DNA from: a gamma proteobacterium endosymbiont of Lamellibrachia anaximandri
GTDB lineage: Bacteria > Pseudomonadota > Gammaproteobacteria > Chromatiales > Chromatiaceae
Assembly: GCA_016756855.1 (NCBI GenBank)
Contig: JAESPD010000020.1
Span: forward strand, 1 to 58,585
Length of the DNA: 58,585 nt
Reading direction: 5' to 3'
The notes under the pieces were generated by a model. That model was not told the DNA's origin and made no database searches. It saw only the letters and a list, made by a program, of their open reading frames with translations. A program made the translations under genes and the position numbers. How positions within the stretch are numbered: the stretch's first letter is position 1; each line of letters opens with the position of its first letter. Of the stretch, positions 1 through 58,585 are shown in pieces.

Positions 1-270
1 ATAGCTGCTCATGAGCTTTGATCCTTTGCATCGCATTGGATCAACAGCATAGAATCAGAAAGCTATGTTGTCAAGCTTCTATTGGTGCAAGTTTGTTAAT
101 CTGGATGGTGGGGGGGTGAGTAGTTACAATATTAGTTTCTTTATTCTCAGCTGAAACGGGTTTTGCCATCCCCAATTCTGTTGTGATCCATATGCATAAC
201 ATACAACAGATTTGAGCCGTTATTCTTGAATATCCCATAGCATCTCCGTTTTTAAGTTATAAAATATATC
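1..270. other. Left-edge intergenic stretch, no gene seen
   Basis: No supported reading frame, RNA gene or clear terminator is seen here. A run of seven Gs lies near position 111. The stretch is downstream of the minus-strand radical SAM gene and may hold its 3' end. Confidence 0.5.
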
Positions 271-1965
271 TTAAATATTTGAAATCCGGCCAGAAGAGTC
301 TTCACTGATGGGGGTGATCGCTTGATCCACGTATTCAAAGCGACTGGGGTCGGTCCAGATCCGTTTCAGCATAAGGCGTAGCCGGATGTAGGTCGGGATG
401 GCCTTTCCCATGGTAAACAGGGTTTCCTTGACGAATTTGGGATAAAAAACCACGGCAGGTTCGACCGGAAACGATGGTCGCCTGTCTTTCCGGTACTTCA
501 GACGCAGAAAACCGCCTTCCAGGGGGTGGACATGAAATACCCGTTTGAACTCGCGGTAAAACAGCAACCGGTGGAGCGTCGTGAGTTTTTTGTTGCTGCG
601 CATGGCGACCATGCGTTTGAAGATAGTCTCCATGTGCTCGAAGGTATAGAAATGATTCCAGACTGCCTCGTAGGCCTCTTTCCACTCTGCATCGGACAGG
701 GTCGGATGCTTGGTGACCATATGGTTCAGATCGTATTTGTTTAAGTCCGGATCCATCCATTCGCCTTTTTGATACATCGCTTGATGGTCTTCGCAACCTG
801 GCAGAGGCGTCAGGACGGTGAAGTAGATATGGTCAATTGCCAGTTCGCGCTTAATGGTTTCGACGTCTTCCAATAAAGACTCTTTCGTATCGCCGGGGAA
901 GCCGACGATGTAGCCGGCACAGATAACAACGGGGTACTGCTTCCATGCCAGAATCTGTTCTTTATAGCCGGATATCTTGTTTTGCCGCTTTTTAACAGCG
1001 AGCAGATTTTCCGTATTGATGTTTTCCAAACCGATAAAGATTTGGTCTACTCCTGCTTTACAGCATTTTTCAACGAAGCCGCGAATCTTATGACAAAGCG
1101 TGTCTATCTGGATGGAGAAGCGTACTTCAATACCCTCTTGTTCACGTAGATCGATGACGCGATCCAGGCAGGCTTCCCAGTTTTTATTGCGGGCAAAATT
1201 GTCGTCGGTGAGAAAAAAGCTATGCACCCCGATGTCATGATTTTTCCGGATGATACGTTCAAGGTCGTCTGCGCTGCGGAAACGACTTTTCCTGCCCTGG
1301 ACGTTGATGATTGTGCAGAAGGAGCATTTGAAAGGGCAGCCACGACCCAGGTCAAAGCTGCTGTAGGTTCCGTACGTGTGTTCGACCTGTTCACGTGGGA
1401 GAAAAGGAATCGGCTCGTCAGGCAAGCCTGGCAAGTCGTCCAGATGGTTGTAGATCGGTTTTACAGCCCCTTTGTATGCATCAATAAGAAGCTTATCCAG
1501 GCGCTGCCCTTCCGCTTCACCAGCGAAGAAGCTGATGCCCAGTTTTTGCGCGTCGACCATGTCTTTGGGCATCTCATCCAACATAGAAAAACAGCCGGAG
1601 ACATGAAAGCCGCCAATACAAACCGGGATATCCTGTGCCAGGAACGGCAAAGACAAATCAATCGCGCGAGGAAACTGGTTCGACTGCACGCCCACCATAC
1701 CGACCAGGGCCATGCCGCCGTCGCGCTTGATCATAGCAATCAGCGCCTCCGTGTTTACCCTGCTGTTGTATTCATCAATGGCGTGCAGGCGGATCTCGAC
1801 ATGCTCGCCGAGCACGTGCCGATCCTTGCAACTTTGCGACAGGCCATAAACGCATGCCAATGAGTTGGACGGAATTAAAGATTTAAGCCATTGGATCGGA
1901 TAGCCATCGTCATCGTAATGCGTTGGCTTGATCATTATGAAATGGAATATCTCTTGCATCTTCAC
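271..1965 (-). CDS. B12-binding-domain radical SAM protein
   Basis: A 564-aa protein of the B12-binding radical SAM superfamily. The N-terminal ~150 residues look like a degenerate cobalamin-binding Rossmann domain (segments such as GGMALVGMVGVQSNQFPRA and DIPVCIGGFHVSG). The radical SAM core follows, with its [4Fe-4S] cysteines in CPFKCSFC at C210, C214 and C217. The motif GYIVGFPGDTKESL further on is typical of the barrel. The C-terminal ~130 residues are basic and family-specific. Such enzymes do radical methylations or rearrangements; the substrate cannot be read from sequence. It is cytoplasmic. It stands alone, facing away from the CRISPR array, with ~400 bp of non-coding DNA upstream. 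The ATG at 1965 opens the only long frame. Function unknown beyond the superfamily. Confidence 0.85.
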   Translation of the reverse strand: MKMQEIFHFIMIKPTHYDDDGYPIQWLKSLIPSNSLACVYGLSQSCKDRHVLGEHVEIRLHAIDEYNSRVNTEALIAMIKRDGGMALVGMVGVQSNQFPRAIDLSLPFLAQDIPVCIGGFHVSGCFSMLDEMPKDMVDAQKLGISFFAGEAEGQRLDKLLIDAYKGAVKPIYNHLDDLPGLPDEPIPFLPREQVEHTYGTYSSFDLGRGCPFKCSFCTIINVQGRKSRFRSADDLERIIRKNHDIGVHSFFLTDDNFARNKNWEACLDRVIDLREQEGIEVRFSIQIDTLCHKIRGFVEKCCKAGVDQIFIGLENINTENLLAVKKRQNKISGYKEQILAWKQYPVVICAGYIVGFPGDTKESLLEDVETIKRELAIDHIYFTVLTPLPGCEDHQAMYQKGEWMDPDLNKYDLNHMVTKHPTLSDAEWKEAYEAVWNHFYTFEHMETIFKRMVAMRSNKKLTTLHRLLFYREFKRVFHVHPLEGGFLRLKYRKDRRPSFPVEPAVVFYPKFVKETLFTMGKAIPTYIRLRLMLKRIWTDPSRFEYVDQAITPISEDSSGRISNI

Positions 1966-2362
1966 TCCGTAGACGCAGTGGTTACCTGGAAATAACCTTT
2001 AGGCAACTGGAAGAAATAAAAACTGTAGATTCAGTACTTTAATCATTTTCGGGGGTCTAAGGCAAATCTGTTTGCGACAATATCTCAACCAATTCGGCTG
2101 AGAGACGCAGTGCCACCACGACTGATCCAATGGCGTTGGTTTTGCGGGTTCACCTGCCCGCTCTGCGGGCATATCGGCTAGTGTGAAATTGCCTGATGTA
2201 GTCTTTTTCGGTACACCTCCAGACATTGTGATGATGTTGTTTGGCGGTTTTCGAGTAGTTCTCCAGAGAATGGGATGTGGGTTCGTAGGTGAGTAAAACA
2301 GTATTTGAGCCTTCCCAGTTGTTCAGAACGGCAAAATCAGAATCCAACAGAGCATCAAATCG
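1966..2362. other. Non-coding stretch between radical SAM gene and distal CRISPR end
   Basis: Short frames here have no recognisable family and I do not call them. On the minus strand around 2050-2150 one frame gives a protein-like tail (GSVVVALRLSAELVEI) that begins right after a stop, so it could be a decayed gene remnant. This is the ancestral end of the array, where old spacers and repeats are usually lost. Confidence 0.45.
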
Positions 2363-2391
2363 TGGTTCAGCTTTTCGGGTGTTGGGAACAC
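2363..2391 (-). repeat. Degenerate leader-distal CRISPR repeat
   Basis: Exactly one unit (29 + 32 bp) before the first intact repeat at 2424, the 29 bp from 2363 keep both ends of the repeat: GGTTCA at 2364-2369 and GGGAACAC at 2384-2391. The hairpin core is lost. I count 20 of 29 identities. Decay of the oldest, leader-distal repeat is usual and supports a minus-strand array with its leader at the right. The spacer it encloses (2392-2423) holds a perfect inverted repeat, TTTCCCAA-CAA-TTGGGAAA. Confidence 0.8.
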
Positions 2392-4411
2392 TTGGTTGAT
2401 TTTCCCAACAATTGGGAAATTGGCGGTTCATCCCCGCAGGTGCGGGGAACACGATGTAGCGATACTCTTTGGCGTCGATTCGAGCCGGTTCATCCCCGCA
2501 GGTGCGGGGAACACGTCATAGACTTCGATACGTAAGTCGGCTACTGCGGTTCATCCCCGCAGGTGCGGGGAACACTTGCCTTTGCGCCTTGGTCTCCAGC
2601 CCAGGCGCGGTTCATCCCCGCAGGTGCGGGGAACACGGCCATCGGGTCGTTCTGAGCCAGGGACTATCCGGTTCATCCCCGCAGGTGCGGGGAACACGGC
2701 CTGATATCGAAACCGATCTTAAACAAGCCCGGTTCATCCCCGCAGGTGCGGGGAACACGGCATTCGCCCCTCTAACAATCCTTTCCATTACGGTTCATCC
2801 CCGCAGGTGCGGGGAACACAAAATTGGCTGCATCTTTGCGGTTAAGCCTGGCGGTTCATCCCCGCAGGTGCGGGGAACACTGCCTCTCTGCCTTTCTGTC
2901 GGTCAAATTCTGCGGTTCATCCCCGCAGGTGCGGGGAACACACTCTCTGATCCACCCAACCAGCCAGCGGGGCAACGGTTCATCCCCGCAGGTGCGGGGA
3001 ACACCTTTTCTGCGGTAACGATTTGTCTACCACTTGCGGTTCATCCCCGCAGGTGCGGGGAACACTCCTTCGCCGCCGTTCCCCTCTTCGGTGGGATCGG
3101 TTCATCCCCGCAGGTGCGGGGAACACTTTATCCACTGGTGATTAGCCAACCAAAATGACGGTTCATCCCCGCAGGTGCGGGGAACACACTAGGGCAGGTT
3201 AAAGTGATAAATTCGCCAACGGTTCATCCCCGCAGGTGCGGGGAACACTGCATCACGCACTTTCTCAAGTACCCCTGATTCGGTTCATCCCCGCAGGTGC
3301 GGGGAACACCCCGATATCGTATGGGAGTTTTTCCCGGAGATCGGTTCATCCCCGCAGGTGCGGGGAACACTGATAACTCTTGATGAGAAGACCGGGGAGG
3401 TTCGGTTCATCCCCGCAGGTGCGGGGAACACGGCGGTTGGTGCGCGGGACGCCTTGGTGAAAGGCGGTTCATCCCCGCAGGTGCGGGGAACACTGTTCCA
3501 ATCCTCAACGGAGTAGTCGTAATATCGGTTCATCCCCGCAGGTGCGGGGAACACCGAGATCCCCAGCGGGACATCCACGAGATAGCCGGTTCATCCCCGC
3601 AGGTGCGGGGAACACAACCGCAGCGTTGGCGAGGTCGGGGACGTTCGCGGTTCATCCCCGCAGGTGCGGGGAACACAAATCAAGAATCAGACTGCCGATC
3701 TTTGCCATCGGTTCATCCCCGCAGGTGCGGGGAACACTCAACGAAGTCAAGGTACGGTGATCCAATAGACGGTTCATCCCCGCAGGTGCGGGGAACACGG
3801 AACGCTTCTCCATTAGTAGCACGTACAACCCGGTTCATCCCCGCAGGTGCGGGGAACACTGCAGGTGGCAAGTTCTCTTCGTGCAGAGTTGCGGTTCATC
3901 CCCGCAGGTGCGGGGAACACGCTTTGCATGTGCAGGCGTAAAGCGTCGATCCGCGGTTCATCCCCGCAGGTGCGGGGAACACTCCAAGGGGTTCCTGCTG
4001 GGTCTACATACATCCGGTTCATCCCCGCAGGTGCGGGGAACACCCCTCCGGATACCCCATAACTCTTTCCGTAAGACGGTTCATCCCCGCAGGTGCGGGG
4101 AACACAATTACCCGGCCATCCGGCGTGACTATTCCACCCGGTTCATCCCCGCAGGTGCGGGGAACACATTTAGTTTTCCTCTGCGTGATCGTCGGTGGGC
4201 GGTTCATCCCCGCAGGTGCGGGGAACACAGATAGCCCTGGAGATCGAAAAGAGAATCGGACGGTTCATCCCCGCAGGTGCGGGGAACACTACGTCGTCGC
4301 CCTTGGTATGATCGATTTTGTCGGTTCATCCCCGCAGGTGCGGGGAACACGCGGTTCCCGTGGCATGTGGCCTTAATATGGTCGGTTCATCCCCGCAGGT
4401 GCGGGGAACAC

Positions 4412-4444
4412 AACGGGTAGATCGCGGAACGCTGTCTTTTTTCA
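4412..4444 (-). other. CRISPR spacer, partner of the spacer at 4596
   Basis: Its first 18 plus-strand bases (AACGGGTAGATCGCGGAA) are the exact reverse complement of the first 18 of the spacer at 4596-4628. The two protospacers therefore overlap on opposite strands of one target, and together they reconstruct about 48 bp of it. Confidence 0.9.
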
Positions 4445-4595
4445 CGGTTCATCCCCGCAGGTGCGGGGAACACTCTATTATCTCATCGAATGATTGCTTT
4501 ATACCCGGTTCATCCCCGCAGGTGCGGGGAACACAAGAGTTTTCCCCTTCGTAGCCGGTCGCCTCGCGGTTCATCCCCGCAGGTGCGGGGAACAC

Positions 4596-4628
4596 TTCCG
4601 CGATCTACCCGTTTTGCAAGCATCCTCC
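4596..4628 (-). other. CRISPR spacer overlapping the 4412 spacer on the opposite strand
   Basis: Begins TTCCGCGATCTACCCGTT, the exact reverse complement of the start of the spacer at 4412-4444. The adjoining repeat at 4629 has T instead of C as first plus-strand base, so the PAM-derived base in crRNA sense is A rather than G. Confidence 0.9.
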
Positions 4629-5025
4629 TGGTTCATCCCCGCAGGTGCGGGGAACACCCGGATCAAAAATCGCAGCCGCCGTGCTGGATCGGTTCATCCC
4701 CGCAGGTGCGGGGAACACGCACTCTCAGCAAACTGATAAGCCAGAGAGAAACGGTTCATCCCCGCAGGTGCGGGGAACACTTCATCCGCAGCAGTCAAAG
4801 TGCTACCGCCATCGGTTCATCCCCGCAGGTGCGGGGAACACTCTCTCCACGATTTGGTATCTCGAATCCTGACCGGTTCATCCCCGCAGGTGCGGGGAAC
4901 ACAACCCATTCATGCAGTGGCGGGCAACCTCTCCGCGGTTCATCCCCGCAGGTGCGGGGAACACCTCAGACTCAACCTGTTTCGCCCACTCGACACCGGT
5001 TCATCCCCGCAGGTGCGGGGAACAC

Positions 5026-5057
5026 GAGTTTAAACAGATCGGGCGGTACACACAGGA
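5026..5057 (-). other. CRISPR spacer nearly the reverse complement of the 5453 spacer; probably integrated flipped
   Basis: Twenty-nine of its 32 bases are the exact reverse complement of the spacer at 5453-5484. Its plus strand starts with G, and the partner spacer shows that this G is preceded by AA in the target, giving an AAG PAM. The neighbouring repeat at 5058 carries A instead of C. Both facts fit a 33-nt prespacer (5026-5058) inserted backwards. Confidence 0.85.
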
Positions 5058-5452
5058 AGGTTCATCCCCGCAGGTGCGGGGAACACGGATCAGTCGCCCC
5101 CTGACTGGAAAACAGCTCCGGTTCATCCCCGCAGGTGCGGGGAACACCATTGAGCACACAGCATGAATAAGAGAAAAATCGGTTCATCCCCGCAGGTGCG
5201 GGGAACACAGAACAAATACGCCTACCTGCGCTGTAAATTCAGGTTCATCCCCGCAGGTGCGGGGAACACTGCGCTTTCCGGATTGCGGGCTATCCATTCG
5301 CCGGTTCATCCCCGCAGGTGCGGGGAACACATTTCAGCTATCCCGCCCCAGTCATAAGTGGCCGGTTCATCCCCGCAGGTGCGGGGAACACACAGATCAC
5401 ATGGGCAGAGAGCATCCAATCAGCGGTTCATCCCCGCAGGTGCGGGGAACAC

Positions 5453-5484
5453 TGTGTGTACCGCCCGATCTGTTTAAACTCTTT
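5453..5484 (-). other. CRISPR spacer, partner of the 5026 spacer
   Basis: Shares 29 nt in reverse complement with the spacer at 5026-5057. Its adjoining repeat base at 5485 is the normal C (G in crRNA sense), as expected for correct orientation after an AAG PAM. Confidence 0.9.
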
Positions 5485-6127
5485 CGGTTCATCCCCGCAG
5501 GTGCGGGGAACACATTGTGTCAGGCAAATCAGGAATACCGTGAGACCGGTTCATCCCCGCAGGTGCGGGGAACACGCCAGTTCAAGCATAACCGCAAGCG
5601 GGTCTACGCGGTTCATCCCCGCAGGTGCGGGGAACACCCTTTGATGCCGGCAGAGCCGTCGAGTTCTTCCAGGTTCATCCCCGCAGGTGCGGGGAACACT
5701 ACTGGCAAAGAACACAAAGAGCTTGCGCGGACGGTTCATCCCCGCAGGTGCGGGGAACACGTTTCCAGTACGGCAGTAAGGGCAGGCCACGCCGGTTCAT
5801 CCCCGCAGGTGCGGGGAACACAGATGATGTTGGATACCGCGTTTACCCTGTGTCGGTTCATCCCCGCAGGTGCGGGGAACACTCCATTATGGACGCCGGG
5901 AGCGCAACGGTCGCACGGTTCATCCCCGCAGGTGCGGGGAACACCATCCCGCTATCTCATCAAGCGTGACGTTATTCGGTTCATCCCCGCAGGTGCGGGG
6001 AACACCGCTGATATAGGGGCAGAGGTGGTTCCTATACCGGTTCATCCCCGCAGGTGCGGGGAACACGATACCGATTTAACCATTTGCTTCACCCGTTACG
6101 GTTCATCCCCGCAGGTGCGGGGAACAC

Positions 6128-6172
6128 TGATTGCCGGGCCAGCCTGGCGCATGACAGCGCGTGTTCACGGGC
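6128..6172 (-). other. Over-long CRISPR spacer (45 nt)
   Basis: The repeats at 6099 and 6173 are 74 bp apart, leaving a 45-nt spacer where 32-33 is the rule. Both flanking repeats are intact and no repeat remnant is seen inside. The length is 12 nt more than the common 33-nt spacers. Confidence 0.95.
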
Positions 6173-7484
6173 CGGTTCATCCCCGCAGGTGCGGGGAACA
6201 CAATAGTCCCTCACGCTCTTTACGGAGCCAATTCGGTTCATCCCCGCAGGTGCGGGGAACACGCTGATTTCCTGCGCTGTTTTTGCTGTGCTGGCGGTTC
6301 ATCCCCGCAGGTGCGGGGAACACTCCTGCGGATCGCGTATCCAGGACATTGTAGCCGGTTCATCCCCGCAGGTGCGGGGAACACGGTTGCGCCGTCAACT
6401 GACAGAACGCCGCCAACGGTTCATCCCCGCAGGTGCGGGGAACACCAGACAGCCCGATTACTACGTCACTCGTGACGCGGTTCATCCCCGCAGGTGCGGG
6501 GAACACTTGCCACCCATTCAGGGGTCATGACAATATCACGGTTCATCCCCGCAGGTGCGGGGAACACTTCTACCCCTCGCGCCAGACTGGTTGATGAGGC
6601 GGTTCATCCCCGCAGGTGCGGGGAACACTCGGGAAAAAACCGCTCGCCTTACGGCGGCGGCGGTTCATCCCCGCAGGTGCGGGGAACACATCAGTCGAAC
6701 CAAAAAGAACAGGCGCAGCGGCGGTTCATCCCCGCAGGTGCGGGGAACACACATAGGGACAATTGAATGCGGGATATGTGGGCGGTTCATCCCCGCAGGT
6801 GCGGGGAACACTGCTGGAAAACTGACACCTATCACCTTCCCGGCGGTTCATCCCCGCAGGTGCGGGGAACACATCCGCCACCGACATAACCCTATCCCAA
6901 ACATCGGTTCATCCCCGCAGGTGCGGGGAACACCCGTGACAGGCAACCATCGACGAATGATTTATCGGTTCATCCCCGCAGGTGCGGGGAACACTTGCGA
7001 GATGGTATCGAGTGCCACCACACATGCGGTTCATCCCCGCAGGTGCGGGGAACACGCCGTCAGACTGTATGTGGACAGCCAGTTCGCCGGTTCATCCCCG
7101 CAGGTGCGGGGAACACTTATAATGGAGTGATTCCAATTCGCCCTCTGACAGGTTCATCCCCGCAGGTGCGGGGAACACTATCCCGGTTGAGTCTTCGCTC
7201 GGTACCGCGACGGTTCATCCCCGCAGGTGCGGGGAACACCTTGGTGTTGTCTCTCCAGCTCTTCAAGCTGCGCGGTTCATCCCCGCAGGTGCGGGGAACA
7301 CGTATTCGTCATCGCCGTTGGCGTTGGCCAAGTCGGTTCACCCCCGCAGGTGCGGGGAACACGTGTGGTGGTATTCCCACCCCTTTCCTTTAGCCGGTTC
7401 ATCCCCGCAGGTGCGGGGAACACGATTTCCTGCTGCACTGCAGCCACGAACAAGTCGGTTCATCCCCGCAGGTGCGGGGAACAC

Positions 7485-7577
7485 ACTAATTCTATCTATT
7501 TGATAATTAATGGCAAATCCACTATAGGTTTTTCTACCAACCTATTTGGCCTTTTTTGAGGTGGTAAATCCGAATTG
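7485..7577 (-). promoter_or_regulatory. CRISPR leader
   Basis: This 93-bp AT-rich stretch lies between the stop of cas2 and the first (youngest) repeat, in the place and orientation of the E. coli type I-E leader. On the minus strand it ends CATTAATTATCAAATAGATA shortly before the repeat, resembling the CATTAATTA segment of the E. coli leader. It should hold the pre-crRNA promoter and the integration signals. It is short, so part of the leader function may extend into the end of cas2. Confidence 0.8.
7493..7505 (-). promoter_or_regulatory. Putative IHF site in the leader
   Basis: Minus-strand TATCAAATAGATA matches the IHF consensus WATCAANNNNTTR with one mismatch, 8 bp from the first repeat. 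In E. coli type I-E adaptation IHF bends the leader at this position to guide Cas1-Cas2. The call rests on motif and position only. Confidence 0.5.
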
Positions 7578-8769
<1,192 letters not shown>

Positions 8770-8793
8770 GGCGGCTTCTCTACTGATCCCGGA

Positions 8794-9198
8794 TCAATCC
8801 AATAGTTTGACCTGACAACTCGTATGCTGGGCATATCGCGTCAGTTTCTGGTCGAATGTGGCGAACTGACGTGTTGCAGCGGCTGTGATAGCGAGATGCA
8901 GTGCATCGGCAAAATCCATGTTGTTCCGCAGGCCTTGCAGGGCCAAGGACAAGTCATCCGGCCTGTCGATCGTAACTTGCTCAAGTCCCGCCAGTTTTTC
9001 CAGAGCGTCAGCTATCTGCGCAGGTTTGAATCTGTAGGCAAAACGCAGAACCCATTCAAGTTCCAGGATGACCGTGTTTGGGATGAATATCTGATTCCCA
9101 TCGAACAGTGACAGTGCTGTCTGGTACTGGCTTTCGTCGTCTCGGGTCAGCAAGCGAACCACAACATTGGTATCAACGCCGATCATCTTTATTGGCAC
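8794..9198 (-). CDS. vapC: PIN-domain toxin of a VapBC pair, inside the cas operon
   Basis: A 134-aa PIN-domain ribonuclease of VapC type. The acidic residues expected at the metal site are present: D9 in MIGVDTNVVVRLL, E46/E48 in ILELEW, D98 in DFADALH and D116 in FATFDQK. VapC toxins cleave tRNA or rRNA and stop translation when the antitoxin is lost. The ORF overlaps the upstream antitoxin by 26 bp, the usual arrangement. It sits between cas6e and cas1, where type I-E operons normally have no other gene. The specific RNA target is unknown. Confidence 0.9.
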   Translation of the reverse strand: MPIKMIGVDTNVVVRLLTRDDESQYQTALSLFDGNQIFIPNTVILELEWVLRFAYRFKPAQIADALEKLAGLEQVTIDRPDDLSLALQGLRNNMDFADALHLAITAAATRQFATFDQKLTRYAQHTSCQVKLLD

Positions 9199-9442
9199 TT
9201 TTCATGGCTCCTTGCGCTATTGCCGCTTCCAACTCTTCCAATGATTTTGTCTTACCGCTGTATGGGAGGCATCCGGCTACGCTCTTTAAATTGGTCTTCT
9301 TAAAAGGTTGTTTTTCTTTCAGCATCAGGCCATCTTCCGAGTCGATAACTTCCAGTTCCTGGCCCTCATGCCAATGATGCTTGTCACGAATAGACTTTGG
9401 AATAACTACCTGACCTTTGCTTGATAAGCGGGTAGAACTCAT
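9173..9442 (-). CDS. vapB: AbrB-type antitoxin of a VapBC pair
   Basis: An 89-aa protein with an N-terminal SpoVT/AbrB swapped-hairpin DNA-binding domain (MSSTRLSSKGQVVIPKSIRD and the following GQELEVIDSEDGLML). The C-terminal tail, residues ~50-89, should wrap the toxin. The N-terminal domain normally binds the operator to autoregulate the pair. It has its own -10 box upstream, so it need not depend on the cas promoter. Confidence 0.9.
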   Translation of the reverse strand: MSSTRLSSKGQVVIPKSIRDKHHWHEGQELEVIDSEDGLMLKEKQPFKKTNLKSVAGCLPYSGKTKSLEELEAAIAQGAMKSANKDDRR

Positions 9443-9472
9443 TAAGTGTCCCTCGGGTAAGAATCAAGTAAG

Positions 9473-9478
9473 ATTATA
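9473..9478 (-). promoter_or_regulatory. Probable -10 box of the vapBC pair
   Basis: Minus strand TATAAT, 30 bp before the vapB start in the 80-bp gap after cas6e. No good -35 is seen at 17 bp (TTGAAT is 22 bp away), so it may be a regulated promoter. Confidence 0.45.
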
Positions 9479-9522
9479 GGGTAGTAGGAGATGGCGTGAT
9501 ATTCAATCGGAATCTTCAGGGA

Positions 9523-10203
9523 TTAAATCCGGCGTATCAGAAGCAGGCCGCAGCCGAGTCCTTTGGCTGGGCCAATGCCCTGGGTCAGCAGTGTTAGAAA
9601 GCTTTCTGGATCGGTGATTGTCAGCGTACCGCTAAGGTCGAGGCTGCTGTAGCTTATAGCAGCTTTCTGGTTTCGCTTGCTCTCTTTGTGCTGTTGATAG
9701 TGCTCCGCTGTAATACTGTTCAATTGAGCTCCAGTACGTTCCAGGCGGGGTTCGAGCCATTGCTTACCTGCCTGTTGCCAGATGGCTGCCTGATGAGGTC
9801 TCTTGGCAGGTGATTGCTTGCGCCAGCCAGTTTTCGTTTTGATGTCCATGACTAGATCATGTCGCTGACGTTTGCCGTTGCGAACATTTTTTCGTGTGAC
9901 TACGGGGTTTGCACGTAGACTGAAGGCCAGTAGTTGGCCTGTCTGTAGTTGTGGGCGATAGTCGCGCTGGTCAATTTGCCAGACTCCGCTGCGATCAACA
10001 GGCTGGCGATTTGATAGCAGGTAAAATTGTGGCCAGCCATCGTTGTCGTTGCGGCGAAAAAGGAAGTCGCGTTTTGCCTCTGGGTTGTCATCGAAAAGAC
10101 GCCACAGTTGCTGGTGCTCGGAATAACTGCTCTGTTGGCAGAGCTGTTGCGCCAGCTTGCGGGTATCTGTATCCGTACGTAATCGTATGCGGCTGAAATA
10201 CAT
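9523..10203 (-). CDS. cas6e: Cas6e crRNA-processing endoribonuclease
   Basis: A 226-aa Cas6e (Cse3/CasE). It cuts pre-crRNA at the base of the repeat hairpin and stays bound to the 3' handle as part of Cascade. Visible features: N-terminal MYFSRIRLR strand, the conserved His in YSEHQQLWRLF near residue 30 where the catalytic His lies in the family, and the C-terminal glycine-rich loop GIGPAKGLGCGLLL. It starts 2 bp after cas5, so it is co-translated. Length is normal. Confidence 0.93.
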   Translation of the reverse strand: MYFSRIRLRTDTDTRKLAQQLCQQSSYSEHQQLWRLFDDNPEAKRDFLFRRNDNDGWPQFYLLSNRQPVDRSGVWQIDQRDYRPQLQTGQLLAFSLRANPVVTRKNVRNGKRQRHDLVMDIKTKTGWRKQSPAKRPHQAAIWQQAGKQWLEPRLERTGAQLNSITAEHYQQHKESKRNQKAAISYSSLDLSGTLTITDPESFLTLLTQGIGPAKGLGCGLLLIRRI

Positions 10204-10205
10204 GG

Positions 10206-10952
10206 TTAATCCTCCGTGGCACTCTGTGTGGCCATATATTCGATACGCTCATCGAATTGCCAGCGTCTGCGGCTACGTAATCGATCCCGGCGCGGATAGG
10301 TCATTTCGGGTGAGAGATCAGTTTCGTCGCTATCCCAATACAGACGGGTTACTTTCTCCTTAATCAGTCCTCCAAATCCCCATAATCCATGAGTCAGTGT
10401 ATCGAGTGCAGATTGTGGGTCAGGGTACTGATCAAAAGCCTCAGCAAGCCCGTTAGCCTCGATGATTTTTGCGGCGAGCGGCAGTGATAGCGGACAGGAT
10501 TTGCGACCTAGATAGAGCTGGAGTCTTGGACGGGCAAGTGCCTCGGAAATTTCGTTTAACGAGAAAACACTGTTTTGCTTACAACCTAAAGCGATAGTGG
10601 CGGCGCAGTCACATCGGTAATCACGGCTGGAGAGGATGGTATGTAGCTTGTCTGCATTCAGTTCATCCTGACGTGTGTAATGGGTAACTTTGCGTTGGGT
10701 AGGTGGCACCTGTGTTGTGTGGTAATCACGCAGTACCTCTCCGGGTGCATCCAGGCGGATTGCTACATTGATAGATCTGTCGAGACTCAGTAACTTCTCT
10801 TCCTGATCACGTCGTATGCCTAGTGCGGCGGCTACCAGTCCAAGCGTAGCGGTACGGGTAGGATGATCGTGGCTGGGGCGGAACTCTCCCACTGCTGTGT
10901 CGCCCCAAGCTGCCATCGGACCGTACAGGCGAAACAATAGATAACTCTGCAT
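10206..10952 (-). CDS. cas5: Cas5e, Cascade subunit
   Basis: A 248-aa Cas5e (CasD), which caps the crRNA 5' handle in Cascade. I start it at the internal ATG giving MQSYLLFRLYGPMAAWGD, the family N terminus, rather than 17 codons upstream inside cas7. This leaves 4 bp after the cas7 stop. The RAMP fold is supported by the PSHDHPTRTATLGLVAAALGI segment. It is part of a compact cse1-cse2-cas7-cas5-cas6e run. Confidence 0.93.
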   Translation of the reverse strand: MQSYLLFRLYGPMAAWGDTAVGEFRPSHDHPTRTATLGLVAAALGIRRDQEEKLLSLDRSINVAIRLDAPGEVLRDYHTTQVPPTQRKVTHYTRQDELNADKLHTILSSRDYRCDCAATIALGCKQNSVFSLNEISEALARPRLQLYLGRKSCPLSLPLAAKIIEANGLAEAFDQYPDPQSALDTLTHGLWGFGGLIKEKVTRLYWDSDETDLSPEMTYPRRDRLRSRRRWQFDERIEYMATQSATED

Positions 10953-10956
10953 AGCC

Positions 10957-12039
10957 TTAGTCTCCGCTGATGCACTCAATAATGCCTTGCAGGCTGCCTT
11001 CACCCGTTTCGGCGTTCAAGCTGCAACGCCTATCCGCACAAGCGCCATAAACCTGATCCATTTTTTTGACGGTTTCGTTTATATTTTGGATAGACTGCGC
11101 CAACAGATCGTTGCCGCCAATTGGCTTGAGAAAGGCTACTGAGAGGGAACGGGGTTGTTGATCGCCCTTTTCACACAAAATGTAAGAGGCACGGGCGCGG
11201 GAGGCAAAGCTGTTTTGTTTGCCGCTGGGTGCGATAGTAGCGGCTGATTCAATCAGTGCGGCCAGTGTTTTGTCAGCCAGTGCAGTATCGCCGGAGAGAT
11301 TTTCGATCAGCAGTTCTCGGTCGATGCAGAGGTAAAGATAGAACAGACCGGCAGCGAATTCGGTTTCTCCCATGTGGGCGGCCCCCATATCTTCCTCGCC
11401 GTTGTTCAGATCATCAACAGCTGTAAAAAAGTCATCTTCCACGGTGACCTTATGCACGCTGATGGCATGTGCGACCTGGGCGGCCGCTTCGGTGTTGTAG
11501 GCGGGGCTTGAAGCTAGCATGCGGCCGAAGAGGGCGATGTCGGCGGCGGTATGTTGTTTTCGCAGTAAGGCCAATTGTTCGTTGCTTGGTGCGTCATCGC
11601 CGTTGGCTAATTCGTCAATGAGCTTTGTGATTGCCTGCTGCTCTTCCGGACTGAAGTGAGCTAGTTGTTCGATTTCCAGTTCAGTCTGGCGTTTGTTTTC
11701 ATCGGCGTCGACCTTCTCTTTTTTTGAGAGTGTTTTCAGTTTACCGAACACGCCAGCGATGGCTTGGGCATAGCTGAAGGCTGCTTTGTCTTTAACGCCT
11801 TTTTCCAGTAATTGCTGATAGATATCCCGCCCCATTTCCTTTGTGCGGACCCCCAAATGATCAGTTAGTGCTGAGCGAAAGATGTCGGAGGTGCGCCAAG
11901 CACGTTTAAGGCTTTGTGAAGAGACGCGCAGGCGATTCGCACCTCCCATCATAGCGGTTTTTGGTCGCCCGAGATCATCACGATTGAGGTTGGCTGGTGG
12001 GTAAGAAGTAAGCAGGTGCAGCTGAATGAATTTACTCAT
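10957..12039 (-). CDS. cas7: Cas7e, Cascade backbone subunit
   Basis: A 360-aa Cas7e (Cse4/CasC). Six copies form the helical backbone that coats the crRNA spacer. The N terminus FIQLHLLTSYPPANLNRDD and the following RLRVSSQSLKRAWR are diagnostic of the family. A charged segment at residues ~100-150 (KKEKVDADENKRQTELEIEQ) is the variable thumb-like insertion. Twenty bp separate it from cse2, and cas5 follows after 4 bp. Confidence 0.95.
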   Translation of the reverse strand: MSKFIQLHLLTSYPPANLNRDDLGRPKTAMMGGANRLRVSSQSLKRAWRTSDIFRSALTDHLGVRTKEMGRDIYQQLLEKGVKDKAAFSYAQAIAGVFGKLKTLSKKEKVDADENKRQTELEIEQLAHFSPEEQQAITKLIDELANGDDAPSNEQLALLRKQHTAADIALFGRMLASSPAYNTEAAAQVAHAISVHKVTVEDDFFTAVDDLNNGEEDMGAAHMGETEFAAGLFYLYLCIDRELLIENLSGDTALADKTLAALIESAATIAPSGKQNSFASRARASYILCEKGDQQPRSLSVAFLKPIGGNDLLAQSIQNINETVKKMDQVYGACADRRCSLNAETGEGSLQGIIECISGD

Positions 12040-12059
12040 GGTTTCGTCCTTGTCGTTGT

Positions 12060-12551
12060 TCAGGCGGTTTTGGTTTCAGGCACAAAGGGGAAGTAGGCGA
12101 AGGCCCAGCGCTTACGCACGCTATCACCCCAGTAGTAGACGGAACTGATCAGGTCGGGCAGATTGGCGGTGTGCCCGAGCATGTGCAATATGCGGATCAT
12201 TGCCAGATAGAGATCATCGGGTTTCTCCTGTAGCAGTCGGCGAAAACGCAATTCACTGACGACAGGTTTGCCGTCACCGGCCATGGCGCGGGCGAGGTCG
12301 CGTGCTGTGGTATGCCGGCAATGGGATAAAAGGCCGACAACCCGGGCGAGCCGTAACTCCCAGTTATGATCACTATTCAGAAAGGGTTCGAGACGTTTGC
12401 ACAATCGAATATATGCTGGATGAAGCATGACCTGGGTCGGGCCGTTACAGCGGCGCAGTGTGGCGCGGGTACCCCGGTCATTTTCCAGTGATTGCCACCA
12501 GGTTGTCAGTATCCCGGTGCCGGGACCATCGGGTGCAAATACTTTGCTCAT
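12060..12551 (-). CDS. cse2: Cse2, Cascade small subunit
   Basis: A 163-aa Cse2 (CasB), present as a dimer along the belly of Cascade that stabilises the displaced strand of the R-loop. It is helical and basic; the segment LRRCNGPTQVMLHPAYIRL near residues 33-51 is typical. Its start overlaps the cse1 stop by 4 bp (ATGA). Confidence 0.92.
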   Translation of the reverse strand: MSKVFAPDGPGTGILTTWWQSLENDRGTRATLRRCNGPTQVMLHPAYIRLCKRLEPFLNSDHNWELRLARVVGLLSHCRHTTARDLARAMAGDGKPVVSELRFRRLLQEKPDDLYLAMIRILHMLGHTANLPDLISSVYYWGDSVRKRWAFAYFPFVPETKTA

Positions 12552-14143
12552 GCGGCTTTCTCCTTGTTGTTGAGTTGCAGTTTTTCCTTCAATTTTTTGC
12601 TGTAGAGCCAGTTTTTGAGTTTCTTGTGGGCAGTGGCGATGCGTCTTGGATTGACAGTTTCAAAGTCTCCGCGGCTGGTCCAGTAATCAAACAGCTGAAA
12701 GGCGCTATCACACAGCGTTCGATGCCACTCTCTCAGTATCTGGGTTTCGTTCTGGTCTTTGTCGAGTTGGTCTTTGAGTGTTTTCAAGGCAGTAAAGAAG
12801 GCGTTTTCTGTGTGACTGAAAAAGGCTTCCTGCAGGAAATTGGTATCGCCTTTGGCATCGCCGGGACGTTTGAACCAAGCCTCCTTGATAGAGCTGCGGG
12901 TCATGCTGGCGACACCTGTGGCTGTCTCGATAAGAATTTCTGCTATTTCAATGAATTGTTCGCGAATTGTGGCGTCTAGCGGAAATAAGGGAAAAGTGGT
13001 TTCATACCAGCAGCGGGATTTGTTGCTTTTCATATCGTAGCCAAAGGCATGTATCCGCAGTTGTTCGCCTTGTAGCTGTCGGCCGGTACCCTCACTTTCC
13101 AAAAAGCTGGTTATGATTTTTGCTGGGTGGTTGTTGGTACCTGTACTGATCAATCCCAGCCAGTGTTGGTATTGCAGCCCACCTGGCTGCGCGTGTTGCG
13201 GCAGAGCCAAGCCGTCTTTGTTGTTGATGTGTGGACTCAGTGGGTGTTTCCAAGGGCCATCGTAATTGATGCCATAATTTTTTGTATCGCATCGGCTGAT
13301 GAGCGAATCAGATTCTTTGCCACACAAATCGCAAGATCCCCTCGTCGTCTGTTTCCAGTCGAGTCGGATTCGGCGTGGCATACCCCAATACATTTGCAGC
13401 GGGTGGGCATCCTTCGGTGTGGTGATATCGCCCTTTCCATGGCTGGTTCGCGTAGATGAAAGCCAGGGAAAAATGGCGGGGGGTTCTGATAAATCGGTAT
13501 TGCCACTCAATGTAGGCAGATCGCCTTTGTTGAGAACATTGAGCCAACAATCGCGCCATAGTGAATTCGCTAACTGCTGGTTGTTGCCTGAGTCATGATG
13601 AGTGTCCAAAGCGACAAGGGTAGTCAGGGGGCCGCCACCTCGTAAGGACGTGCGATAGCCTCTTCCCCCTTCTGGTGCATTTGTTTGTAACGTAAACAGT
13701 GCAGTAGCCGCACAATTCGGACAAATGTTGTTTACGTTGCCTCGTTTAATGAAGTGGTCTCTATTTTCTCTCAATGCTTTGTCGCCAGGTGTTTCGATTA
13801 GCAAGTTGGCGATGGGTTTGAGAACGCCATCCAGGGGGGCATAATCCTGCATGAACTTTGGCCCGTCGGCATCCAGGTTAAATGCGGCCTCATAGGGTTC
13901 AAAAAGTTGTCTGAGCGTTTCAGGCACTGGTAAATTCTCAAGCCATTCGCCCCATTGGTTGTTGTCATCCGGCGGGCAGGCGGTTTGTAACAGGCCGATT
14001 AGAAATTGCAGCAAAGCACCGTTGAAATCGGGGCGGGGTGCTGCCAGTGCCAGCATGTCAGGGTCGCTGATTTGCCAGGGGGCAATGTGGGTCTCTCCCT
14101 GAGTGGTGTGGATGGGTAGCCATTTGTCTTCGAGTAGATTCAT
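12548..14143 (-). CDS. cse1: Cse1 (Cas8e), Cascade large subunit
   Basis: A 531-aa Cse1 (CasA) that reads the PAM and recruits Cas3. I start at the ATG giving MNLLEDKWLPI, the family N terminus; the longer frame runs into cas3. This start overlaps the cas3 stop as ATGA, indicating translational coupling. Two CxxC pairs, CPNC at 141-144 and CDLC near residue 270, suggest a bound zinc. The C-terminal four-helix region that contacts Cas3 is complete. Length is close to E. coli CasA (~500). Confidence 0.94.
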   Translation of the reverse strand: MNLLEDKWLPIHTTQGETHIAPWQISDPDMLALAAPRPDFNGALLQFLIGLLQTACPPDDNNQWGEWLENLPVPETLRQLFEPYEAAFNLDADGPKFMQDYAPLDGVLKPIANLLIETPGDKALRENRDHFIKRGNVNNICPNCAATALFTLQTNAPEGGRGYRTSLRGGGPLTTLVALDTHHDSGNNQQLANSLWRDCWLNVLNKGDLPTLSGNTDLSEPPAIFPWLSSTRTSHGKGDITTPKDAHPLQMYWGMPRRIRLDWKQTTRGSCDLCGKESDSLISRCDTKNYGINYDGPWKHPLSPHINNKDGLALPQHAQPGGLQYQHWLGLISTGTNNHPAKIITSFLESEGTGRQLQGEQLRIHAFGYDMKSNKSRCWYETTFPLFPLDATIREQFIEIAEILIETATGVASMTRSSIKEAWFKRPGDAKGDTNFLQEAFFSHTENAFFTALKTLKDQLDKDQNETQILREWHRTLCDSAFQLFDYWTSRGDFETVNPRRIATAHKKLKNWLYSKKLKEKLQLNNKEKAA

Positions 14144-16917
14144 AGATCTGTTCCTTGAGTTGCCGTGTATTCCTTCTCTGTCATCAAGCCGATTTCGGGG
14201 CTGTAATAAATAGGTGACTTTTCTCCTTTCTGGTTGATGGTGTTGCCTTGCCATAGATCGGATGCTAATGAAACCAACGTTATTAACAGGCCCCATTTTC
14301 CCTTGGCAGGCAGGTTGGTTTTGCATGTTTCCAGTACATCAGCAGGGATCTCCACTTGATGTTCACAAGCATCGGTTACTGCCCGTCGCACAGTCAGGCT
14401 GGATTGTTGCCAGCGGAAAGTGGATGCATTGTACAGTGGTGTCAGCTCTCCATCCTGCCACTTGGCTAGCCATACCTGGGTGGTCTCTTCGCCTAACCGG
14501 GTGGGAGTGTCGGCATCGTCCCACCAGTTATTGGTGTGTTCACGCGAATATCCACCATCCAAGTGCAGGCGATTGAGCTTGCCTTGACCCTGTTGCGCCT
14601 TTTGATTGCCTTCTGCCGTGGCATCGATTTCCTGTAGTCCTTCTGGTATCTCTGCTTCGAGTCCATAGACACCTTCAATCAGGCTGCGGGCATCTTCGGG
14701 CATGCGGAAACCGTTTTGTTCCTTGAGTAGTTTCATGCCCAGCCAAAGCTGGGCATGGTTTTCATAGACGGCTTGGGCTCGGGGGAATGCTTGTTTGAAC
14801 CAATCAGGAGTGGGCACTTCTTGCCACTCTGGTGCATGGATGGTCAGTATAGGTTCCAGACGTTGATCATGGTTTTTTATGGGGTTGCCTTTCACATCCC
14901 GTCGATGCCGGTGCAGGCGGCCTGCGCGTTGGATCAGCAGGTCGATGGGGGCCAAGTCGGAGATCAGATGGTCAAAATCGAGATCCAGAGACTGCTCAAC
15001 CACTTGGGTAGCGATCAGTAACTGGCCTGCGCGTTGATTGTGGTCACCCTTTTTACCGAAGCGTTGGAGGACACGATTCTCGATGCTGATTCGGTCGGCC
15101 AGGCAGAAGCGGGCATGGAAGAGGTCGATCTGCCATTCCGTGTGGTTACACTTCAGCCAGGAATAGATCTTGCGCGCATCCGCTACGGTATTGCATATCC
15201 AGCAGGCGCAATCACCCTGTTCTATCCATTGCGTCAACTGCTGGTTAATCTGATCTCTCTGGCTGATGAAATCGACAGAAATGCGGCGTTTTACCTCTGA
15301 CCGGGTTTGCAGTGCATGTTCTTCGACGGACTCGCCGTTGAAATGCGTGAGCAGTGGATAATCGGTTTTGTCAGTTGAGGGTTTTGACTTGCTTGTCCCC
15401 TCGGCAAAGGCTCTCATCAGTCGTTCTCGCTGAGCTTTTGGTAAGGTTGCAGAGAGAAGAATGGCGCTGCCACCTGCCATGGCATGGGCGGTGAGAAGGC
15501 GTTCCAACAGTGGCAGCATGTAGGCATCACAGGCGTGTACCTCGTCTACCAACAGGACCTTGTTGCTGAGACCAAGCAGCCGCAGTGACTGGTGTTTGTT
15601 GGGTAGGATGCTGAGCAGTGCTTGGTCGATAGTGCCGATACCGATCTCTGCCAACAGTGCCTTTTTGCGGTTATCGGCCAGCCATTCGCCGCAATGTATG
15701 GATGCGGGTGAGATTCCTTCGTTTGGGTAGTCAGCTTCAGGGTGTTTGCTTTGAGGAATGAGTGATTGGCGAAATTTATCAGAAAGGTCGCGTGCGCCAT
15801 GGGCCAGTACCAGTGACGGGGCGGTATTGCTCTCGTAAAACTCCCGGTAGATGTTACCCACGCGGTCATACATGGCATTGGCGGTGGCCATGGTGGGGAG
15901 GCCGAAGTAGAGGCCGTTGGCTAAGCCTGCGGCCATCAGGCGATGGGTAATGAGCAAGGCAGCTTCGGTTTTACCTGCACCAGTAACATCTTCAAGAATA
16001 AATAGTTGTGGTTGATGGCCTAGTGTTAGTGTCGTCGCCAAGTCCTGTAAAGGTGTCGGATTGGCGTCTTGTTTGATATTGAGCAGTTGGGACAGTTCAA
16101 TAGAGTGGCTTGGTCTGGCGGTCAGTAGCTCGGTCTTCGCAATTGCTGTGCCTGCCTGTTGCTTGGCGACTTTCCAATATTCTTCGAAGGAAGCGGGTGA
16201 TGAGTTGTAAGCGAAGAAATCGGCATTTGAGCCTATCCAGTCACATAAGACAGCAAAACCTGCAAGCCACCAGGATGCCTGGCGCGCTGCTTGCATGTCC
16301 CACTTGGGAAGCGTTTCAGTGAAGCTGGGGAACAGCATGAGGATGTCGTCGCTGAAGGCGATCGCGGCTAGCTGGTCTGCTTCGGAAAAATAGCGTTCAT
16401 GTCGGATATGTTTGGCTGATGGTGGCTTGCCGTGGTGACCGGTCATGGCGAGCATGCAGGTGTCGATAGGGTGTGCGCCTTCCCCTCCTCTGCCTGTGCG
16501 TGGGATCAGACCGGTCTGCTGCCAGCGTGGTTTGAGTACACGTTGCCAGAAGGTATAGCCGAGCTGGTCGTGGCGTATGTCGTATTCCTGTGCGGCTGTG
16601 GCTGTCGGGTTGATGGCTTGCGTTATGTCCGGTCGCAACGCCTGAAAACTGGAGGAGAATTTCCCGAGATCGTGAAGAGCCAATAGTGTTGGCAAGCTGG
16701 TGTGGAGGTCTTTTTCTGCCAATCCTGTCAGGCGTTGGAGTGTTTTCCGTAGCGGAAGGTGTTGTTCCAATAGCCGCTGGCCTACTGCCGCCACATCCAG
16801 GCAGTGATACGGCAATAGGTGACAGCCCTGTCCGTCTGTTTGATCAAAAGCGGCCTTGCCCCAATAGCGATAATAGAGCGCCAGGGCACCCGTCTGTTTG
16901 TCATTCCGCTCATCCAT
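14140..16917 (-). CDS. cas3: Cas3 nuclease-helicase, type I-E
   Basis: A 925-aa Cas3 that is recruited to the R-loop and degrades target DNA 3' to 5'. The N-terminal HD nuclease shows H38, the H82-D83 doublet in LLALHDLGKF and the H161-H162 pair in TGHHGKPP. The SF2 helicase follows: Walker A TGAGKT near 312-317, the DEVH box at 458-461, LSATLP near 488-493 and motif VI QRAGRLHRHRR near 695. All catalytic motifs are intact, so interference should be possible. It leads the cas operon, 51 bp downstream of the HIRAN gene on the same strand. Confidence 0.97.
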   Translation of the reverse strand: MDERNDKQTGALALYYRYWGKAAFDQTDGQGCHLLPYHCLDVAAVGQRLLEQHLPLRKTLQRLTGLAEKDLHTSLPTLLALHDLGKFSSSFQALRPDITQAINPTATAAQEYDIRHDQLGYTFWQRVLKPRWQQTGLIPRTGRGGEGAHPIDTCMLAMTGHHGKPPSAKHIRHERYFSEADQLAAIAFSDDILMLFPSFTETLPKWDMQAARQASWWLAGFAVLCDWIGSNADFFAYNSSPASFEEYWKVAKQQAGTAIAKTELLTARPSHSIELSQLLNIKQDANPTPLQDLATTLTLGHQPQLFILEDVTGAGKTEAALLITHRLMAAGLANGLYFGLPTMATANAMYDRVGNIYREFYESNTAPSLVLAHGARDLSDKFRQSLIPQSKHPEADYPNEGISPASIHCGEWLADNRKKALLAEIGIGTIDQALLSILPNKHQSLRLLGLSNKVLLVDEVHACDAYMLPLLERLLTAHAMAGGSAILLSATLPKAQRERLMRAFAEGTSKSKPSTDKTDYPLLTHFNGESVEEHALQTRSEVKRRISVDFISQRDQINQQLTQWIEQGDCACWICNTVADARKIYSWLKCNHTEWQIDLFHARFCLADRISIENRVLQRFGKKGDHNQRAGQLLIATQVVEQSLDLDFDHLISDLAPIDLLIQRAGRLHRHRRDVKGNPIKNHDQRLEPILTIHAPEWQEVPTPDWFKQAFPRAQAVYENHAQLWLGMKLLKEQNGFRMPEDARSLIEGVYGLEAEIPEGLQEIDATAEGNQKAQQGQGKLNRLHLDGGYSREHTNNWWDDADTPTRLGEETTQVWLAKWQDGELTPLYNASTFRWQQSSLTVRRAVTDACEHQVEIPADVLETCKTNLPAKGKWGLLITLVSLASDLWQGNTINQKGEKSPIYYSPEIGLMTEKEYTATQGTDL

Positions 16918-16968
16918 GTGTGAAATACCTTACTCCAGCCATGCATATTTATGTCAGTCTAGCCTGTT

Positions 16969-17370
16969 TCAAATGGCCAGAAAAACACTAAACCGCACCC
17001 GCCTCCACGGATTGTCATCCTCCAGCGGCCGAACGATGCGCCCTTCCAACTGCTCGCCCCGATCCATCATCTGGGCGAGGGTGCGGTTCTCGCTGCGCGG
17101 GACGTATCCCAGGTGTTCGTTTTTGAACCAGACGGCGATTGCGTTGCGGTCGTATCGGTTGGCAGGCTCGCGGCGCAGTTTCAGGGTCTCTCCGATCTGA
17201 AGAAACTGCCAGATGCCAGGGGCGCGGTGGTATTGGTAGCCGGCCAGGGGTGACTCTTGCAGCAGTACCCGGCGTTTCGGTTCCAGAAGTTGGGTGTTGG
17301 CATTGATCCGTCCACTCAGCCCGATGCCCAGGCTGCCAAACAGGGTGTGCAGGAAGGTTCGGCGTTGCAT
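16969..17370 (-). CDS. Exported HIRAN-domain protein
   Basis: A 133-aa protein: a twin-arginine type signal (MQRRTFLHTLFGSLGIGLSG) followed by a single HIRAN domain at residues ~40-130 (FLQIGETLKLRREPANRYDR, NAIAVWF, LGYVPRSENRTLA). HIRAN domains bind DNA 3' ends in Rad5/HLTF, but stand-alone exported ones have no established role. A good AGGAG ribosome site precedes the ATG. The gene ends 51 bp before cas3 on the same strand, so read-through into the cas operon is possible. The link to CRISPR is positional only. Confidence 0.82.
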   Translation of the reverse strand: MQRRTFLHTLFGSLGIGLSGRINANTQLLEPKRRVLLQESPLAGYQYHRAPGIWQFLQIGETLKLRREPANRYDRNAIAVWFKNEHLGYVPRSENRTLAQMMDRGEQLEGRIVRPLEDDNPWRRVRFSVFLAI

Positions 17371-17564
17371 GATCTGTTGCTCCTTTTGTTAGAGGCTACA
17401 GTCACCATAACAAGGGGGGTGGCTCAAACCGTGAGTCCGCGACTAATAAATTTCCCGCTTTTTGGGTAGATTGGGTGCTAAGTTAAATGATGCTCATGTA
17501 AGGTTGATGATGAGGTCGAAGTCAATTTTGACTCCGATCTCTATGGAATCAGGGGAGAGGAAAG

Positions 17565-17966
17565 TTGCTGGAGTATATCTTTTTCGATGAGCGCCCCTGG
17601 CGGCGTTTTATTGAGTTTTTGCAGGATCAGGGGATGGTGCCGGAGACCTCAAAAGACGATGAGGGCTGGCTGGTGATGCTGCCGGAGGATATCGACGACG
17701 ATATCAATGACCGGGTCGAGGCCTTCTACGACGAGATGCTGGACTTCAACGAGATCTTGTTTGTGGATGCCGAAGGAGAGGATCACGTGCATGCGGCCGG
17801 GGTCAATATCACCCTGAAGGACGGCCGTACCGTGCAGGCGGCTATCGATCCGAAGGTCATGCGGCGTCTGCTGGAGGTTGTGACCGCAGAAGAGTTGGGG
17901 GATCTGGTCAACGCTATCGCCGATGCGGTGGAAAATCCTGACCAGCGTTCTATCTGTCAGCGCTGA
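17565..17966 (+). CDS. Conserved acidic protein of unknown function
   Basis: A 133-aa soluble, strongly acidic protein (EDIDDDINDRVEAFYDEML near the middle). The best start is a TTG preceded by AGGGGAGAGG; the nearest upstream ATG is out of frame. It contains a likely alpha-beta core (GVNITLKDGRTVQAAIDPKV) followed by a helix. I do not recognise a named family. Its 3' end overlaps the convergent downstream gene by 10 bp. Confidence 0.75.
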   Translation: MLEYIFFDERPWRRFIEFLQDQGMVPETSKDDEGWLVMLPEDIDDDINDRVEAFYDEMLDFNEILFVDAEGEDHVHAAGVNITLKDGRTVQAAIDPKVMRRLLEVVTAEELGDLVNAIADAVENPDQRSICQR

Positions 17967-18190
17967 TTCGTTTCCTGCCGCGCCTGTTTCAGTTTTTCTT
18001 CGGAACGCTGCATGGACGCCTCCAGCTTTGAGGCAGCGAGGCGGGCCGCCTTTTTTCGCTCTACCAGTTCGATGTACTCCTTGGGGGTCAGGGTGACGTC
18101 CTGCTCCAGTGGGGCGTCGGAGGTTTTGAGTACATAATAGATGCCGCCGATCAGGACGATCAAGACGGCGAAAAAGACGGTTCTGTTCAT
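17957..18190 (-). CDS. Small membrane-anchored protein
   Basis: A 77-aa protein with one N-terminal transmembrane helix (VFFAVLIVLIGGIYYVL) and a charged periplasmic or cytoplasmic tail rich in Lys, Glu and Gln that is likely coiled-coil (residues ~38-77). I chose the ATG before NRTVFFAV; the longer frame adds 23 unlikely residues. It overlaps the 3' end of the convergent gene. Function unknown. Confidence 0.65.
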   Translation of the reverse strand: MNRTVFFAVLIVLIGGIYYVLKTSDAPLEQDVTLTPKEYIELVERKKAARLAASKLEASMQRSEEKLKQARQETNQR

Positions 18191-18281
18191 GCTTTGCGGT
18201 CTGCCTGGATAAGCTGATGCACTTTGAGGAAACTCTGGATGAATAGAGAAGCCTGTCATTCAGCGCTTCCCTAAGTATGGC

Positions 18282-18944
18282 CTAATTTTCGTCATGCAGC
18301 CTTAGAATGGGCCAATCCTTTTCCCCGGCATGGCGGAGCAGTGTCTCATCCGGGTCGACTGCCACGGGATGGTCGACGCATTCCAGCAGGGGGATATCGT
18401 TGTGGGAGTCGCTGTAGAACCAGCTGCCTCGCAGGTCCGTACCCTTTTTCGCAAGCCACTGGTTGAGCCGGTTGACCTTGCCTATCTGAAAACAGGGTTC
18501 TCCCGCCACTTCTCCGGTAAATCGGCCGCCGATTTTTTCAGGTTCGGTGGCGATCAGGTTCTCCACGCCAAACCTTTCGGCGATGGGAGTGGTGACGAAG
18601 GCATTGGTGGCAGTGATGATCATCAGCTCATCCCCTGCGTCCCGATGTTTTTGCAGCAGTTGTCGGGCGCTTGTGCTGATGATCGGGTCGATTTTATCGG
18701 TCAGGAACGCTGCCCGCCATTTCAGCAACTGATCCGGTTCATGGTCACGCAACGGTCGCAGGGAAAAACGCAGAAACTCAAGGATATCGAGCCGGCCCTC
18801 TTTGTACTCCTGGTAGAATCGCTCGTTCTCGCGTTCGTAGAATTCGCCATCTACAACCCCGTTCTCCACCAGCCAGGTCCCCCAGAGATAGTCGGAGTCC
18901 CCGGCCAGCAATGTATTATCGAGGTCGAAGAGGGCAAGGGCCAT
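18282..18944 (-). CDS. HAD-superfamily IB phosphatase
   Basis: A 220-aa HAD hydrolase of the SerB-like IB group. Motif I is FDLDNTLL (residues 6-13), motif II lies in MIITATNAF (Thr near residue 112), and motif III/IV is in FYSDSHNDIPLLE. Members dephosphorylate small metabolites such as phosphoserine, histidinol phosphate or phosphoethanolamine-like substrates; which one applies here is not clear. The same HAD gene sits beside rppH and ptsP in Pseudomonas. It is divergent from rppH across 169 bp. Confidence 0.88.
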   Translation of the reverse strand: MALALFDLDNTLLAGDSDYLWGTWLVENGVVDGEFYERENERFYQEYKEGRLDILEFLRFSLRPLRDHEPDQLLKWRAAFLTDKIDPIISTSARQLLQKHRDAGDELMIITATNAFVTTPIAERFGVENLIATEPEKIGGRFTGEVAGEPCFQIGKVNRLNQWLAKKGTDLRGSWFYSDSHNDIPLLECVDHPVAVDPDETLLRHAGEKDWPILRLHDEN

Positions 18945-19113
18945 GGGTTAAATCCTGTTGGTTGCTGAGATCTTCCTGCGAAGGGTCCCAAAAGACAAAG
19001 GTACCGGATTTTTCTTTATAAGCAAAGCCTTATGTTGTCTGGTTTGCTTGCCGATAAACTGGGTTTATGGAAAAATCAGAGTACCCTGTTAATTTGGACT
19101 AAGAGTTGAACCT

Positions 19114-19638
19114 TTGATCGATTCTGATGGTTTTCGACCCAATGTCGGCATCATTCTCTGCAACAACCATCGACAGTTGTTCTGGGGGCGCCGTGTGGGT
19201 CAGAATGCCTGGCAGTTTCCTCAGGGCGGAATCAATAGCGATGAGACGCCTGAACAGGCGATGTACCGGGAACTGGAAGAGGAGGTCGGCCTGAAGCCCC
19301 ACCAGGTCGAGATCATGGGCTCAACGCGGGACTGGCTGCGTTATCGTCTTCCGGCGCGTTATATCCGCAAGAACTGTCAACCCCTATGTATTGGGCAGAA
19401 GCAGGTCTGGTTCCTGTTGAAGACAAAATGCCCAGAGGATTCGTTCTGCTTCGACAGCACCGACACGCCTGAATTTGATGAGTGGCGTTGGGTGAAATAC
19501 TGGCTGCCGGTGCGGGAAGTGATCTATTTCAAACGCAGTGTTTATGCCCGTGCCCTGGAGGAGTTGGCGCCACTGCTCTATCCCGAAGGTATGCCGGCGC
19601 GTTCGCATTCGAACTATTTGCGGCAAAACCGGCGCTGA
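19114..19638 (+). CDS. rppH: RNA pyrophosphohydrolase RppH
   Basis: A 174-aa Nudix hydrolase that removes pyrophosphate from the 5' end of mRNA and so triggers RNase E decay. The Nudix box runs from G38 to L60 ([20 protein letters not shown] then VGL). RppH family segments [20 protein letters not shown] and [13 protein letters not shown] are present. The start is TTG before ATCGATTCTGATGG; E. coli also uses a non-ATG start here. ptsP follows on the same strand, as in other gammaproteobacteria. Confidence 0.95.
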
Positions 19639-19692
19639 AAGGCGTGTTCAGGTGCCTCTGAGCAATTGAGAGGTTTCCTGCGAAGTGTGAGC

Positions 19693-19756
19693 AGGAGCGG
19701 CGCCTCGCCGCGATTAGCCTACCCTACGGAGTTTTCGCGGCGAGGGCGCAGCTCCT
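19693..19756. repeat. REP-like palindromic element between rppH and ptsP
   Basis: Left arm AGGAGCGGCGCCTCGCCGCG and right arm CGCGGCGAGGGCGCAGCTCC pair over about 20 bp with small mismatches around a ~22-nt loop. A second copy is at 25173-25238. The TTTTTT run just after it could make it a terminator for rppH. Confidence 0.75.
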
Positions 19757-19797
19757 ACAATTTTTTCCCGTTTGTTCAACCTGATCTCTGAGGGCCA

Positions 19798-22056
19798 ATG
19801 CTCGAAACCCTGCATCGAATCGTCAAAGAGGTAAACGCAGCTCCCGATCTGGGCGAGGCGCTGGAACTCATCGTGGCGCGGGTGAAAAAAGCGGTGGGCG
19901 CCGATGTCTGTTCCGTCTACCTGACCGATTTCGAGAGGCGTGAACATGTACTGCGGGCCACGGAAGGTTTACAGTCTGCTGCTGTCGGTAAAGTCAGGCT
20001 TCCTCTGCACAGGGGGTTGATTGGGCTGGTATGCGAGCGCGCCGAGCCGGTCAACGTTGCGGATGCCCCCGATCATCGTCACTATCTGTTTGCCCATGAG
20101 ACGGGTGAAACCCGCTATCACGGTTTTCTCGGTGTGCCGATTATTCAGAATCGCAGGGTACTCGGCGTACTGGTGGTGCGTCAGATAAAGCAGCGTACCT
20201 TCGATGACAGCGAGGTAACCTTCCTTTTTACCCTTGCCGCACAGCTTGCGGGTGCCATTACACATGCCCAGGCGAGTGGTGAACTAATCGCTATGGAGGG
20301 CGTGGCGCCCCCCACCCGTTTTCTGCAGGGACGCGCGGGTGCTCCAGGTGTGGCCCTTGGTACGGCAGTAGTTGTCTACCCTCCCGCCGATCTGGATGCA
20401 GTGCCTGACCGCAAGGGGGAAGACCCCGAGCAGGAGGAGGATTTCCGCACCGCAGTGGCTGCTGTGGTGGAGGATTTGATGGCCCTGGAAGACCGGGTGG
20501 AAGACAGTCTGCCTGCTGAAGACCGGGCGCTGTTCGATGCCTGGCTCATGATGCTGGGCAGCGACTCTCTGATTGGTAAGACAGTGGAGCGCATCATGGC
20601 TGGTGATTGGGCGGCCGGCGCCTTGCGTCAGACCATCGAGGAGCATGCCAGGGTGTTCGATGGCATGGACGACATCTACCTGCGTGAACGGGCATCCGAT
20701 GTGCGCGATCTGGGCCGCCGTATACTCATGCACCTGCAGCAGGAACGATCCGGCCCGGTCGACTATCCGGAGGAGACTATCCTGGTGGGTGATGAGGTCA
20801 GCGCCATGCAGCTTGCCGATGTACCAATGGAGCGCCTTGCGGGACTTGTTTCGGCCAAGGGCGCCAGTTTCTCCCATGTCGCCATATTGGCCCGGGCGAT
20901 GGGCGTTCCCGCGGTCATGGGGGTGAGCGATCTGCCCGTGGGGCGGGTCGATGGGCGTTTCCTCATCAGCGATGGCTACCGGGGGCGTATCTATGTTTCA
21001 CCGGCGCCGTCGGTGAGAACCGAGTACCTGCGGCAGGCGGAAGAGGACCGGGCACTGAGCACAGAGTTGGAGGCGACCCGTGATCTGCCTTCAGAGACCT
21101 CCGACGGGGTGTCGGTGCGGCTCTATCTGAACACCGGCCTGGTCTCCGAGATGAGTACTCTGGGCTCCGATGAGGCGGCGGGGGTTGGTCTCTATCGAAC
21201 GGAAGTCCCCTTTATGGTGCGCGACCGTTTCCCCAGTGAGGAGGCGCAGACCGCAAACTATCGGAATGTTCTTGAGACCTTTGCCCCCAGACCCGTCACC
21301 ATCCGCACCCTCGACATTGGTGGCGATAAACCCCTGCCCTATTTTCCTGTCAATGAGTCCAACCCATTCCTTGGCTGGCGCGGCATCCGCATCTCACTGG
21401 ATCATCCGGAGATATTTCTCACACAGGTGCGTGCCATGCTGCGTGCAGCCATCGGCCTGGATAATCTGCAGCTGCTTTTGCCGATGATCAGCAATGTGAG
21501 TGAGGTGGATGACTCACTGCTGCTGATTCAGCGGGCACACGATGAACTCATCGAAGAGGGCCATGGGGTAAAGATGCCCCGTGTCGGCGTGATGATAGAA
21601 GTGCCGGCTGCGGTCTATCAGGTGGAGGCGTTGGCGCGCCGGGTCGATTTTCTCTCTGTCGGCACCAATGATTTGACCCAGTATCTGTTGGCGGTGGATC
21701 GTAACAACCCCCATGTGGCCGAGATCTACGATGATCTGCATCCCGCTGTGTTGCGGGCCCTGATTCAGGTAGTGGAGGGGGGCAGGCAATTTCACCGGGA
21801 GGTCAGCGTCTGTGGTGAGATGGCGGGCAACCCTGCAGCGGCGGTCTTGCTGCTGGGTATGGGGGTCGAAAATCTTAGTATGAGCGCCAGCAGCCTGCTA
21901 CGGGTGAAGTGGGTGATTCATTCCATCAGCCGCGCCAGGGCCAGGGAACTACTGCAGGCGGCGCTGCGCTGCGAAAAGGCTGCTGAAGTCAGGGCGTTGC
22001 TCAGCAAGGCGCTGGAAGAGATAGGGCTGGGCGGCTTGGTCAGGGCGGGGAAATAG
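19798..22056 (+). CDS. ptsP: Nitrogen PTS enzyme I (EI-Ntr), PtsP
   Basis: A 752-aa PtsP that takes phosphate from PEP and passes it to NPr and EIIA-Ntr, a regulatory rather than sugar-transporting chain. Domains: N-terminal GAF sensor (~1-160), PEP-utiliser N-terminal and mobile domains with the phosphorylated His near residue 360 in ASFSHVAILARAMGVP, and the PEP-binding barrel (residues ~440-720; EVPFMVRDRFPSEEAQ, SVGTNDLTQYLL, VCGEMAG). Length matches Pseudomonas PtsP. It is downstream of rppH with a REP element between them, so it may have its own promoter. Confidence 0.95.
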   Translation: MLETLHRIVKEVNAAPDLGEALELIVARVKKAVGADVCSVYLTDFERREHVLRATEGLQSAAVGKVRLPLHRGLIGLVCERAEPVNVADAPDHRHYLFAHETGETRYHGFLGVPIIQNRRVLGVLVVRQIKQRTFDDSEVTFLFTLAAQLAGAITHAQASGELIAMEGVAPPTRFLQGRAGAPGVALGTAVVVYPPADLDAVPDRKGEDPEQEEDFRTAVAAVVEDLMALEDRVEDSLPAEDRALFDAWLMMLGSDSLIGKTVERIMAGDWAAGALRQTIEEHARVFDGMDDIYLRERASDVRDLGRRILMHLQQERSGPVDYPEETILVGDEVSAMQLADVPMERLAGLVSAKGASFSHVAILARAMGVPAVMGVSDLPVGRVDGRFLISDGYRGRIYVSPAPSVRTEYLRQAEEDRALSTELEATRDLPSETSDGVSVRLYLNTGLVSEMSTLGSDEAAGVGLYRTEVPFMVRDRFPSEEAQTANYRNVLETFAPRPVTIRTLDIGGDKPLPYFPVNESNPFLGWRGIRISLDHPEIFLTQVRAMLRAAIGLDNLQLLLPMISNVSEVDDSLLLIQRAHDELIEEGHGVKMPRVGVMIEVPAAVYQVEALARRVDFLSVGTNDLTQYLLAVDRNNPHVAEIYDDLHPAVLRALIQVVEGGRQFHREVSVCGEMAGNPAAAVLLLGMGVENLSMSASSLLRVKWVIHSISRARARELLQAALRCEKAAEVRALLSKALEEIGLGGLVRAGK

Positions 22057-22195
22057 AGTGACATTGGACTCATTTTCACGGCGTAGATGACGTAAACAGA
22101 TTCATGGATCTTCCCTGAATATTATCTGGATGAACCTGCTGTCCAACCACCTACAATGTATATAAGCCCAATACCGGGCAACCAGAGGAGTGAGA

Positions 22196-23140
22196 ATGAG
22201 AAAGCTGTTTTTGATGGTCTGTCTGCTGCCGGCGCTGCTGATCGCAGCAGAACGGGGTCCGGCGGTGAAGAATTATCCTGCAGATCAGGTGACGGATGGC
22301 GTCTATGTCATTCATGGCCCGCTGGGTCGGCCCTCGGTGGAGAACCAGGGTTTCATGAACAATCCTGCCTTTATTGTCACCGATGAAGGCGTGGTGATTG
22401 TCGATCCCGGTGCCAGTGTGCAGATCGGCGAGATGGTGCTGCGACAGATCCGCAAGATTACAGATAAACCGGTGGTCGCGGTGATGAACACCCATATCCA
22501 CGGTGACCACTGGTTGGCCAATCAGGCGATCCGGTCTGCCTATCCGAAGGTGGCAATCTATGGCCATCCCAATATGATTGCCAGGATCGAAGAGGGCGAA
22601 GGTCAGAGCTGGGTCGAGTCGCTGTTGAGCATGACGAAAAATGCAACCAGGGGAACGGCGGTCGTAGGGCCAAATCATGCGATTGATCATGGTGGTGAAA
22701 TCACCTTGGCCGGACTCAAGATCCGCTTTCTGTTTGAGCCCAAAGCCCATAGTGATACCGACCTGATGATCGAGGTTCCGGCAAAGAAATTACTCTTTCT
22801 TGGGGACAATGTTATGGCTGGTCGCCTGGGTCAGATGCGCCACGGGACTTTCAAAGGTAATATCGCGGCTATAGATATGGCTCTCAAGGTGGATGCGGCG
22901 ATCTATGTGCCAGGTCACGGCGCAACCGGCGGTCGTGAGGTTGCGCAAGCCTACCAGGGTTATCTCTCCACGCTTAGAAATGAGGTGGCGAAGCAGCTGG
23001 ATGAGGGCTTGAGCGACTATGAGATCAAACCCATCGTGGTGGAACTGCTCACCGGTTACAAAGATTGGGTCGATTTTGATATGGAGGTGGGCAGTCACGT
23101 CAGCATTGCCTACCTTGAAGTAGAAGCAGAGATGTTTTGA
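22196..23140 (+). CDS. Exported metallo-beta-lactamase-fold hydrolase (SoxH-like)
   Basis: A 314-aa protein with a signal peptide (MRKLFLMVCLLPALLIAAER) and a metallo-beta-lactamase domain. The zinc motif THIHGDHW lies near residues 98-105; further ligands are the His in EPKAHSDTD, the Asp in FLGDNVM and the His in VPGHGAT. The set matches periplasmic MBL proteins called SoxH or quinoprotein-relay hydrolases, seen near sulfur oxidation or PQQ genes, though neither is in this window. I start at the ATG after AGAGGAGTG; a GTG two codons upstream is less likely. Substrate unknown. Confidence 0.85.
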   Translation: MRKLFLMVCLLPALLIAAERGPAVKNYPADQVTDGVYVIHGPLGRPSVENQGFMNNPAFIVTDEGVVIVDPGASVQIGEMVLRQIRKITDKPVVAVMNTHIHGDHWLANQAIRSAYPKVAIYGHPNMIARIEEGEGQSWVESLLSMTKNATRGTAVVGPNHAIDHGGEITLAGLKIRFLFEPKAHSDTDLMIEVPAKKLLFLGDNVMAGRLGQMRHGTFKGNIAAIDMALKVDAAIYVPGHGATGGREVAQAYQGYLSTLRNEVAKQLDEGLSDYEIKPIVVELLTGYKDWVDFDMEVGSHVSIAYLEVEAEMF

Positions 23141-23163
23141 TCGTTTGCTCCACGAGGTGAAAT

Positions 23164-23742
23164 ATGAGTCAGTCGATTAAAGGAACCCGTACCGAAAGAA
23201 ACCTGATGACCGCGTTTGCGGGTGAGTCACAGGCGCGCAATCGCTACACCTATTATGCAGGTGTTGCCCGCAAGGAGGGGCTGGTGCAGATAGCCCACAT
23301 CTTCGAGGAGACGGCAAACCAGGAGAAGGAGCACGCCAAGCGTTTCTACAAGTTTCTCGAAGGTGGAGAGGTGGAAATCACAGAAATCTTTCCGGCGGGC
23401 GACATGGGGGACACCCTGGCGAATCTGCGCCACGCTGCTGTGGGAGAGGAGCATGAGTGGACCACCATGTACCCGGGGTTTGCCGAGGTTGCCCGAGAAG
23501 AGGGTTTCGAACAGGTGGCAATGGCGTTCGAGGCGATCTCCATTGCGGAGAAACAGCACGGCAAGCGCTACCAGGATCTGGCGGACAATCTCGAAGCGGG
23601 ACGCGTCTTCAAGCGCAACGGCAAAGTGGTCTGGCGCTGCCGAAACTGCGGCTACCTGCATGAGGGGGATGAGGCGCCAGGCGTCTGTCCCGCCTGCCTT
23701 CATCCGCAGGCCCACTTCGAGTTATTAGGGGAGAATTGGTAG
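23164..23742 (+). CDS. Rubrerythrin
   Basis: A 192-aa rubrerythrin. The N-terminal four-helix diiron domain carries the ExxH-type ligands (AGESQARNRY, ETANQEKEHAKRF, EISIAEKQHGKRY-like helices). The C-terminal rubredoxin-like domain has CRNCGY and CPAC holding iron. It reduces hydrogen peroxide in the cytoplasm using NAD(P)H-derived electrons and is typical of anaerobes and microaerophiles. It begins 23 bp after the MBL gene, so the two may be co-transcribed. Confidence 0.95.
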   Translation: MSQSIKGTRTERNLMTAFAGESQARNRYTYYAGVARKEGLVQIAHIFEETANQEKEHAKRFYKFLEGGEVEITEIFPAGDMGDTLANLRHAAVGEEHEWTTMYPGFAEVAREEGFEQVAMAFEAISIAEKQHGKRYQDLADNLEAGRVFKRNGKVVWRCRNCGYLHEGDEAPGVCPACLHPQAHFELLGENW

Positions 23743-23748
23743 ACGTTT

Positions 23749-23774
23749 GCCTGATCCGCTGCGCTTGATCAGGC
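23749..23774. repeat. Short interspersed palindrome, GATC family
   Basis: GCCTGATC, a 10-nt loop CGCTGCGCTT, and GATCAGGC form a perfect 8-bp hairpin followed by CTACA. Related copies occur at 39765, 47873 and twice at 48741-48804. Confidence 0.8.
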
Positions 23775-23895
23775 CTACAATCCACGCTGAAATCCGCAGG
23801 CGAGATGCCTCGCGCTGCTATTTTGTCGATTTTGCTCTAAAATGCGTGTTTTGTCGGCGACGCCGTTAAACACATAACTGTTTGGAGTCCTTCCC

Positions 23896-24486
23896 ATGCA
23901 GCGCACAGCGCAGGTGGAACGCAATACACTGGAGACTCAGATCAGCGTTACGCTGAATCTGGATGGTACGGGCGAGTCCCGTTTCGAGACCGGTGTCCCT
24001 TTTCTTGATCACATGCTGGATCAGGTGGCCCGCCACGGGCTGATCGACCTGGAGGTCGATGCCAAGGGTGATCTGGAGATCGATGCGCACCACACTGTAG
24101 AGGATATCGGCATCACTCTGGGACAGGCACTGTCCAAGGCGCTGGGGGACAAAAAAGGTATTCGCCGCTATGGCCACGCCTATGTGCCGTTGGACGAAGC
24201 GCTCTCCAGGGTGGTAGTCGACTTCTCCGGTCGTCCCGGTCTGGAGTACAATGTGGCCTTTACCCGTGCCCGTATCGGTGAGTTCGACGTGGATCTATTT
24301 CTGGAGTTTTTCCAGGGACTGGTCAACCACGCCGGTATGACCCTGCACATCGACAACCTGCGGGGCATCAATGCCCACCATCAGGCTGAGACGGTGTTCA
24401 AGGCGCTGGGCCGGGCGTTGCGCATGGCGCTGGAGCCTGATCCCCGCATGTCCGACGTGGTGCCTTCCACCAAGGGCACGCTGTAA
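23896..24486 (+). CDS. hisB: Imidazoleglycerol-phosphate dehydratase
   Basis: A 196-aa monofunctional HisB, sixth step of histidine synthesis (imidazole glycerol phosphate to imidazole acetol phosphate). Manganese-binding signatures are visible: [24 protein letters not shown], and the second-half [17 protein letters not shown]. It lacks the histidinol-phosphatase half of the enteric fusion, as is usual outside Enterobacteria. It opens the hisBHAFIE cluster; 33 bp to hisH. Confidence 0.97.
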
Positions 24487-24519
24487 ACTCACCCCAATAT
24501 TTTAAAGAGCAGTATTTCG

Positions 24520-25161
24520 ATGACACAACGCATCGCAGTCATTGACTACGGTATGGGTAATCTGCGCTCCGTCGCCAAGGCGGTGGAGCATGTCACCGCT
24601 CCCGGCGACGAGGTGCTGGTAACCGATAATCCGGCCCTGATCCTCAACTCCGACCGGGTGGTCTTTCCCGGCCAGGGGGCGGCCCGTGACTGCATGGCCG
24701 CTATCTCCGATCACCATCTGAACCGGGCGATTCTGGATGCGGCACAATCCAAGCCGTTTCTGGGCATCTGTATGGGCCAGCAGGTGTTGATGGAGTTTAG
24801 TGAAGAGAACGAAGGCACCGAACTGCTTGGTCTCTTTCCCGGCAGTGTGCGCCATTTTCCCGGTGGACGCGGACCCGATGGAACGCTGTTGAAGATCCCG
24901 CATATGGGCTGGAACCGGGTGAGTCATAACCACGATCATCCCCTCTGGGGGAATATCGAGGAAGGCAGCCGTTTCTACTTCGTACACAGCTACTATGTTG
25001 ACCCTGATGATGGTGACCTGATTGAAGCGACCACTGATTTCGGGGTTACCTTCGCCAGCGCCATCGGCCGGGACAATCTTTTTGCGGTGCAGTTTCATCC
25101 GGAGAAGAGCGCCGATGACGGTCTGCAATTGCTGAAGAATTTCGTGAATTGGAATGTTTAG
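24520..25161 (+). CDS. hisH: Imidazole glycerol phosphate synthase, glutaminase subunit
   Basis: A 213-aa class I glutamine amidotransferase that feeds ammonia to HisF. The nucleophile Cys lies in LGICMGQQ (residue ~85), and the His-Glu pair in AVQFHPEKS (~195). The N terminus IAVIDYGMGNLRSV is diagnostic. A REP-like element separates it from hisA. Confidence 0.97.
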   Translation: MTQRIAVIDYGMGNLRSVAKAVEHVTAPGDEVLVTDNPALILNSDRVVFPGQGAARDCMAAISDHHLNRAILDAAQSKPFLGICMGQQVLMEFSEENEGTELLGLFPGSVRHFPGGRGPDGTLLKIPHMGWNRVSHNHDHPLWGNIEEGSRFYFVHSYYVDPDDGDLIEATTDFGVTFASAIGRDNLFAVQFHPEKSADDGLQLLKNFVNWNV

Positions 25162-25172
25162 TCTGTCTGTAG

Positions 25173-25238
25173 AAGGAGCGGCGCCCTCGCTGCGATCTAT
25201 CAAACTACCGGGTAATCGCGGCGAGGGCGCCGCTCCTT
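25173..25238. repeat. REP-like palindromic element between hisH and hisA
   Basis: AAGGAGCGGCGCCCTCGCTG and its partner GCGGCGAGGGCGCCGCTCCT pair over about 24 bp around an 18-nt loop. It is a second copy of the element at 19693. Inside an operon it may stabilise or attenuate the message. Confidence 0.75.
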
Positions 25239-25257
25239 CGCTAATCAGGAAAGTATT

Positions 25258-25995
25258 GTGTTACTAATCCCCGCAATCGATTTGAAAGACGGTCAATGCG
25301 TACGCCTGCGTCAGGGACGCATGGAAGACGATACAGTGTTTTCCAATAACCCGGTGGAGGTGGCAGGCCGTTGGGTGGATGCTGGTGGACGACGCCTGCA
25401 TCTGGTGGATCTCAGCGGTGCATTTGCCGGAGAGCCGGTCAATGGCGCCGCTATTCGCAATATCGCCAAGGCCTATCCCGATATGCCGATACAGGTGGGC
25501 GGCGGTATTCGCGACGAGGTGACCATCGAGGCCTATCTGAAGGCGGGAGTGACCTACTGCATCATCGGCACCCAGGCGGTGAAAGAACCCGATTTTGTGG
25601 CCCGCGCCTGCAAGGCGTTTCCCGGTCATGTCATCGTCGGTCTGGATGCCAAAGAGGGCATGGTGGCGATCAACGGCTGGGCGGAGGTCACTGATCAGGA
25701 GGTGACCGAGCTGGCGCGGCGTTTCCAGGATGACGGTGTCTCTTCCATCGTCTACACCGACATCGGCCGTGACGGCATGATGACTGGCCCCAATGTGGAG
25801 GCCACCACGGCGCTGGCCAATGCCATCAACATTCCTGTTGTGGCCTCCGGTGGTATCACCAACATCGGTGACATCGAGGCCCTGTGTAAAGCCGATACCT
25901 CCAACATCACCGCTGCCATCACCGGCCGGGCGATCTACGAAGGGACGCTCGACTTCGCCGTAGGCCAGAGACTGGCGGATGAGTTGACGGGGTGA
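25258..25995 (+). CDS. hisA: ProFAR isomerase
   Basis: A 245-aa HisA, a TIM-barrel Amadori isomerase (ProFAR to PRFAR). Catalytic Asp near residue 8 in [11 protein letters not shown] and the second Asp near 130 in VGLDAKEG; phosphate-binding VGGGIRDE and ASGGITN loops. The start is GTG with AGGAAAG upstream. Confidence 0.97.
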
Positions 25996-26003
25996 GTTTT
26001 CAC

Positions 26004-26073
26004 CGCGAGGGCAACGAAGGCCACGAAGGGTTTAAGTTTTTCTTTGTGTTCTTCGTGTCCTTTGTGGTTAAGC
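26004..26073. repeat. Interspersed ACGAAGG/CTTCGTG element between hisA and hisF
   Basis: The left part (AACGAAGGCCACGAAGG) and the right part (CTTCGTGTCCTTTGTGG) are approximate reverse complements around an AT-rich centre. It resembles the CTTCGTGTCCTTCGTGG-type elements scattered in many proteobacterial genomes. That comparison is from memory, not a search. Confidence 0.55.
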
Positions 26074-26088
26074 AAAGGTAAATAAAGC

Positions 26089-26859
26089 ATGCTAGCCAAA
26101 CGCATCATCCCCTGTCTCGATGTAGACAACGGCCGCGTGGTCAAGGGCGTCAAATTCGTGGAGATCCGTGACGCGGGCGACCCGGTGGAGGTGGCGCGCC
26201 GCTATAACGAAGAGGGCGCGGATGAGATTACCTTTCTCGATATCACCGCCAGCTCCGATAATCGGGAGACCATCGTCCACGTCGTGGAGCAGGTGGCATC
26301 CGAGGTCTTCATTCCCCTGACTGTGGGTGGCGGCATCCGGGTGGTGGAGGATGTGCGCCGTATGCTCAATGCCGGGGCGGACAAGGTGGCGATCAACACC
26401 GCGGCGGTTTTCAATCCGGAGTTCGTCAGGGAGGCCACCACCAAATTCGGCTCCCAATGCATCGTGGTCGCTATCGACGCGAAGAAGGTGAGTGGTGAGG
26501 GAGAGCCTCTGAAGTGGGAGATATTCACCCACGGCGGACGCAAGCCCACTGGAATCGATGCCATCGAGTGGGCGAAGAGGATGGCAGACTACGGCGCCGG
26601 TGAGATTCTGCTCACCAGCATGGACAGGGATGGCACCAAGATCGGTTTCGACAACAAACTGACCCGGGCCATCGCCGAGGCGGCGCCGATCCCGGTAATC
26701 GCCTCCGGTGGCGTGGGCAACCTGCAACACCTGGTGGATGGAGTGAAAGAGGGCGCTGCAGATGCTGTTCTGGCCGCCAGCATCTTCCACTTCGCCGAGT
26801 ACAGCATTGGTGAGGCCAAGCGCTTCATGCAGGATCGGGGCGTAGAGGTCCGTCTGTGA
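26089..26859 (+). CDS. hisF: Imidazole glycerol phosphate synthase, cyclase subunit
   Basis: A 256-aa TIM barrel that makes IGP and AICAR from PRFAR with ammonia from HisH. Catalytic Asp11 in [14 protein letters not shown] and Asp near 130 in VVAIDAKK; phosphate loops [10 protein letters not shown] and ASGGVGN. The stop overlaps the hisI start as GTGA. Confidence 0.97.
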
Positions 26860-27236
26860 GCTGGCTCGACAACATCAAATGGGATGAGCAGGGCCTGGTG
26901 CCCGCCATTGCCCAGGAGAAAGAGACAGGCACCATCCTGATGATGGCCTGGATGGATCGGGAGGCCCTGCGGTTGACGCAGGAGACCGGTCATGCGGTCT
27001 ACTGGTCCCGCTCCCGTGGAAAACTCTGGCACAAGGGCGAGGAGTCGGGGCACCAGCAGGTAGTCAGCGCGATCCGGGTCGATTGTGACGCGGATGTGGT
27101 GTTGCTGGAGGTGGAACAGAAGGGTGGCATCGCCTGCCATACCGGTCGCCACAACTGTTTCTACCGGGAACTGCAGGATGGCGAGTGGGTCGAAGTGTTA
27201 CCTGTGCTGAAAGATCCGAGTCAGATATATGGGTGA
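26856..27236 (+). CDS. hisI: Phosphoribosyl-AMP cyclohydrolase
   Basis: A 126-aa monofunctional HisI, third step of the pathway. Metal-binding signatures: [14 protein letters not shown] and the Cys pair in [15 protein letters not shown]. The GTG start overlaps the hisF stop by 4 bp. HisI and HisE are separate here, unlike the enteric HisIE fusion. Confidence 0.96.
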
Positions 27237-27251
27237 ATAGCGAGATTAAAG

Positions 27252-27569
27252 ATGAGCGATGTACTGGAACAACTGGCCCAGGTGCTGGAGGAGCGCAAGC
27301 AGGCGGAGCCCGACAGCTCCTATGTGGCGAAACTCTACGCCAAAGGGCTGGACGCGATTCTTAAAAAGATCGGCGAAGAGGCGACCGAGACGGTGATGGC
27401 GGCCAAGGACGGGGTGCCGGAGAAGATCATCTACGAGACTGCCGATCTATGGTTTCACACCATGGTGCTGCTGGCCCAGCAGGGTCTGGGACCGAATGAC
27501 GTACTGCAGGAGCTGGAACGCCGTTTCGGGCTTTCCGGGCTGGAGGAGAAGGCCAGTCGTGGCAAATAG
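27252..27569 (+). CDS. hisE: Phosphoribosyl-ATP pyrophosphatase
   Basis: A 105-aa all-helical MazG-like HisE, second step of the pathway. The signature [16 protein letters not shown] and the following [13 protein letters not shown] carry the metal-binding acids. Fifteen bp after hisI; last his gene of the cluster. Confidence 0.96.
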
Positions 27570-27717
27570 TGTCACTGGAATCCAGCCCGAGTGACAACGG
27601 TGCTTACCGCCGGGGCATAACTGGGGTATTATCCCCGCATTGATGGCCGAGGTTTCCTCTGGTCGGCACGAAAAAGATAGATAGACATCCGGTTTGAACC
27701 GGGGAGCGGAGAAGATT

Positions 27718-27963
27718 ATGGGTATTGGTGGTATTAGTATTTGGCAGTTGTTGATTGTTCTGGCGATCGTTCTGTTGCTGTTTGGCACGAAACGGCTGAA
27801 GAATATTGGCTCTGACCTAGGCAACGCTGTCAAGGGTTTCAAAGGCGCCATGACTGACAGTGAAAAGGCCGAGTCCAGTGAGAAGCGCGAACAGATCGAA
27901 GAGTCTGAGTCCGGCACTGTAGTGGAAGGGGAAGTCACCTCCAAAGAGAAAGACAAGGCCTGA
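27718..27963 (+). CDS. tatA: Twin-arginine translocase subunit TatA
   Basis: An 81-aa TatA that forms the protein-conducting oligomer. A single N-terminal membrane helix ([18 protein letters not shown]), the [14 protein letters not shown] hinge and amphipathic helix, then an acidic tail. I start at the ATG before GIGGISIW rather than 8 codons upstream. It lies after hisE as in Pseudomonas. Confidence 0.95.
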
Positions 27964-28002
27964 TTCTTTTACCCCGCCTCGGGGACAGCTTGAGATCCAA
28001 CC

Positions 28003-28335
28003 ATGTTTGACATCGGTTTCTGGGAACTGGGCATTATCGCGCTCGTTGCGTTGGTGGTCATAGGTCCTGAACGCTTGCCCAAGGTGGCGCGTGTCGCAGG
28101 CCATTGGCTTGGCCGCGGCCGCCGTTTTGTGGCCAACGTCAAGGCGGATATCGACAAGGAGATCAAGGCGGACGAGCTGAAACAGATCCTCGAAAAGCAG
28201 ATGTCCAACCCGTTGGAGGAGATCATCGAGGATACCCGAAAAGATCTCTACGATGTCGAACGTTCCGCCTCCAAGTCGTTGAATGACGCCAAGAACACCC
28301 TGGAGGATCGCGAGATCCCCGGTACTGACAAGTAG
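28003..28335 (+). CDS. tatB: Twin-arginine translocase subunit TatB
   Basis: A 110-aa TatB, the TatC partner in signal-peptide recognition. [20 protein letters not shown] membrane helix with the family Glu, [10 protein letters not shown] hinge, and a long amphipathic, charged tail. Seven bp separate its stop from the proposed tatC start. Confidence 0.95.
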
Positions 28336-28342
28336 GTTTCCG

Positions 28343-29449
28343 TTGGCTGAAAATTCCCAGGCTACTCCTAGTTCCGAACAACCGCTGGTCGCCCACCTTC
28401 TCGAACTGCGGGACCGTGTGCTGCGCATGGTGCTGGTGGTGTTGGCGATCTTCCTGGTGCTGTTCCCTTTTGCCAACGACCTCTACATCATGGTTTCCGA
28501 TCCGTTGAGAAGCGCGTTGCCGGAAGGCAGCACCATGATCTCGACCAAGCCGATCGACCCATTCCTGATCCCGTTTAAACTCAGTCTGCAGATGGCTGTG
28601 TTTTTGGCTATTCCCTTTATTCTCCACCAGTTCTGGGCCTTTGTAGCGCCAGGGCTCTACAAGCATGAGAAGCGTCTGGTGATGCCGCTGCTGGTCTCCA
28701 GCACTCTGCTCTTCTATCTGGGCGTGTGCTTCGCCTATTTTATCGTCTTTCCGCTGGTCTTCGCCTTCCTCACCAGCACCGCGCCAGAAGGGATCGAGAT
28801 GGCTACCGATATGGGTAGTTATCTCGATTTTGTCATGACCCTGTTTTTCGCCTTCGGCATCGCCTTTGAGGTGCCGATCGCTACTATCATTCTGGTGTGG
28901 ATGGGGGTGACGACACCGGAGAGCCTGAGATCCAAACGTCCCTACATCATCGTCGGTGCCTTTGTCGTCGGCATGTTTCTGACGCCGCCGGATATCATCT
29001 CCCAGACGCTTCTGGCCCTGCCCATGTGGGTGCTGTTTGAAATAGGCGTCTTCTTCTCTGCGAATTTTGTGCGTAAGAGAGAGGATGACTCCGAAGACGC
29101 GGGTGTCGAGCCTGCGATGGCGACGGCCACAGCCGGTTCGTCATCGGCAACCCCCGAGCCTGAGACACCGATGGGTTCGGAGATAGACCCTGCGAATGAC
29201 TACGTCGATCCTGATCGTTTCGTGCCCCTGACCGATGATGAGATGGAGGCCCAACTCGACGCCATCGAGGATGAGGAAGATGAGGACGATGGACCCTCGG
29301 TGGAAGAGAAGTTTCGTCAGATCCAGACATCCCGTGACGTCGGTGATGTGGAGCAGGCCCGCGAACTGCTCTATGAGATTCTGGAAGAGGGCAACGCCGA
29401 CCAGCGACGGGTGGCCAGAAACATCCTCGCCCAGCTGGATACGCCGTAG
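28343..29449 (+). CDS. tatC: Twin-arginine translocase subunit TatC with long C-terminal extension
   Basis: TatC, the signal-peptide receptor, with six membrane helices in residues ~20-245 ([37 protein letters not shown]). The longest frame starts inside tatB; I prefer the TTG at 28343 giving [15 protein letters not shown], which leaves a 368-aa protein. TatC is usually ~250 aa. The extra ~120 residues are an acidic, Ser/Thr/Pro-rich linker, then a two-helix segment ([31 protein letters not shown]) that looks like the TPR-like C-terminal module of FimV. There is no frameshift or stop between the parts. Confidence 0.92.
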
Positions 29450-29497
29450 ATTTTAATCTTGTTGGGTTTAATTTCCCCGTCCGCTTGTGGCGAGGTG

Positions 29498-29836
29498 TTA
29501 TCGGTAGCGCATCCGCGTACCGTGTACCAGTGACAGGGAAATCTCTTCCGGTGTCAACTCCTTGGGAAAAAAGGCCCCGGAGATCTTTGCGCCGTTGATG
29601 CTGGTTCCCTCCATTTGCGTCTCTGACAGATTCAATCCCCGCAGGTCTGCCTGACGCAGATAGGCGCCACGCATGTCCAGACCCCTTGCATCAAGTTCGC
29701 GTAGATCCAATCCCCGCAGATCCGCCTGCTGCAGATCGCAGGACTCTCCATCCGCCCTTCGCTGATTGAACTCGGTTATCTTCTCATCCCGCAGTAACTG
29801 ATACATAACGTCCTGCTTGATTTCGGGTTTCTGCAT
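29498..29836 (-). CDS. Pentapeptide-repeat protein
   Basis: A 112-aa protein with about eleven A(D/N)LXX-type repeats from residue ~33 to 90 (DLQQADLRGLDLRELDARGL then DMRGAYLRQADLRGLNLSET). These form a right-handed quadrilateral helix. No signal peptide. It follows the potassium channel gene by 9 bp, so the two are likely one transcript. Role unknown. Confidence 0.85.
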   Translation of the reverse strand: MQKPEIKQDVMYQLLRDEKITEFNQRRADGESCDLQQADLRGLDLRELDARGLDMRGAYLRQADLRGLNLSETQMEGTSINGAKISGAFFPKELTPEEISLSLVHGTRMRYR

Positions 29837-29845
29837 GTTTCTCTC

Positions 29846-30166
29846 CTATCTGCCCAGCGCGGCATGAAGTGCCTGCTGAGTTGCGTAGACGGCTGCCGCA
29901 ACAATGATGCCGGTAAAAATTACACCGATGATGCCAAGAGGGATAGCCAATAATCTGGGCAGAGGTTTTTTCGGCGTGAAATCACCGTAGCCAATGGTCA
30001 ATGCGGTGATGAAGGACATGTAGATGGCGAGGTTGATAGGTAAGGGTTCCTGCCGGGCAATAACAGCTGCGCTAAGCAGGATAAGCGTGATAAGAAACAG
30101 GAGAATGGGGGCGGTGTAGAAAAGGGCCTGGGAAAATATCTGTAAAAAGAGCAGTGTTGTCTCCAT
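29846..30166 (-). CDS. Two-TM potassium channel
   Basis: A 106-aa ion-channel protein: two membrane helices around a pore loop with the K+ selectivity filter TIGYGD (residues ~58-63) followed by FTPKKPLPRLLAI. An extra N-terminal hydrophobic stretch precedes (FYTAPILLFLITLILLSAAV). No cytoplasmic RCK domain, so gating is not evident. It is paired with the pentapeptide gene. Confidence 0.88.
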   Translation of the reverse strand: METTLLFLQIFSQALFYTAPILLFLITLILLSAAVIARQEPLPINLAIYMSFITALTIGYGDFTPKKPLPRLLAIPLGIIGVIFTGIIVAAAVYATQQALHAALGR

Positions 30167-30337
30167 GGTGTCCTTTTATCTCTTGATGTGACTTCAAGTA
30201 ATTAAGGCTAAGCCGACCCTCACCTTCAATCAAGTGTTGAGAGTGTTTTATTGTGCAGGCAAATAGTTTTTTTATCTTGTATTGGTTATTGTGGGTTATA
30301 AATCGATTCCCGGTTGAACGAAATTCATGGAGCGCCT

Positions 30338-31279
30338 ATGGCTTCCACCCCTCAAGTCTATTACAAACAAAACCGCCTGAAGCAGCTGCGGGCTTTTTGC
30401 CATGCTGCCCAGACCGGTTCTATCAGCGAGGCGGCAGAACGCATCTACCTCAGTCAGCCGACCGTATCCTTGCAGATCCAGGCGCTGGAGCGTGAATTCG
30501 ACACAGTGCTGTTCGAACGGCGCGGTCCAAAGATCAAACTGACATCGGAGGGGGAAATTCTCTACAAGTTGGCGCAGCCCCTGGTGGAGGGGATGGACAA
30601 GTTGCGGGAGACCTTTTCCGCCGCTTGCGGCAAGCTTGAGAGTGGTGAACTCAATATAGCGGCGGGGGAGTCGACGATACTCTACATCCTGCCGGAGCCA
30701 CTACGGCGTTTTGCCGAACGTTTTCCAGGTATACGGTTGAAACTGCACAATGTGACCGGGCGCGACGGGATGACGATGCTACGCGCTGATGAGGCCGATT
30801 TTGCCATCGGTTCCATGCTGGAAGTGCCGGACGATGTGACCTACGAACCCATTGTGAACTATGGCCCCGCGTTGATAACCCCGCTGGGACATCCGTTGGC
30901 GGACAAGTCGAGGGTTACCCTGAAAGACATCAGTCCCTACGGGCTGATTTTGCCACCCCACCACCTGAGTACCTGGCGCATGGTCGACCTGGTTTTCGAA
31001 CAGCACAACGCCAGCTACAAAGTCACCCTGGAAGCGGGAGGCTGGGAGGTGATCAAGCGATATGTCGAGAATGGCATGGGCATCTCGATCGTTACCGATC
31101 TCTGCCTGACCGGGGATGAAAAGGTGGTGAAGATTCCCCTCGGGGAATATTTTCCGGATCGCAGTTACGGCATCGTGCTGCGACGCGGTAAGTTCATTTC
31201 ACCTCAATCAAAGCGGTTTCTTGAAATCATGCGGGAAGTGTTTGGTGGAAAGAGAGGTTTGGACGCAGGATCGGGGTAG
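30338..31279 (+). CDS. LysR-family regulator, CysB/CbbR-like
   Basis: A 313-aa LysR-type regulator. The N-terminal HTH is QLRAFCHAAQTGSISEAAER with the recognition helix in LSQPTVSLQIQALE; a periplasmic-binding-like effector domain follows (~95-300). I start at the ATG preceded by GGAGCG rather than a TTG 8 codons upstream. The effector domain resembles CysB-type regulators more than CbbR, but the inducer cannot be read. The pfkB-like gene 21 bp downstream is a possible co-transcribed target. Confidence 0.88.
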   Translation: MASTPQVYYKQNRLKQLRAFCHAAQTGSISEAAERIYLSQPTVSLQIQALEREFDTVLFERRGPKIKLTSEGEILYKLAQPLVEGMDKLRETFSAACGKLESGELNIAAGESTILYILPEPLRRFAERFPGIRLKLHNVTGRDGMTMLRADEADFAIGSMLEVPDDVTYEPIVNYGPALITPLGHPLADKSRVTLKDISPYGLILPPHHLSTWRMVDLVFEQHNASYKVTLEAGGWEVIKRYVENGMGISIVTDLCLTGDEKVVKIPLGEYFPDRSYGIVLRRGKFISPQSKRFLEIMREVFGGKRGLDAGSG

Positions 31280-31300
31280 GCATACCACTCCTGCCATCTC

Positions 31301-32197
31301 ATGAAATCGGGCTATGCTGTGAAAGCTGTACCGCTAATCTTTGGCGAAGTGCTTTTTGACTGTTTCGAGGACGGCAATCGGGTATTGGGTGGCGCACCCT
31401 TCAATGTCGCCTGGAATCTGCAGGCGTTTGGGGCGGCCCCCTTGCTTATCAGTCGTGTTGGAGACGATGCTTCGGGTCGGCGGATTAGGGACACTATGCA
31501 GCAGTGGGGGATGAATGATGCGGGGTTGCAGCTCGATTGCGCTCATCCGACAGGCACGGTGAAGGTGACCCTCAGAGGTGGGGAGCCTGATTTCGAGATT
31601 GTCGCTGACCAGGCCTACGATTTTATCCAGGATTGCGCAATGCCGCCTTTCGATGCGGCACTGATCTACCATGGCAGTCTGGGTTTGAGGCGTCCCGAGG
31701 CGAAAGTTGCCCTGGAGTCTTTGAAAACCAGCCACCCCGCCCCTGTCTTTTTGGACGTCAATCTGAGGCCGCCCTGGTGGCAGGCTGAAGAGGTGAAACA
31801 GATGCTGGATGGCAGCACTTGGGCAAAACTCAATGAGAATGAAGTAAAGATGTTGTGCGAGGGTCGGGGAGACCTGCGAAGCCGGGCGGAGAGTTTACTG
31901 CATGACCACGCGTTGGAACTCATTATTGTGACTCGGGGAAGTCGGGGCGCCTTCGCCCTGAACCAGCGCGGCGAATTTGAGACGGTTTTGCCACAGGATG
32001 AAATTTCCGTGGTGGACACAGTGGGCGCCGGGGATGCCTTCGCCAGCGTATGCATTCTCGGACTGCTACGCCAGTGGGATCTCAAAACCCTGTTGTTCCG
32101 TGCCCACTCCTTTGCCTCGGCGCTGGTCGGCCGACAGGGTGCAACAGTGCTGGATCCCGTTTTTTACCAGCAACAGCTTAGGACATGGGAAGTCTGA
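31301..32197 (+). CDS. PfkB-family carbohydrate kinase (fructokinase-like)
   Basis: A 298-aa ribokinase-superfamily sugar kinase. N-terminal substrate motif GGAPFNVAWNLQAFG, and the catalytic signature DTVGAGDAFASVCILGLL with the base Asp near residue 245. Fructokinase is the best guess from GEVLFDCFEDGNRVLGGAPF. Immediately downstream of the LysR gene; its stop is 17 bp from the convergent SEL1-SPOR gene. Confidence 0.88.
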   Translation: MKSGYAVKAVPLIFGEVLFDCFEDGNRVLGGAPFNVAWNLQAFGAAPLLISRVGDDASGRRIRDTMQQWGMNDAGLQLDCAHPTGTVKVTLRGGEPDFEIVADQAYDFIQDCAMPPFDAALIYHGSLGLRRPEAKVALESLKTSHPAPVFLDVNLRPPWWQAEEVKQMLDGSTWAKLNENEVKMLCEGRGDLRSRAESLLHDHALELIIVTRGSRGAFALNQRGEFETVLPQDEISVVDTVGAGDAFASVCILGLLRQWDLKTLLFRAHSFASALVGRQGATVLDPVFYQQQLRTWEV

Positions 32198-32214
32198 TTC
32201 GTATTTTGGTACGT

Positions 32215-33102
32215 CTACGGGGAGCGTCCGAAATCCCCAGCCAGGATGATTTTCTGAATATCCTTTATCGGGCGCACCCACGCCTGCAGTCTCTTCAGGG
32301 ATGGGTTGAGGCGTTCGATGGTGGCAGTGGCCTCAGCCCTGCTTGTATAGTCCCCGAAGACTACCCCGGTCCAGATCTCCTTTTCCCTTGTAAAGCGGAA
32401 CAGTAGCGCCTTTCCCTGAAGCCTATGTTGCTGCACAAAGTGGACTGCGGTCTCAGGAGCCTTGGCGGAGAGGAAATGGATGGTGTAGTGCTCTGCCGGC
32501 AGGGTAAGCAGGCGGCTTTCGCTGCGGAGTGGTTCACGTTGCCAGTCGGTCGTTATCCGGTCATAGGCAATCGGCTCGTCGAACTCCATGAGCTTTTGTG
32601 CTGCCTGTTCTTCACCCTGTGAAGCAGCGGCACGGAACCAGGCGATCCCCTCTTCATGGTCAGTCTGACCACTCCTTTCGCTGGTGAGCAGTGAGCCGAG
32701 ATTGAACTGCGCCCGGGTATAACCTTGCATGGATGCCTTGCGCCACCAATATTCCGCTTTGTTGATATCCTGTCTGGTGCCACGACCGTTGAGATAGGCG
32801 TTTCCCAGATTGAACTGGGCGGGCGCATGGCCTTTTTCGGCAGCAAGTCTGAACCATTTGGTCGCTTTTTCCGGATCTTTTTCAACGCCAATGCCCTGAA
32901 AATAGAGCACACCGAGACCGTATGCACCCAGGCTGTCCCCTGCGCTGGCCGCTTTCCTGAACAGTTGCAACGCTTGCTCCGTTTTGCCCTGTTCGATCAG
33001 TCTGGCTCCCTCCCCTACAAGATTGGCCCGAGTCGCAGTGGAGAACCCCAGCAGGAGCAGAGTTACAATCAAGAAAGGTTTTAGGCCGATGAGAAAAATC
33101 AT
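32215..33102 (-). CDS. Secreted SEL1-repeat protein with SPOR domain
   Basis: A 295-aa protein: signal peptide (MIFLIGLKPFLIVTLLLLGF), four SEL1/TPR-like repeats at ~30-175 (AYGLGVLYFQGIGVEKDPEK, AQFNLGNAYLNGRGTRQDIN), and a C-terminal SPOR-like domain (~215-285; HYTIHFLSAKAPETAVHFVQ, FGDYTSRAEATATIERL). SPOR domains bind denuded peptidoglycan, so a periplasmic septal or cell-wall role is likely. I chose the ATG at the signal peptide; the longer frame begins with GTG and adds 28 unlikely residues. No strong ribosome site is seen. Confidence 0.85.
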   Translation of the reverse strand: MIFLIGLKPFLIVTLLLLGFSTATRANLVGEGARLIEQGKTEQALQLFRKAASAGDSLGAYGLGVLYFQGIGVEKDPEKATKWFRLAAEKGHAPAQFNLGNAYLNGRGTRQDINKAEYWWRKASMQGYTRAQFNLGSLLTSERSGQTDHEEGIAWFRAAASQGEEQAAQKLMEFDEPIAYDRITTDWQREPLRSESRLLTLPAEHYTIHFLSAKAPETAVHFVQQHRLQGKALLFRFTREKEIWTGVVFGDYTSRAEATATIERLNPSLKRLQAWVRPIKDIQKIILAGDFGRSP

Positions 33103-33221
33103 TGTTGATAAGCGGATGAGACGACAGTGGCGTCGTTTTTCATGGATCTGGAAATTGGGCAGTCTAATTTTATGCTTCGGCAGCACAACAGTCGAAGCCA
33201 GAAAGTGGGCTTTATATCACG

Positions 33222-33249
33222 AAAAAACGCCGGTTGGAGAGACCGGCGT
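33222..33249 (-). terminator. Rho-independent terminator after the Ig-like lipoprotein gene
   Basis: On the minus strand ACGCCGGT pairs with ACCGGCGT (8 bp, 7-nt loop CTCTCCA) and is followed by six Ts. It lies 33 bp past the stop of the gene at 33282. Confidence 0.85.
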
Positions 33250-33281
33250 AAATTGGACATTCTTGTCCGGAGAGAATTCAA

Positions 33282-34973
33282 TCAGAGTTGGACGTTGACT
33301 TCGCTGGAGAAGCTTGACTCGTGGCCACCGAGATTGACAGCGGTCACAACGAAATAGTGGTTGCCTACACCGTCGACATTCAGATCGTGGGTGACGACAT
33401 TACCGACTGCGATCGGGTCGCCATAATTGCCGCTGCTGGTGCCATGATAGAGATTATAGCTTGCCACATCCCCGCCGGTGCTAGCATTCCAGGCAATGCG
33501 TACGCTAGAGCTGCACTGGCTGAGGCAATCCACGGTCAGGTTGACGCTGGCGGTTGCCGAGTCGCCATCGGCATCTGTGATCTGATAGATGAAGCTGTCC
33601 ACGCCGCGGTAGCCGTTTGCAGGACTGTAGGTCACGGTGCCGTCACTGTTCACCTGCAGAGTACCGTGGCTGGCGCTGCCGGAGACGGTCAGAGTCACCG
33701 GGCCATCCTCAAGACCACTGTCGTTGCTCAACAGATTGATGGTGACGGCGGAATTCTCAATGGTGGAGGCGCTATCAGCCTGAGCCACTGGCAGGTGGTC
33801 AACTGGGGTTGCGCCACCATCGGTGTTGCCGCCATCGGTATTGCCGCCGTCGGTACTGATACTGACCGGGCTGTTGGCGGCCACGTTGATGTCGCTGACG
33901 CCGCCGGTGTTGCTGCTGGCGGCAAGCGAGATGGACTGGTCGATTGAAACAGTGACGCTGCCGCTCATGCCGCTATCTCCCAAACCTTGGGAGACCACGG
34001 TGGTGGAGACATCGCTGCCCAGGCTGAAGAGAACGGTGAGAAGGTTATCGAAGGTCACATTCGGATCGATGGCCCGGGCAGCAGCCAGTGCAAACTTGGC
34101 CTGCTCAATCATCAGGTCATTGATCGTTACAGTGGTTGTAGAGCGGTTGGCGGTGCTCGCATTCCCCATGATCTGCTCGATAGCGTTGTCCAGCGCCAGG
34201 GTGGCGGAACTATTGTTGACTTGTAGGTCATTGAGCATGGCTTCGATCAGTACCTGGGCGGACACCACATGGGCGATGGCGGTATAGCGGGCGTTGGTGC
34301 CTGGTCCGCCAACACCATCCAGTGCGCCGTCGGTCAAATCGGCTGCCAGGGCGGCGAAAACTGCATCTTCATCGATACCGTTGCCGATCCAGTAGCTGGC
34401 ACGGCGTACCATTTCACCGAAGACTTCACTGGCCTTGGTAATCACTGCAACATTGTTGTCGGTGATATCGTTAGTGATGGGGTCGGTTACCAGGGCGGTG
34501 TCGAGGCCGAAGTTCATCTTGGTGATTACCGCTTCACGGGCGCTGTTGAGGTTGGCGAGGTTAAGTCCGCCCGACATGGCCAGGGCGGTCTTCACGATCA
34601 TGGTGGAGTGAGGGTTCAGGTTGATGCGGGTTTGACTGCGATCCATGACCACTGCGGTGAGAGTGAAGTCGGGCTGTGCATTGGTTACCAAGTCGATACC
34701 AAGAGTGGCTTCGATGATCAGGGGGAACTGTTCATCGGCGATCTCGCCGACATAGGCGAAGTTGGCCTGGTTGTCACTGGTCGTAGAGGAGATAACCTCG
34801 AAGTTGCGATTGCGGATTGTCACAGTGGCGCCCACGACAGGTCCGTCGCCTACACTGCCGCCGAACTCCACCCTATTGGAAGTGGTCGCCTCACTTATAG
34901 TGTCACCTCCGCCACATGCGGTAACCAGGATTCCGGTAAGTACCATTGCGAAGATGTTATGTAAGGCTTTCAT
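33282..34973 (-). CDS. Large surface lipoprotein with cadherin-like and fibronectin-like domains
   Basis: A 563-aa lipoprotein: lipobox LVTAC with C20 after a signal peptide, then GGGD, pointing to the outer membrane. Residues ~35-120 are an Ig-like carboxypeptidase-regulatory-type fold (GPVVGATVTIRNRNFEVISS). The middle ~120-350 is helical and Ala-rich. A short DGGNTDGGNTDGG linker near 380 leads to a cadherin/VCBS-like domain (DGTVTYSPANGYRGVDSFIY) and a C-terminal fibronectin-III-like domain ending at the last residue. No enzymatic motif. Probably adhesion or surface structure. Confidence 0.8.
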   Translation of the reverse strand: MKALHNIFAMVLTGILVTACGGGDTISEATTSNRVEFGGSVGDGPVVGATVTIRNRNFEVISSTTSDNQANFAYVGEIADEQFPLIIEATLGIDLVTNAQPDFTLTAVVMDRSQTRINLNPHSTMIVKTALAMSGGLNLANLNSAREAVITKMNFGLDTALVTDPITNDITDNNVAVITKASEVFGEMVRRASYWIGNGIDEDAVFAALAADLTDGALDGVGGPGTNARYTAIAHVVSAQVLIEAMLNDLQVNNSSATLALDNAIEQIMGNASTANRSTTTVTINDLMIEQAKFALAAARAIDPNVTFDNLLTVLFSLGSDVSTTVVSQGLGDSGMSGSVTVSIDQSISLAASSNTGGVSDINVAANSPVSISTDGGNTDGGNTDGGATPVDHLPVAQADSASTIENSAVTINLLSNDSGLEDGPVTLTVSGSASHGTLQVNSDGTVTYSPANGYRGVDSFIYQITDADGDSATASVNLTVDCLSQCSSSVRIAWNASTGGDVASYNLYHGTSSGNYGDPIAVGNVVTHDLNVDGVGNHYFVVTAVNLGGHESSFSSEVNVQL

Positions 34974-35342
34974 GGCTGCACCCGTTGATTATATTTCCGT
35001 TACCCAGGATATCGGTGCGACAGCGGGACTTCTTCAGTCGCCAGTTCACACTTTTTCCGGTATCGACGCACGCATTTTTGCATCCTCCGAAGGAGTGAGA
35101 TCAGGGTCACGTTTTTTGCCCCAAAGCGGGCAAAAAAACCACTTTTGTTTCCCTGCCCTGGGAAATAAAACCGTGCAGGTGGGGAACAATATTCACTTTT
35201 CCACGCCTTGATTGAGTTTCGTTTGATCGAATTCTGATGCCGACGGGAAGGTACTTCTGGTCTTTGGGAAGGTATAGACTAGAGAAGGAGTGACAGGCGT
35301 ATTTTGTCCCACTCTCTACATTGGCAGACAAGGAAAGGTGAC
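34974..35342. other. Divergent intergenic region with potential RNA structure
   Basis: About 370 bp between a minus-strand lipoprotein gene and the plus-strand DUF748 gene. Read on the minus strand upstream of the lipoprotein, a long imperfect stem (GATACCGG with CCGATATC) encloses a second stem (GGCGAC with GTCGC), and a tight CTCC-TTC-GGAG hairpin lies 5' of it. I could not match this to a known riboswitch. A hairpin with T and A runs is listed separately. Confidence 0.4.
35112..35137. terminator. Hairpin with T/A runs, bidirectional terminator-like
   Basis: TTTTTTGCCC pairs with GGGCAAAAAA (10 bp, 6-nt loop CAAAGC). It could stop transcription in either direction. Being between divergent genes it does not follow a coding region, so it may be part of a leader-attenuation device or end antisense transcripts. 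Confidence 0.55.
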
Positions 35343-38300
35343 ATGACCGTTGACCCGCTGATAAAAATTATTACCGCCAGGCTGCAATCCAGACGGTTCA
35401 TGGCGATAACGGGTGGCATCACTCTGCTCATCATCGGTGTACTCGTCTTTATCCCGTTTGGCATACAGATGGGCATCAGCAGCTATATGCTCGATCATGG
35501 GATACGAAAGGTGGAGATCGAGGATGTCGATTTCAATCCCTTTAGCGGCCGTTTCCATCTGCGTGGACTCTCCGCCATAGGAGAGGGAGAACGACGCGTG
35601 GAGTTGAAGCGTTGCAGCGCGGAGATTGTCTGGCACTTCCTCTTCAGTCGCCGTGCCCGGCTTCGTATGGTTGAAGTCGATGGCCTGCAGCTCGGCATGG
35701 AGCAGAAGGCAGAGGGCGTGGTGCACTTGGGCGGTATCGTGATACGTACCCTTGGCGGCGAGGCCATGGGCGGAGAGGGAGAGCCTTGGGGATTTGCGAT
35801 TGATCAGTTGAAGATCGTCAACACCAAGCTTACATATACCAACGGCGATTTCAATAGTGAGCTGAAGATCGATAGCCTCCAGCTTGAAGATTTAATGAGT
35901 TGGAAGCCACAACACAGCGCCCGTTTCAGCCTCTCCGGCAAGCTCAACCAGGCACCTCTGAAGCTAACGGGAGAGAGCAGACCGTTTGTGGATGAACCCT
36001 GGGTTGCCGGGCAGTTGGGGCTGGAGCAGATTTTACTGGACCCGATTCAGGCGCTGGGCATGGAGAGTGTGCGCCGGTTAAAAGGTAAGTTAACCATCGA
36101 CAGCGCCTTCAAAGTCGAACTGAAACCGGAAGGCCGCTTCCTCTGGAGTACCGATGGCAACCTGGGAACGGATTCACTCCAGCTGCGGACGCCTTGGGTA
36201 GAGGTGGCTGACAAGTCGACCCGCTGGAACGGCACCATGCAGGGCGGCTGGTCTTCAGGGAAGGGACTGGAACTGGATCTGAGCGGCAGTCTCAACCATC
36301 ACCTGACCCAGGTGGATCTGCCCAACCCGGTAATGAAGATAGAGAGTGGTGCAACCCGTTGGAAGGGGAGAGTGCAACTGACTCAGGGTGCTCAAGGCCT
36401 GCATCTGCAGGTGCTTGGGGATCTCGGATTGCAGCAGACGAAAATGGATGGCCGTGCTTCTGATCTGGGAGAAGTGGCTGCGGAGACGGTAGAGATCAAC
36501 AGTATGAATCTCAAGCTCGGTATCGATAAGGCGGGGCAGCTTGAACTCTCCAATCGGGCCAAGGTGATGATGAATCAGCTGCAGCTTTCTGATCCGCAAA
36601 ACGCCCTCTCGCTGGAGAAGATCAACTGGCAGGGTGATGTGGCCCTCAAAGGTCAGGCCCTCAGGGTCGAGGGGGATATGGATCTGGGTCATCTGTCGAT
36701 TAAACATGCGGGCGAACAATCGGCCCAGGTGGCGGTTGCTGCCCTGAAGCTCGGCAAGCTGCTGTTCAGCATGGACAGAAATGATGCGGGGGGGATTCAG
36801 CTCTCGAATCATAGTGATCTGCAAGTGGATGGGGTGGATCTCTCCATTCCGCAGGGGGCAGTGCAGTTGGCGGAGGTGCTTTGGTCAGGAGATTTTTCTC
36901 TGGATCAACCCGACCCTGAGATGGCTGCCATGACATTGGCAACCGATGGCCGCCTGGGGTTGAAATCATTTGAGGGAAATGTGTCTGATCCGGGAGTGTC
37001 CCTGACTAATGAGCAGTTTGAATGGAACGGCAGATTTGCATTGCAGACAGGTGGCGAGGTACCTGTCGTGACCAGCGAGGGTGGAGCCCAAATTGACCGC
37101 ATCACTTTCAGCGATACCCGCAGCCAGGTGACTTTGATGGCTCTGGAGCAGCTTAAGCTGACAGAGGTGGCCATAACCGAGGGTAACCGTCTGGCCATGG
37201 CGGAGACAGTTTTCAAAGGGTTGGAACTCTCGGCGCCCGTGGAGCAGGAGGGGGAACGTATCCTGTTCACTGAATCGATTCATCTCCGCGACTGGTCATT
37301 TTCGATGGAGGACGGATTAGCCATAAAACAGATCGAAAAACAGGGCATTGAAAAGACTCTGAGAAGATCCGGAAAGGGGCACTGGAATGTTGTCGTCTTC
37401 CAGGAAGTGATGACTGAACTGTTGACGGGTGAGACAGGCAAGATCGACGTCGAAGCACCGCCCGCGATCTCACTTCAGGAGACCGGGCAGAAGCTGGCGG
37501 AGACCGAAGAAAAATTGATGCAGCCTGAACCGCAAACGGAGGGAGCTGTCGAAATCCCCTTGCCGATTGTGATCGATCAGATCGTCTTGCAGGGGGAGAA
37601 TAAAATCCATGTGCGGGATGATTTCGTCGATCCCCCCTTTGCCATGACGACAATCATCGAAGCGTTCGAGGTAGAGGGAATAGACAGTACCCAACCTGAG
37701 AAGCTGACCAGTCTCCACCTTAAAGCCAATCTTGGCAGGCACACCCGTCTCACATTGGATGCTGACTACACCCCTTTTTATCGCCCACCCAGCGGTCATT
37801 TAAAAGGTGAGATCGATGCGTTTGAGCTGCCTAAGGCCTCCTCTTATTCAGGAGACGCAATAGGTTACAAAATGGATAGCGGCGAGTTGGATCTGATCAT
37901 TGACTTCAATCTCGACAAGGGACAGATTGCAGCGGAGAACAAGATCGAAATCAACAGGCTCGAGGTTTCTCCGGTGAGTGACGAAAAGGCGCAGAAACTC
38001 ACTGCAAAGATCTCCATGCCGCTGGATACCGCCCTCGGCATACTGGAGGATAAAAACGACAACATCGTGTTGAATATCCCTGTTTCCGGGGAGATGGGTA
38101 ATCTACAGATAGACCCAAGCGATGTGATTTCGATTGCGCTGGGTAAAGCGATCAAGACGGGTGCGCTGGCCACGCTTGGCGCAGCGTTTTTTCCCTACGG
38201 AACGGCGATAGCAATTGCCACACACCTGGCAGACAGCAATTCGGCGATCCGCCTCGATCCGGTTGCTTTTGCAGCGGCTTCCGGGGAGTTGGAAGGTGAA

Positions 38301-38726
38301 CATCGGAAATATCTGCAAAAGGTGGCTGAGGTGCTGAAGTCACGTCCGGGCATTGCCATTAAGCTCTGTGGCTTTGCCACGGAAGCGGATCGGGCAGAGT
38401 TTGACCGTAGGAGTCAGGAGGCGTGGAAGGCCAAGGTTGATGCGGCAAAGGCAGAAGCGGCCAAGGCAGATGCGGCAAAAGTTGCAGTAAAAGACGATAA
38501 ATCTAGCGTAAAAAACGGTAAGAAGACGAAAAAGACACTCAAGCTGCCCCCCAAGCCCAAATCCGTCACGAACGAGAAGTTGCTGGAGTTGGCGCGCCAG
38601 AGGGCAGAATCGGTGGAGGATTATCTGGTCACCAAGCATGCTGTCGATCCCAGCCGGACTGCCGTGTGTCGTCCTGAGTTGGATAAAGATGCGAAAGCTG
38701 CGCCCCGTGTGGACGTTTTGATCTAA
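35343..38726 (+). CDS. AsmA-like DUF748 protein with OmpA-like tail
   Basis: A 1127-aa inner-membrane-anchored periplasmic protein of the DUF748/AsmA superfamily. One N-terminal helix (FMAITGGITLLIIGVLVFIP). The long middle is built of repeated ~80-residue beta modules, each with a W-x-G turn (TRWNGTM, TRWKGRV, INWQGDV, VLWSGDF, FEWNGRF). A C-terminal DUF748 core carries the family-like segment LTAKISMPLDTALGILEDKN. The last ~120 residues include an Ala/Lys-rich linker and an OmpA-like stretch (LELARQRAESVEDYLVTKHA). AsmA-like proteins bridge the periplasm for lipid transport, which is a plausible role here. Start chosen at the ATG after CAAGGAAAGGTGAC. Confidence 0.85.
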   Translation: MTVDPLIKIITARLQSRRFMAITGGITLLIIGVLVFIPFGIQMGISSYMLDHGIRKVEIEDVDFNPFSGRFHLRGLSAIGEGERRVELKRCSAEIVWHFLFSRRARLRMVEVDGLQLGMEQKAEGVVHLGGIVIRTLGGEAMGGEGEPWGFAIDQLKIVNTKLTYTNGDFNSELKIDSLQLEDLMSWKPQHSARFSLSGKLNQAPLKLTGESRPFVDEPWVAGQLGLEQILLDPIQALGMESVRRLKGKLTIDSAFKVELKPEGRFLWSTDGNLGTDSLQLRTPWVEVADKSTRWNGTMQGGWSSGKGLELDLSGSLNHHLTQVDLPNPVMKIESGATRWKGRVQLTQGAQGLHLQVLGDLGLQQTKMDGRASDLGEVAAETVEINSMNLKLGIDKAGQLELSNRAKVMMNQLQLSDPQNALSLEKINWQGDVALKGQALRVEGDMDLGHLSIKHAGEQSAQVAVAALKLGKLLFSMDRNDAGGIQLSNHSDLQVDGVDLSIPQGAVQLAEVLWSGDFSLDQPDPEMAAMTLATDGRLGLKSFEGNVSDPGVSLTNEQFEWNGRFALQTGGEVPVVTSEGGAQIDRITFSDTRSQVTLMALEQLKLTEVAITEGNRLAMAETVFKGLELSAPVEQEGERILFTESIHLRDWSFSMEDGLAIKQIEKQGIEKTLRRSGKGHWNVVVFQEVMTELLTGETGKIDVEAPPAISLQETGQKLAETEEKLMQPEPQTEGAVEIPLPIVIDQIVLQGENKIHVRDDFVDPPFAMTTIIEAFEVEGIDSTQPEKLTSLHLKANLGRHTRLTLDADYTPFYRPPSGHLKGEIDAFELPKASSYSGDAIGYKMDSGELDLIIDFNLDKGQIAAENKIEINRLEVSPVSDEKAQKLTAKISMPLDTALGILEDKNDNIVLNIPVSGEMGNLQIDPSDVISIALGKAIKTGALATLGAAFFPYGTAIAIATHLADSNSAIRLDPVAFAAASGELEGEHRKYLQKVAEVLKSRPGIAIKLCGFATEADRAEFDRRSQEAWKAKVDAAKAEAAKADAAKVAVKDDKSSVKNGKKTKKTLKLPPKPKSVTNEKLLELARQRAESVEDYLVTKHAVDPSRTAVCRPELDKDAKAAPRVDVLI

Positions 38727-38755
38727 GGCATTTCACACAGTTCTTGAAATGAATT

Positions 38756-39730
38756 ATGATGTCAGCCATGAATATTCAGAATCAGACCATGCTCGGGGCT
38801 GCGCCAGAGTTTCAGACGGTGCTGCGTGCAGCCAGAATTGTTGCTGCCACTGACGCCACCGTGCTGGTGACTGGTGAGAGCGGTACCGGCAAGGAATTGC
38901 TGGCTAACGCGTTACACCGCTACAGTCGGCGTTCCGATAAGGCCTTCGTGACCGTCAACTGCGCAGCTCTGCCGGAGCACCTGGCTGAGTCGGAGCTTTT
39001 CGGCCATCGCAAGGGTGCTTTTACCGATGCGGTTCAGGACGAAATGGGCAAGGTGAAAGCGGCTGATGGTGGTACGCTTTTTCTGGATGAGGTGGGGGAA
39101 CTGCCCCACTCGATTCAGTCGAAACTGCTGCGTTTTATCGATTCGGGTGAGTGTCAGGCCGTGGGTTACCCTCGGGCTGAAAAACTGAACGTCCGGGTGA
39201 TCGCCGCGACCAACAAGGATCTCGGCAAGGCGGTAAAAGAGGGCAGTTTTCGTCGGGATCTCTACTACAGGCTCTATGTCGTTCCCCTGGAACTGCCTGC
39301 ATTGCGTGAACGTCCGGGTGATGTTGAACTGCTGTTCAACAGACTGACAGCGGAATTGTCAGCCCAGTACAGCCTTGATGCACCAAACTACAGTCGCTCG
39401 GTCTTGAAAGTTCTGCGTCGCTACAGCTGGCCGGGAAATGTCCGGGAACTGAAAAATTTCTGCGAAAGGATGCTGATCCTGTTTAGCGGTCGGGCGGTCC
39501 AGCCTGAAAACCTGCCGAGGGAGTTCCGCCATGAGGTGATTCCCCAGTCACAGCAGCCCGGTGATTTTGTTCTGCCTGCTACCGGTCTGAACATGGATGA
39601 ACTGGAAGCAAACCTGATTTGCCAGGCATTGAGTCGGACTTTGGGAAATCGAAGCAAAGCGGCGCGTATGCTTGGACTCAGTCGAGATACTCTGCTGTAC
39701 CGCATCAAGAAGTACGCAATAGAAAGCTAG
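38756..39730 (+). CDS. Sigma-54-dependent transcriptional activator without receiver domain
   Basis: A 324-aa bacterial enhancer-binding protein, PspF-like in lacking an N-terminal sensor. AAA+ domain: Walker A GESGTGKE (residues ~41-48), sigma-54 contact loop GAFTDA (the common variant of GAFTGA), Walker [13 protein letters not shown], sensor and R-finger region LRERPGDVE. The C-terminal Fis-type HTH is in [20 protein letters not shown]. The start is not certain; ATGs occur at 38756, 38759 and 38768. It lies 283 bp before the FtsX/NosL operon on the same strand and may control it. Confidence 0.92.
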
Positions 39731-39764
39731 CTTGCGTTAGTACACTCTCCCCGCTATCGAATTC

Positions 39765-39816
39765 GTAGGCACGATCAAGCGTAGCGGATCGGGCGTTCAG
39801 GCTAACCTGACCTACA
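39765..39816. repeat. Short interspersed palindrome, GATC family (composite copy)
   Basis: GTAGGC, then CGATC-AAGCGTAGCG-GATCG, then TCAGG-CTAA-CCTGA and CCTAC. It is the same family as 23749, 47873 and 48741, with an extra inner hairpin. Confidence 0.7.
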
Positions 39817-39891
39817 CGTTACCTCAGTGTTCACCATGTGCTGAATTGGTACGTGTGGTATTCGGCCAGATTCCCCGCGTTCCCGTAAAAT

Positions 39892-39907
39892 TGTGGCATT
39901 TGCCACA
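39892..39907. promoter_or_regulatory. Perfect inverted repeat upstream of the FtsX/NosL operon
   Basis: TGTGGCA-TT-TGCCACA, 7-bp arms. It sits 18 bp before a near-consensus sigma-54 -24 element and could be an operator or an activator site. Confidence 0.45.
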
Positions 39908-39924
39908 CTCTTCATTTCTTTTTT

Positions 39925-39944
39925 GGCAGACTGATTGTTGTCAA
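39925..39944 (+). promoter_or_regulatory. Overlapping sigma-54-like promoter and FNR/DNR-like box
   Basis: TGGCAGACTGATTGT keeps the -24 GG and places a GT where the -12 GC should be, so it is a near miss of the sigma-54 consensus TGGCACN5TTGC. Overlapping it, CTGAT-TGTT-GTCAA (39931-39944) matches the DNR-type box TTGAT-N4-GTCAA at nine of ten bases. It is ~75 bp before the ATG at 40014. A weak TAGACT -10 at 39968 would put the box near -42. The two readings are alternatives. Confidence 0.4.
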
Positions 39945-40013
39945 TGAGCAGCCGTATTCCGGCACTCTAGACTGGCTGCTATTCACACCATTATTAATAG
40001 TGATTACGCAGTC

Positions 40014-40304
40014 ATGAGGCGATCAAACACACTTCTGATAGTTTTTTTCAGCGCTGTTCTGTGTCTGATTTTTACCCTGGTGGATGCGGAACTTCGCCGT
40101 CAATCGGCAACTGCGGATCTGCAACATCGTTCAGCTCTGGTGGCGGAGTTGGGATTGACTGACTTGGCCTTGTTCACCGAAGCGCGTTATACGCGTCACC
40201 CGAGTCAGTCGGATCTGCATTCAGCGTTTCAGGATCATCCGATGGCATTGGAGCACTTTCCCAGCGGCTCATTGATTTTTCCCCCTCAGAGGCTTGGCCA
40301 GTGA
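40014..40304 (+). CDS. Small membrane-anchored periplasmic protein, first gene of the FtsX/NosL operon
   Basis: A 96-aa protein with one N-terminal membrane helix (TLLIVFFSAVLCLIFTLV) and a ~70-residue presumably periplasmic part rich in His (RYTRHPSQSDLHSAFQDHPM, then ALEHFPSGS). No Cys outside the helix. Not a family I can name. Its stop overlaps the permease start as GTGA, so the pair is translationally coupled. The His spacing could bind a metal. Confidence 0.75.
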   Translation: MRRSNTLLIVFFSAVLCLIFTLVDAELRRQSATADLQHRSALVAELGLTDLALFTEARYTRHPSQSDLHSAFQDHPMALEHFPSGSLIFPPQRLGQ

Positions 40305-41434
40305 TCGACTTTTTCCGCAAGCAGAAGTATCTGATCGACTTTACCCTGGCTTCACTGTTACGGCGTAAAGGCAAAAATTTTGGTCTCCTGTTTGTCTATA
40401 CGCTCATAGTCTTCATGCTTGCCTCTGTCATGCTGTTTACCCATGCGCTGCGGCATGAGGCTGGGATCATTTTGCAGCAGTCACCGGAGATCATTCTTCA
40501 ACGCATGGTGGCCGGTCGGCACGCCTTGATGCCTGCGGACTATCTGGATCGTATTGGCCGGTTGCGCGGCGTGGTGGAGAAGAAAGTGCGTCTTTGGGGG
40601 TATTTCTACGATCCCGCGGTAAAGGCCAACTACACCATGATGGTGGATGAAACAAAGGGACTTTCCACCACGGAGACGATTATTGGCGCGGCTATCGCAC
40701 GCACTCGGGGGGTCGGTGTCGGAGACTGGATCACTTTCCGCTCTCATGATGGTGCGGCCTACTCTTTTCAGGTGGCAGAGATACTCGATACGGCGTCGGA
40801 ACTGGTTAGCGCCGATCTGGTTTTTCTCTCTGAGAAGGCCTATCGGGTCACGTTTGGCGTTCCTGAAGGTTACTTTACTGATCTTGTGCTGTCGGTTCGC
40901 AACCCGCGAGAGGTGCAAAAGATCGCGGAGAAGCTCTCGTTGAAACTGCCGGATACGCGTCCCATCCTGCGTGAAGAGGTGTTGCGTACCTACGATAGCA
41001 TCTTCTCCTGGCGCCAGGGCATCGTTTTTGTCCTGTTGGCCGGTGCTGTGCTTGCCTTCGTGATTTTTGCCTGGGATAAGGCATCTGGTCTCAGCGCGGA
41101 AGAGAAGCGGGAGATCGGCATCCTGAAAGCGGTGGGCTGGGAGACCGGAGATGTATTGAGGATGAAGTTCTGGGAGGGGGCCATCATTTCGCTTGCCGCC
41201 TTTATCATCGGGTATCTGGCGGCCTATGCCCACGTCTTTTATGGATCGGCCAGTCTGTTTGAGCCGGTGCTCAAGGGCTGGGCCGTGCTCTATCCCGATT
41301 TTCAGCTGACGCCTTTTATCGACGGCATGCAGGTGGCAACGCTCTTCTTCTTTACGGTCTTTCCCTACACCGTGGCAACCATCATTCCAATATGGCAGGC
41401 CTCGATCACCGACCCCGATGCGATCATGCGGTAG
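40301..41434 (+). CDS. FtsX/MacB-family ABC transporter permease
   Basis: A 377-aa permease of the FtsX/LolCE/MacB type: N-terminal helix (LLFVYTLIVFMLASVMLF), a large periplasmic domain at ~65-240, then three C-terminal helices (GIVFVLLAGAVLAFVIF, GAIISLAAFIIGYLAAYAHV, VATLFFFTVFPYTVATII) with the AEEKREIGILKAVGWE coupling segment. Such transporters act on periplasmic or lipidated substrates rather than classic import. GTG start overlaps the previous gene; the ATPase follows after 6 bp. It is not the NosY type of permease. Confidence 0.9.
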   Translation: MIDFFRKQKYLIDFTLASLLRRKGKNFGLLFVYTLIVFMLASVMLFTHALRHEAGIILQQSPEIILQRMVAGRHALMPADYLDRIGRLRGVVEKKVRLWGYFYDPAVKANYTMMVDETKGLSTTETIIGAAIARTRGVGVGDWITFRSHDGAAYSFQVAEILDTASELVSADLVFLSEKAYRVTFGVPEGYFTDLVLSVRNPREVQKIAEKLSLKLPDTRPILREEVLRTYDSIFSWRQGIVFVLLAGAVLAFVIFAWDKASGLSAEEKREIGILKAVGWETGDVLRMKFWEGAIISLAAFIIGYLAAYAHVFYGSASLFEPVLKGWAVLYPDFQLTPFIDGMQVATLFFFTVFPYTVATIIPIWQASITDPDAIMR

Positions 41435-41440
41435 TTGTAG

Positions 41441-42118
41441 ATGTTCATTGAACTGACTGATATCAAGAAGGCCTTTAACCAGGGCCGGCCAAATGAGTTT
41501 TGGGCTATCCAGGGTATTTCCCTGAAGATCGAACCCAACAAGGTCACCTGCCTTAAAGGGGCGAGTGGTTCCGGAAAAACCACGCTGCTCTCCATGATCG
41601 GTTGTCTCTCGCGACCGACCAGTGGCCGCATTCAGCTTGGGGATCGAACTATCTCCAGTCTACCGGAACGCTTTCTGACCGATATCAGGCGCCATACCTT
41701 TGGTTTTATCTTCCAAAAATTCAACCTTATCCAGGGGCTGAGTGTGCTGGAGAACATCATGCTGCCAGCCTATCCGCTTGCGCCCGACCATAAGGTCTTG
41801 GTGGAGTCGGCCCACCGTCTGCTGGATCACTTCAACCTGAGCAGCAAGGCCGATAACCCAGTGGAGTGGCTCTCTGGTGGCGAGGCCCAGCGGGTGGCGA
41901 TCTGCCGCGCCCTGATCAATGATCCGAAGATTTTGATCGCCGATGAACCGACGGCCAATCTCGATACAAAACTCTCCCGCGAATTCATGGGCCTGATCGA
42001 TGAGTTATACAGGTCGGGTAAGACCATTCTGATTACCAGTCATGATCCTGTTGTCTTCGATTCACCCGTGGTGAACCGGGTAGTTGAGATGTGTGATGGC
42101 TTGCTTGTGCAGGAGTAA
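41441..42118 (+). CDS. ABC transporter ATP-binding protein (LolD/MacB type)
   Basis: A 225-aa ATPase: Walker A GASGSGKTT (residues ~39-47), signature LSGGEAQRVAICRAL (~145-159), Walker B ILIADEPTANLD (~165-176), switch His in TSHD. It is the partner of the FtsX permease. Three bp to the next gene. Confidence 0.95.
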   Translation: MFIELTDIKKAFNQGRPNEFWAIQGISLKIEPNKVTCLKGASGSGKTTLLSMIGCLSRPTSGRIQLGDRTISSLPERFLTDIRRHTFGFIFQKFNLIQGLSVLENIMLPAYPLAPDHKVLVESAHRLLDHFNLSSKADNPVEWLSGGEAQRVAICRALINDPKILIADEPTANLDTKLSREFMGLIDELYRSGKTILITSHDPVVFDSPVVNRVVEMCDGLLVQE

Positions 42119-42121
42119 ACC

Positions 42122-43129
42122 ATGCTGCTGAATCCGGCTATCATGGCGCTTCTCCTGGTCTCTGCGGTGGTCAGTCTGATGTTGCTGCTGGCTGCGGGTT
42201 TCGGCTTGCAGGTTGTTCGACACTGGGATATCGACAGTGGTAGTGAACGTCAACTGAAGCTGGAGCGGCGCACCTATCTGATCTCGACCCTGCTGACCTG
42301 GGCGTTTGCCTCGGAACTGGTCTCCCTGTTGCTGTTCATCTACAACGCCGAATCCATGTCCGGTCAGTTTGTGGGTGCCATGTGCGCAACTGGTGTGCTC
42401 AACGTGAACGAGTGGGGGTGGCCCACCCTGTTTCTGAAGATGACGATATTCTTCAGCGGCGCGGCCTGGCTGTCACTCAACTACCTGGACAACCAGGGTT
42501 ATGACTATCCACTGGTAAAATTGAAGTACGCGCTGCTGCTGCTGATCGTGCCGATGGTGTTGGCAGAGTTTTACGTTCAACTCCGTCACTTTCTGGAGAT
42601 GGACCCGGATGTCATTACCTCCTGCTGCGGGGCGCTCTTCTCTGCAGATGCGGAAGGTGTGGCGGCAGAGGTCTCCAGTCTGCAGCCGAGAACCGCGATG
42701 TTCGCCCTCTATGGTACAGGTGTTGCAGCCCTGGGAAGTGGGGTCTGGTATGGACTAAGGCGTAGCGGCGGACCGCTGTTTGCGATTCTGAGCGGTATCG
42801 CTTTTATCATGGCGTTGGTGGCCATCGTCTCGTTCGTGTCACTCTACATATACGAGCATCCGCATCACCATTGTCCGTTCTGTATTTTGAAATCGGGTCA
42901 CGACTATGCGGGGTATTTTCTCTATATCCCGCTATTTTTTGCCACTGCCCTGGCTTTTGGGGCTGGCATGATTGCACCCTGGAAACGGCTTCCGAGCCTT
43001 ACTGACGCGGTGGAACGGAATGCCCCCCGGCTGACCTGGGTGGCGATCGGTCTTTTCGGGCTGTTTTATCTGATAGCCACTTGGGCTGTGTTGAGTTCGA
43101 ACCTGGTGATGTCAGGGGTTTGGTGGTGA
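42122..43129 (+). CDS. Polytopic membrane protein with CC and HPHHHCPFC motifs
   Basis: A 335-aa protein with about eight membrane helices. Between helices lie a Cys pair (TSCCGALF, residue ~167) and the cluster HPHHHCPFC (residues ~243-251), good candidates for copper or heme ligands or a thiol relay. Not a family I can name. Its stop overlaps the next start (GTGA), so it belongs to the coupled operon. Likely an inner-membrane handling step for the metal or thiol that the TlpA-like and NosL proteins use. Confidence 0.8.
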   Translation: MLLNPAIMALLLVSAVVSLMLLLAAGFGLQVVRHWDIDSGSERQLKLERRTYLISTLLTWAFASELVSLLLFIYNAESMSGQFVGAMCATGVLNVNEWGWPTLFLKMTIFFSGAAWLSLNYLDNQGYDYPLVKLKYALLLLIVPMVLAEFYVQLRHFLEMDPDVITSCCGALFSADAEGVAAEVSSLQPRTAMFALYGTGVAALGSGVWYGLRRSGGPLFAILSGIAFIMALVAIVSFVSLYIYEHPHHHCPFCILKSGHDYAGYFLYIPLFFATALAFGAGMIAPWKRLPSLTDAVERNAPRLTWVAIGLFGLFYLIATWAVLSSNLVMSGVWW

Positions 43130-43644
43130 ATTTTATTTTTATGGCCACGCGTTTTCGGCGTCATTTCTCCATTGCCGTTTTGCTATTGATGGCAGTGGCA
43201 GGCTGTAGTGAAGAGTCGCCAAGGCTGATCAAGGGCCAGCCTATGCCGGGTTTTCTCCTGGATCGGTTGGAGAGTGGCTCGTTGGACTTTCCGAATGCGT
43301 TGCGGGGCAAGGTGGTAGCCATCCGTTTCTGGGCCGACTGGTGTCCTTTCTGTGAATCAGAGATGAAAAATATCGAACCGGTCTATCGACTGCATCAAGA
43401 GCGGGGACTGGTTATTCTGGCAATCAATGTGCGGCAGGGCCGGAAAACTGCAGCTGCTTTTATCCGCAAGTTGAATATCTCCTACGATGTGCTGTTGGAT
43501 CGGGATGGAGATGTGGCACGCCGTTATGGTGTGATTGCGCTCCCAACCACTTTCATTGTCGACCGTCAGGGTAATCTGCATACACGGATACTGGGTGAAT
43601 CCACGCCGGAGCTCTTCCACAAGATTGTCGAGGAACTGCTGTGA
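43126..43644 (+). CDS. TlpA/ResA-like thioredoxin-fold lipoprotein
   Basis: A 172-aa periplasmic lipoprotein with lipobox MAVAGC and a thioredoxin-fold domain. Active site WCPFC (residues ~69-73) in RFWADWCPFCESEM and the cis-Pro in ALPTTFIVDRQG. It reduces disulfides in apocytochromes or copper proteins. I prefer the GTG start at 43126, which overlaps the previous stop and has AGGGG upstream; an ATG at 43141 is the alternative. Its stop overlaps the next start. Confidence 0.9.
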   Translation: MNFIFMATRFRRHFSIAVLLLMAVAGCSEESPRLIKGQPMPGFLLDRLESGSLDFPNALRGKVVAIRFWADWCPFCESEMKNIEPVYRLHQERGLVILAINVRQGRKTAAAFIRKLNISYDVLLDRDGDVARRYGVIALPTTFIVDRQGNLHTRILGESTPELFHKIVEELL

Positions 43645-44315
43645 ACGGCGAGTTCACCCTTGCGCTTGCTTTTGCCACGGGTATCTTCGGAGCCTTTCAC
43701 TGTGTCGGCATGTGCGGCGGCATCAATGGTGGATTTTTCATCCGCTATGGCAACTTCTCCAACCTGCTTCCCGTGTTGGCGTTTCATGGAGCACGTATCG
43801 GGGTCTATACCCTTCTTGGTGTCAGCGGCGCTCTGCTTGGACAGGTGGTGGTGCAGGCAGGTCTCGTCGGCAAAGCGCAGGGAGTCCTGATGATTCTTGC
43901 CGGGATATTGATTGTCGTCCTTGGCTTGAATCTGCTGGATCTGATTGGAAAGAAGAGAATACAACAAGCCCGGAAAGTGTGGTTTTCAGGGGATGATTTT
44001 ATCAATCAAAAACAGAGTCTTCCATTGGTTGCCGGTTTGTTCAATGGCTTTGTTCCCTGCAGTCTGGTTTTTTCAGTAGCGATCAAGGCTGCTGCTAGTG
44101 CAGATCCACTAAATGCCGGGCTGCTGATGTTGGCTTTCGGGGCGGGAACACTGCCCGCTATGGCAGCAGTCAGTCTTCTGGGTTCATTTATTGGACAAAA
44201 AGTACGTGGCAGCATGGCAAAGCTTGCTGGAGTTGGCGTGGTTCTGCTTGGACTCTGGACGGTCTACGAAGGGGTGATCTTCTACGACATCATGCGTGGG
44301 TTGGCCAACTGGTAG
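43641..44315 (+). CDS. SafE/TauE-like membrane protein with HCxGMCGG motif
   Basis: A 224-aa protein with about six membrane helices in the sulfite-exporter TauE/SafE-like (cytochrome biogenesis transmembrane) group. The first helix carries FGAFHCVGMCGG and the fourth NGFVPCSLVF, Cys/Met positions typical of relatives found beside copper and cbb3-oxidase maturation genes. GTG start overlaps the previous stop by 4 bp. Last gene of the coupled run; a 171-bp gap precedes nosL. Confidence 0.85.
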   Translation: MNGEFTLALAFATGIFGAFHCVGMCGGINGGFFIRYGNFSNLLPVLAFHGARIGVYTLLGVSGALLGQVVVQAGLVGKAQGVLMILAGILIVVLGLNLLDLIGKKRIQQARKVWFSGDDFINQKQSLPLVAGLFNGFVPCSLVFSVAIKAAASADPLNAGLLMLAFGAGTLPAMAAVSLLGSFIGQKVRGSMAKLAGVGVVLLGLWTVYEGVIFYDIMRGLANW

Positions 44316-44486
44316 TGTCTATTCGCTGAGTCATATCACGCAGACGGTGTTTTTGACGGACTATGTGAACAGTGTGAATTTGGTTAACTGACTGAAAAAC
44401 CGTTAGATCTGTTATGCGGTATAGATCTTGCGACGTACCTGAACCGCAAGCACTTATATTTTGGTTAAAATCAGGAGCAGTAGATC

Positions 44487-45161
44487 ATGAGCGAAGAAAA
44501 AAAGATCGATCGTAGAGATATGATGAAGATGCTGGCTGCCGTTGGTCTTGGCGGTTTGGCGGCTTCGGCAACAGCGGGGCAGGGCATTGGTGTCATGGTT
44601 CCCGGCAAGGGTTGGGTCAAGGCTACCGGTGAGAAATGTTTTGGTGACGGTACGCCACTGCAATTTATCCCCAAGACGGCACCGGATGAGAATCCATTGG
44701 AAAATGAGCTGCAGAAATATCCCAAGTGCCCCTACTGCGGCATGGACCGCACCAAGTTTCATCACAGTCGCCATCTTGTGCAATATGATGATGGCCTGGT
44801 GGACGGCACCTGTTCCATTCACTGCCTGGCTATCAGTCTGTCGCTAAACATCGATCGTGGACCCAAGGCGATCTATGCAGCCGATTTGGGCTCTGATGCC
44901 AAGATCAAGCCGTTGGTGGAAGTGGACAAGGTGAGCTACCTGATTGGTGCCAAACTGAAAGGCGTCATGACTAAGAAGAGCAAGAAGGCCTTCGCCTCCG
45001 CCGATGCCGCCAAGGCAGCGCAGGAGAAACATGGTGGCGAATTGGGTACTTTTGATGATGCGCTGCGGGAATCCTATCTGAGTATGGCTACGGATACAGT
45101 CATGGTTCGCAAGCGTCGTACAGAGCGCCGCAAACACATGATGAAAAAAATGAAAATGTAA
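44487..45161 (+). CDS. nosL: NosL-family copper protein with Tat-type signal
   Basis: A 224-aa NosL-family protein. The N terminus has a twin-arginine motif and hydrophobic stretch (DRRDMMKMLAAVGLGGLAAS), so it is likely exported folded. The NosL motif CPYCGMDR is near residue 87, followed by HSRHLVQYDDGLVDGTCSIHC. NosL binds Cu(I) and supplies nitrous oxide reductase. It lacks the usual lipobox and ends in a basic, Met-rich tail (MMKKMKM). No nosZ, nosD, nosF or nosY is in this window. Confidence 0.85.
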   Translation: MSEEKKIDRRDMMKMLAAVGLGGLAASATAGQGIGVMVPGKGWVKATGEKCFGDGTPLQFIPKTAPDENPLENELQKYPKCPYCGMDRTKFHHSRHLVQYDDGLVDGTCSIHCLAISLSLNIDRGPKAIYAADLGSDAKIKPLVEVDKVSYLIGAKLKGVMTKKSKKAFASADAAKAAQEKHGGELGTFDDALRESYLSMATDTVMVRKRRTERRKHMMKKMKM

Positions 45162-45187
45162 TCAAAGGGCTGATTGACATAGGTCGT

Positions 45188-45215
45188 GGCAGGGGTATTG
45201 GGATATATTCCTGCC
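45188..45215. repeat. Partial REP-like hairpin between the two NosL genes
   Basis: GGCAGG and CCTGCC pair around a 16-nt loop, followed by GCTCCTACAATTG, the same tail as the REP-like element at 19756. Confidence 0.5.
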
Positions 45216-45254
45216 GCTCCTACAATTGAATGTCATGCCTAAGATACAAAAGCT

Positions 45255-45755
45255 ATGAACACAAACAATAGATTCATTCTAATAATTATTCTGGGTTTTC
45301 TGTTGCTGGCACAGCCAGTTGTTTCAGGATCTGTCGACCTGCCAAAGCCAGGTCCGACGGATACCTGCCCGGTATGTGGCATGTTTGTCGCCAAGTATCC
45401 GGAATGGGTAGCAACAGTACGCTACAAGGATGGCCATGCGCATCACTTCGACGGCGCTAAAGATCTCTTCAAATATCTGCTGGATTTGCCGAAATGGGCG
45501 CCGGGACACCAGGCTGAAAACATCGATTCAATTGGTGTCACGGAGTATTACGGCTTGGCGCTTATCGATGCGCATGAGGCTTTCTACGTAATCGGCTCAG
45601 ATGTATTGGGGCCAATGGGCCATGAGTTGATTCCTCTGGAAACAAAAGAAGATGCGGAGGAGTTTCTGCGTGATCACAAGGGATTGAGCATCATTCGTTT
45701 TAACCAGGTTGTCGGTGAGATGCTGATAAAACTGGACAATGGGGTTTTTGAGTAG
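45255..45755 (+). CDS. Second NosL-like copper protein
   Basis: A 166-aa exported NosL-family protein with a signal peptide (FILIIILGFLLLAQPVVS) and motif CPVCGMF near residue 38, then the family segment VRYKDGHAHHFDGAKDLFKY. No lipobox. It stands 93 bp after the first NosL gene. Two NosL paralogues side by side suggest hand-off of Cu(I) or two different client enzymes. Confidence 0.88.
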   Translation: MNTNNRFILIIILGFLLLAQPVVSGSVDLPKPGPTDTCPVCGMFVAKYPEWVATVRYKDGHAHHFDGAKDLFKYLLDLPKWAPGHQAENIDSIGVTEYYGLALIDAHEAFYVIGSDVLGPMGHELIPLETKEDAEEFLRDHKGLSIIRFNQVVGEMLIKLDNGVFE

Positions 45756-46003
45756 TTTGCCGACCCTCTTCTTGTGGTGCTTATCAATTAACCCATAAAC
45801 CTCCAAGGGAGATTGAATCCTCTGGTAGTAAGAAGAACTGAATTCCTCAGTAAAACCAAATTAAGAATTATCAATGCTGATTGCTGACGTTTGTGAATAA
45901 TAGGGATCGTCGGGAAAGGGCAGGAAGAGCTGTCACTATGCTCAAGCAGTATCGCCGCCCCTTCCTCGATGCTCCATAGAGACAGACCTGCAAGCATGGA
46001 AAC
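45756..46003. other. Non-coding stretch ending in a strong terminator; possible 3'UTR or small RNA
   Basis: No frame longer than a few codons is convincing on the plus strand; an 82-codon minus-strand frame starts inside the terminator stem and has no recognisable family, so I leave it out. Either this is a long 3' UTR of the NosL-like gene or a small RNA whose promoter I could not place. Confidence 0.4.
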
Positions 46004-46040
46004 TGGCCCCATACCCACACCTTCGTATGGGGCCATTTTT
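46004..46040 (+). terminator. Strong Rho-independent terminator
   Basis: TGGCCCCATAC pairs perfectly with GTATGGGGCCA (11 bp, 10-nt loop) followed by TTTTT. It is 250 bp past the second NosL-like stop. Confidence 0.92.
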
Positions 46041-46093
46041 CAGCCATGACAGATAGCTAATCGAACTACCAGATTGAGCAGTGAGGTATGACG

Positions 46094-46186
46094 ATGAGTA
46101 CGAAAACTCAAACCCATTTAGATACAGTTGTTTTGATCGCCGCAGTGATTTGGGGCTTGGCCGCTTTGGTAATTTTGGTCGTATAG
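46094..46186 (+). CDS. Small membrane peptide (30 aa)
   Basis: ATG at 46094 (or 46088, 32 aa) to TAG at 46184-46186. The peptide has a short polar N terminus (MSTKTQTHLD) and one membrane helix (VVLIAAVIWGLAALVILVV). A TGAGG ribosome site lies 7 bp before the start. Its composition recalls small subunits of membrane oxidases or reductases (CcoQ- or NapE-like), but that is only resemblance. It stands just after the terminator, alone on the strand before the radical SAM gene. Confidence 0.55.
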   Translation: MSTKTQTHLDTVVLIAAVIWGLAALVILVV

Positions 46187-46330
46187 GCTAACTGTTTCAA
46201 TCCATTCCAGACGATAGGAATCCGGTGCGCGAGGATATGGGCGCGCTGGAGGTTTTGCGGCTATAGATTTTTTCGCCTGGACGTTGGCGAGCGTGAAAAA
46301 TATCGTCGATTATATTTCTGTGGATTTCGT

Positions 46331-46336
46331 TATACT
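46331..46336 (+). promoter_or_regulatory. Probable -10 box of the second radical SAM gene
   Basis: TATACT 45 bp before the ATG at 46381. No good -35 at 17 bp, and no clear ribosome site. Confidence 0.35.
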
Positions 46337-46380
46337 GAGTTCGGCTTGCGACCGGAAATCAGTCTCTTAGAATTCACAAA

Positions 46381-47862
46381 ATGCGCGTTCTCTTCATCTA
46401 CTCGAATCACGTTCGTGATCTGCTGCCCGCGCCGCCGATCGGGTTGAGTTATGTGGCCAGCGCCACCCTGGATGCAGGCCACGAAGTCGAGTTTGTCGAC
46501 ATGCTGGTCAATGATCATGGCTTGCGTCAACTGCGGGGCACGTTAGAGAAATTCCGGCCCCAGGTGGTAGCGATTTCGGTACGTAATATCGATAACGTAG
46601 TGCATCAGCGCCTCTTGACCCATCTGGATGTGCTGGCGCAGCAGATCTCATTGGTCCGGGAAGTCAGTGACGTGAAGATTGTGCTGGGTGGCCCGGCGAT
46701 ATCGATCCTCGGGTGTAACGTCCTGAGCCATATCGACGCCGATTTTGCCGTATTGGGCGAGGGTGAGTTGGTCTTTCCCCAGCTATTGGAAGAGATGAGG
46801 GGAGAGGGGTGCTACCGCGATGTTCCTGGTGTCTGCTTTCGGGAATCCAGCGAAATTATCCCGGCACAGGCTCGTCGTCTGCCCGCTTTCGGTGCTTCCG
46901 GCATGGAGCGCTGGATCTCCTGGAAACGCTATGAACGCCTAGGTGCGACCTGGCCGATCCAGACCAAGCGGGGATGCCCGCTGCACTGTACCTACTGCAC
47001 CTATCCCACCATCGAGGGCAGGCGTTTTCGCAAGCGTTCTCCACAGGATGTGGTGGCAGAGATGCGGGAAGTGAAAAGGGTGAAAAATCCCCGCTGCTTC
47101 GAGTTCATCGATTCTGTTTTCAACTCTCCGGAAAGTTATGCCATAGAACTCTGCGAAGAGATCATCCGTTCGGGTTTGAAGGTGAATCTGACCACCATGG
47201 GGGTCAATCCACGCCATCTCTCCGATGAATTGCTCAGCCTGATGAAGCGGGCTGGATTCAACTCAATGATGGTCACGCCGGAGAGTGCGAGTGATCGTAT
47301 TCTCGATTCCATGCGTAAGGGATTTGATGTCGAGGCAGTCCGCCAGTGTGCCGAGCGGGTGCGGCGGTCGGGTATCCCCAGCATGTGGTTTTTCATGCTC
47401 GGTGCACCGGGTGAGACCAGGGAGACTGCCGAGGAGACTGTCTCGTTCGTGGAGTCTCATCTGAACTGGAAAAACTGCCTGCCGATGTTTACCACCGGCA
47501 TCCGTATATTGCCGGGTACAGAATTGGCTGAACAGTCGTTTCAGACAGGTTATCTGCCCAAGAACATGGATCTTGCTCAATCTGTTTTCTATTTCTCTCC
47601 AGCGGTTTCAGAAGAGTGGCTGTTACGCCGGGTGAATCAGGCGGTGTCGGTTTGTCCTAATGTCGTCCATGCGGCAGAAGATCCATCCAGCAGTCCGATG
47701 ACTGTGCGTGCTTTCAGGCTCTTGCACATGATGGGGGTGGCGCCACCTTACTGGCGCTTCTTCTCCCGTTTTCTCTCACTCGGGCCGGTACACAAGGGAC
47801 GGGTCAGGCAGATTGCCAGTGGGAAGTTGCAGTTTCAGCTTTCGGAAGCTGAAAATAGTTGA
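46381..47862 (+). CDS. B12-binding-domain radical SAM protein
   Basis: A 493-aa enzyme of the P-methylase/BchE-like superfamily. The N-terminal cobalamin-binding Rossmann domain (MRVLFIYSNHVRDLLPAPPI, IVLGGPAISILG) precedes the radical SAM core with cysteines C199, C203 and C206 in RGCPLHCTYC. FFMLGAPGETRETAEETVSF is the conserved barrel segment. The C-terminal ~100 residues are family-specific. It differs from the enzyme at 271 in the C-terminal part, so it is a separate subfamily. A convergent acyltransferase gene follows. A lipid substrate is possible but unproven. Confidence 0.87.
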   Translation: MRVLFIYSNHVRDLLPAPPIGLSYVASATLDAGHEVEFVDMLVNDHGLRQLRGTLEKFRPQVVAISVRNIDNVVHQRLLTHLDVLAQQISLVREVSDVKIVLGGPAISILGCNVLSHIDADFAVLGEGELVFPQLLEEMRGEGCYRDVPGVCFRESSEIIPAQARRLPAFGASGMERWISWKRYERLGATWPIQTKRGCPLHCTYCTYPTIEGRRFRKRSPQDVVAEMREVKRVKNPRCFEFIDSVFNSPESYAIELCEEIIRSGLKVNLTTMGVNPRHLSDELLSLMKRAGFNSMMVTPESASDRILDSMRKGFDVEAVRQCAERVRRSGIPSMWFFMLGAPGETRETAEETVSFVESHLNWKNCLPMFTTGIRILPGTELAEQSFQTGYLPKNMDLAQSVFYFSPAVSEEWLLRRVNQAVSVCPNVVHAAEDPSSSPMTVRAFRLLHMMGVAPPYWRFFSRFLSLGPVHKGRVRQIASGKLQFQLSEAENS

Positions 47863-47872
47863 TCTCTTAACG

Positions 47873-47897
47873 CCCGATCCGCTGTGCTTGATCGAGC
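47873..47897. repeat. Short interspersed palindrome, GATC family
   Basis: CCCGATC, loop CGCTGTGCTT, GATCGAG. It lies between convergent genes and may act as a shared 3' processing hairpin. Confidence 0.7.
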
Positions 47898-47912
47898 CTG
47901 CGTCCCCCCATT

Positions 47913-48662
47913 TCAATCAAGATATTTCTCTTGCCAGGCCTGGTATTTGTCATACACAAATTGGCAGTATGATTCCTTATCTTCAAACTGATCGGGTTGG
48001 ATTGCATCGTACAGATAGTAATTAACCCGGTTGTTTTTCGTCAGCATGAATTCAATGATCTTTTGCGGCAGTGACTGGTCGCCCCAATGAAAGTCATCCT
48101 GTGATTCATAGTGTAGATAGACCGGTAAAATCGGGATGCCAGTTTGTATCGAGATATCGAAGATGCCATAGCGAAAATCATCGTGCAGACGTTTCCCCTT
48201 GATGCCGCCTTCAGGGTAGATCGCAATATTGAGACCATTGTGCAGTGCATTGGCAATCTCTTCGGTAACACTCTTGCGGGACTCTTTGGATTCCCTGCGA
48301 ACAAAAAGCGTTCCTGCCGCTGCACTTATTCTGCCGGTGATCCACCAGTCGCGTACTTCGATCTTGGCTACGGAATGGACGTCGAACAGAGAGGGGATGC
48401 CGATATCCTCGAAGGCGGAAGGGTGATTCGCGATCAGAATAAACTGCTTTGGCAAGGGGTGTTGGTTCTTCTGATGCAGGCGCAGATCGACGCCCAACGC
48501 ATGCACGAAGGCGCCGGACCACATTCTGAACAGGTATGTATACCAGCGTCTGGAGTTAGATTGTGCTGGCCAAAAGGAGAGGGGATAGAGCAGCAACGTA
48601 AGCAGGATCAGTTCGATCCAGCCCAACAACATCCAGGTTAATCGCAAGATAATACGAATCAT
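47913..48662 (-). CDS. PlsC-like lysophospholipid acyltransferase
   Basis: A 249-aa membrane-bound acyltransferase. N-terminal membrane segment (LGWIELILLTLLLYPLSF). The catalytic HX4D box is atypical: NHPSAFED puts Glu five residues after His, with Asp one further. The second motif is YPEGGIKG in place of FPEGTRS. It probably transfers an acyl group to a lysolipid or related acceptor. The altered motif suggests a divergent subfamily. It is separated from the RND genes by palindromic repeats. Confidence 0.82.
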   Translation of the reverse strand: MIRIILRLTWMLLGWIELILLTLLLYPLSFWPAQSNSRRWYTYLFRMWSGAFVHALGVDLRLHQKNQHPLPKQFILIANHPSAFEDIGIPSLFDVHSVAKIEVRDWWITGRISAAAGTLFVRRESKESRKSVTEEIANALHNGLNIAIYPEGGIKGKRLHDDFRYGIFDISIQTGIPILPVYLHYESQDDFHWGDQSLPQKIIEFMLTKNNRVNYYLYDAIQPDQFEDKESYCQFVYDKYQAWQEKYLD

Positions 48663-48734
48663 CTGTTATCCCTATGGTTGCATGTCTCTCAGTCATACTT
48701 TCCACTATAGAATATTTTGCCCGTATCTATACTA

Positions 48735-48810
48735 TGTAGACCGGTTCAAGCGCAGCGGAACCGGCAACCCTACAATATTGCCCGATCCGCTACGCTTGAT
48801 CGGGCCTACA
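48735..48810. repeat. Two inverted copies of the GATC-family palindrome
   Basis: Copy one: CCGGTTC-AAGCGCAGCG-GAACCGG at 48741-48764. Copy two: CCCGATC-CGCTACGCTT-GATCGGG at 48781-48804. The loops are near reverse complements, so the pair is arranged head to head like a BIME. It lies just past the end of the RND gene. Confidence 0.85.
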
Positions 48811-48815
48811 CTGAT

Positions 48816-51800
48816 TTAATCACCCCTAGCCGCTGCGATCTCCTTCAGGCTCTCTGCAGCTTTGACACAGCCCATTGGGATAACGATCAGCGTGAGGACG
48901 GTGGAGACGAAGACCCCGAACATCAGTGCGATCGCCATGCCCTGGAATATGGAGTCGGTGATGATAACACTGGCGCCACCCATCAAGGCGAATGCCGTAA
49001 TCATGATGGGACGGGTACGGGCCTTACAGGAGCGCAGCACCGCCTCCCGCACATCATGACCCTGGCGCACCTCTTCCACGGCGAAATCCACCAGCAGGAT
49101 TGAGTTGCGCACGATGATGCCTGCCAAGGCGATGAAGCCGATCATGGAGGTGGCGGTGAACTGGGCGCCGAACAGCCAGTGTCCGGGTACTATGCCAAGC
49201 AGAGTCAGGGGGATTGGCGCCATGATGATGGCCGGTACAGTAAAGTTCCCGAACATACCCACCACAAGCATATAGATCAGCACCAGCGCCACGGCGAAAG
49301 CGGCGCCCATGTCACGGAAGGTCTCATAGGTGACCGTCCACTCCCCTCCCCATTCGAAGGCAGACATGCCGGTGTTGCTCGGCGGGCCTGTCATGGTGCC
49401 GGAGAGGGTGACGCCGTCCGGTGTCTTATAGTCCTGCAATTTTTCGTCGATATCGATCATCGGGTAGATAGGGGCTCCCAGGCGGCCTACCGCATCGCCC
49501 ACCACGTACTCCAGTGGACGCAGATCTTTGTGATAGATGATCGGCTCCTCCTCGACTTTTATAAAGCGGCCCAGTTCGGCTAGCGGCACACTGCCGCCAC
49601 CGGGCTTTGCTACCGGCATGTCGCTCAGGGCCTTGGGATTGGCGCGCAGGGAGAGGGGCGCCTGCATGACGATCCAGGTAGATTCCAGTGCCGAGCCTGC
49701 GCGCACGTCGGTGATCTGGTAGCCTCCCATGGCGGCCGACAGGGCCTGTATGACGGCATTGGTTGTGATCCCCTGCATGGATGCCTTGCGAGTGCTGATC
49801 TCGAAACGCCAGGATTGATAGGGCTCGATCAGATAGTTGTCGACATCGGCCAGACCCTCGGCGGCATCGAAAAGTTTCGTCATATGGCGGGCAACCTCTC
49901 GGCGGGTTTTGTCATCCGGACCGTAGATCTCCGCCACCACGGATTGCAGCACCGGTGGACCCGGCGGCATCTCAGCCACGGTGATTCTCGCACCCATGGC
50001 TCGGGCTATCGGGGTCAAAGTTGCACGCGCCGTTTCGGCGATCTCATGACTGGTGCGCTTGCGTGCTTTTTTGTCGAGCAGTTGAACCTGAATTTCAGCC
50101 AGCCAGGACTTCTCCCGCAGGTAGTAGTGACGCACCATACCGTTAAAATCGAAGGGACGGGCAGAGCCAGTATAGGTTTGCAGTGCGGTAACTTCCGGCA
50201 TCTTGCGCAGCTCTTCCGCCAGCTCCCTGGCCAGATTGCTGGTGGTCGGCAGGGCGGTGCCCTCCGGCATGTCTATGATGACCGCGAACTCGGGTTTGTT
50301 ATCGAAGGGCAGCATCTTCACTGTCACCGCAGTGGTGTAGAACATACCGCAGACGGCGAAGAAGATGAGGATCAGGCCGATCAGGAAGCCCCAGCCTAAC
50401 CGCTTGTTGTCGAGCAGGGCGGGAATCAGCTTGCGAAACAGCTTGTCCAGCTTCTCGTTGGAGGCGTGCTCCTTCTCTTCGGCTTTTTTCAATTTCTCCA
50501 TGGAGGGACGGATGCGCATCACCAGATAGGAGGTAAACGCGAAGGCGGCGAACAGGGAGATCATCATCGCCACCGACCCGAGTACCGGAATCGGTGCCAT
50601 GTAGGGTCCCATGAGGCCGCTGACAAAGGCCATCGGCAGCAGGGCGGCAACCACGGTAAAGGTGGCAAGGATGGTGGGGTTGCCCACCTCCCTTACAGCA
50701 TCTACGGCGATATTGGTGTCCGGTGAACCGGCGATCAGCCAGCGCCGGTAGATATTCTCTACCACCACGATGGCGTCATCCACCAGGATGCCGATGGAGA
50801 AGATCAGGGCGAAGAGGGAGACCCGGTCGATACTGAAACCCATAACGAAGGCAGCAAATACCGTCATCAGGATTACCACGGGAATCACCACGGTGACCAC
50901 GATCGCAGGTTTGAGTCCCAGCGCCCACCAGACCAGCAGGGTGACGATGCCGGTTGCCACGACCAGTTTGAACAGCAGTTCGTTGACCTTGTCCTGGGCG
51001 GTGGCACCGTAGTTGCGGGTTACCTCGACCCGGACCTGATCCGGGATAAGCCGTCCCTTGAGGGAGTCGGCCATCTCCAGGATTGCGTTGGCTACGGTGA
51101 CTCCGTTGGAGCCCTCTTTCTTGGCAATGGCGACAGTGATCGCCTGCTCGCCGTCCGCCACTATCTCTTCGCCGCTGACTTGGGCATAGGCGGGGCCAGT
51201 GTAGTAGTTCACATAGTTGTCGATCTCTTCCATCGTGTGGCTGACACGTGCCACATCCCGCACGTAGACGGGTTTGCCGTTGTTCACGCCTACCACCAGG
51301 TTTTGCACATCCCGTGCGTTACGCAGGAAACTGCCGGCATAGACCCGCAGGTTACGGTTGTCCGCCTCCGCGTTGCCGACTACATTCTCGGCATTGGCGC
51401 CACGGATCACGTTTGCCACCTGCTCGGCAGTGACATTGGAGCCGGAGAGTTTGTTGGGTAATATCTCGACCCGGATCTCATCACGCTGGCCGCCCACCAC
51501 AAAGCCCTGGCCGGTATCGGGGATCTGCTTGAACTCCTGCAGCAGATTCAGACCCAGACGTCGCAGACTGCCGCCGTCCAACTCGCTGGACCAGAGGGTA
51601 AGGGTTACCACCGGCACATCGTCGATGCCCTTCACTTTGACCAACGGCGGCATCTGCACGCCGCTGGGCATATTGTCGAGGTTGGAGGCAAGTTTGTCGT
51701 GCACCTTGACCAGCGAGGATCCGGTCTTCTCACCGACCTTGAAGCGGACGGTAACCACCCCTTCGCCGCGGGCGCTGGCGGAGTAGACATGTTTGACGCC

Positions 51801-52067
51801 TGGGATCTCGCTCATGATCCGTTCCAGCGGATTGACCGCCATATCCGCCACCTGCTGGGCGCTGGCGCCGGGATAACTCAGAAAGATATCCACCAGGGGC
51901 ACGGAGATTTGTGGATCCTCCTGCCGGGGCGTGGCCATCAGGCCCAGGATGCCCATCGCCAGCATCGCCAGGAAGAGCAGCGGGGAGAGGGGGGAGTGGA
52001 TAAACGAGCGGGCGGTTTTGCCCGCCAGGCCAAGGTTGTTCTGGTCGATCTCAGACACGGCAGGCAC
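48816..52067 (-). CDS. RND-family efflux transporter
   Basis: A 1083-aa AcrB/HAE-type inner-membrane pump with 12 membrane helices and two large periplasmic loops. The proton-relay helix has SIGILVDDAIVVVENIYRR with the Asp pair, and the late helices include the Gly-rich GFIALAGIIVRNSILLVDF. The N terminus GILGLMATPRQEDPQ is characteristic of the AcrB/MdtB-like group without a heavy-metal signature. The adaptor gene is 3 bp upstream. No outer-membrane factor is seen in the window. Confidence 0.93.
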   Translation of the reverse strand: MPAVSEIDQNNLGLAGKTARSFIHSPLSPLLFLAMLAMGILGLMATPRQEDPQISVPLVDIFLSYPGASAQQVADMAVNPLERIMSEIPGVKHVYSASARGEGVVTVRFKVGEKTGSSLVKVHDKLASNLDNMPSGVQMPPLVKVKGIDDVPVVTLTLWSSELDGGSLRRLGLNLLQEFKQIPDTGQGFVVGGQRDEIRVEILPNKLSGSNVTAEQVANVIRGANAENVVGNAEADNRNLRVYAGSFLRNARDVQNLVVGVNNGKPVYVRDVARVSHTMEEIDNYVNYYTGPAYAQVSGEEIVADGEQAITVAIAKKEGSNGVTVANAILEMADSLKGRLIPDQVRVEVTRNYGATAQDKVNELLFKLVVATGIVTLLVWWALGLKPAIVVTVVIPVVILMTVFAAFVMGFSIDRVSLFALIFSIGILVDDAIVVVENIYRRWLIAGSPDTNIAVDAVREVGNPTILATFTVVAALLPMAFVSGLMGPYMAPIPVLGSVAMMISLFAAFAFTSYLVMRIRPSMEKLKKAEEKEHASNEKLDKLFRKLIPALLDNKRLGWGFLIGLILIFFAVCGMFYTTAVTVKMLPFDNKPEFAVIIDMPEGTALPTTSNLARELAEELRKMPEVTALQTYTGSARPFDFNGMVRHYYLREKSWLAEIQVQLLDKKARKRTSHEIAETARATLTPIARAMGARITVAEMPPGPPVLQSVVAEIYGPDDKTRREVARHMTKLFDAAEGLADVDNYLIEPYQSWRFEISTRKASMQGITTNAVIQALSAAMGGYQITDVRAGSALESTWIVMQAPLSLRANPKALSDMPVAKPGGGSVPLAELGRFIKVEEEPIIYHKDLRPLEYVVGDAVGRLGAPIYPMIDIDEKLQDYKTPDGVTLSGTMTGPPSNTGMSAFEWGGEWTVTYETFRDMGAAFAVALVLIYMLVVGMFGNFTVPAIIMAPIPLTLLGIVPGHWLFGAQFTATSMIGFIALAGIIVRNSILLVDFAVEEVRQGHDVREAVLRSCKARTRPIMITAFALMGGASVIITDSIFQGMAIALMFGVFVSTVLTLIVIPMGCVKAAESLKEIAAARGD

Positions 52068-52070
52068 CTG

Positions 52071-53258
52071 TTATTGATTGTTGTTCGGAGCTTGTGCGGA
52101 TTCAGCAGGCGTCACTACCTGAGTGCCTGCACGCAGGCCTGGTGGTGGATTATTGATCAGCAGGTCGCCTTCCCGAATGCCGGAGAGGACCACCGTGTTG
52201 TCGGCATTGGCCGACTCCCCGAGACGCACCACGCGCAGCTTGGCAATACCCTCGGCATCGACGGCGAAGACCAGTGGCAGCCCGCCTTTTTTACGTACTG
52301 CGCTGTTCGGGATGACCAGATTGCTGTTTTGACGTGTGCTCAGGTCGGGTACGCTTACCTCCGCATACTGGCCGACGGTGGTGACTGTGTTGTCGGGCAG
52401 ATCCAGTTCGAAACGCACCGTATGCTGGGTGCGGTCGGCAACCGGGAAGATGCGGCTGATTCTGGTGTGTATGACGGGATCCGCGCCGTCCAGTCTGACC
52501 CCAAGCGACATTCCTTCACTCAGTCCCGGACGCAGACGAACTGGTACATCGGCCAATACCTGAAAACCTGAGGTCTCACTGTAGACCAACAGAAGCTGGC
52601 CTGGCTGCACTGTGTCACCCACCTCGACATTGACCGATTCAATCACACCGCTGAAGGGGGCGATGCTGCGGGCATCCCGCAGGCTGGCCTGAATCTCCTT
52701 GATCTGCGCTTCGGCCTGTTTGTACTTGGTGTTGGCCTGGGCGACCTGGGTCTGGCGGTTAACCACATCGGAGTGGCGCTCCGCCCCCCGATTGCGCATG
52801 CCCATCATATTCTGCATCGGGTTGGTAAACGCCTGATCCATCATCGAAGGCATGCCCATACCGCCTGGGGCGGTGCTACCGGCAGTGGACTGGGGTGATC
52901 TGACCTCCCGGTGGAGCTGCACGTTGGCGTTGCGCATGGAGGCGAGGGCCGCGTCTCTCTGGGCAACGGCCGCATCCAGTTTTGCGCGCAGCGCGCTGTC
53001 ATCGATGCTGATCAGTTCGTTGCCCCGGTTGAACCTGTCACCCTCCTGCCCGGCGATCTGTCTGATACGCCCAGGGATCTGGGCAGTGAGTTGTGCGGTC
53101 TTGCGTGCTGCCACAGTGCCTGCGATATCGATGGTCAAGGGTATCAGTTCACGTTTGACCTTCATGATCTGGTAGGCCTGTTCAGCTTGCACGGTCAGTG
53201 GGCTGAAATTGAGAAAGCTGGCCAGAATGGATATCAGCAGGGGCTTCGTGTGCGGCAT
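52071..53258 (-). CDS. RND periplasmic adaptor (membrane fusion protein) with Met-rich insert
   Basis: A 395-aa HlyD/AcrA-like adaptor with a signal peptide (MPHTKPLLISILASFLNFSP). Lipoyl-like half (~45-75), helical hairpin, lipoyl second half near 195-225 (FSGVIESVNVEVGDTVQPGQ), then beta-barrel domains. In the hairpin region, residues ~130-160 form a Met/Gly-rich stretch (GGMGMPSMMDQAFTN then PMQNMMGMRNRG), unusual for drug adaptors and suggestive of soft-metal handling. It is first of the operon with the RND pump. Confidence 0.9.
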   Translation of the reverse strand: MPHTKPLLISILASFLNFSPLTVQAEQAYQIMKVKRELIPLTIDIAGTVAARKTAQLTAQIPGRIRQIAGQEGDRFNRGNELISIDDSALRAKLDAAVAQRDAALASMRNANVQLHREVRSPQSTAGSTAPGGMGMPSMMDQAFTNPMQNMMGMRNRGAERHSDVVNRQTQVAQANTKYKQAEAQIKEIQASLRDARSIAPFSGVIESVNVEVGDTVQPGQLLLVYSETSGFQVLADVPVRLRPGLSEGMSLGVRLDGADPVIHTRISRIFPVADRTQHTVRFELDLPDNTVTTVGQYAEVSVPDLSTRQNSNLVIPNSAVRKKGGLPLVFAVDAEGIAKLRVVRLGESANADNTVVLSGIREGDLLINNPPPGLRAGTQVVTPAESAQAPNNNQ

Positions 53259-53454
53259 CGGCTACTCCTTTTTAGGGTCTGATTTCAGTTTGAAAATTGC
53301 CGGCAGATCTGGTGGATCAGGTTGAGGCAGTGTCCCCAGGGAAACCCGTCTCCCGGGGAAAGGGCAGTCTCAGGTGCTGTGCCGCTGCTGACGTATAGTA
53401 CCAGTCGGATTGGAACGAACTGCACCCGGATCGAACTTGACGTAAAACGACCCG

Positions 53455-53484
53455 ATTATAGGTAATTCCAAAGCTTTTTGGTAA
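53455..53484 (-). promoter_or_regulatory. Probable promoter of the RND operon
   Basis: On the minus strand TTACCA (53479-53484), an 18-bp spacer and a perfect TATAAT (53455-53460). An imperfect dyad CCAAA-GCTT-TTTGG overlaps the -35/spacer and could be an operator. The implied 5' leader is ~190 nt. Confidence 0.5.
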
Positions 53485-53525
53485 TTGGTGAATACCTATA
53501 AAATCCCTGGTTATTCCGGTGTGGA

Positions 53526-55466
53526 TCAGGCGGCTGTGGACTCAATTTTGCTGAGTAGACTTTGTAGTGGCACAGGACGGCTGAATAGATAGCCCTGAAA
53601 ATACTCACACCCTTTCTCCTTGAGAAATGCAAAAGCTTCCGGGGTCTCCACGCCTTCGGCCACGACCTTCAGTCCCATGTGTCTTGCCATGTCGAGAATC
53701 GTCTCCACAATGATGGCATCGTTGGGGTCGGTTGAGATGTCGCGCACGAATGAACGGTCGATTTTCAGCATTTCAACCGGCAGTTGCTTGAGATAGGCCA
53801 GTGAAGAGTGGCCGGTACCAAAATCATCGATAGAGAAACTGATGCCACATTTTTTTAGCTGCTGCATGCGCGCTACTGTCTGTTCAAAATTCTCTATCAG
53901 CACATTTTCCGTGATCTCGAAGCGCAGGTGTGCGGGGTTGATTCGACAGCCGTGGATAATGTTCTGCACACGTTCGACGAAGTTGGCCTCGCGAAACTGT
54001 TTTGGGCTGACGTTCACAGAGAGGGTAATTGGCCGATTAAATCCTATCTGTGCCATATCCTTGCAAGCGGTGGCGAGCACCCAGTCACCAATCTTATAGA
54101 TGAGTCCGGTCTCTTCCGCCACGGATATGAATTCATTCGGGGCGATGAGGCCGTGTTCCGGATGGTTCCACCGCAGAAGCGCTTCTGCGCCGATACATGT
54201 ACCGGTAATATCCACCTGCAGTTGATAGTAGAGTTCCAGCTCACCGCACACCAAGGCTCTGCGCAGACCCTTTTCGGTCTCCAGGCGCTGATGAACAGCC
54301 TCCTGCATGCTTGGTTGAAAGAATCGGCTCTGATCCCGCCCCTCCGCCTTGGCGCGGTACATCGCCACATCGGCCTGTTGCAGAAGGTCTTCCGGTACAG
54401 CGCCATTGATGGGAAACAGGGTGACGCCGATACTGGCGCTCAAGTGCAGTTCGTGCTCCTGAACCATGAATGGTTCGGTGAATAACTGTTGTACCTGCGC
54501 TGCGAAATTCTGCACCCAACTGGAGGTTATCTCCCTGCTATCGCCGATCTCAGTGAGCAGAATGACAAACTCGTCACCACCCAAGCGGGCGGCGGTGTCT
54601 TCGTTGCGGATTCGGTGCTGGAGTCGTTGGGCAACTTGTTGTAGGAGTTGATCACCCACTTGGTGACCGAGGGAGTCGTTGATGTTTTTGAAATGGTCGA
54701 GATCGAGAAACAGGATCGCGCCAAAGTGTTGATGCCGCTGTGCGCGGGTGATCTCCTGGTTGAGGCGGTCTATGAACAGGCGGCGGTTCGGCAGTTGGGT
54801 CAGTTCATCATAGTGGGCCTGGTAGATGATCGTCTCTTCAGCGCGCTGCCGTTCATAACGGACTTTTAGTGACTCCTGAATAGACTGGCTGATCCGCCTG
54901 GAGGAGGCGAACACCATCGCCGTGAAGAGGATGCCCATGATTGTCATGGCGTATCCGACATCTGACTCCAGGGAGAGGAAACGCCAGACCAACGGTAGCA
55001 ATGTCAGTAGCAGAAAGGCTGCCGCCGCCGTAAAGACGGAGGAGAGGGTGGTGACTGCGCCAGCCGACATGCCGGCTATGACAAAAACCAGAAGTGCCTG
55101 ATAGGCAACATGCTCCAGCGGAAAAAGCAGCAGAGATGCAGCGCCCCATAGTGCGCCGGAGAGAGTGGCGCCGAGGATTGCCAGCTTTCTCCAATGCTCG
55201 ATCTCATTATCCTGCGTAGGCGTAATGGAGAGAAAATTGCGATAGGTCAGAAAGCGGTAGAGCGTTGTCAGGTAGACAGCAACAAGCCAGCCAATGATCG
55301 TCGAGTGGTCAATCACCCGCCACAACACGAGCGACAGTATTGAACTGTTGATCAGGATGGCGAGCAGAGAGAACGGCATCGATCGGTAGATCAGCCGGGT
55401 CTGCTCCGCTTTGATATTTTGCTCTGCACTAGCGTCCTTTGCCAATTCGCCAGTATTTTGAATCAT
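53526..55466 (-). CDS. Membrane GGDEF-EAL cyclic-di-GMP protein
   Basis: A 646-aa protein with about six N-terminal membrane helices (~25-195), a GGDEF domain with intact LGGDEFVILL near residue 295 and an inhibitory I-site (RNED five residues before it), and an EAL domain with GAEALLRW near 427 and IDDFGTGHSSL. All catalytic motifs look intact, so it could both make and cleave c-di-GMP. The longer frame adds 21 residues; I start at MIQNTGELAK. The membrane part may be a MASE-like sensor. Alone on the strand. Confidence 0.92.
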   Translation of the reverse strand: MIQNTGELAKDASAEQNIKAEQTRLIYRSMPFSLLAILINSSILSLVLWRVIDHSTIIGWLVAVYLTTLYRFLTYRNFLSITPTQDNEIEHWRKLAILGATLSGALWGAASLLLFPLEHVAYQALLVFVIAGMSAGAVTTLSSVFTAAAAFLLLTLLPLVWRFLSLESDVGYAMTIMGILFTAMVFASSRRISQSIQESLKVRYERQRAEETIIYQAHYDELTQLPNRRLFIDRLNQEITRAQRHQHFGAILFLDLDHFKNINDSLGHQVGDQLLQQVAQRLQHRIRNEDTAARLGGDEFVILLTEIGDSREITSSWVQNFAAQVQQLFTEPFMVQEHELHLSASIGVTLFPINGAVPEDLLQQADVAMYRAKAEGRDQSRFFQPSMQEAVHQRLETEKGLRRALVCGELELYYQLQVDITGTCIGAEALLRWNHPEHGLIAPNEFISVAEETGLIYKIGDWVLATACKDMAQIGFNRPITLSVNVSPKQFREANFVERVQNIIHGCRINPAHLRFEITENVLIENFEQTVARMQQLKKCGISFSIDDFGTGHSSLAYLKQLPVEMLKIDRSFVRDISTDPNDAIIVETILDMARHMGLKVVAEGVETPEAFAFLKEKGCEYFQGYLFSRPVPLQSLLSKIESTAA

Positions 55467-55595
55467 AGTAATAGTTATATTCGAATTCAGGGTTTGCCTT
55501 GGATCAAATGGAGCGTATAGATAAAGCACTCTTCTACTTATATCGGCATGATAGCCTAAAACATGAATTTAATGAGGATATAGTTCTATTTTTGT

Positions 55596-58424
55596 CTACG
55601 GGGTCCAGGAGAGATCCGGCTCTTCGCATGTTTCGAGTATGACTCGCCGTGTGCCATCGCGCAGGTCGATGGCGTCCTGCCACTCATCCCCCGCTGGGGT
55701 AATGGGTTCCCCCACGATCACTTTAAGGGGGTTTCTCCGGGGTTTCCAGCGGTTGGCGGGCAGCAGTTTTCGGCTGCCCTTGAGGGTCACCGGTATTACC
55801 GGAACCCTGTTTTGAGTGGCGGTGACAAATGCCCCCAGGCGGAAATGTTGCAGGCCTTCACGGGCGGTAAAGGTGCCTTCGGGAAAAAACAGCAGTGTTT
55901 CCCCCTTTTGTGTCTGTTTGGACAGAAAGGATGTGTCGCCGGCGCCGCCGCCATGGTCGAAACGTTCGACAAAGAAGGTGCCGATGCGTCGCAGAAACAG
56001 TCGGGGAATGAATTTGTCCAGCAGTTCCGCCTTTGCCACAAAATGAAAGGTGAACGGCACTGCTGCGATCAGAATAAGACCATCCAGATAACTTGAGTGG
56101 TTGGCCACCAGTACCGAGACCCGGTTTTCCGGTATATGGTTCAGTCCCTCGACCTGCAGGCGGATGCCGCAGAGTTTCATCAGCAGCCTGGCGCTGTGGT
56201 GCATGATGCTGCGACGCAGGCCGGTGCCCGGAAGCAGTATCACGAGCAGCCAGACAATCGAGGCACCGACAAGGAACAGAGTCCAGGCATATCCGGCGTA
56301 GAGCAACTCGCCGGTTTTGTGTCGCCATCTCTGCAACTGCACCGGCAGACCGGCGGCAATCAGATCAGCAAACTGCCGCCAGACAGGTGGGCGGCCTTTG
56401 ATCAGTTCCCCCTGTTCATAGGCTTCACGGCAGGCAGTGCGGCGTATCTTTCCACTCGATGTCTTGAGTACGGTGTGTGGCGGCACCAGGGAGATGTCGT
56501 CCGGTGGTGCATCGATCAGTTGACTAAGTGAGCGCATGATCTCGGTGCGTAACCGCTGTTGTGTATCCGCTGCCATCTCCCTGATTTCGGCCATCACCAC
56601 CAGCTCCTCTGTGCCTGTTGCCCCATCCAGGTGACCGAAAACCGCCACGCAGCCCTTGCGGATACCTTCGATCTCTCCGATTTTCTCTTCCACCTCCTGA
56701 GGGTAGATGTTGCGCCCGGCACGGATGATCATGTCCTTGCTGCGGCCAGTCAGATAGATCTCATCTCCAACCTGGTAGGCCATGTCGCCGGAGTCGAGCC
56801 AGTCGCCGTCAAACAGTTGGTGGGTGGCTTTGGGATTGCGAAAGTATCCGCGGGTGGCGGAAGGCCCCTGAAACTGCAGGCGGCCCTCCTGGCGATCTGG
56901 CAGCACCTGGCCGTTTTTGTCCAGGATACGGATGTCGTGATTCGCCAGTGGCGCTCCACAAGCGACGAACTCCAGGGGGAATTCATCGCTCTCCCCGGCC
57001 ACAAGGGCCAGACCGGACTGCCGCATCGGGCGACGCTGAATGCGATCGATAGGGGCAACCCTGCCGGGGGGTGGAAATGCCAGACCCACGGTACACTCCG
57101 CCAAGCCGTAGACCGGCGCCATCGTATTATTAGCAAAGTCATAGCTGGAAAAACGGCTGCTGAAGCGGCGGATGGTCGCTGGGCTTACCGGCTCGGCACC
57201 ATTGAAAGCCATCCGCCAGCTGCTGAGATCGAGGCCTTCGATCTCCTCGTCCCGAACTTTTTTCAGGCACAGTTCGTAAGCGAAATTGGGTGCCGCGGAG
57301 AGAGTGCCCTTGTGTTCGTGAATCGCCCACAGCCAGCGTTGTGGTCTGACAAGAAACCGCAGGGGTGACATCAGCACCAGGGGAATGCCGAAATAGAGAC
57401 TGCCGAGCCAGGCGCCGATCAATCCCATGTCGTGATAGAGGGGCAGCCAGCTGACGAAGACATCTTCCGGAGTGATCGCCACCGCCTCCCCCATGGCCCG
57501 GATATTTGCCAGCAGATTGAAATGGCTTAGCTGCACACCCTTTGGGGAGCCTGTGCTGCCGGAAGTGTATTGGATGAAGGCGATATCATCAGGCCGGGAA
57601 CGCGGCAGCGGGGTTGAAACAGACTCTTGATCGAGATCATTTGATACCAGTATCTGCAGATCCTGATTGAGCAGATTTCTAAGCAGGATGGAGACGCTCT
57701 TTGCCTCCGGGACGGTGATCAACATAACTGCGCCGGCATTTTCCAGGATGCGCACATGCCGTTTCAGATGATCTTCGATCTGGGAGAGTCTGACGGGTGG
57801 ATAGATGGGAACAGGGGTGGCGCCGGCCAACAGAATTCCGAAGAAACTGAAGAGATAGTCAGCCCCTGTGGGCAGCATGATCGCAACTGTTTGATTGGGT
57901 TGCAGGCCGCGCTCAATCAGGGAGATCGCAACCCTGCGTGCACCCTGCCAGAGTTTTTTGTAACTGATTGGTGTGGGCTGCTCGCCGTCACCATAGAGGA
58001 GGATATGGGTGTGGTCGGGGCTCTGTTTGCTGTGCCATTCAAGTACCTCCGGCAGAGTTTTAGCCTGTTCCGGGAGTTGGGCGAGATGTGTGACTTCTGC
58101 GGGTGACTGGGGTAGAACACGCATCTTCTCCTGCAGCGTCGGATCTGTGGAGAGGATGCTCTGGAGGATGTCCGCCGGTGTTTCAGCCGTTGCGAACAAC
58201 TGCTCGGGCAACTGTACTGCAAATTGTTGTTCCACCCGGTTCAGCAGTTCAACCCGGCTGAGGCTGTCGAAACCGAGGTCACTGTCCAGCCTGTCGGCCA
58301 GTTTTGGATCTGGAAGATTTGCCTGCCCGGGATGAAGTTCAGCCACCAGCTCCCCCACGACGGAAAGCAGCTGGGTGGAGGTCTGTTTTTCATCCAAGTC
58401 TTTGGTATCGGAAGTAATGGGCAC
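55596..58424 (-). CDS. Trifunctional ACP / acyl-AMP ligase / acyltransferase fusion
   Basis: A 942-aa fusion. Residues ~1-95: acyl carrier domain with the phosphopantetheine Ser54 in GFDSLSRVELL. Residues ~115-690: fatty acyl-AMP ligase (adenylation) with QYTSGSTGSPKGVQLS near 285, NTMAPVYGLAECTVG near 420 and DSGDMAY near 545. A hydrophobic segment near 700-725 leads to a PlsC acyltransferase (~740-942) with the standard NHSSYLD near 775 and FPEGTFTA near 848. It can thus activate a fatty acid, load it on its own carrier and pass it to a lipid. It resembles but exceeds Aas. A specialised membrane lipid route is likely. Confidence 0.9.
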   Translation of the reverse strand: MPITSDTKDLDEKQTSTQLLSVVGELVAELHPGQANLPDPKLADRLDSDLGFDSLSRVELLNRVEQQFAVQLPEQLFATAETPADILQSILSTDPTLQEKMRVLPQSPAEVTHLAQLPEQAKTLPEVLEWHSKQSPDHTHILLYGDGEQPTPISYKKLWQGARRVAISLIERGLQPNQTVAIMLPTGADYLFSFFGILLAGATPVPIYPPVRLSQIEDHLKRHVRILENAGAVMLITVPEAKSVSILLRNLLNQDLQILVSNDLDQESVSTPLPRSRPDDIAFIQYTSGSTGSPKGVQLSHFNLLANIRAMGEAVAITPEDVFVSWLPLYHDMGLIGAWLGSLYFGIPLVLMSPLRFLVRPQRWLWAIHEHKGTLSAAPNFAYELCLKKVRDEEIEGLDLSSWRMAFNGAEPVSPATIRRFSSRFSSYDFANNTMAPVYGLAECTVGLAFPPPGRVAPIDRIQRRPMRQSGLALVAGESDEFPLEFVACGAPLANHDIRILDKNGQVLPDRQEGRLQFQGPSATRGYFRNPKATHQLFDGDWLDSGDMAYQVGDEIYLTGRSKDMIIRAGRNIYPQEVEEKIGEIEGIRKGCVAVFGHLDGATGTEELVVMAEIREMAADTQQRLRTEIMRSLSQLIDAPPDDISLVPPHTVLKTSSGKIRRTACREAYEQGELIKGRPPVWRQFADLIAAGLPVQLQRWRHKTGELLYAGYAWTLFLVGASIVWLLVILLPGTGLRRSIMHHSARLLMKLCGIRLQVEGLNHIPENRVSVLVANHSSYLDGLILIAAVPFTFHFVAKAELLDKFIPRLFLRRIGTFFVERFDHGGGAGDTSFLSKQTQKGETLLFFPEGTFTAREGLQHFRLGAFVTATQNRVPVIPVTLKGSRKLLPANRWKPRRNPLKVIVGEPITPAGDEWQDAIDLRDGTRRVILETCEEPDLSWTP

Positions 58425-58585
58425 TGCCTGAAAAAGTCCGGATTTTTTATATTAGTCGATATCACTAGTGTCCCAACGTTAAATCGAATAAATTCAATTG
58501 GTTATCCATGGCGCATTCTTCACTTTTGCAATCGGATTTCATAAGCAACTGATCCAATGGGGTTTTCTCGAAAAGAGTAAGGCTC
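58425..58585. other. Right-edge region upstream of the fusion gene
   Basis: AT-rich upstream DNA for the minus-strand gene at 55596-58424. No promoter is confidently placed. Confidence 0.35.

Follow-up and report, generated by a model that had tools for sequence, protein, structure and literature searches.

A probable flipped spacer and the later, correctly oriented recapture of its site in a natural type I-E CRISPR array

Introduction

A newly stored CRISPR spacer works or fails according to its orientation, which the PAM guides. In the 58,585-nucleotide stretch of DNA analysed here (the window), a contig of an endosymbiont of Lamellibrachia anaximandri, two spacers of a single type I-E array match each other on opposite strands. 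This raises the question of whether one of them was integrated backwards, and whether natural arrays keep a readable record of such errors. For type I-E adaptation in E. coli, spacers of opposite orientation (flipped spacers) were reportedly described by Shmakov et al. in 2014 (doi 10.1093/nar/gku226); a PAM-adjacent prespacer is said to be integrated backwards there, yielding complementary spacer pairs.

The base that follows the type I-E repeat core is the G remaining from the PAM, according to two papers (PMC8482600, PMC5059440). The latter reports I-E flipping for canonical and, more often, non-canonical PAMs. It also describes slips as well as flips for Pectobacterium, in its native type I-F system, with an estimated <0.5% of spacers flipped. 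Direct and reverse integration products of synthetic 33-bp prespacers are presented in PMC6787059. The measurements of orientation error rates that we found come from laboratory experiments (PMC5059440, PMC6787059).

Results

The type I-E array of the window lies beside its cas genes (Table 1). cas3, cse1, cse2, cas7, cas5, cas6e and cas1 form one run adjoining the array; on the minus strand the order runs from cas3 to cas1, then an ORF at the cas2 position, then the array. We take this ORF to be cas2 from its position and opening residues, and the genes matching Pfam CRISPR_assoc and Cas_CT1975 are presumably cas6e and cas7, respectively. Transcription from the minus strand is indicated by the repeat end ...GATGAACC(G) together with the side on which the cas genes are located. 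Blocks were numbered from the leader, low numbers being young, and each block, read on the transcribed strand, comprises the first base past the 28-nt repeat core and the spacer that follows, usually of 32 nt. The core and the PAM-derived G recur with a 61-nt period, as expected of type I-E. G comes first in 77/82 blocks, and 65/82 are 33 nt long.

Several further features were observed at this locus. A PIN-domain gene (8794-9198, minus strand) lies between cas6e and cas1 and is preceded by a small ORF (9173-9442, minus strand) that we take to resemble an AbrB-type antitoxin; the two presumably form a VapBC-like toxin-antitoxin pair among the cas genes. A HIRAN-domain protein is encoded immediately upstream of cas3 (16969-17370, minus strand). 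Block 22 (6128-6173) is 46 nt long, well over the usual 33-34 nt, and a 45-nt block is also present in a same-genus array (G020 block 15, L037). The repeat at 7335-7362, near the leader, differs at a single base (plus-strand T to C), a difference absent from the two younger repeats. Weak cas1 matches, under the cut-off, at about 55057-55965 of G000:C68, in the same genome as the window, suggest that a second CRISPR type may be present.

Table 1. Positions of the array, selected spacer blocks and cas genes in the window
Feature	Position	Strand	Remarks
Type I-E CRISPR array	2425..7484	-	83 repeats (28-nt core), 82 spacer blocks; leader at right end
Block 58	3921..3954	-	G099:C10, 4 mismatches, PAM AAG
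Block 47	4596..4629	-	34 nt, starts AG; putative slip
Blocks 39-44	4781..5119	-	six in a row including block 40; all map to G099:C10, 1 to 7 mismatches
Block 40, probable flipped spacer	5026..5058	-	minus strand T-TCCTGTGTGTACCGCCCGATCTGTTTAAACTC; T replaces PAM-derived G, C at far end
Block 40, base after 28-nt repeat core	5058..5058	-	T (A on plus) where G expected
Block 37	5209..5241	-	starts TG; read as one-base slip; target AAAG-ATG-AATTTGC, 3 mismatches
Block 33, normal spacer, same site as block 40	5453..5485	-	younger; PAM ATG in G099:C10
Block 31	5576..5609	-	G099:C10, 6 mismatches, PAM AAG
Block 30	5638..5671	-	34 nt, starts TG; putative slip
Block 6	7117..7150	-	34 nt, starts TG; putative slip
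ORF, cas2 position	7578..7877	-	ORF read in place
cas1, type I-E	7858..8769	-	cas1_ECOLI above its cut-off
cas6e	9523..10203	-	Pfam CRISPR_assoc
cas5	10206..11003	-	
cas7	10957..12039	-	Pfam Cas_CT1975
cse2 (cas11)	12060..12551	-	
cse1 (cas8e)	12548..14326	-	
cas3	14140..16917	-	

An inverted-repeat search found 30 nt at 5026-5055 and 5452-5481 to be 100% complementary. Position 5452 is the repeat end, leaving a 29-nt spacer-to-spacer match between blocks 40 and 33; this exact opposite-strand match, first reported in a sequence-only reading of the locus, was also recovered by the array parse. The next longest overlap within the 82-block array is 18 nt (blocks 47 and 50), then 10 nt. Among 3,159 distinct blocks of the arrays examined (14-nt exact seed required), the pair is the longest opposite-strand overlap, followed by one of 28 nt in L068. 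Simple arithmetic puts a chance 29-nt identity among 3,321 block pairs far below 1e-10, indicating that blocks 40 and 33 arose by repeated sampling of one target. Minus-strand transcription of the array makes spacer 33 the normal member, seven positions younger than block 40. Pairing between the crRNAs of the two blocks is possible over about 29 bp (computed -54 kcal/mol, with the handle drawn from the repeat), the complementarity to which the sequence-only reading had pointed; a biological importance of this pairing is speculation.

Two other opposite-strand overlaps were inspected. The 28-nt pair of L068, blocks 12 and 16, is G-first and C-last in both members; if one were flipped, its PAM would be CAG or GTG. 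Blocks 50 (4412-4445) and 47 (4596-4629) of the window overlap by their 18 nt on opposite strands, with flip sides AAA and CGT; as neither is canonical, these look like two ordinary captures of one site.

Block 40 starts with T and ends with C on the transcribed strand. The array parse confirmed that plus-strand base 5058 is A, where 77/82 blocks have C. This change had been proposed as the sign of a flipped insertion; it is present as described, but is insufficient alone, because five of the 82 blocks (block 40 and blocks 6, 30, 37 and 47) have a changed base and such a change by itself proves no flip. A flip also leaves a C at the far end, as the PAM-derived G:C pair is relocated there. On the transcribed strand, the mark of a flip is accordingly a changed repeat-end base combined with a C as the last base of the block, and within the window both elements are found in block 40 only.

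The other four G-less blocks look like one-base slips. Blocks 6, 30, 37 and 47 start with TG, TG, TG and AG, respectively; three of the four have a length of 34 nt, and a final C is absent from all of them (0/4). Block 37, the only one of them with a target, has ATG one base in. Most simply, it was cut one base early in the ATG PAM; a slip off the AAG further up is also possible. Blocks 6, 30 and 47 are placed in this class from their sequence.

A pattern search of 194 family genomes at ≤3 mismatches found one place outside the window that carries the target, on contig 10 of the same-genus genome G099 (G099:C10), with one mismatch that falls in the 32-nt spacer. The site lies in a lambda-type portal gene, near genes for a gpA-type terminase, an S49 protease and capsid E, and we regard the region as prophage or phage. 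The portal gene sequence equals that of QGON01000053.1, a MAG contig of a bacterium endosymbiont of Escarpia laminata, which was also the only record returned when genome_contigs was searched with the portal protein. This protein (L032 10236-11882) matches, at its C terminus (residues 485-539), the RNA polymerase alpha C-terminal domain, apparently an unusual feature in a portal protein. Other portal relatives within the family (best 58% identity) were set aside and not used.

Within the first 80,000 bases of G099:C10, ten of the 82 blocks have a match at ≤8 mismatches (block 31, 6 mismatches; 33, 1; 37, 3; 39, 1; 40, 1; 41, 5; 42, 3; 43, 2; 44, 7; 58, 4), and none of the letter-reversed blocks used as a control matched there. 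Ten blocks on one contig indicate that the phage was sampled many times, six times in consecutive blocks (39-44). Mismatch count showed no trend with spacer age among these mapped blocks. All eight G-first blocks among them adjoin a canonical type I-E PAM: AAG for blocks 31, 42, 43, 44 and 58, ATG for 33 and 39, and AGG for 41.

The target of the pair spans GATGAAAGAGTT...CACACAGGAAGAG in G099:C10 (in full, GATGAAAGAGTTCAAACAGATCGGGCGGTACACACAGGAAGAG), and the end bases unique to each block, AAA and GGAA, are both in place there. The own side of block 40, which reads into TTCCTGTGTG, has TCT (context AACTCT|TCC). With no canonical PAM within one or two bases of it, a slipped origin was rejected for block 40. 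The flip side (GATGAAAGAG) has AAG. This contrast between the two sides, seen in a related target that differs by one mismatch, supports the proposal of the sequence-only reading that 5026-5058 is a prespacer inserted in reverse. That reading had also derived the AAG from the array alone, needing nothing outside it, and was right to do so: the AA preceding the flip-side G of block 40 is supplied by block 33 itself, and G099:C10 agrees, giving AA before GAGTTTAAAC in the related target. The target string it predicted, AAG-AAA-GAG, was found as ATG-AAA-GAG; the bases after the PAM are as foreseen, but in this relative the PAM of block 33 is ATG, as in two of the eight canonical matches, and not AAG.

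From these sequence comparisons we estimate at roughly 95% the probability that block 40 is a flipped spacer whose site was later captured correctly as block 33. Some points weigh against it. The target is that of a relative and differs from the 32-nt spacer by one mismatch; in the phage met by the ancestor, other bases could have stood in place of TCT. An AAG would stand by chance beside a given point about once in 64, and more often in an A-rich stretch. Three scans of viral contigs (a 24-nt core and two degenerate codon patterns) yielded no target for block 40, a phage collection searched with it returned 17-nt matches only (E = 4), and a search of viral contigs with the portal protein gave one 30% relative and no closer phage. 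Among five other marked blocks, taken up below, one was checkable, and diverged relatives of another show non-canonical flip-side bases, its last bases being unaligned.

Block 40 could instead have been taken normally from the opposite strand at a non-canonical PAM ending in T, with the AAG on its other side arising by chance. Non-G blocks that are not flips do exist, and about half of the 33-nt non-G blocks lie outside the flip excess reported below. This origin is nevertheless very unlikely, as it would require acquisition at TCT, judged from the related target, together with an AAG that falls in exact register by chance. Across the exact opposite-strand overlaps in the fetched arrays, the flip side reads AAG in 1 of 12 readings, and that one is block 40. 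Own-side readings of exact opposite-strand pairs are AAG in 4/4; for all exact overlaps (n = 8) they are AAG (six), AGG (one) and CAG (one). Same-strand readings for overlaps with 1 to 3 mismatches (n = 6), which may include chance overlaps, are AAG, CAG, CAA, AAA, AGC and GGG. An artefact, whether an assembly error in one of the spacers, which the sequence-only reading had named as a possible refutation, or a rearrangement within the array that inverted a spacer, is hardly credible: repeat arrays are prone to misassembly and this assembly is in 205 contigs, but the blocks differ at both ends, the unique ends of each match G099:C10 in place, all repeats (83/83) keep a single orientation and the copies are offset by 4 nt.

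The flip mark was then sought in other arrays, with no use of targets. A first, exploratory sample was drawn from 369 genomes of the class: apart from that of the window, 29 passed the family cut-off for type I-E cas1 (NCBIfam TIGR03638), and a stretch next to the gene was fetched from each. An array was detectable in 25 of the 29 stretches; adding the window and the same-genus L036 and L037, and omitting the one-spacer fragments L038 and L039, gave 28 arrays. The 24 with G in ≥70% of blocks were kept, and L073-L076, which have other bases, were dropped. L074 and L076 lie beside I-E cas1 and have C-first blocks (68/71 and 29/30 distinct blocks, respectively), which suggests a PAM ending in C. 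Among 33-nt blocks of this sample, a final C was present in 16/30 non-G blocks vs 237/842 G-first blocks (p = 0.004); at all lengths the counts were 17/37 vs 274/924 (p = 0.03). Shuffling of ends within arrays gave p = 0.0008 for 33-nt blocks and 0.01 for all lengths.

For a second sample, three predictions and an 85% G filter were fixed in writing beforehand. Searches covered 398 genomes of the phylum (28 with a match) and 210 of the order (55 with a match), and the 48 stretches with the strongest cas1 matches in genomes not previously used were fetched. Weaker matches were omitted, as genomes of that kind had yielded, in the first sample, repeats of another sort or none that could be used. 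Both the restriction to the strongest matches and the threshold of at least 5 new blocks in an array were added outside the written plan. An array was found in 41/48 stretches and 36 passed; L081, L092 and L121 were dropped for size and L085 and L090 for their G content (77-78%). In the latter two, 4/8 and 1/2 non-G blocks end in C, respectively.

The C excess recurred in the second sample, with 40/61 non-G vs 556/1814 G-first blocks of 33 nt ending in C (p = 4e-8), and 44/68 vs 602/1903 at all lengths. Within-array shuffling gave a mean of 20.3 and reached 40 in 0 of 5000 rounds. Final C was the strongest of 128 position-by-base tests (3.7e-8; next, 0.003). All 34-nt non-G blocks had G as second base (6/6 vs 26/81 for G-first, p = 0.002), matching the prediction for slips. 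A predicted confinement of the C excess to non-G blocks without a second G failed (12/17 with vs 28/44 without); as the excess is present with a second G also, the second G is no marker of slips among 33-nt blocks. Both samples combined under the 85% filter (56 arrays) gave 56/87 vs 790/2640 blocks ending in C (p = 8e-11), or 55/85 vs 775/2577 with the window excluded (p = 1e-10).

If the excess represents flips, and allowing for flips hidden among G-first blocks, the flipped fraction in the second sample (1,875 blocks) is 2.4% (bootstrap 1.6-3.2%), a figure which assumes ordinary ends in non-flipped non-G blocks and comes from partly related arrays that are not phylogenetically independent. 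This suggests that about 2.4% of spacers are flipped in the type I-E arrays tested. Among blocks bearing the same mark as block 40, about 77% would be flips (excess 0.504 x 61 = 31/40), with no target needed.

Outside the window, 59 blocks bear the mark, and five of these, all belonging to L117 or L118, were each used as a query against named collections, not each in both. Block 11 of L117 matches four E. coli plasmid records at 33/33 bases; in NZ_CP024150.1, the one record from which flanks were taken, the block adjoins ATG on its flip side and TCT on its own. Block 42 of L118 has diverged matches to Erwinia and Aeromonas phages, with the last three or four bases largely unaligned and flip-side bases ATC, TTG and AAC in three of them. 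The remaining three gave no match in the collections searched. In the same-genus array of G120 (L036), blocks 17 and 22 also bear the mark (T start, C end); a search of 194 genomes with block 22 returned no match other than itself.

That the C excess stems from something besides flipping, for instance from base composition or from misalignment close to degenerate repeats, is improbable, though less so than the rivals weighed for block 40. It would fit the phylogenetic non-independence of the arrays, the failed restriction of the excess to blocks without a second G, and a flip-side PAM that is readable in only two marked blocks, block 40 of the window and block 11 of L117. Against it stand the position of final C at the top of the 128 tests and the shuffling result; in addition, the flip side is AAG or ATG, and the own side TCT, in the two cases that could be read.

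Discussion

For block 40, we propose that Cas1-Cas2 took a normal 33-bp prespacer, made up of the G of an AAG PAM and 32 nt from the portal gene of a phage, and inserted it back to front. Backward integration would put the PAM-derived G:C pair at the far end and bring the other end of the prespacer, T and not G, against the repeat. The flip may have been caused by loss of the PAM cue during prespacer trimming; PMC6787059 proposes that integration takes its direction from an asymmetric prespacer whose PAM-end overhang is trimmed late. The flanks of G099:C10 were presumably also those of the target that the ancestor met. With TCT on its own side, the block 40 crRNA would be expected not to license cleavage; it might still prime (the accessible part of PMC6568314 lists no value for TCT). 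Block 33 would have captured the same site later, shifted by 4 nt, in the productive orientation and from an ATG PAM.

The E. coli I-E flips reportedly involve the same unit as block 40, a backward PAM-adjacent prespacer that yields complementary pairs. They were seen in laboratory populations, whereas block 40 is fixed in a natural array together with a correct spacer of the same site; flips being known from laboratory E. coli, block 40 is a natural case of a known error. The reverse product in PMC6787059 ends GGGC against the next repeat, the geometry of block 40, but was obtained there with supplied oligonucleotides and plasmid-expressed cas1-cas2, whereas block 40 is a natural acquisition. 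The type I-F system of Pectobacterium, according to PMC5059440, has both kinds of error, as the window array probably does. According to the same paper, the PAM base never enters the array in type I-F, unlike I-E, so its repeat end should carry no flip mark. The additions made here are a natural flipped and correct pair with a related target, and a flip estimate made from arrays alone; no array-only estimate was found in the literature among the matches listed, a scope that mostly leaves out subscription papers.

Natural type I-E arrays probably record their own orientation errors. Flips would make up about 2-3% of spacers and be callable as a class from the lost G and the far-end C, with slips as a separate class that is clearest among 34-nt blocks with a second G. 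Flips may persist as duds or priming-only guides while the site is recaptured correctly, as for blocks 40 and 33, which hold an error and a later correct capture of one site within one natural array. The flip mark offers a way to estimate the type I-E flip rate without known targets. For PAM surveys, this suggests that non-G blocks should be treated first as flips or slips, not as new PAMs.
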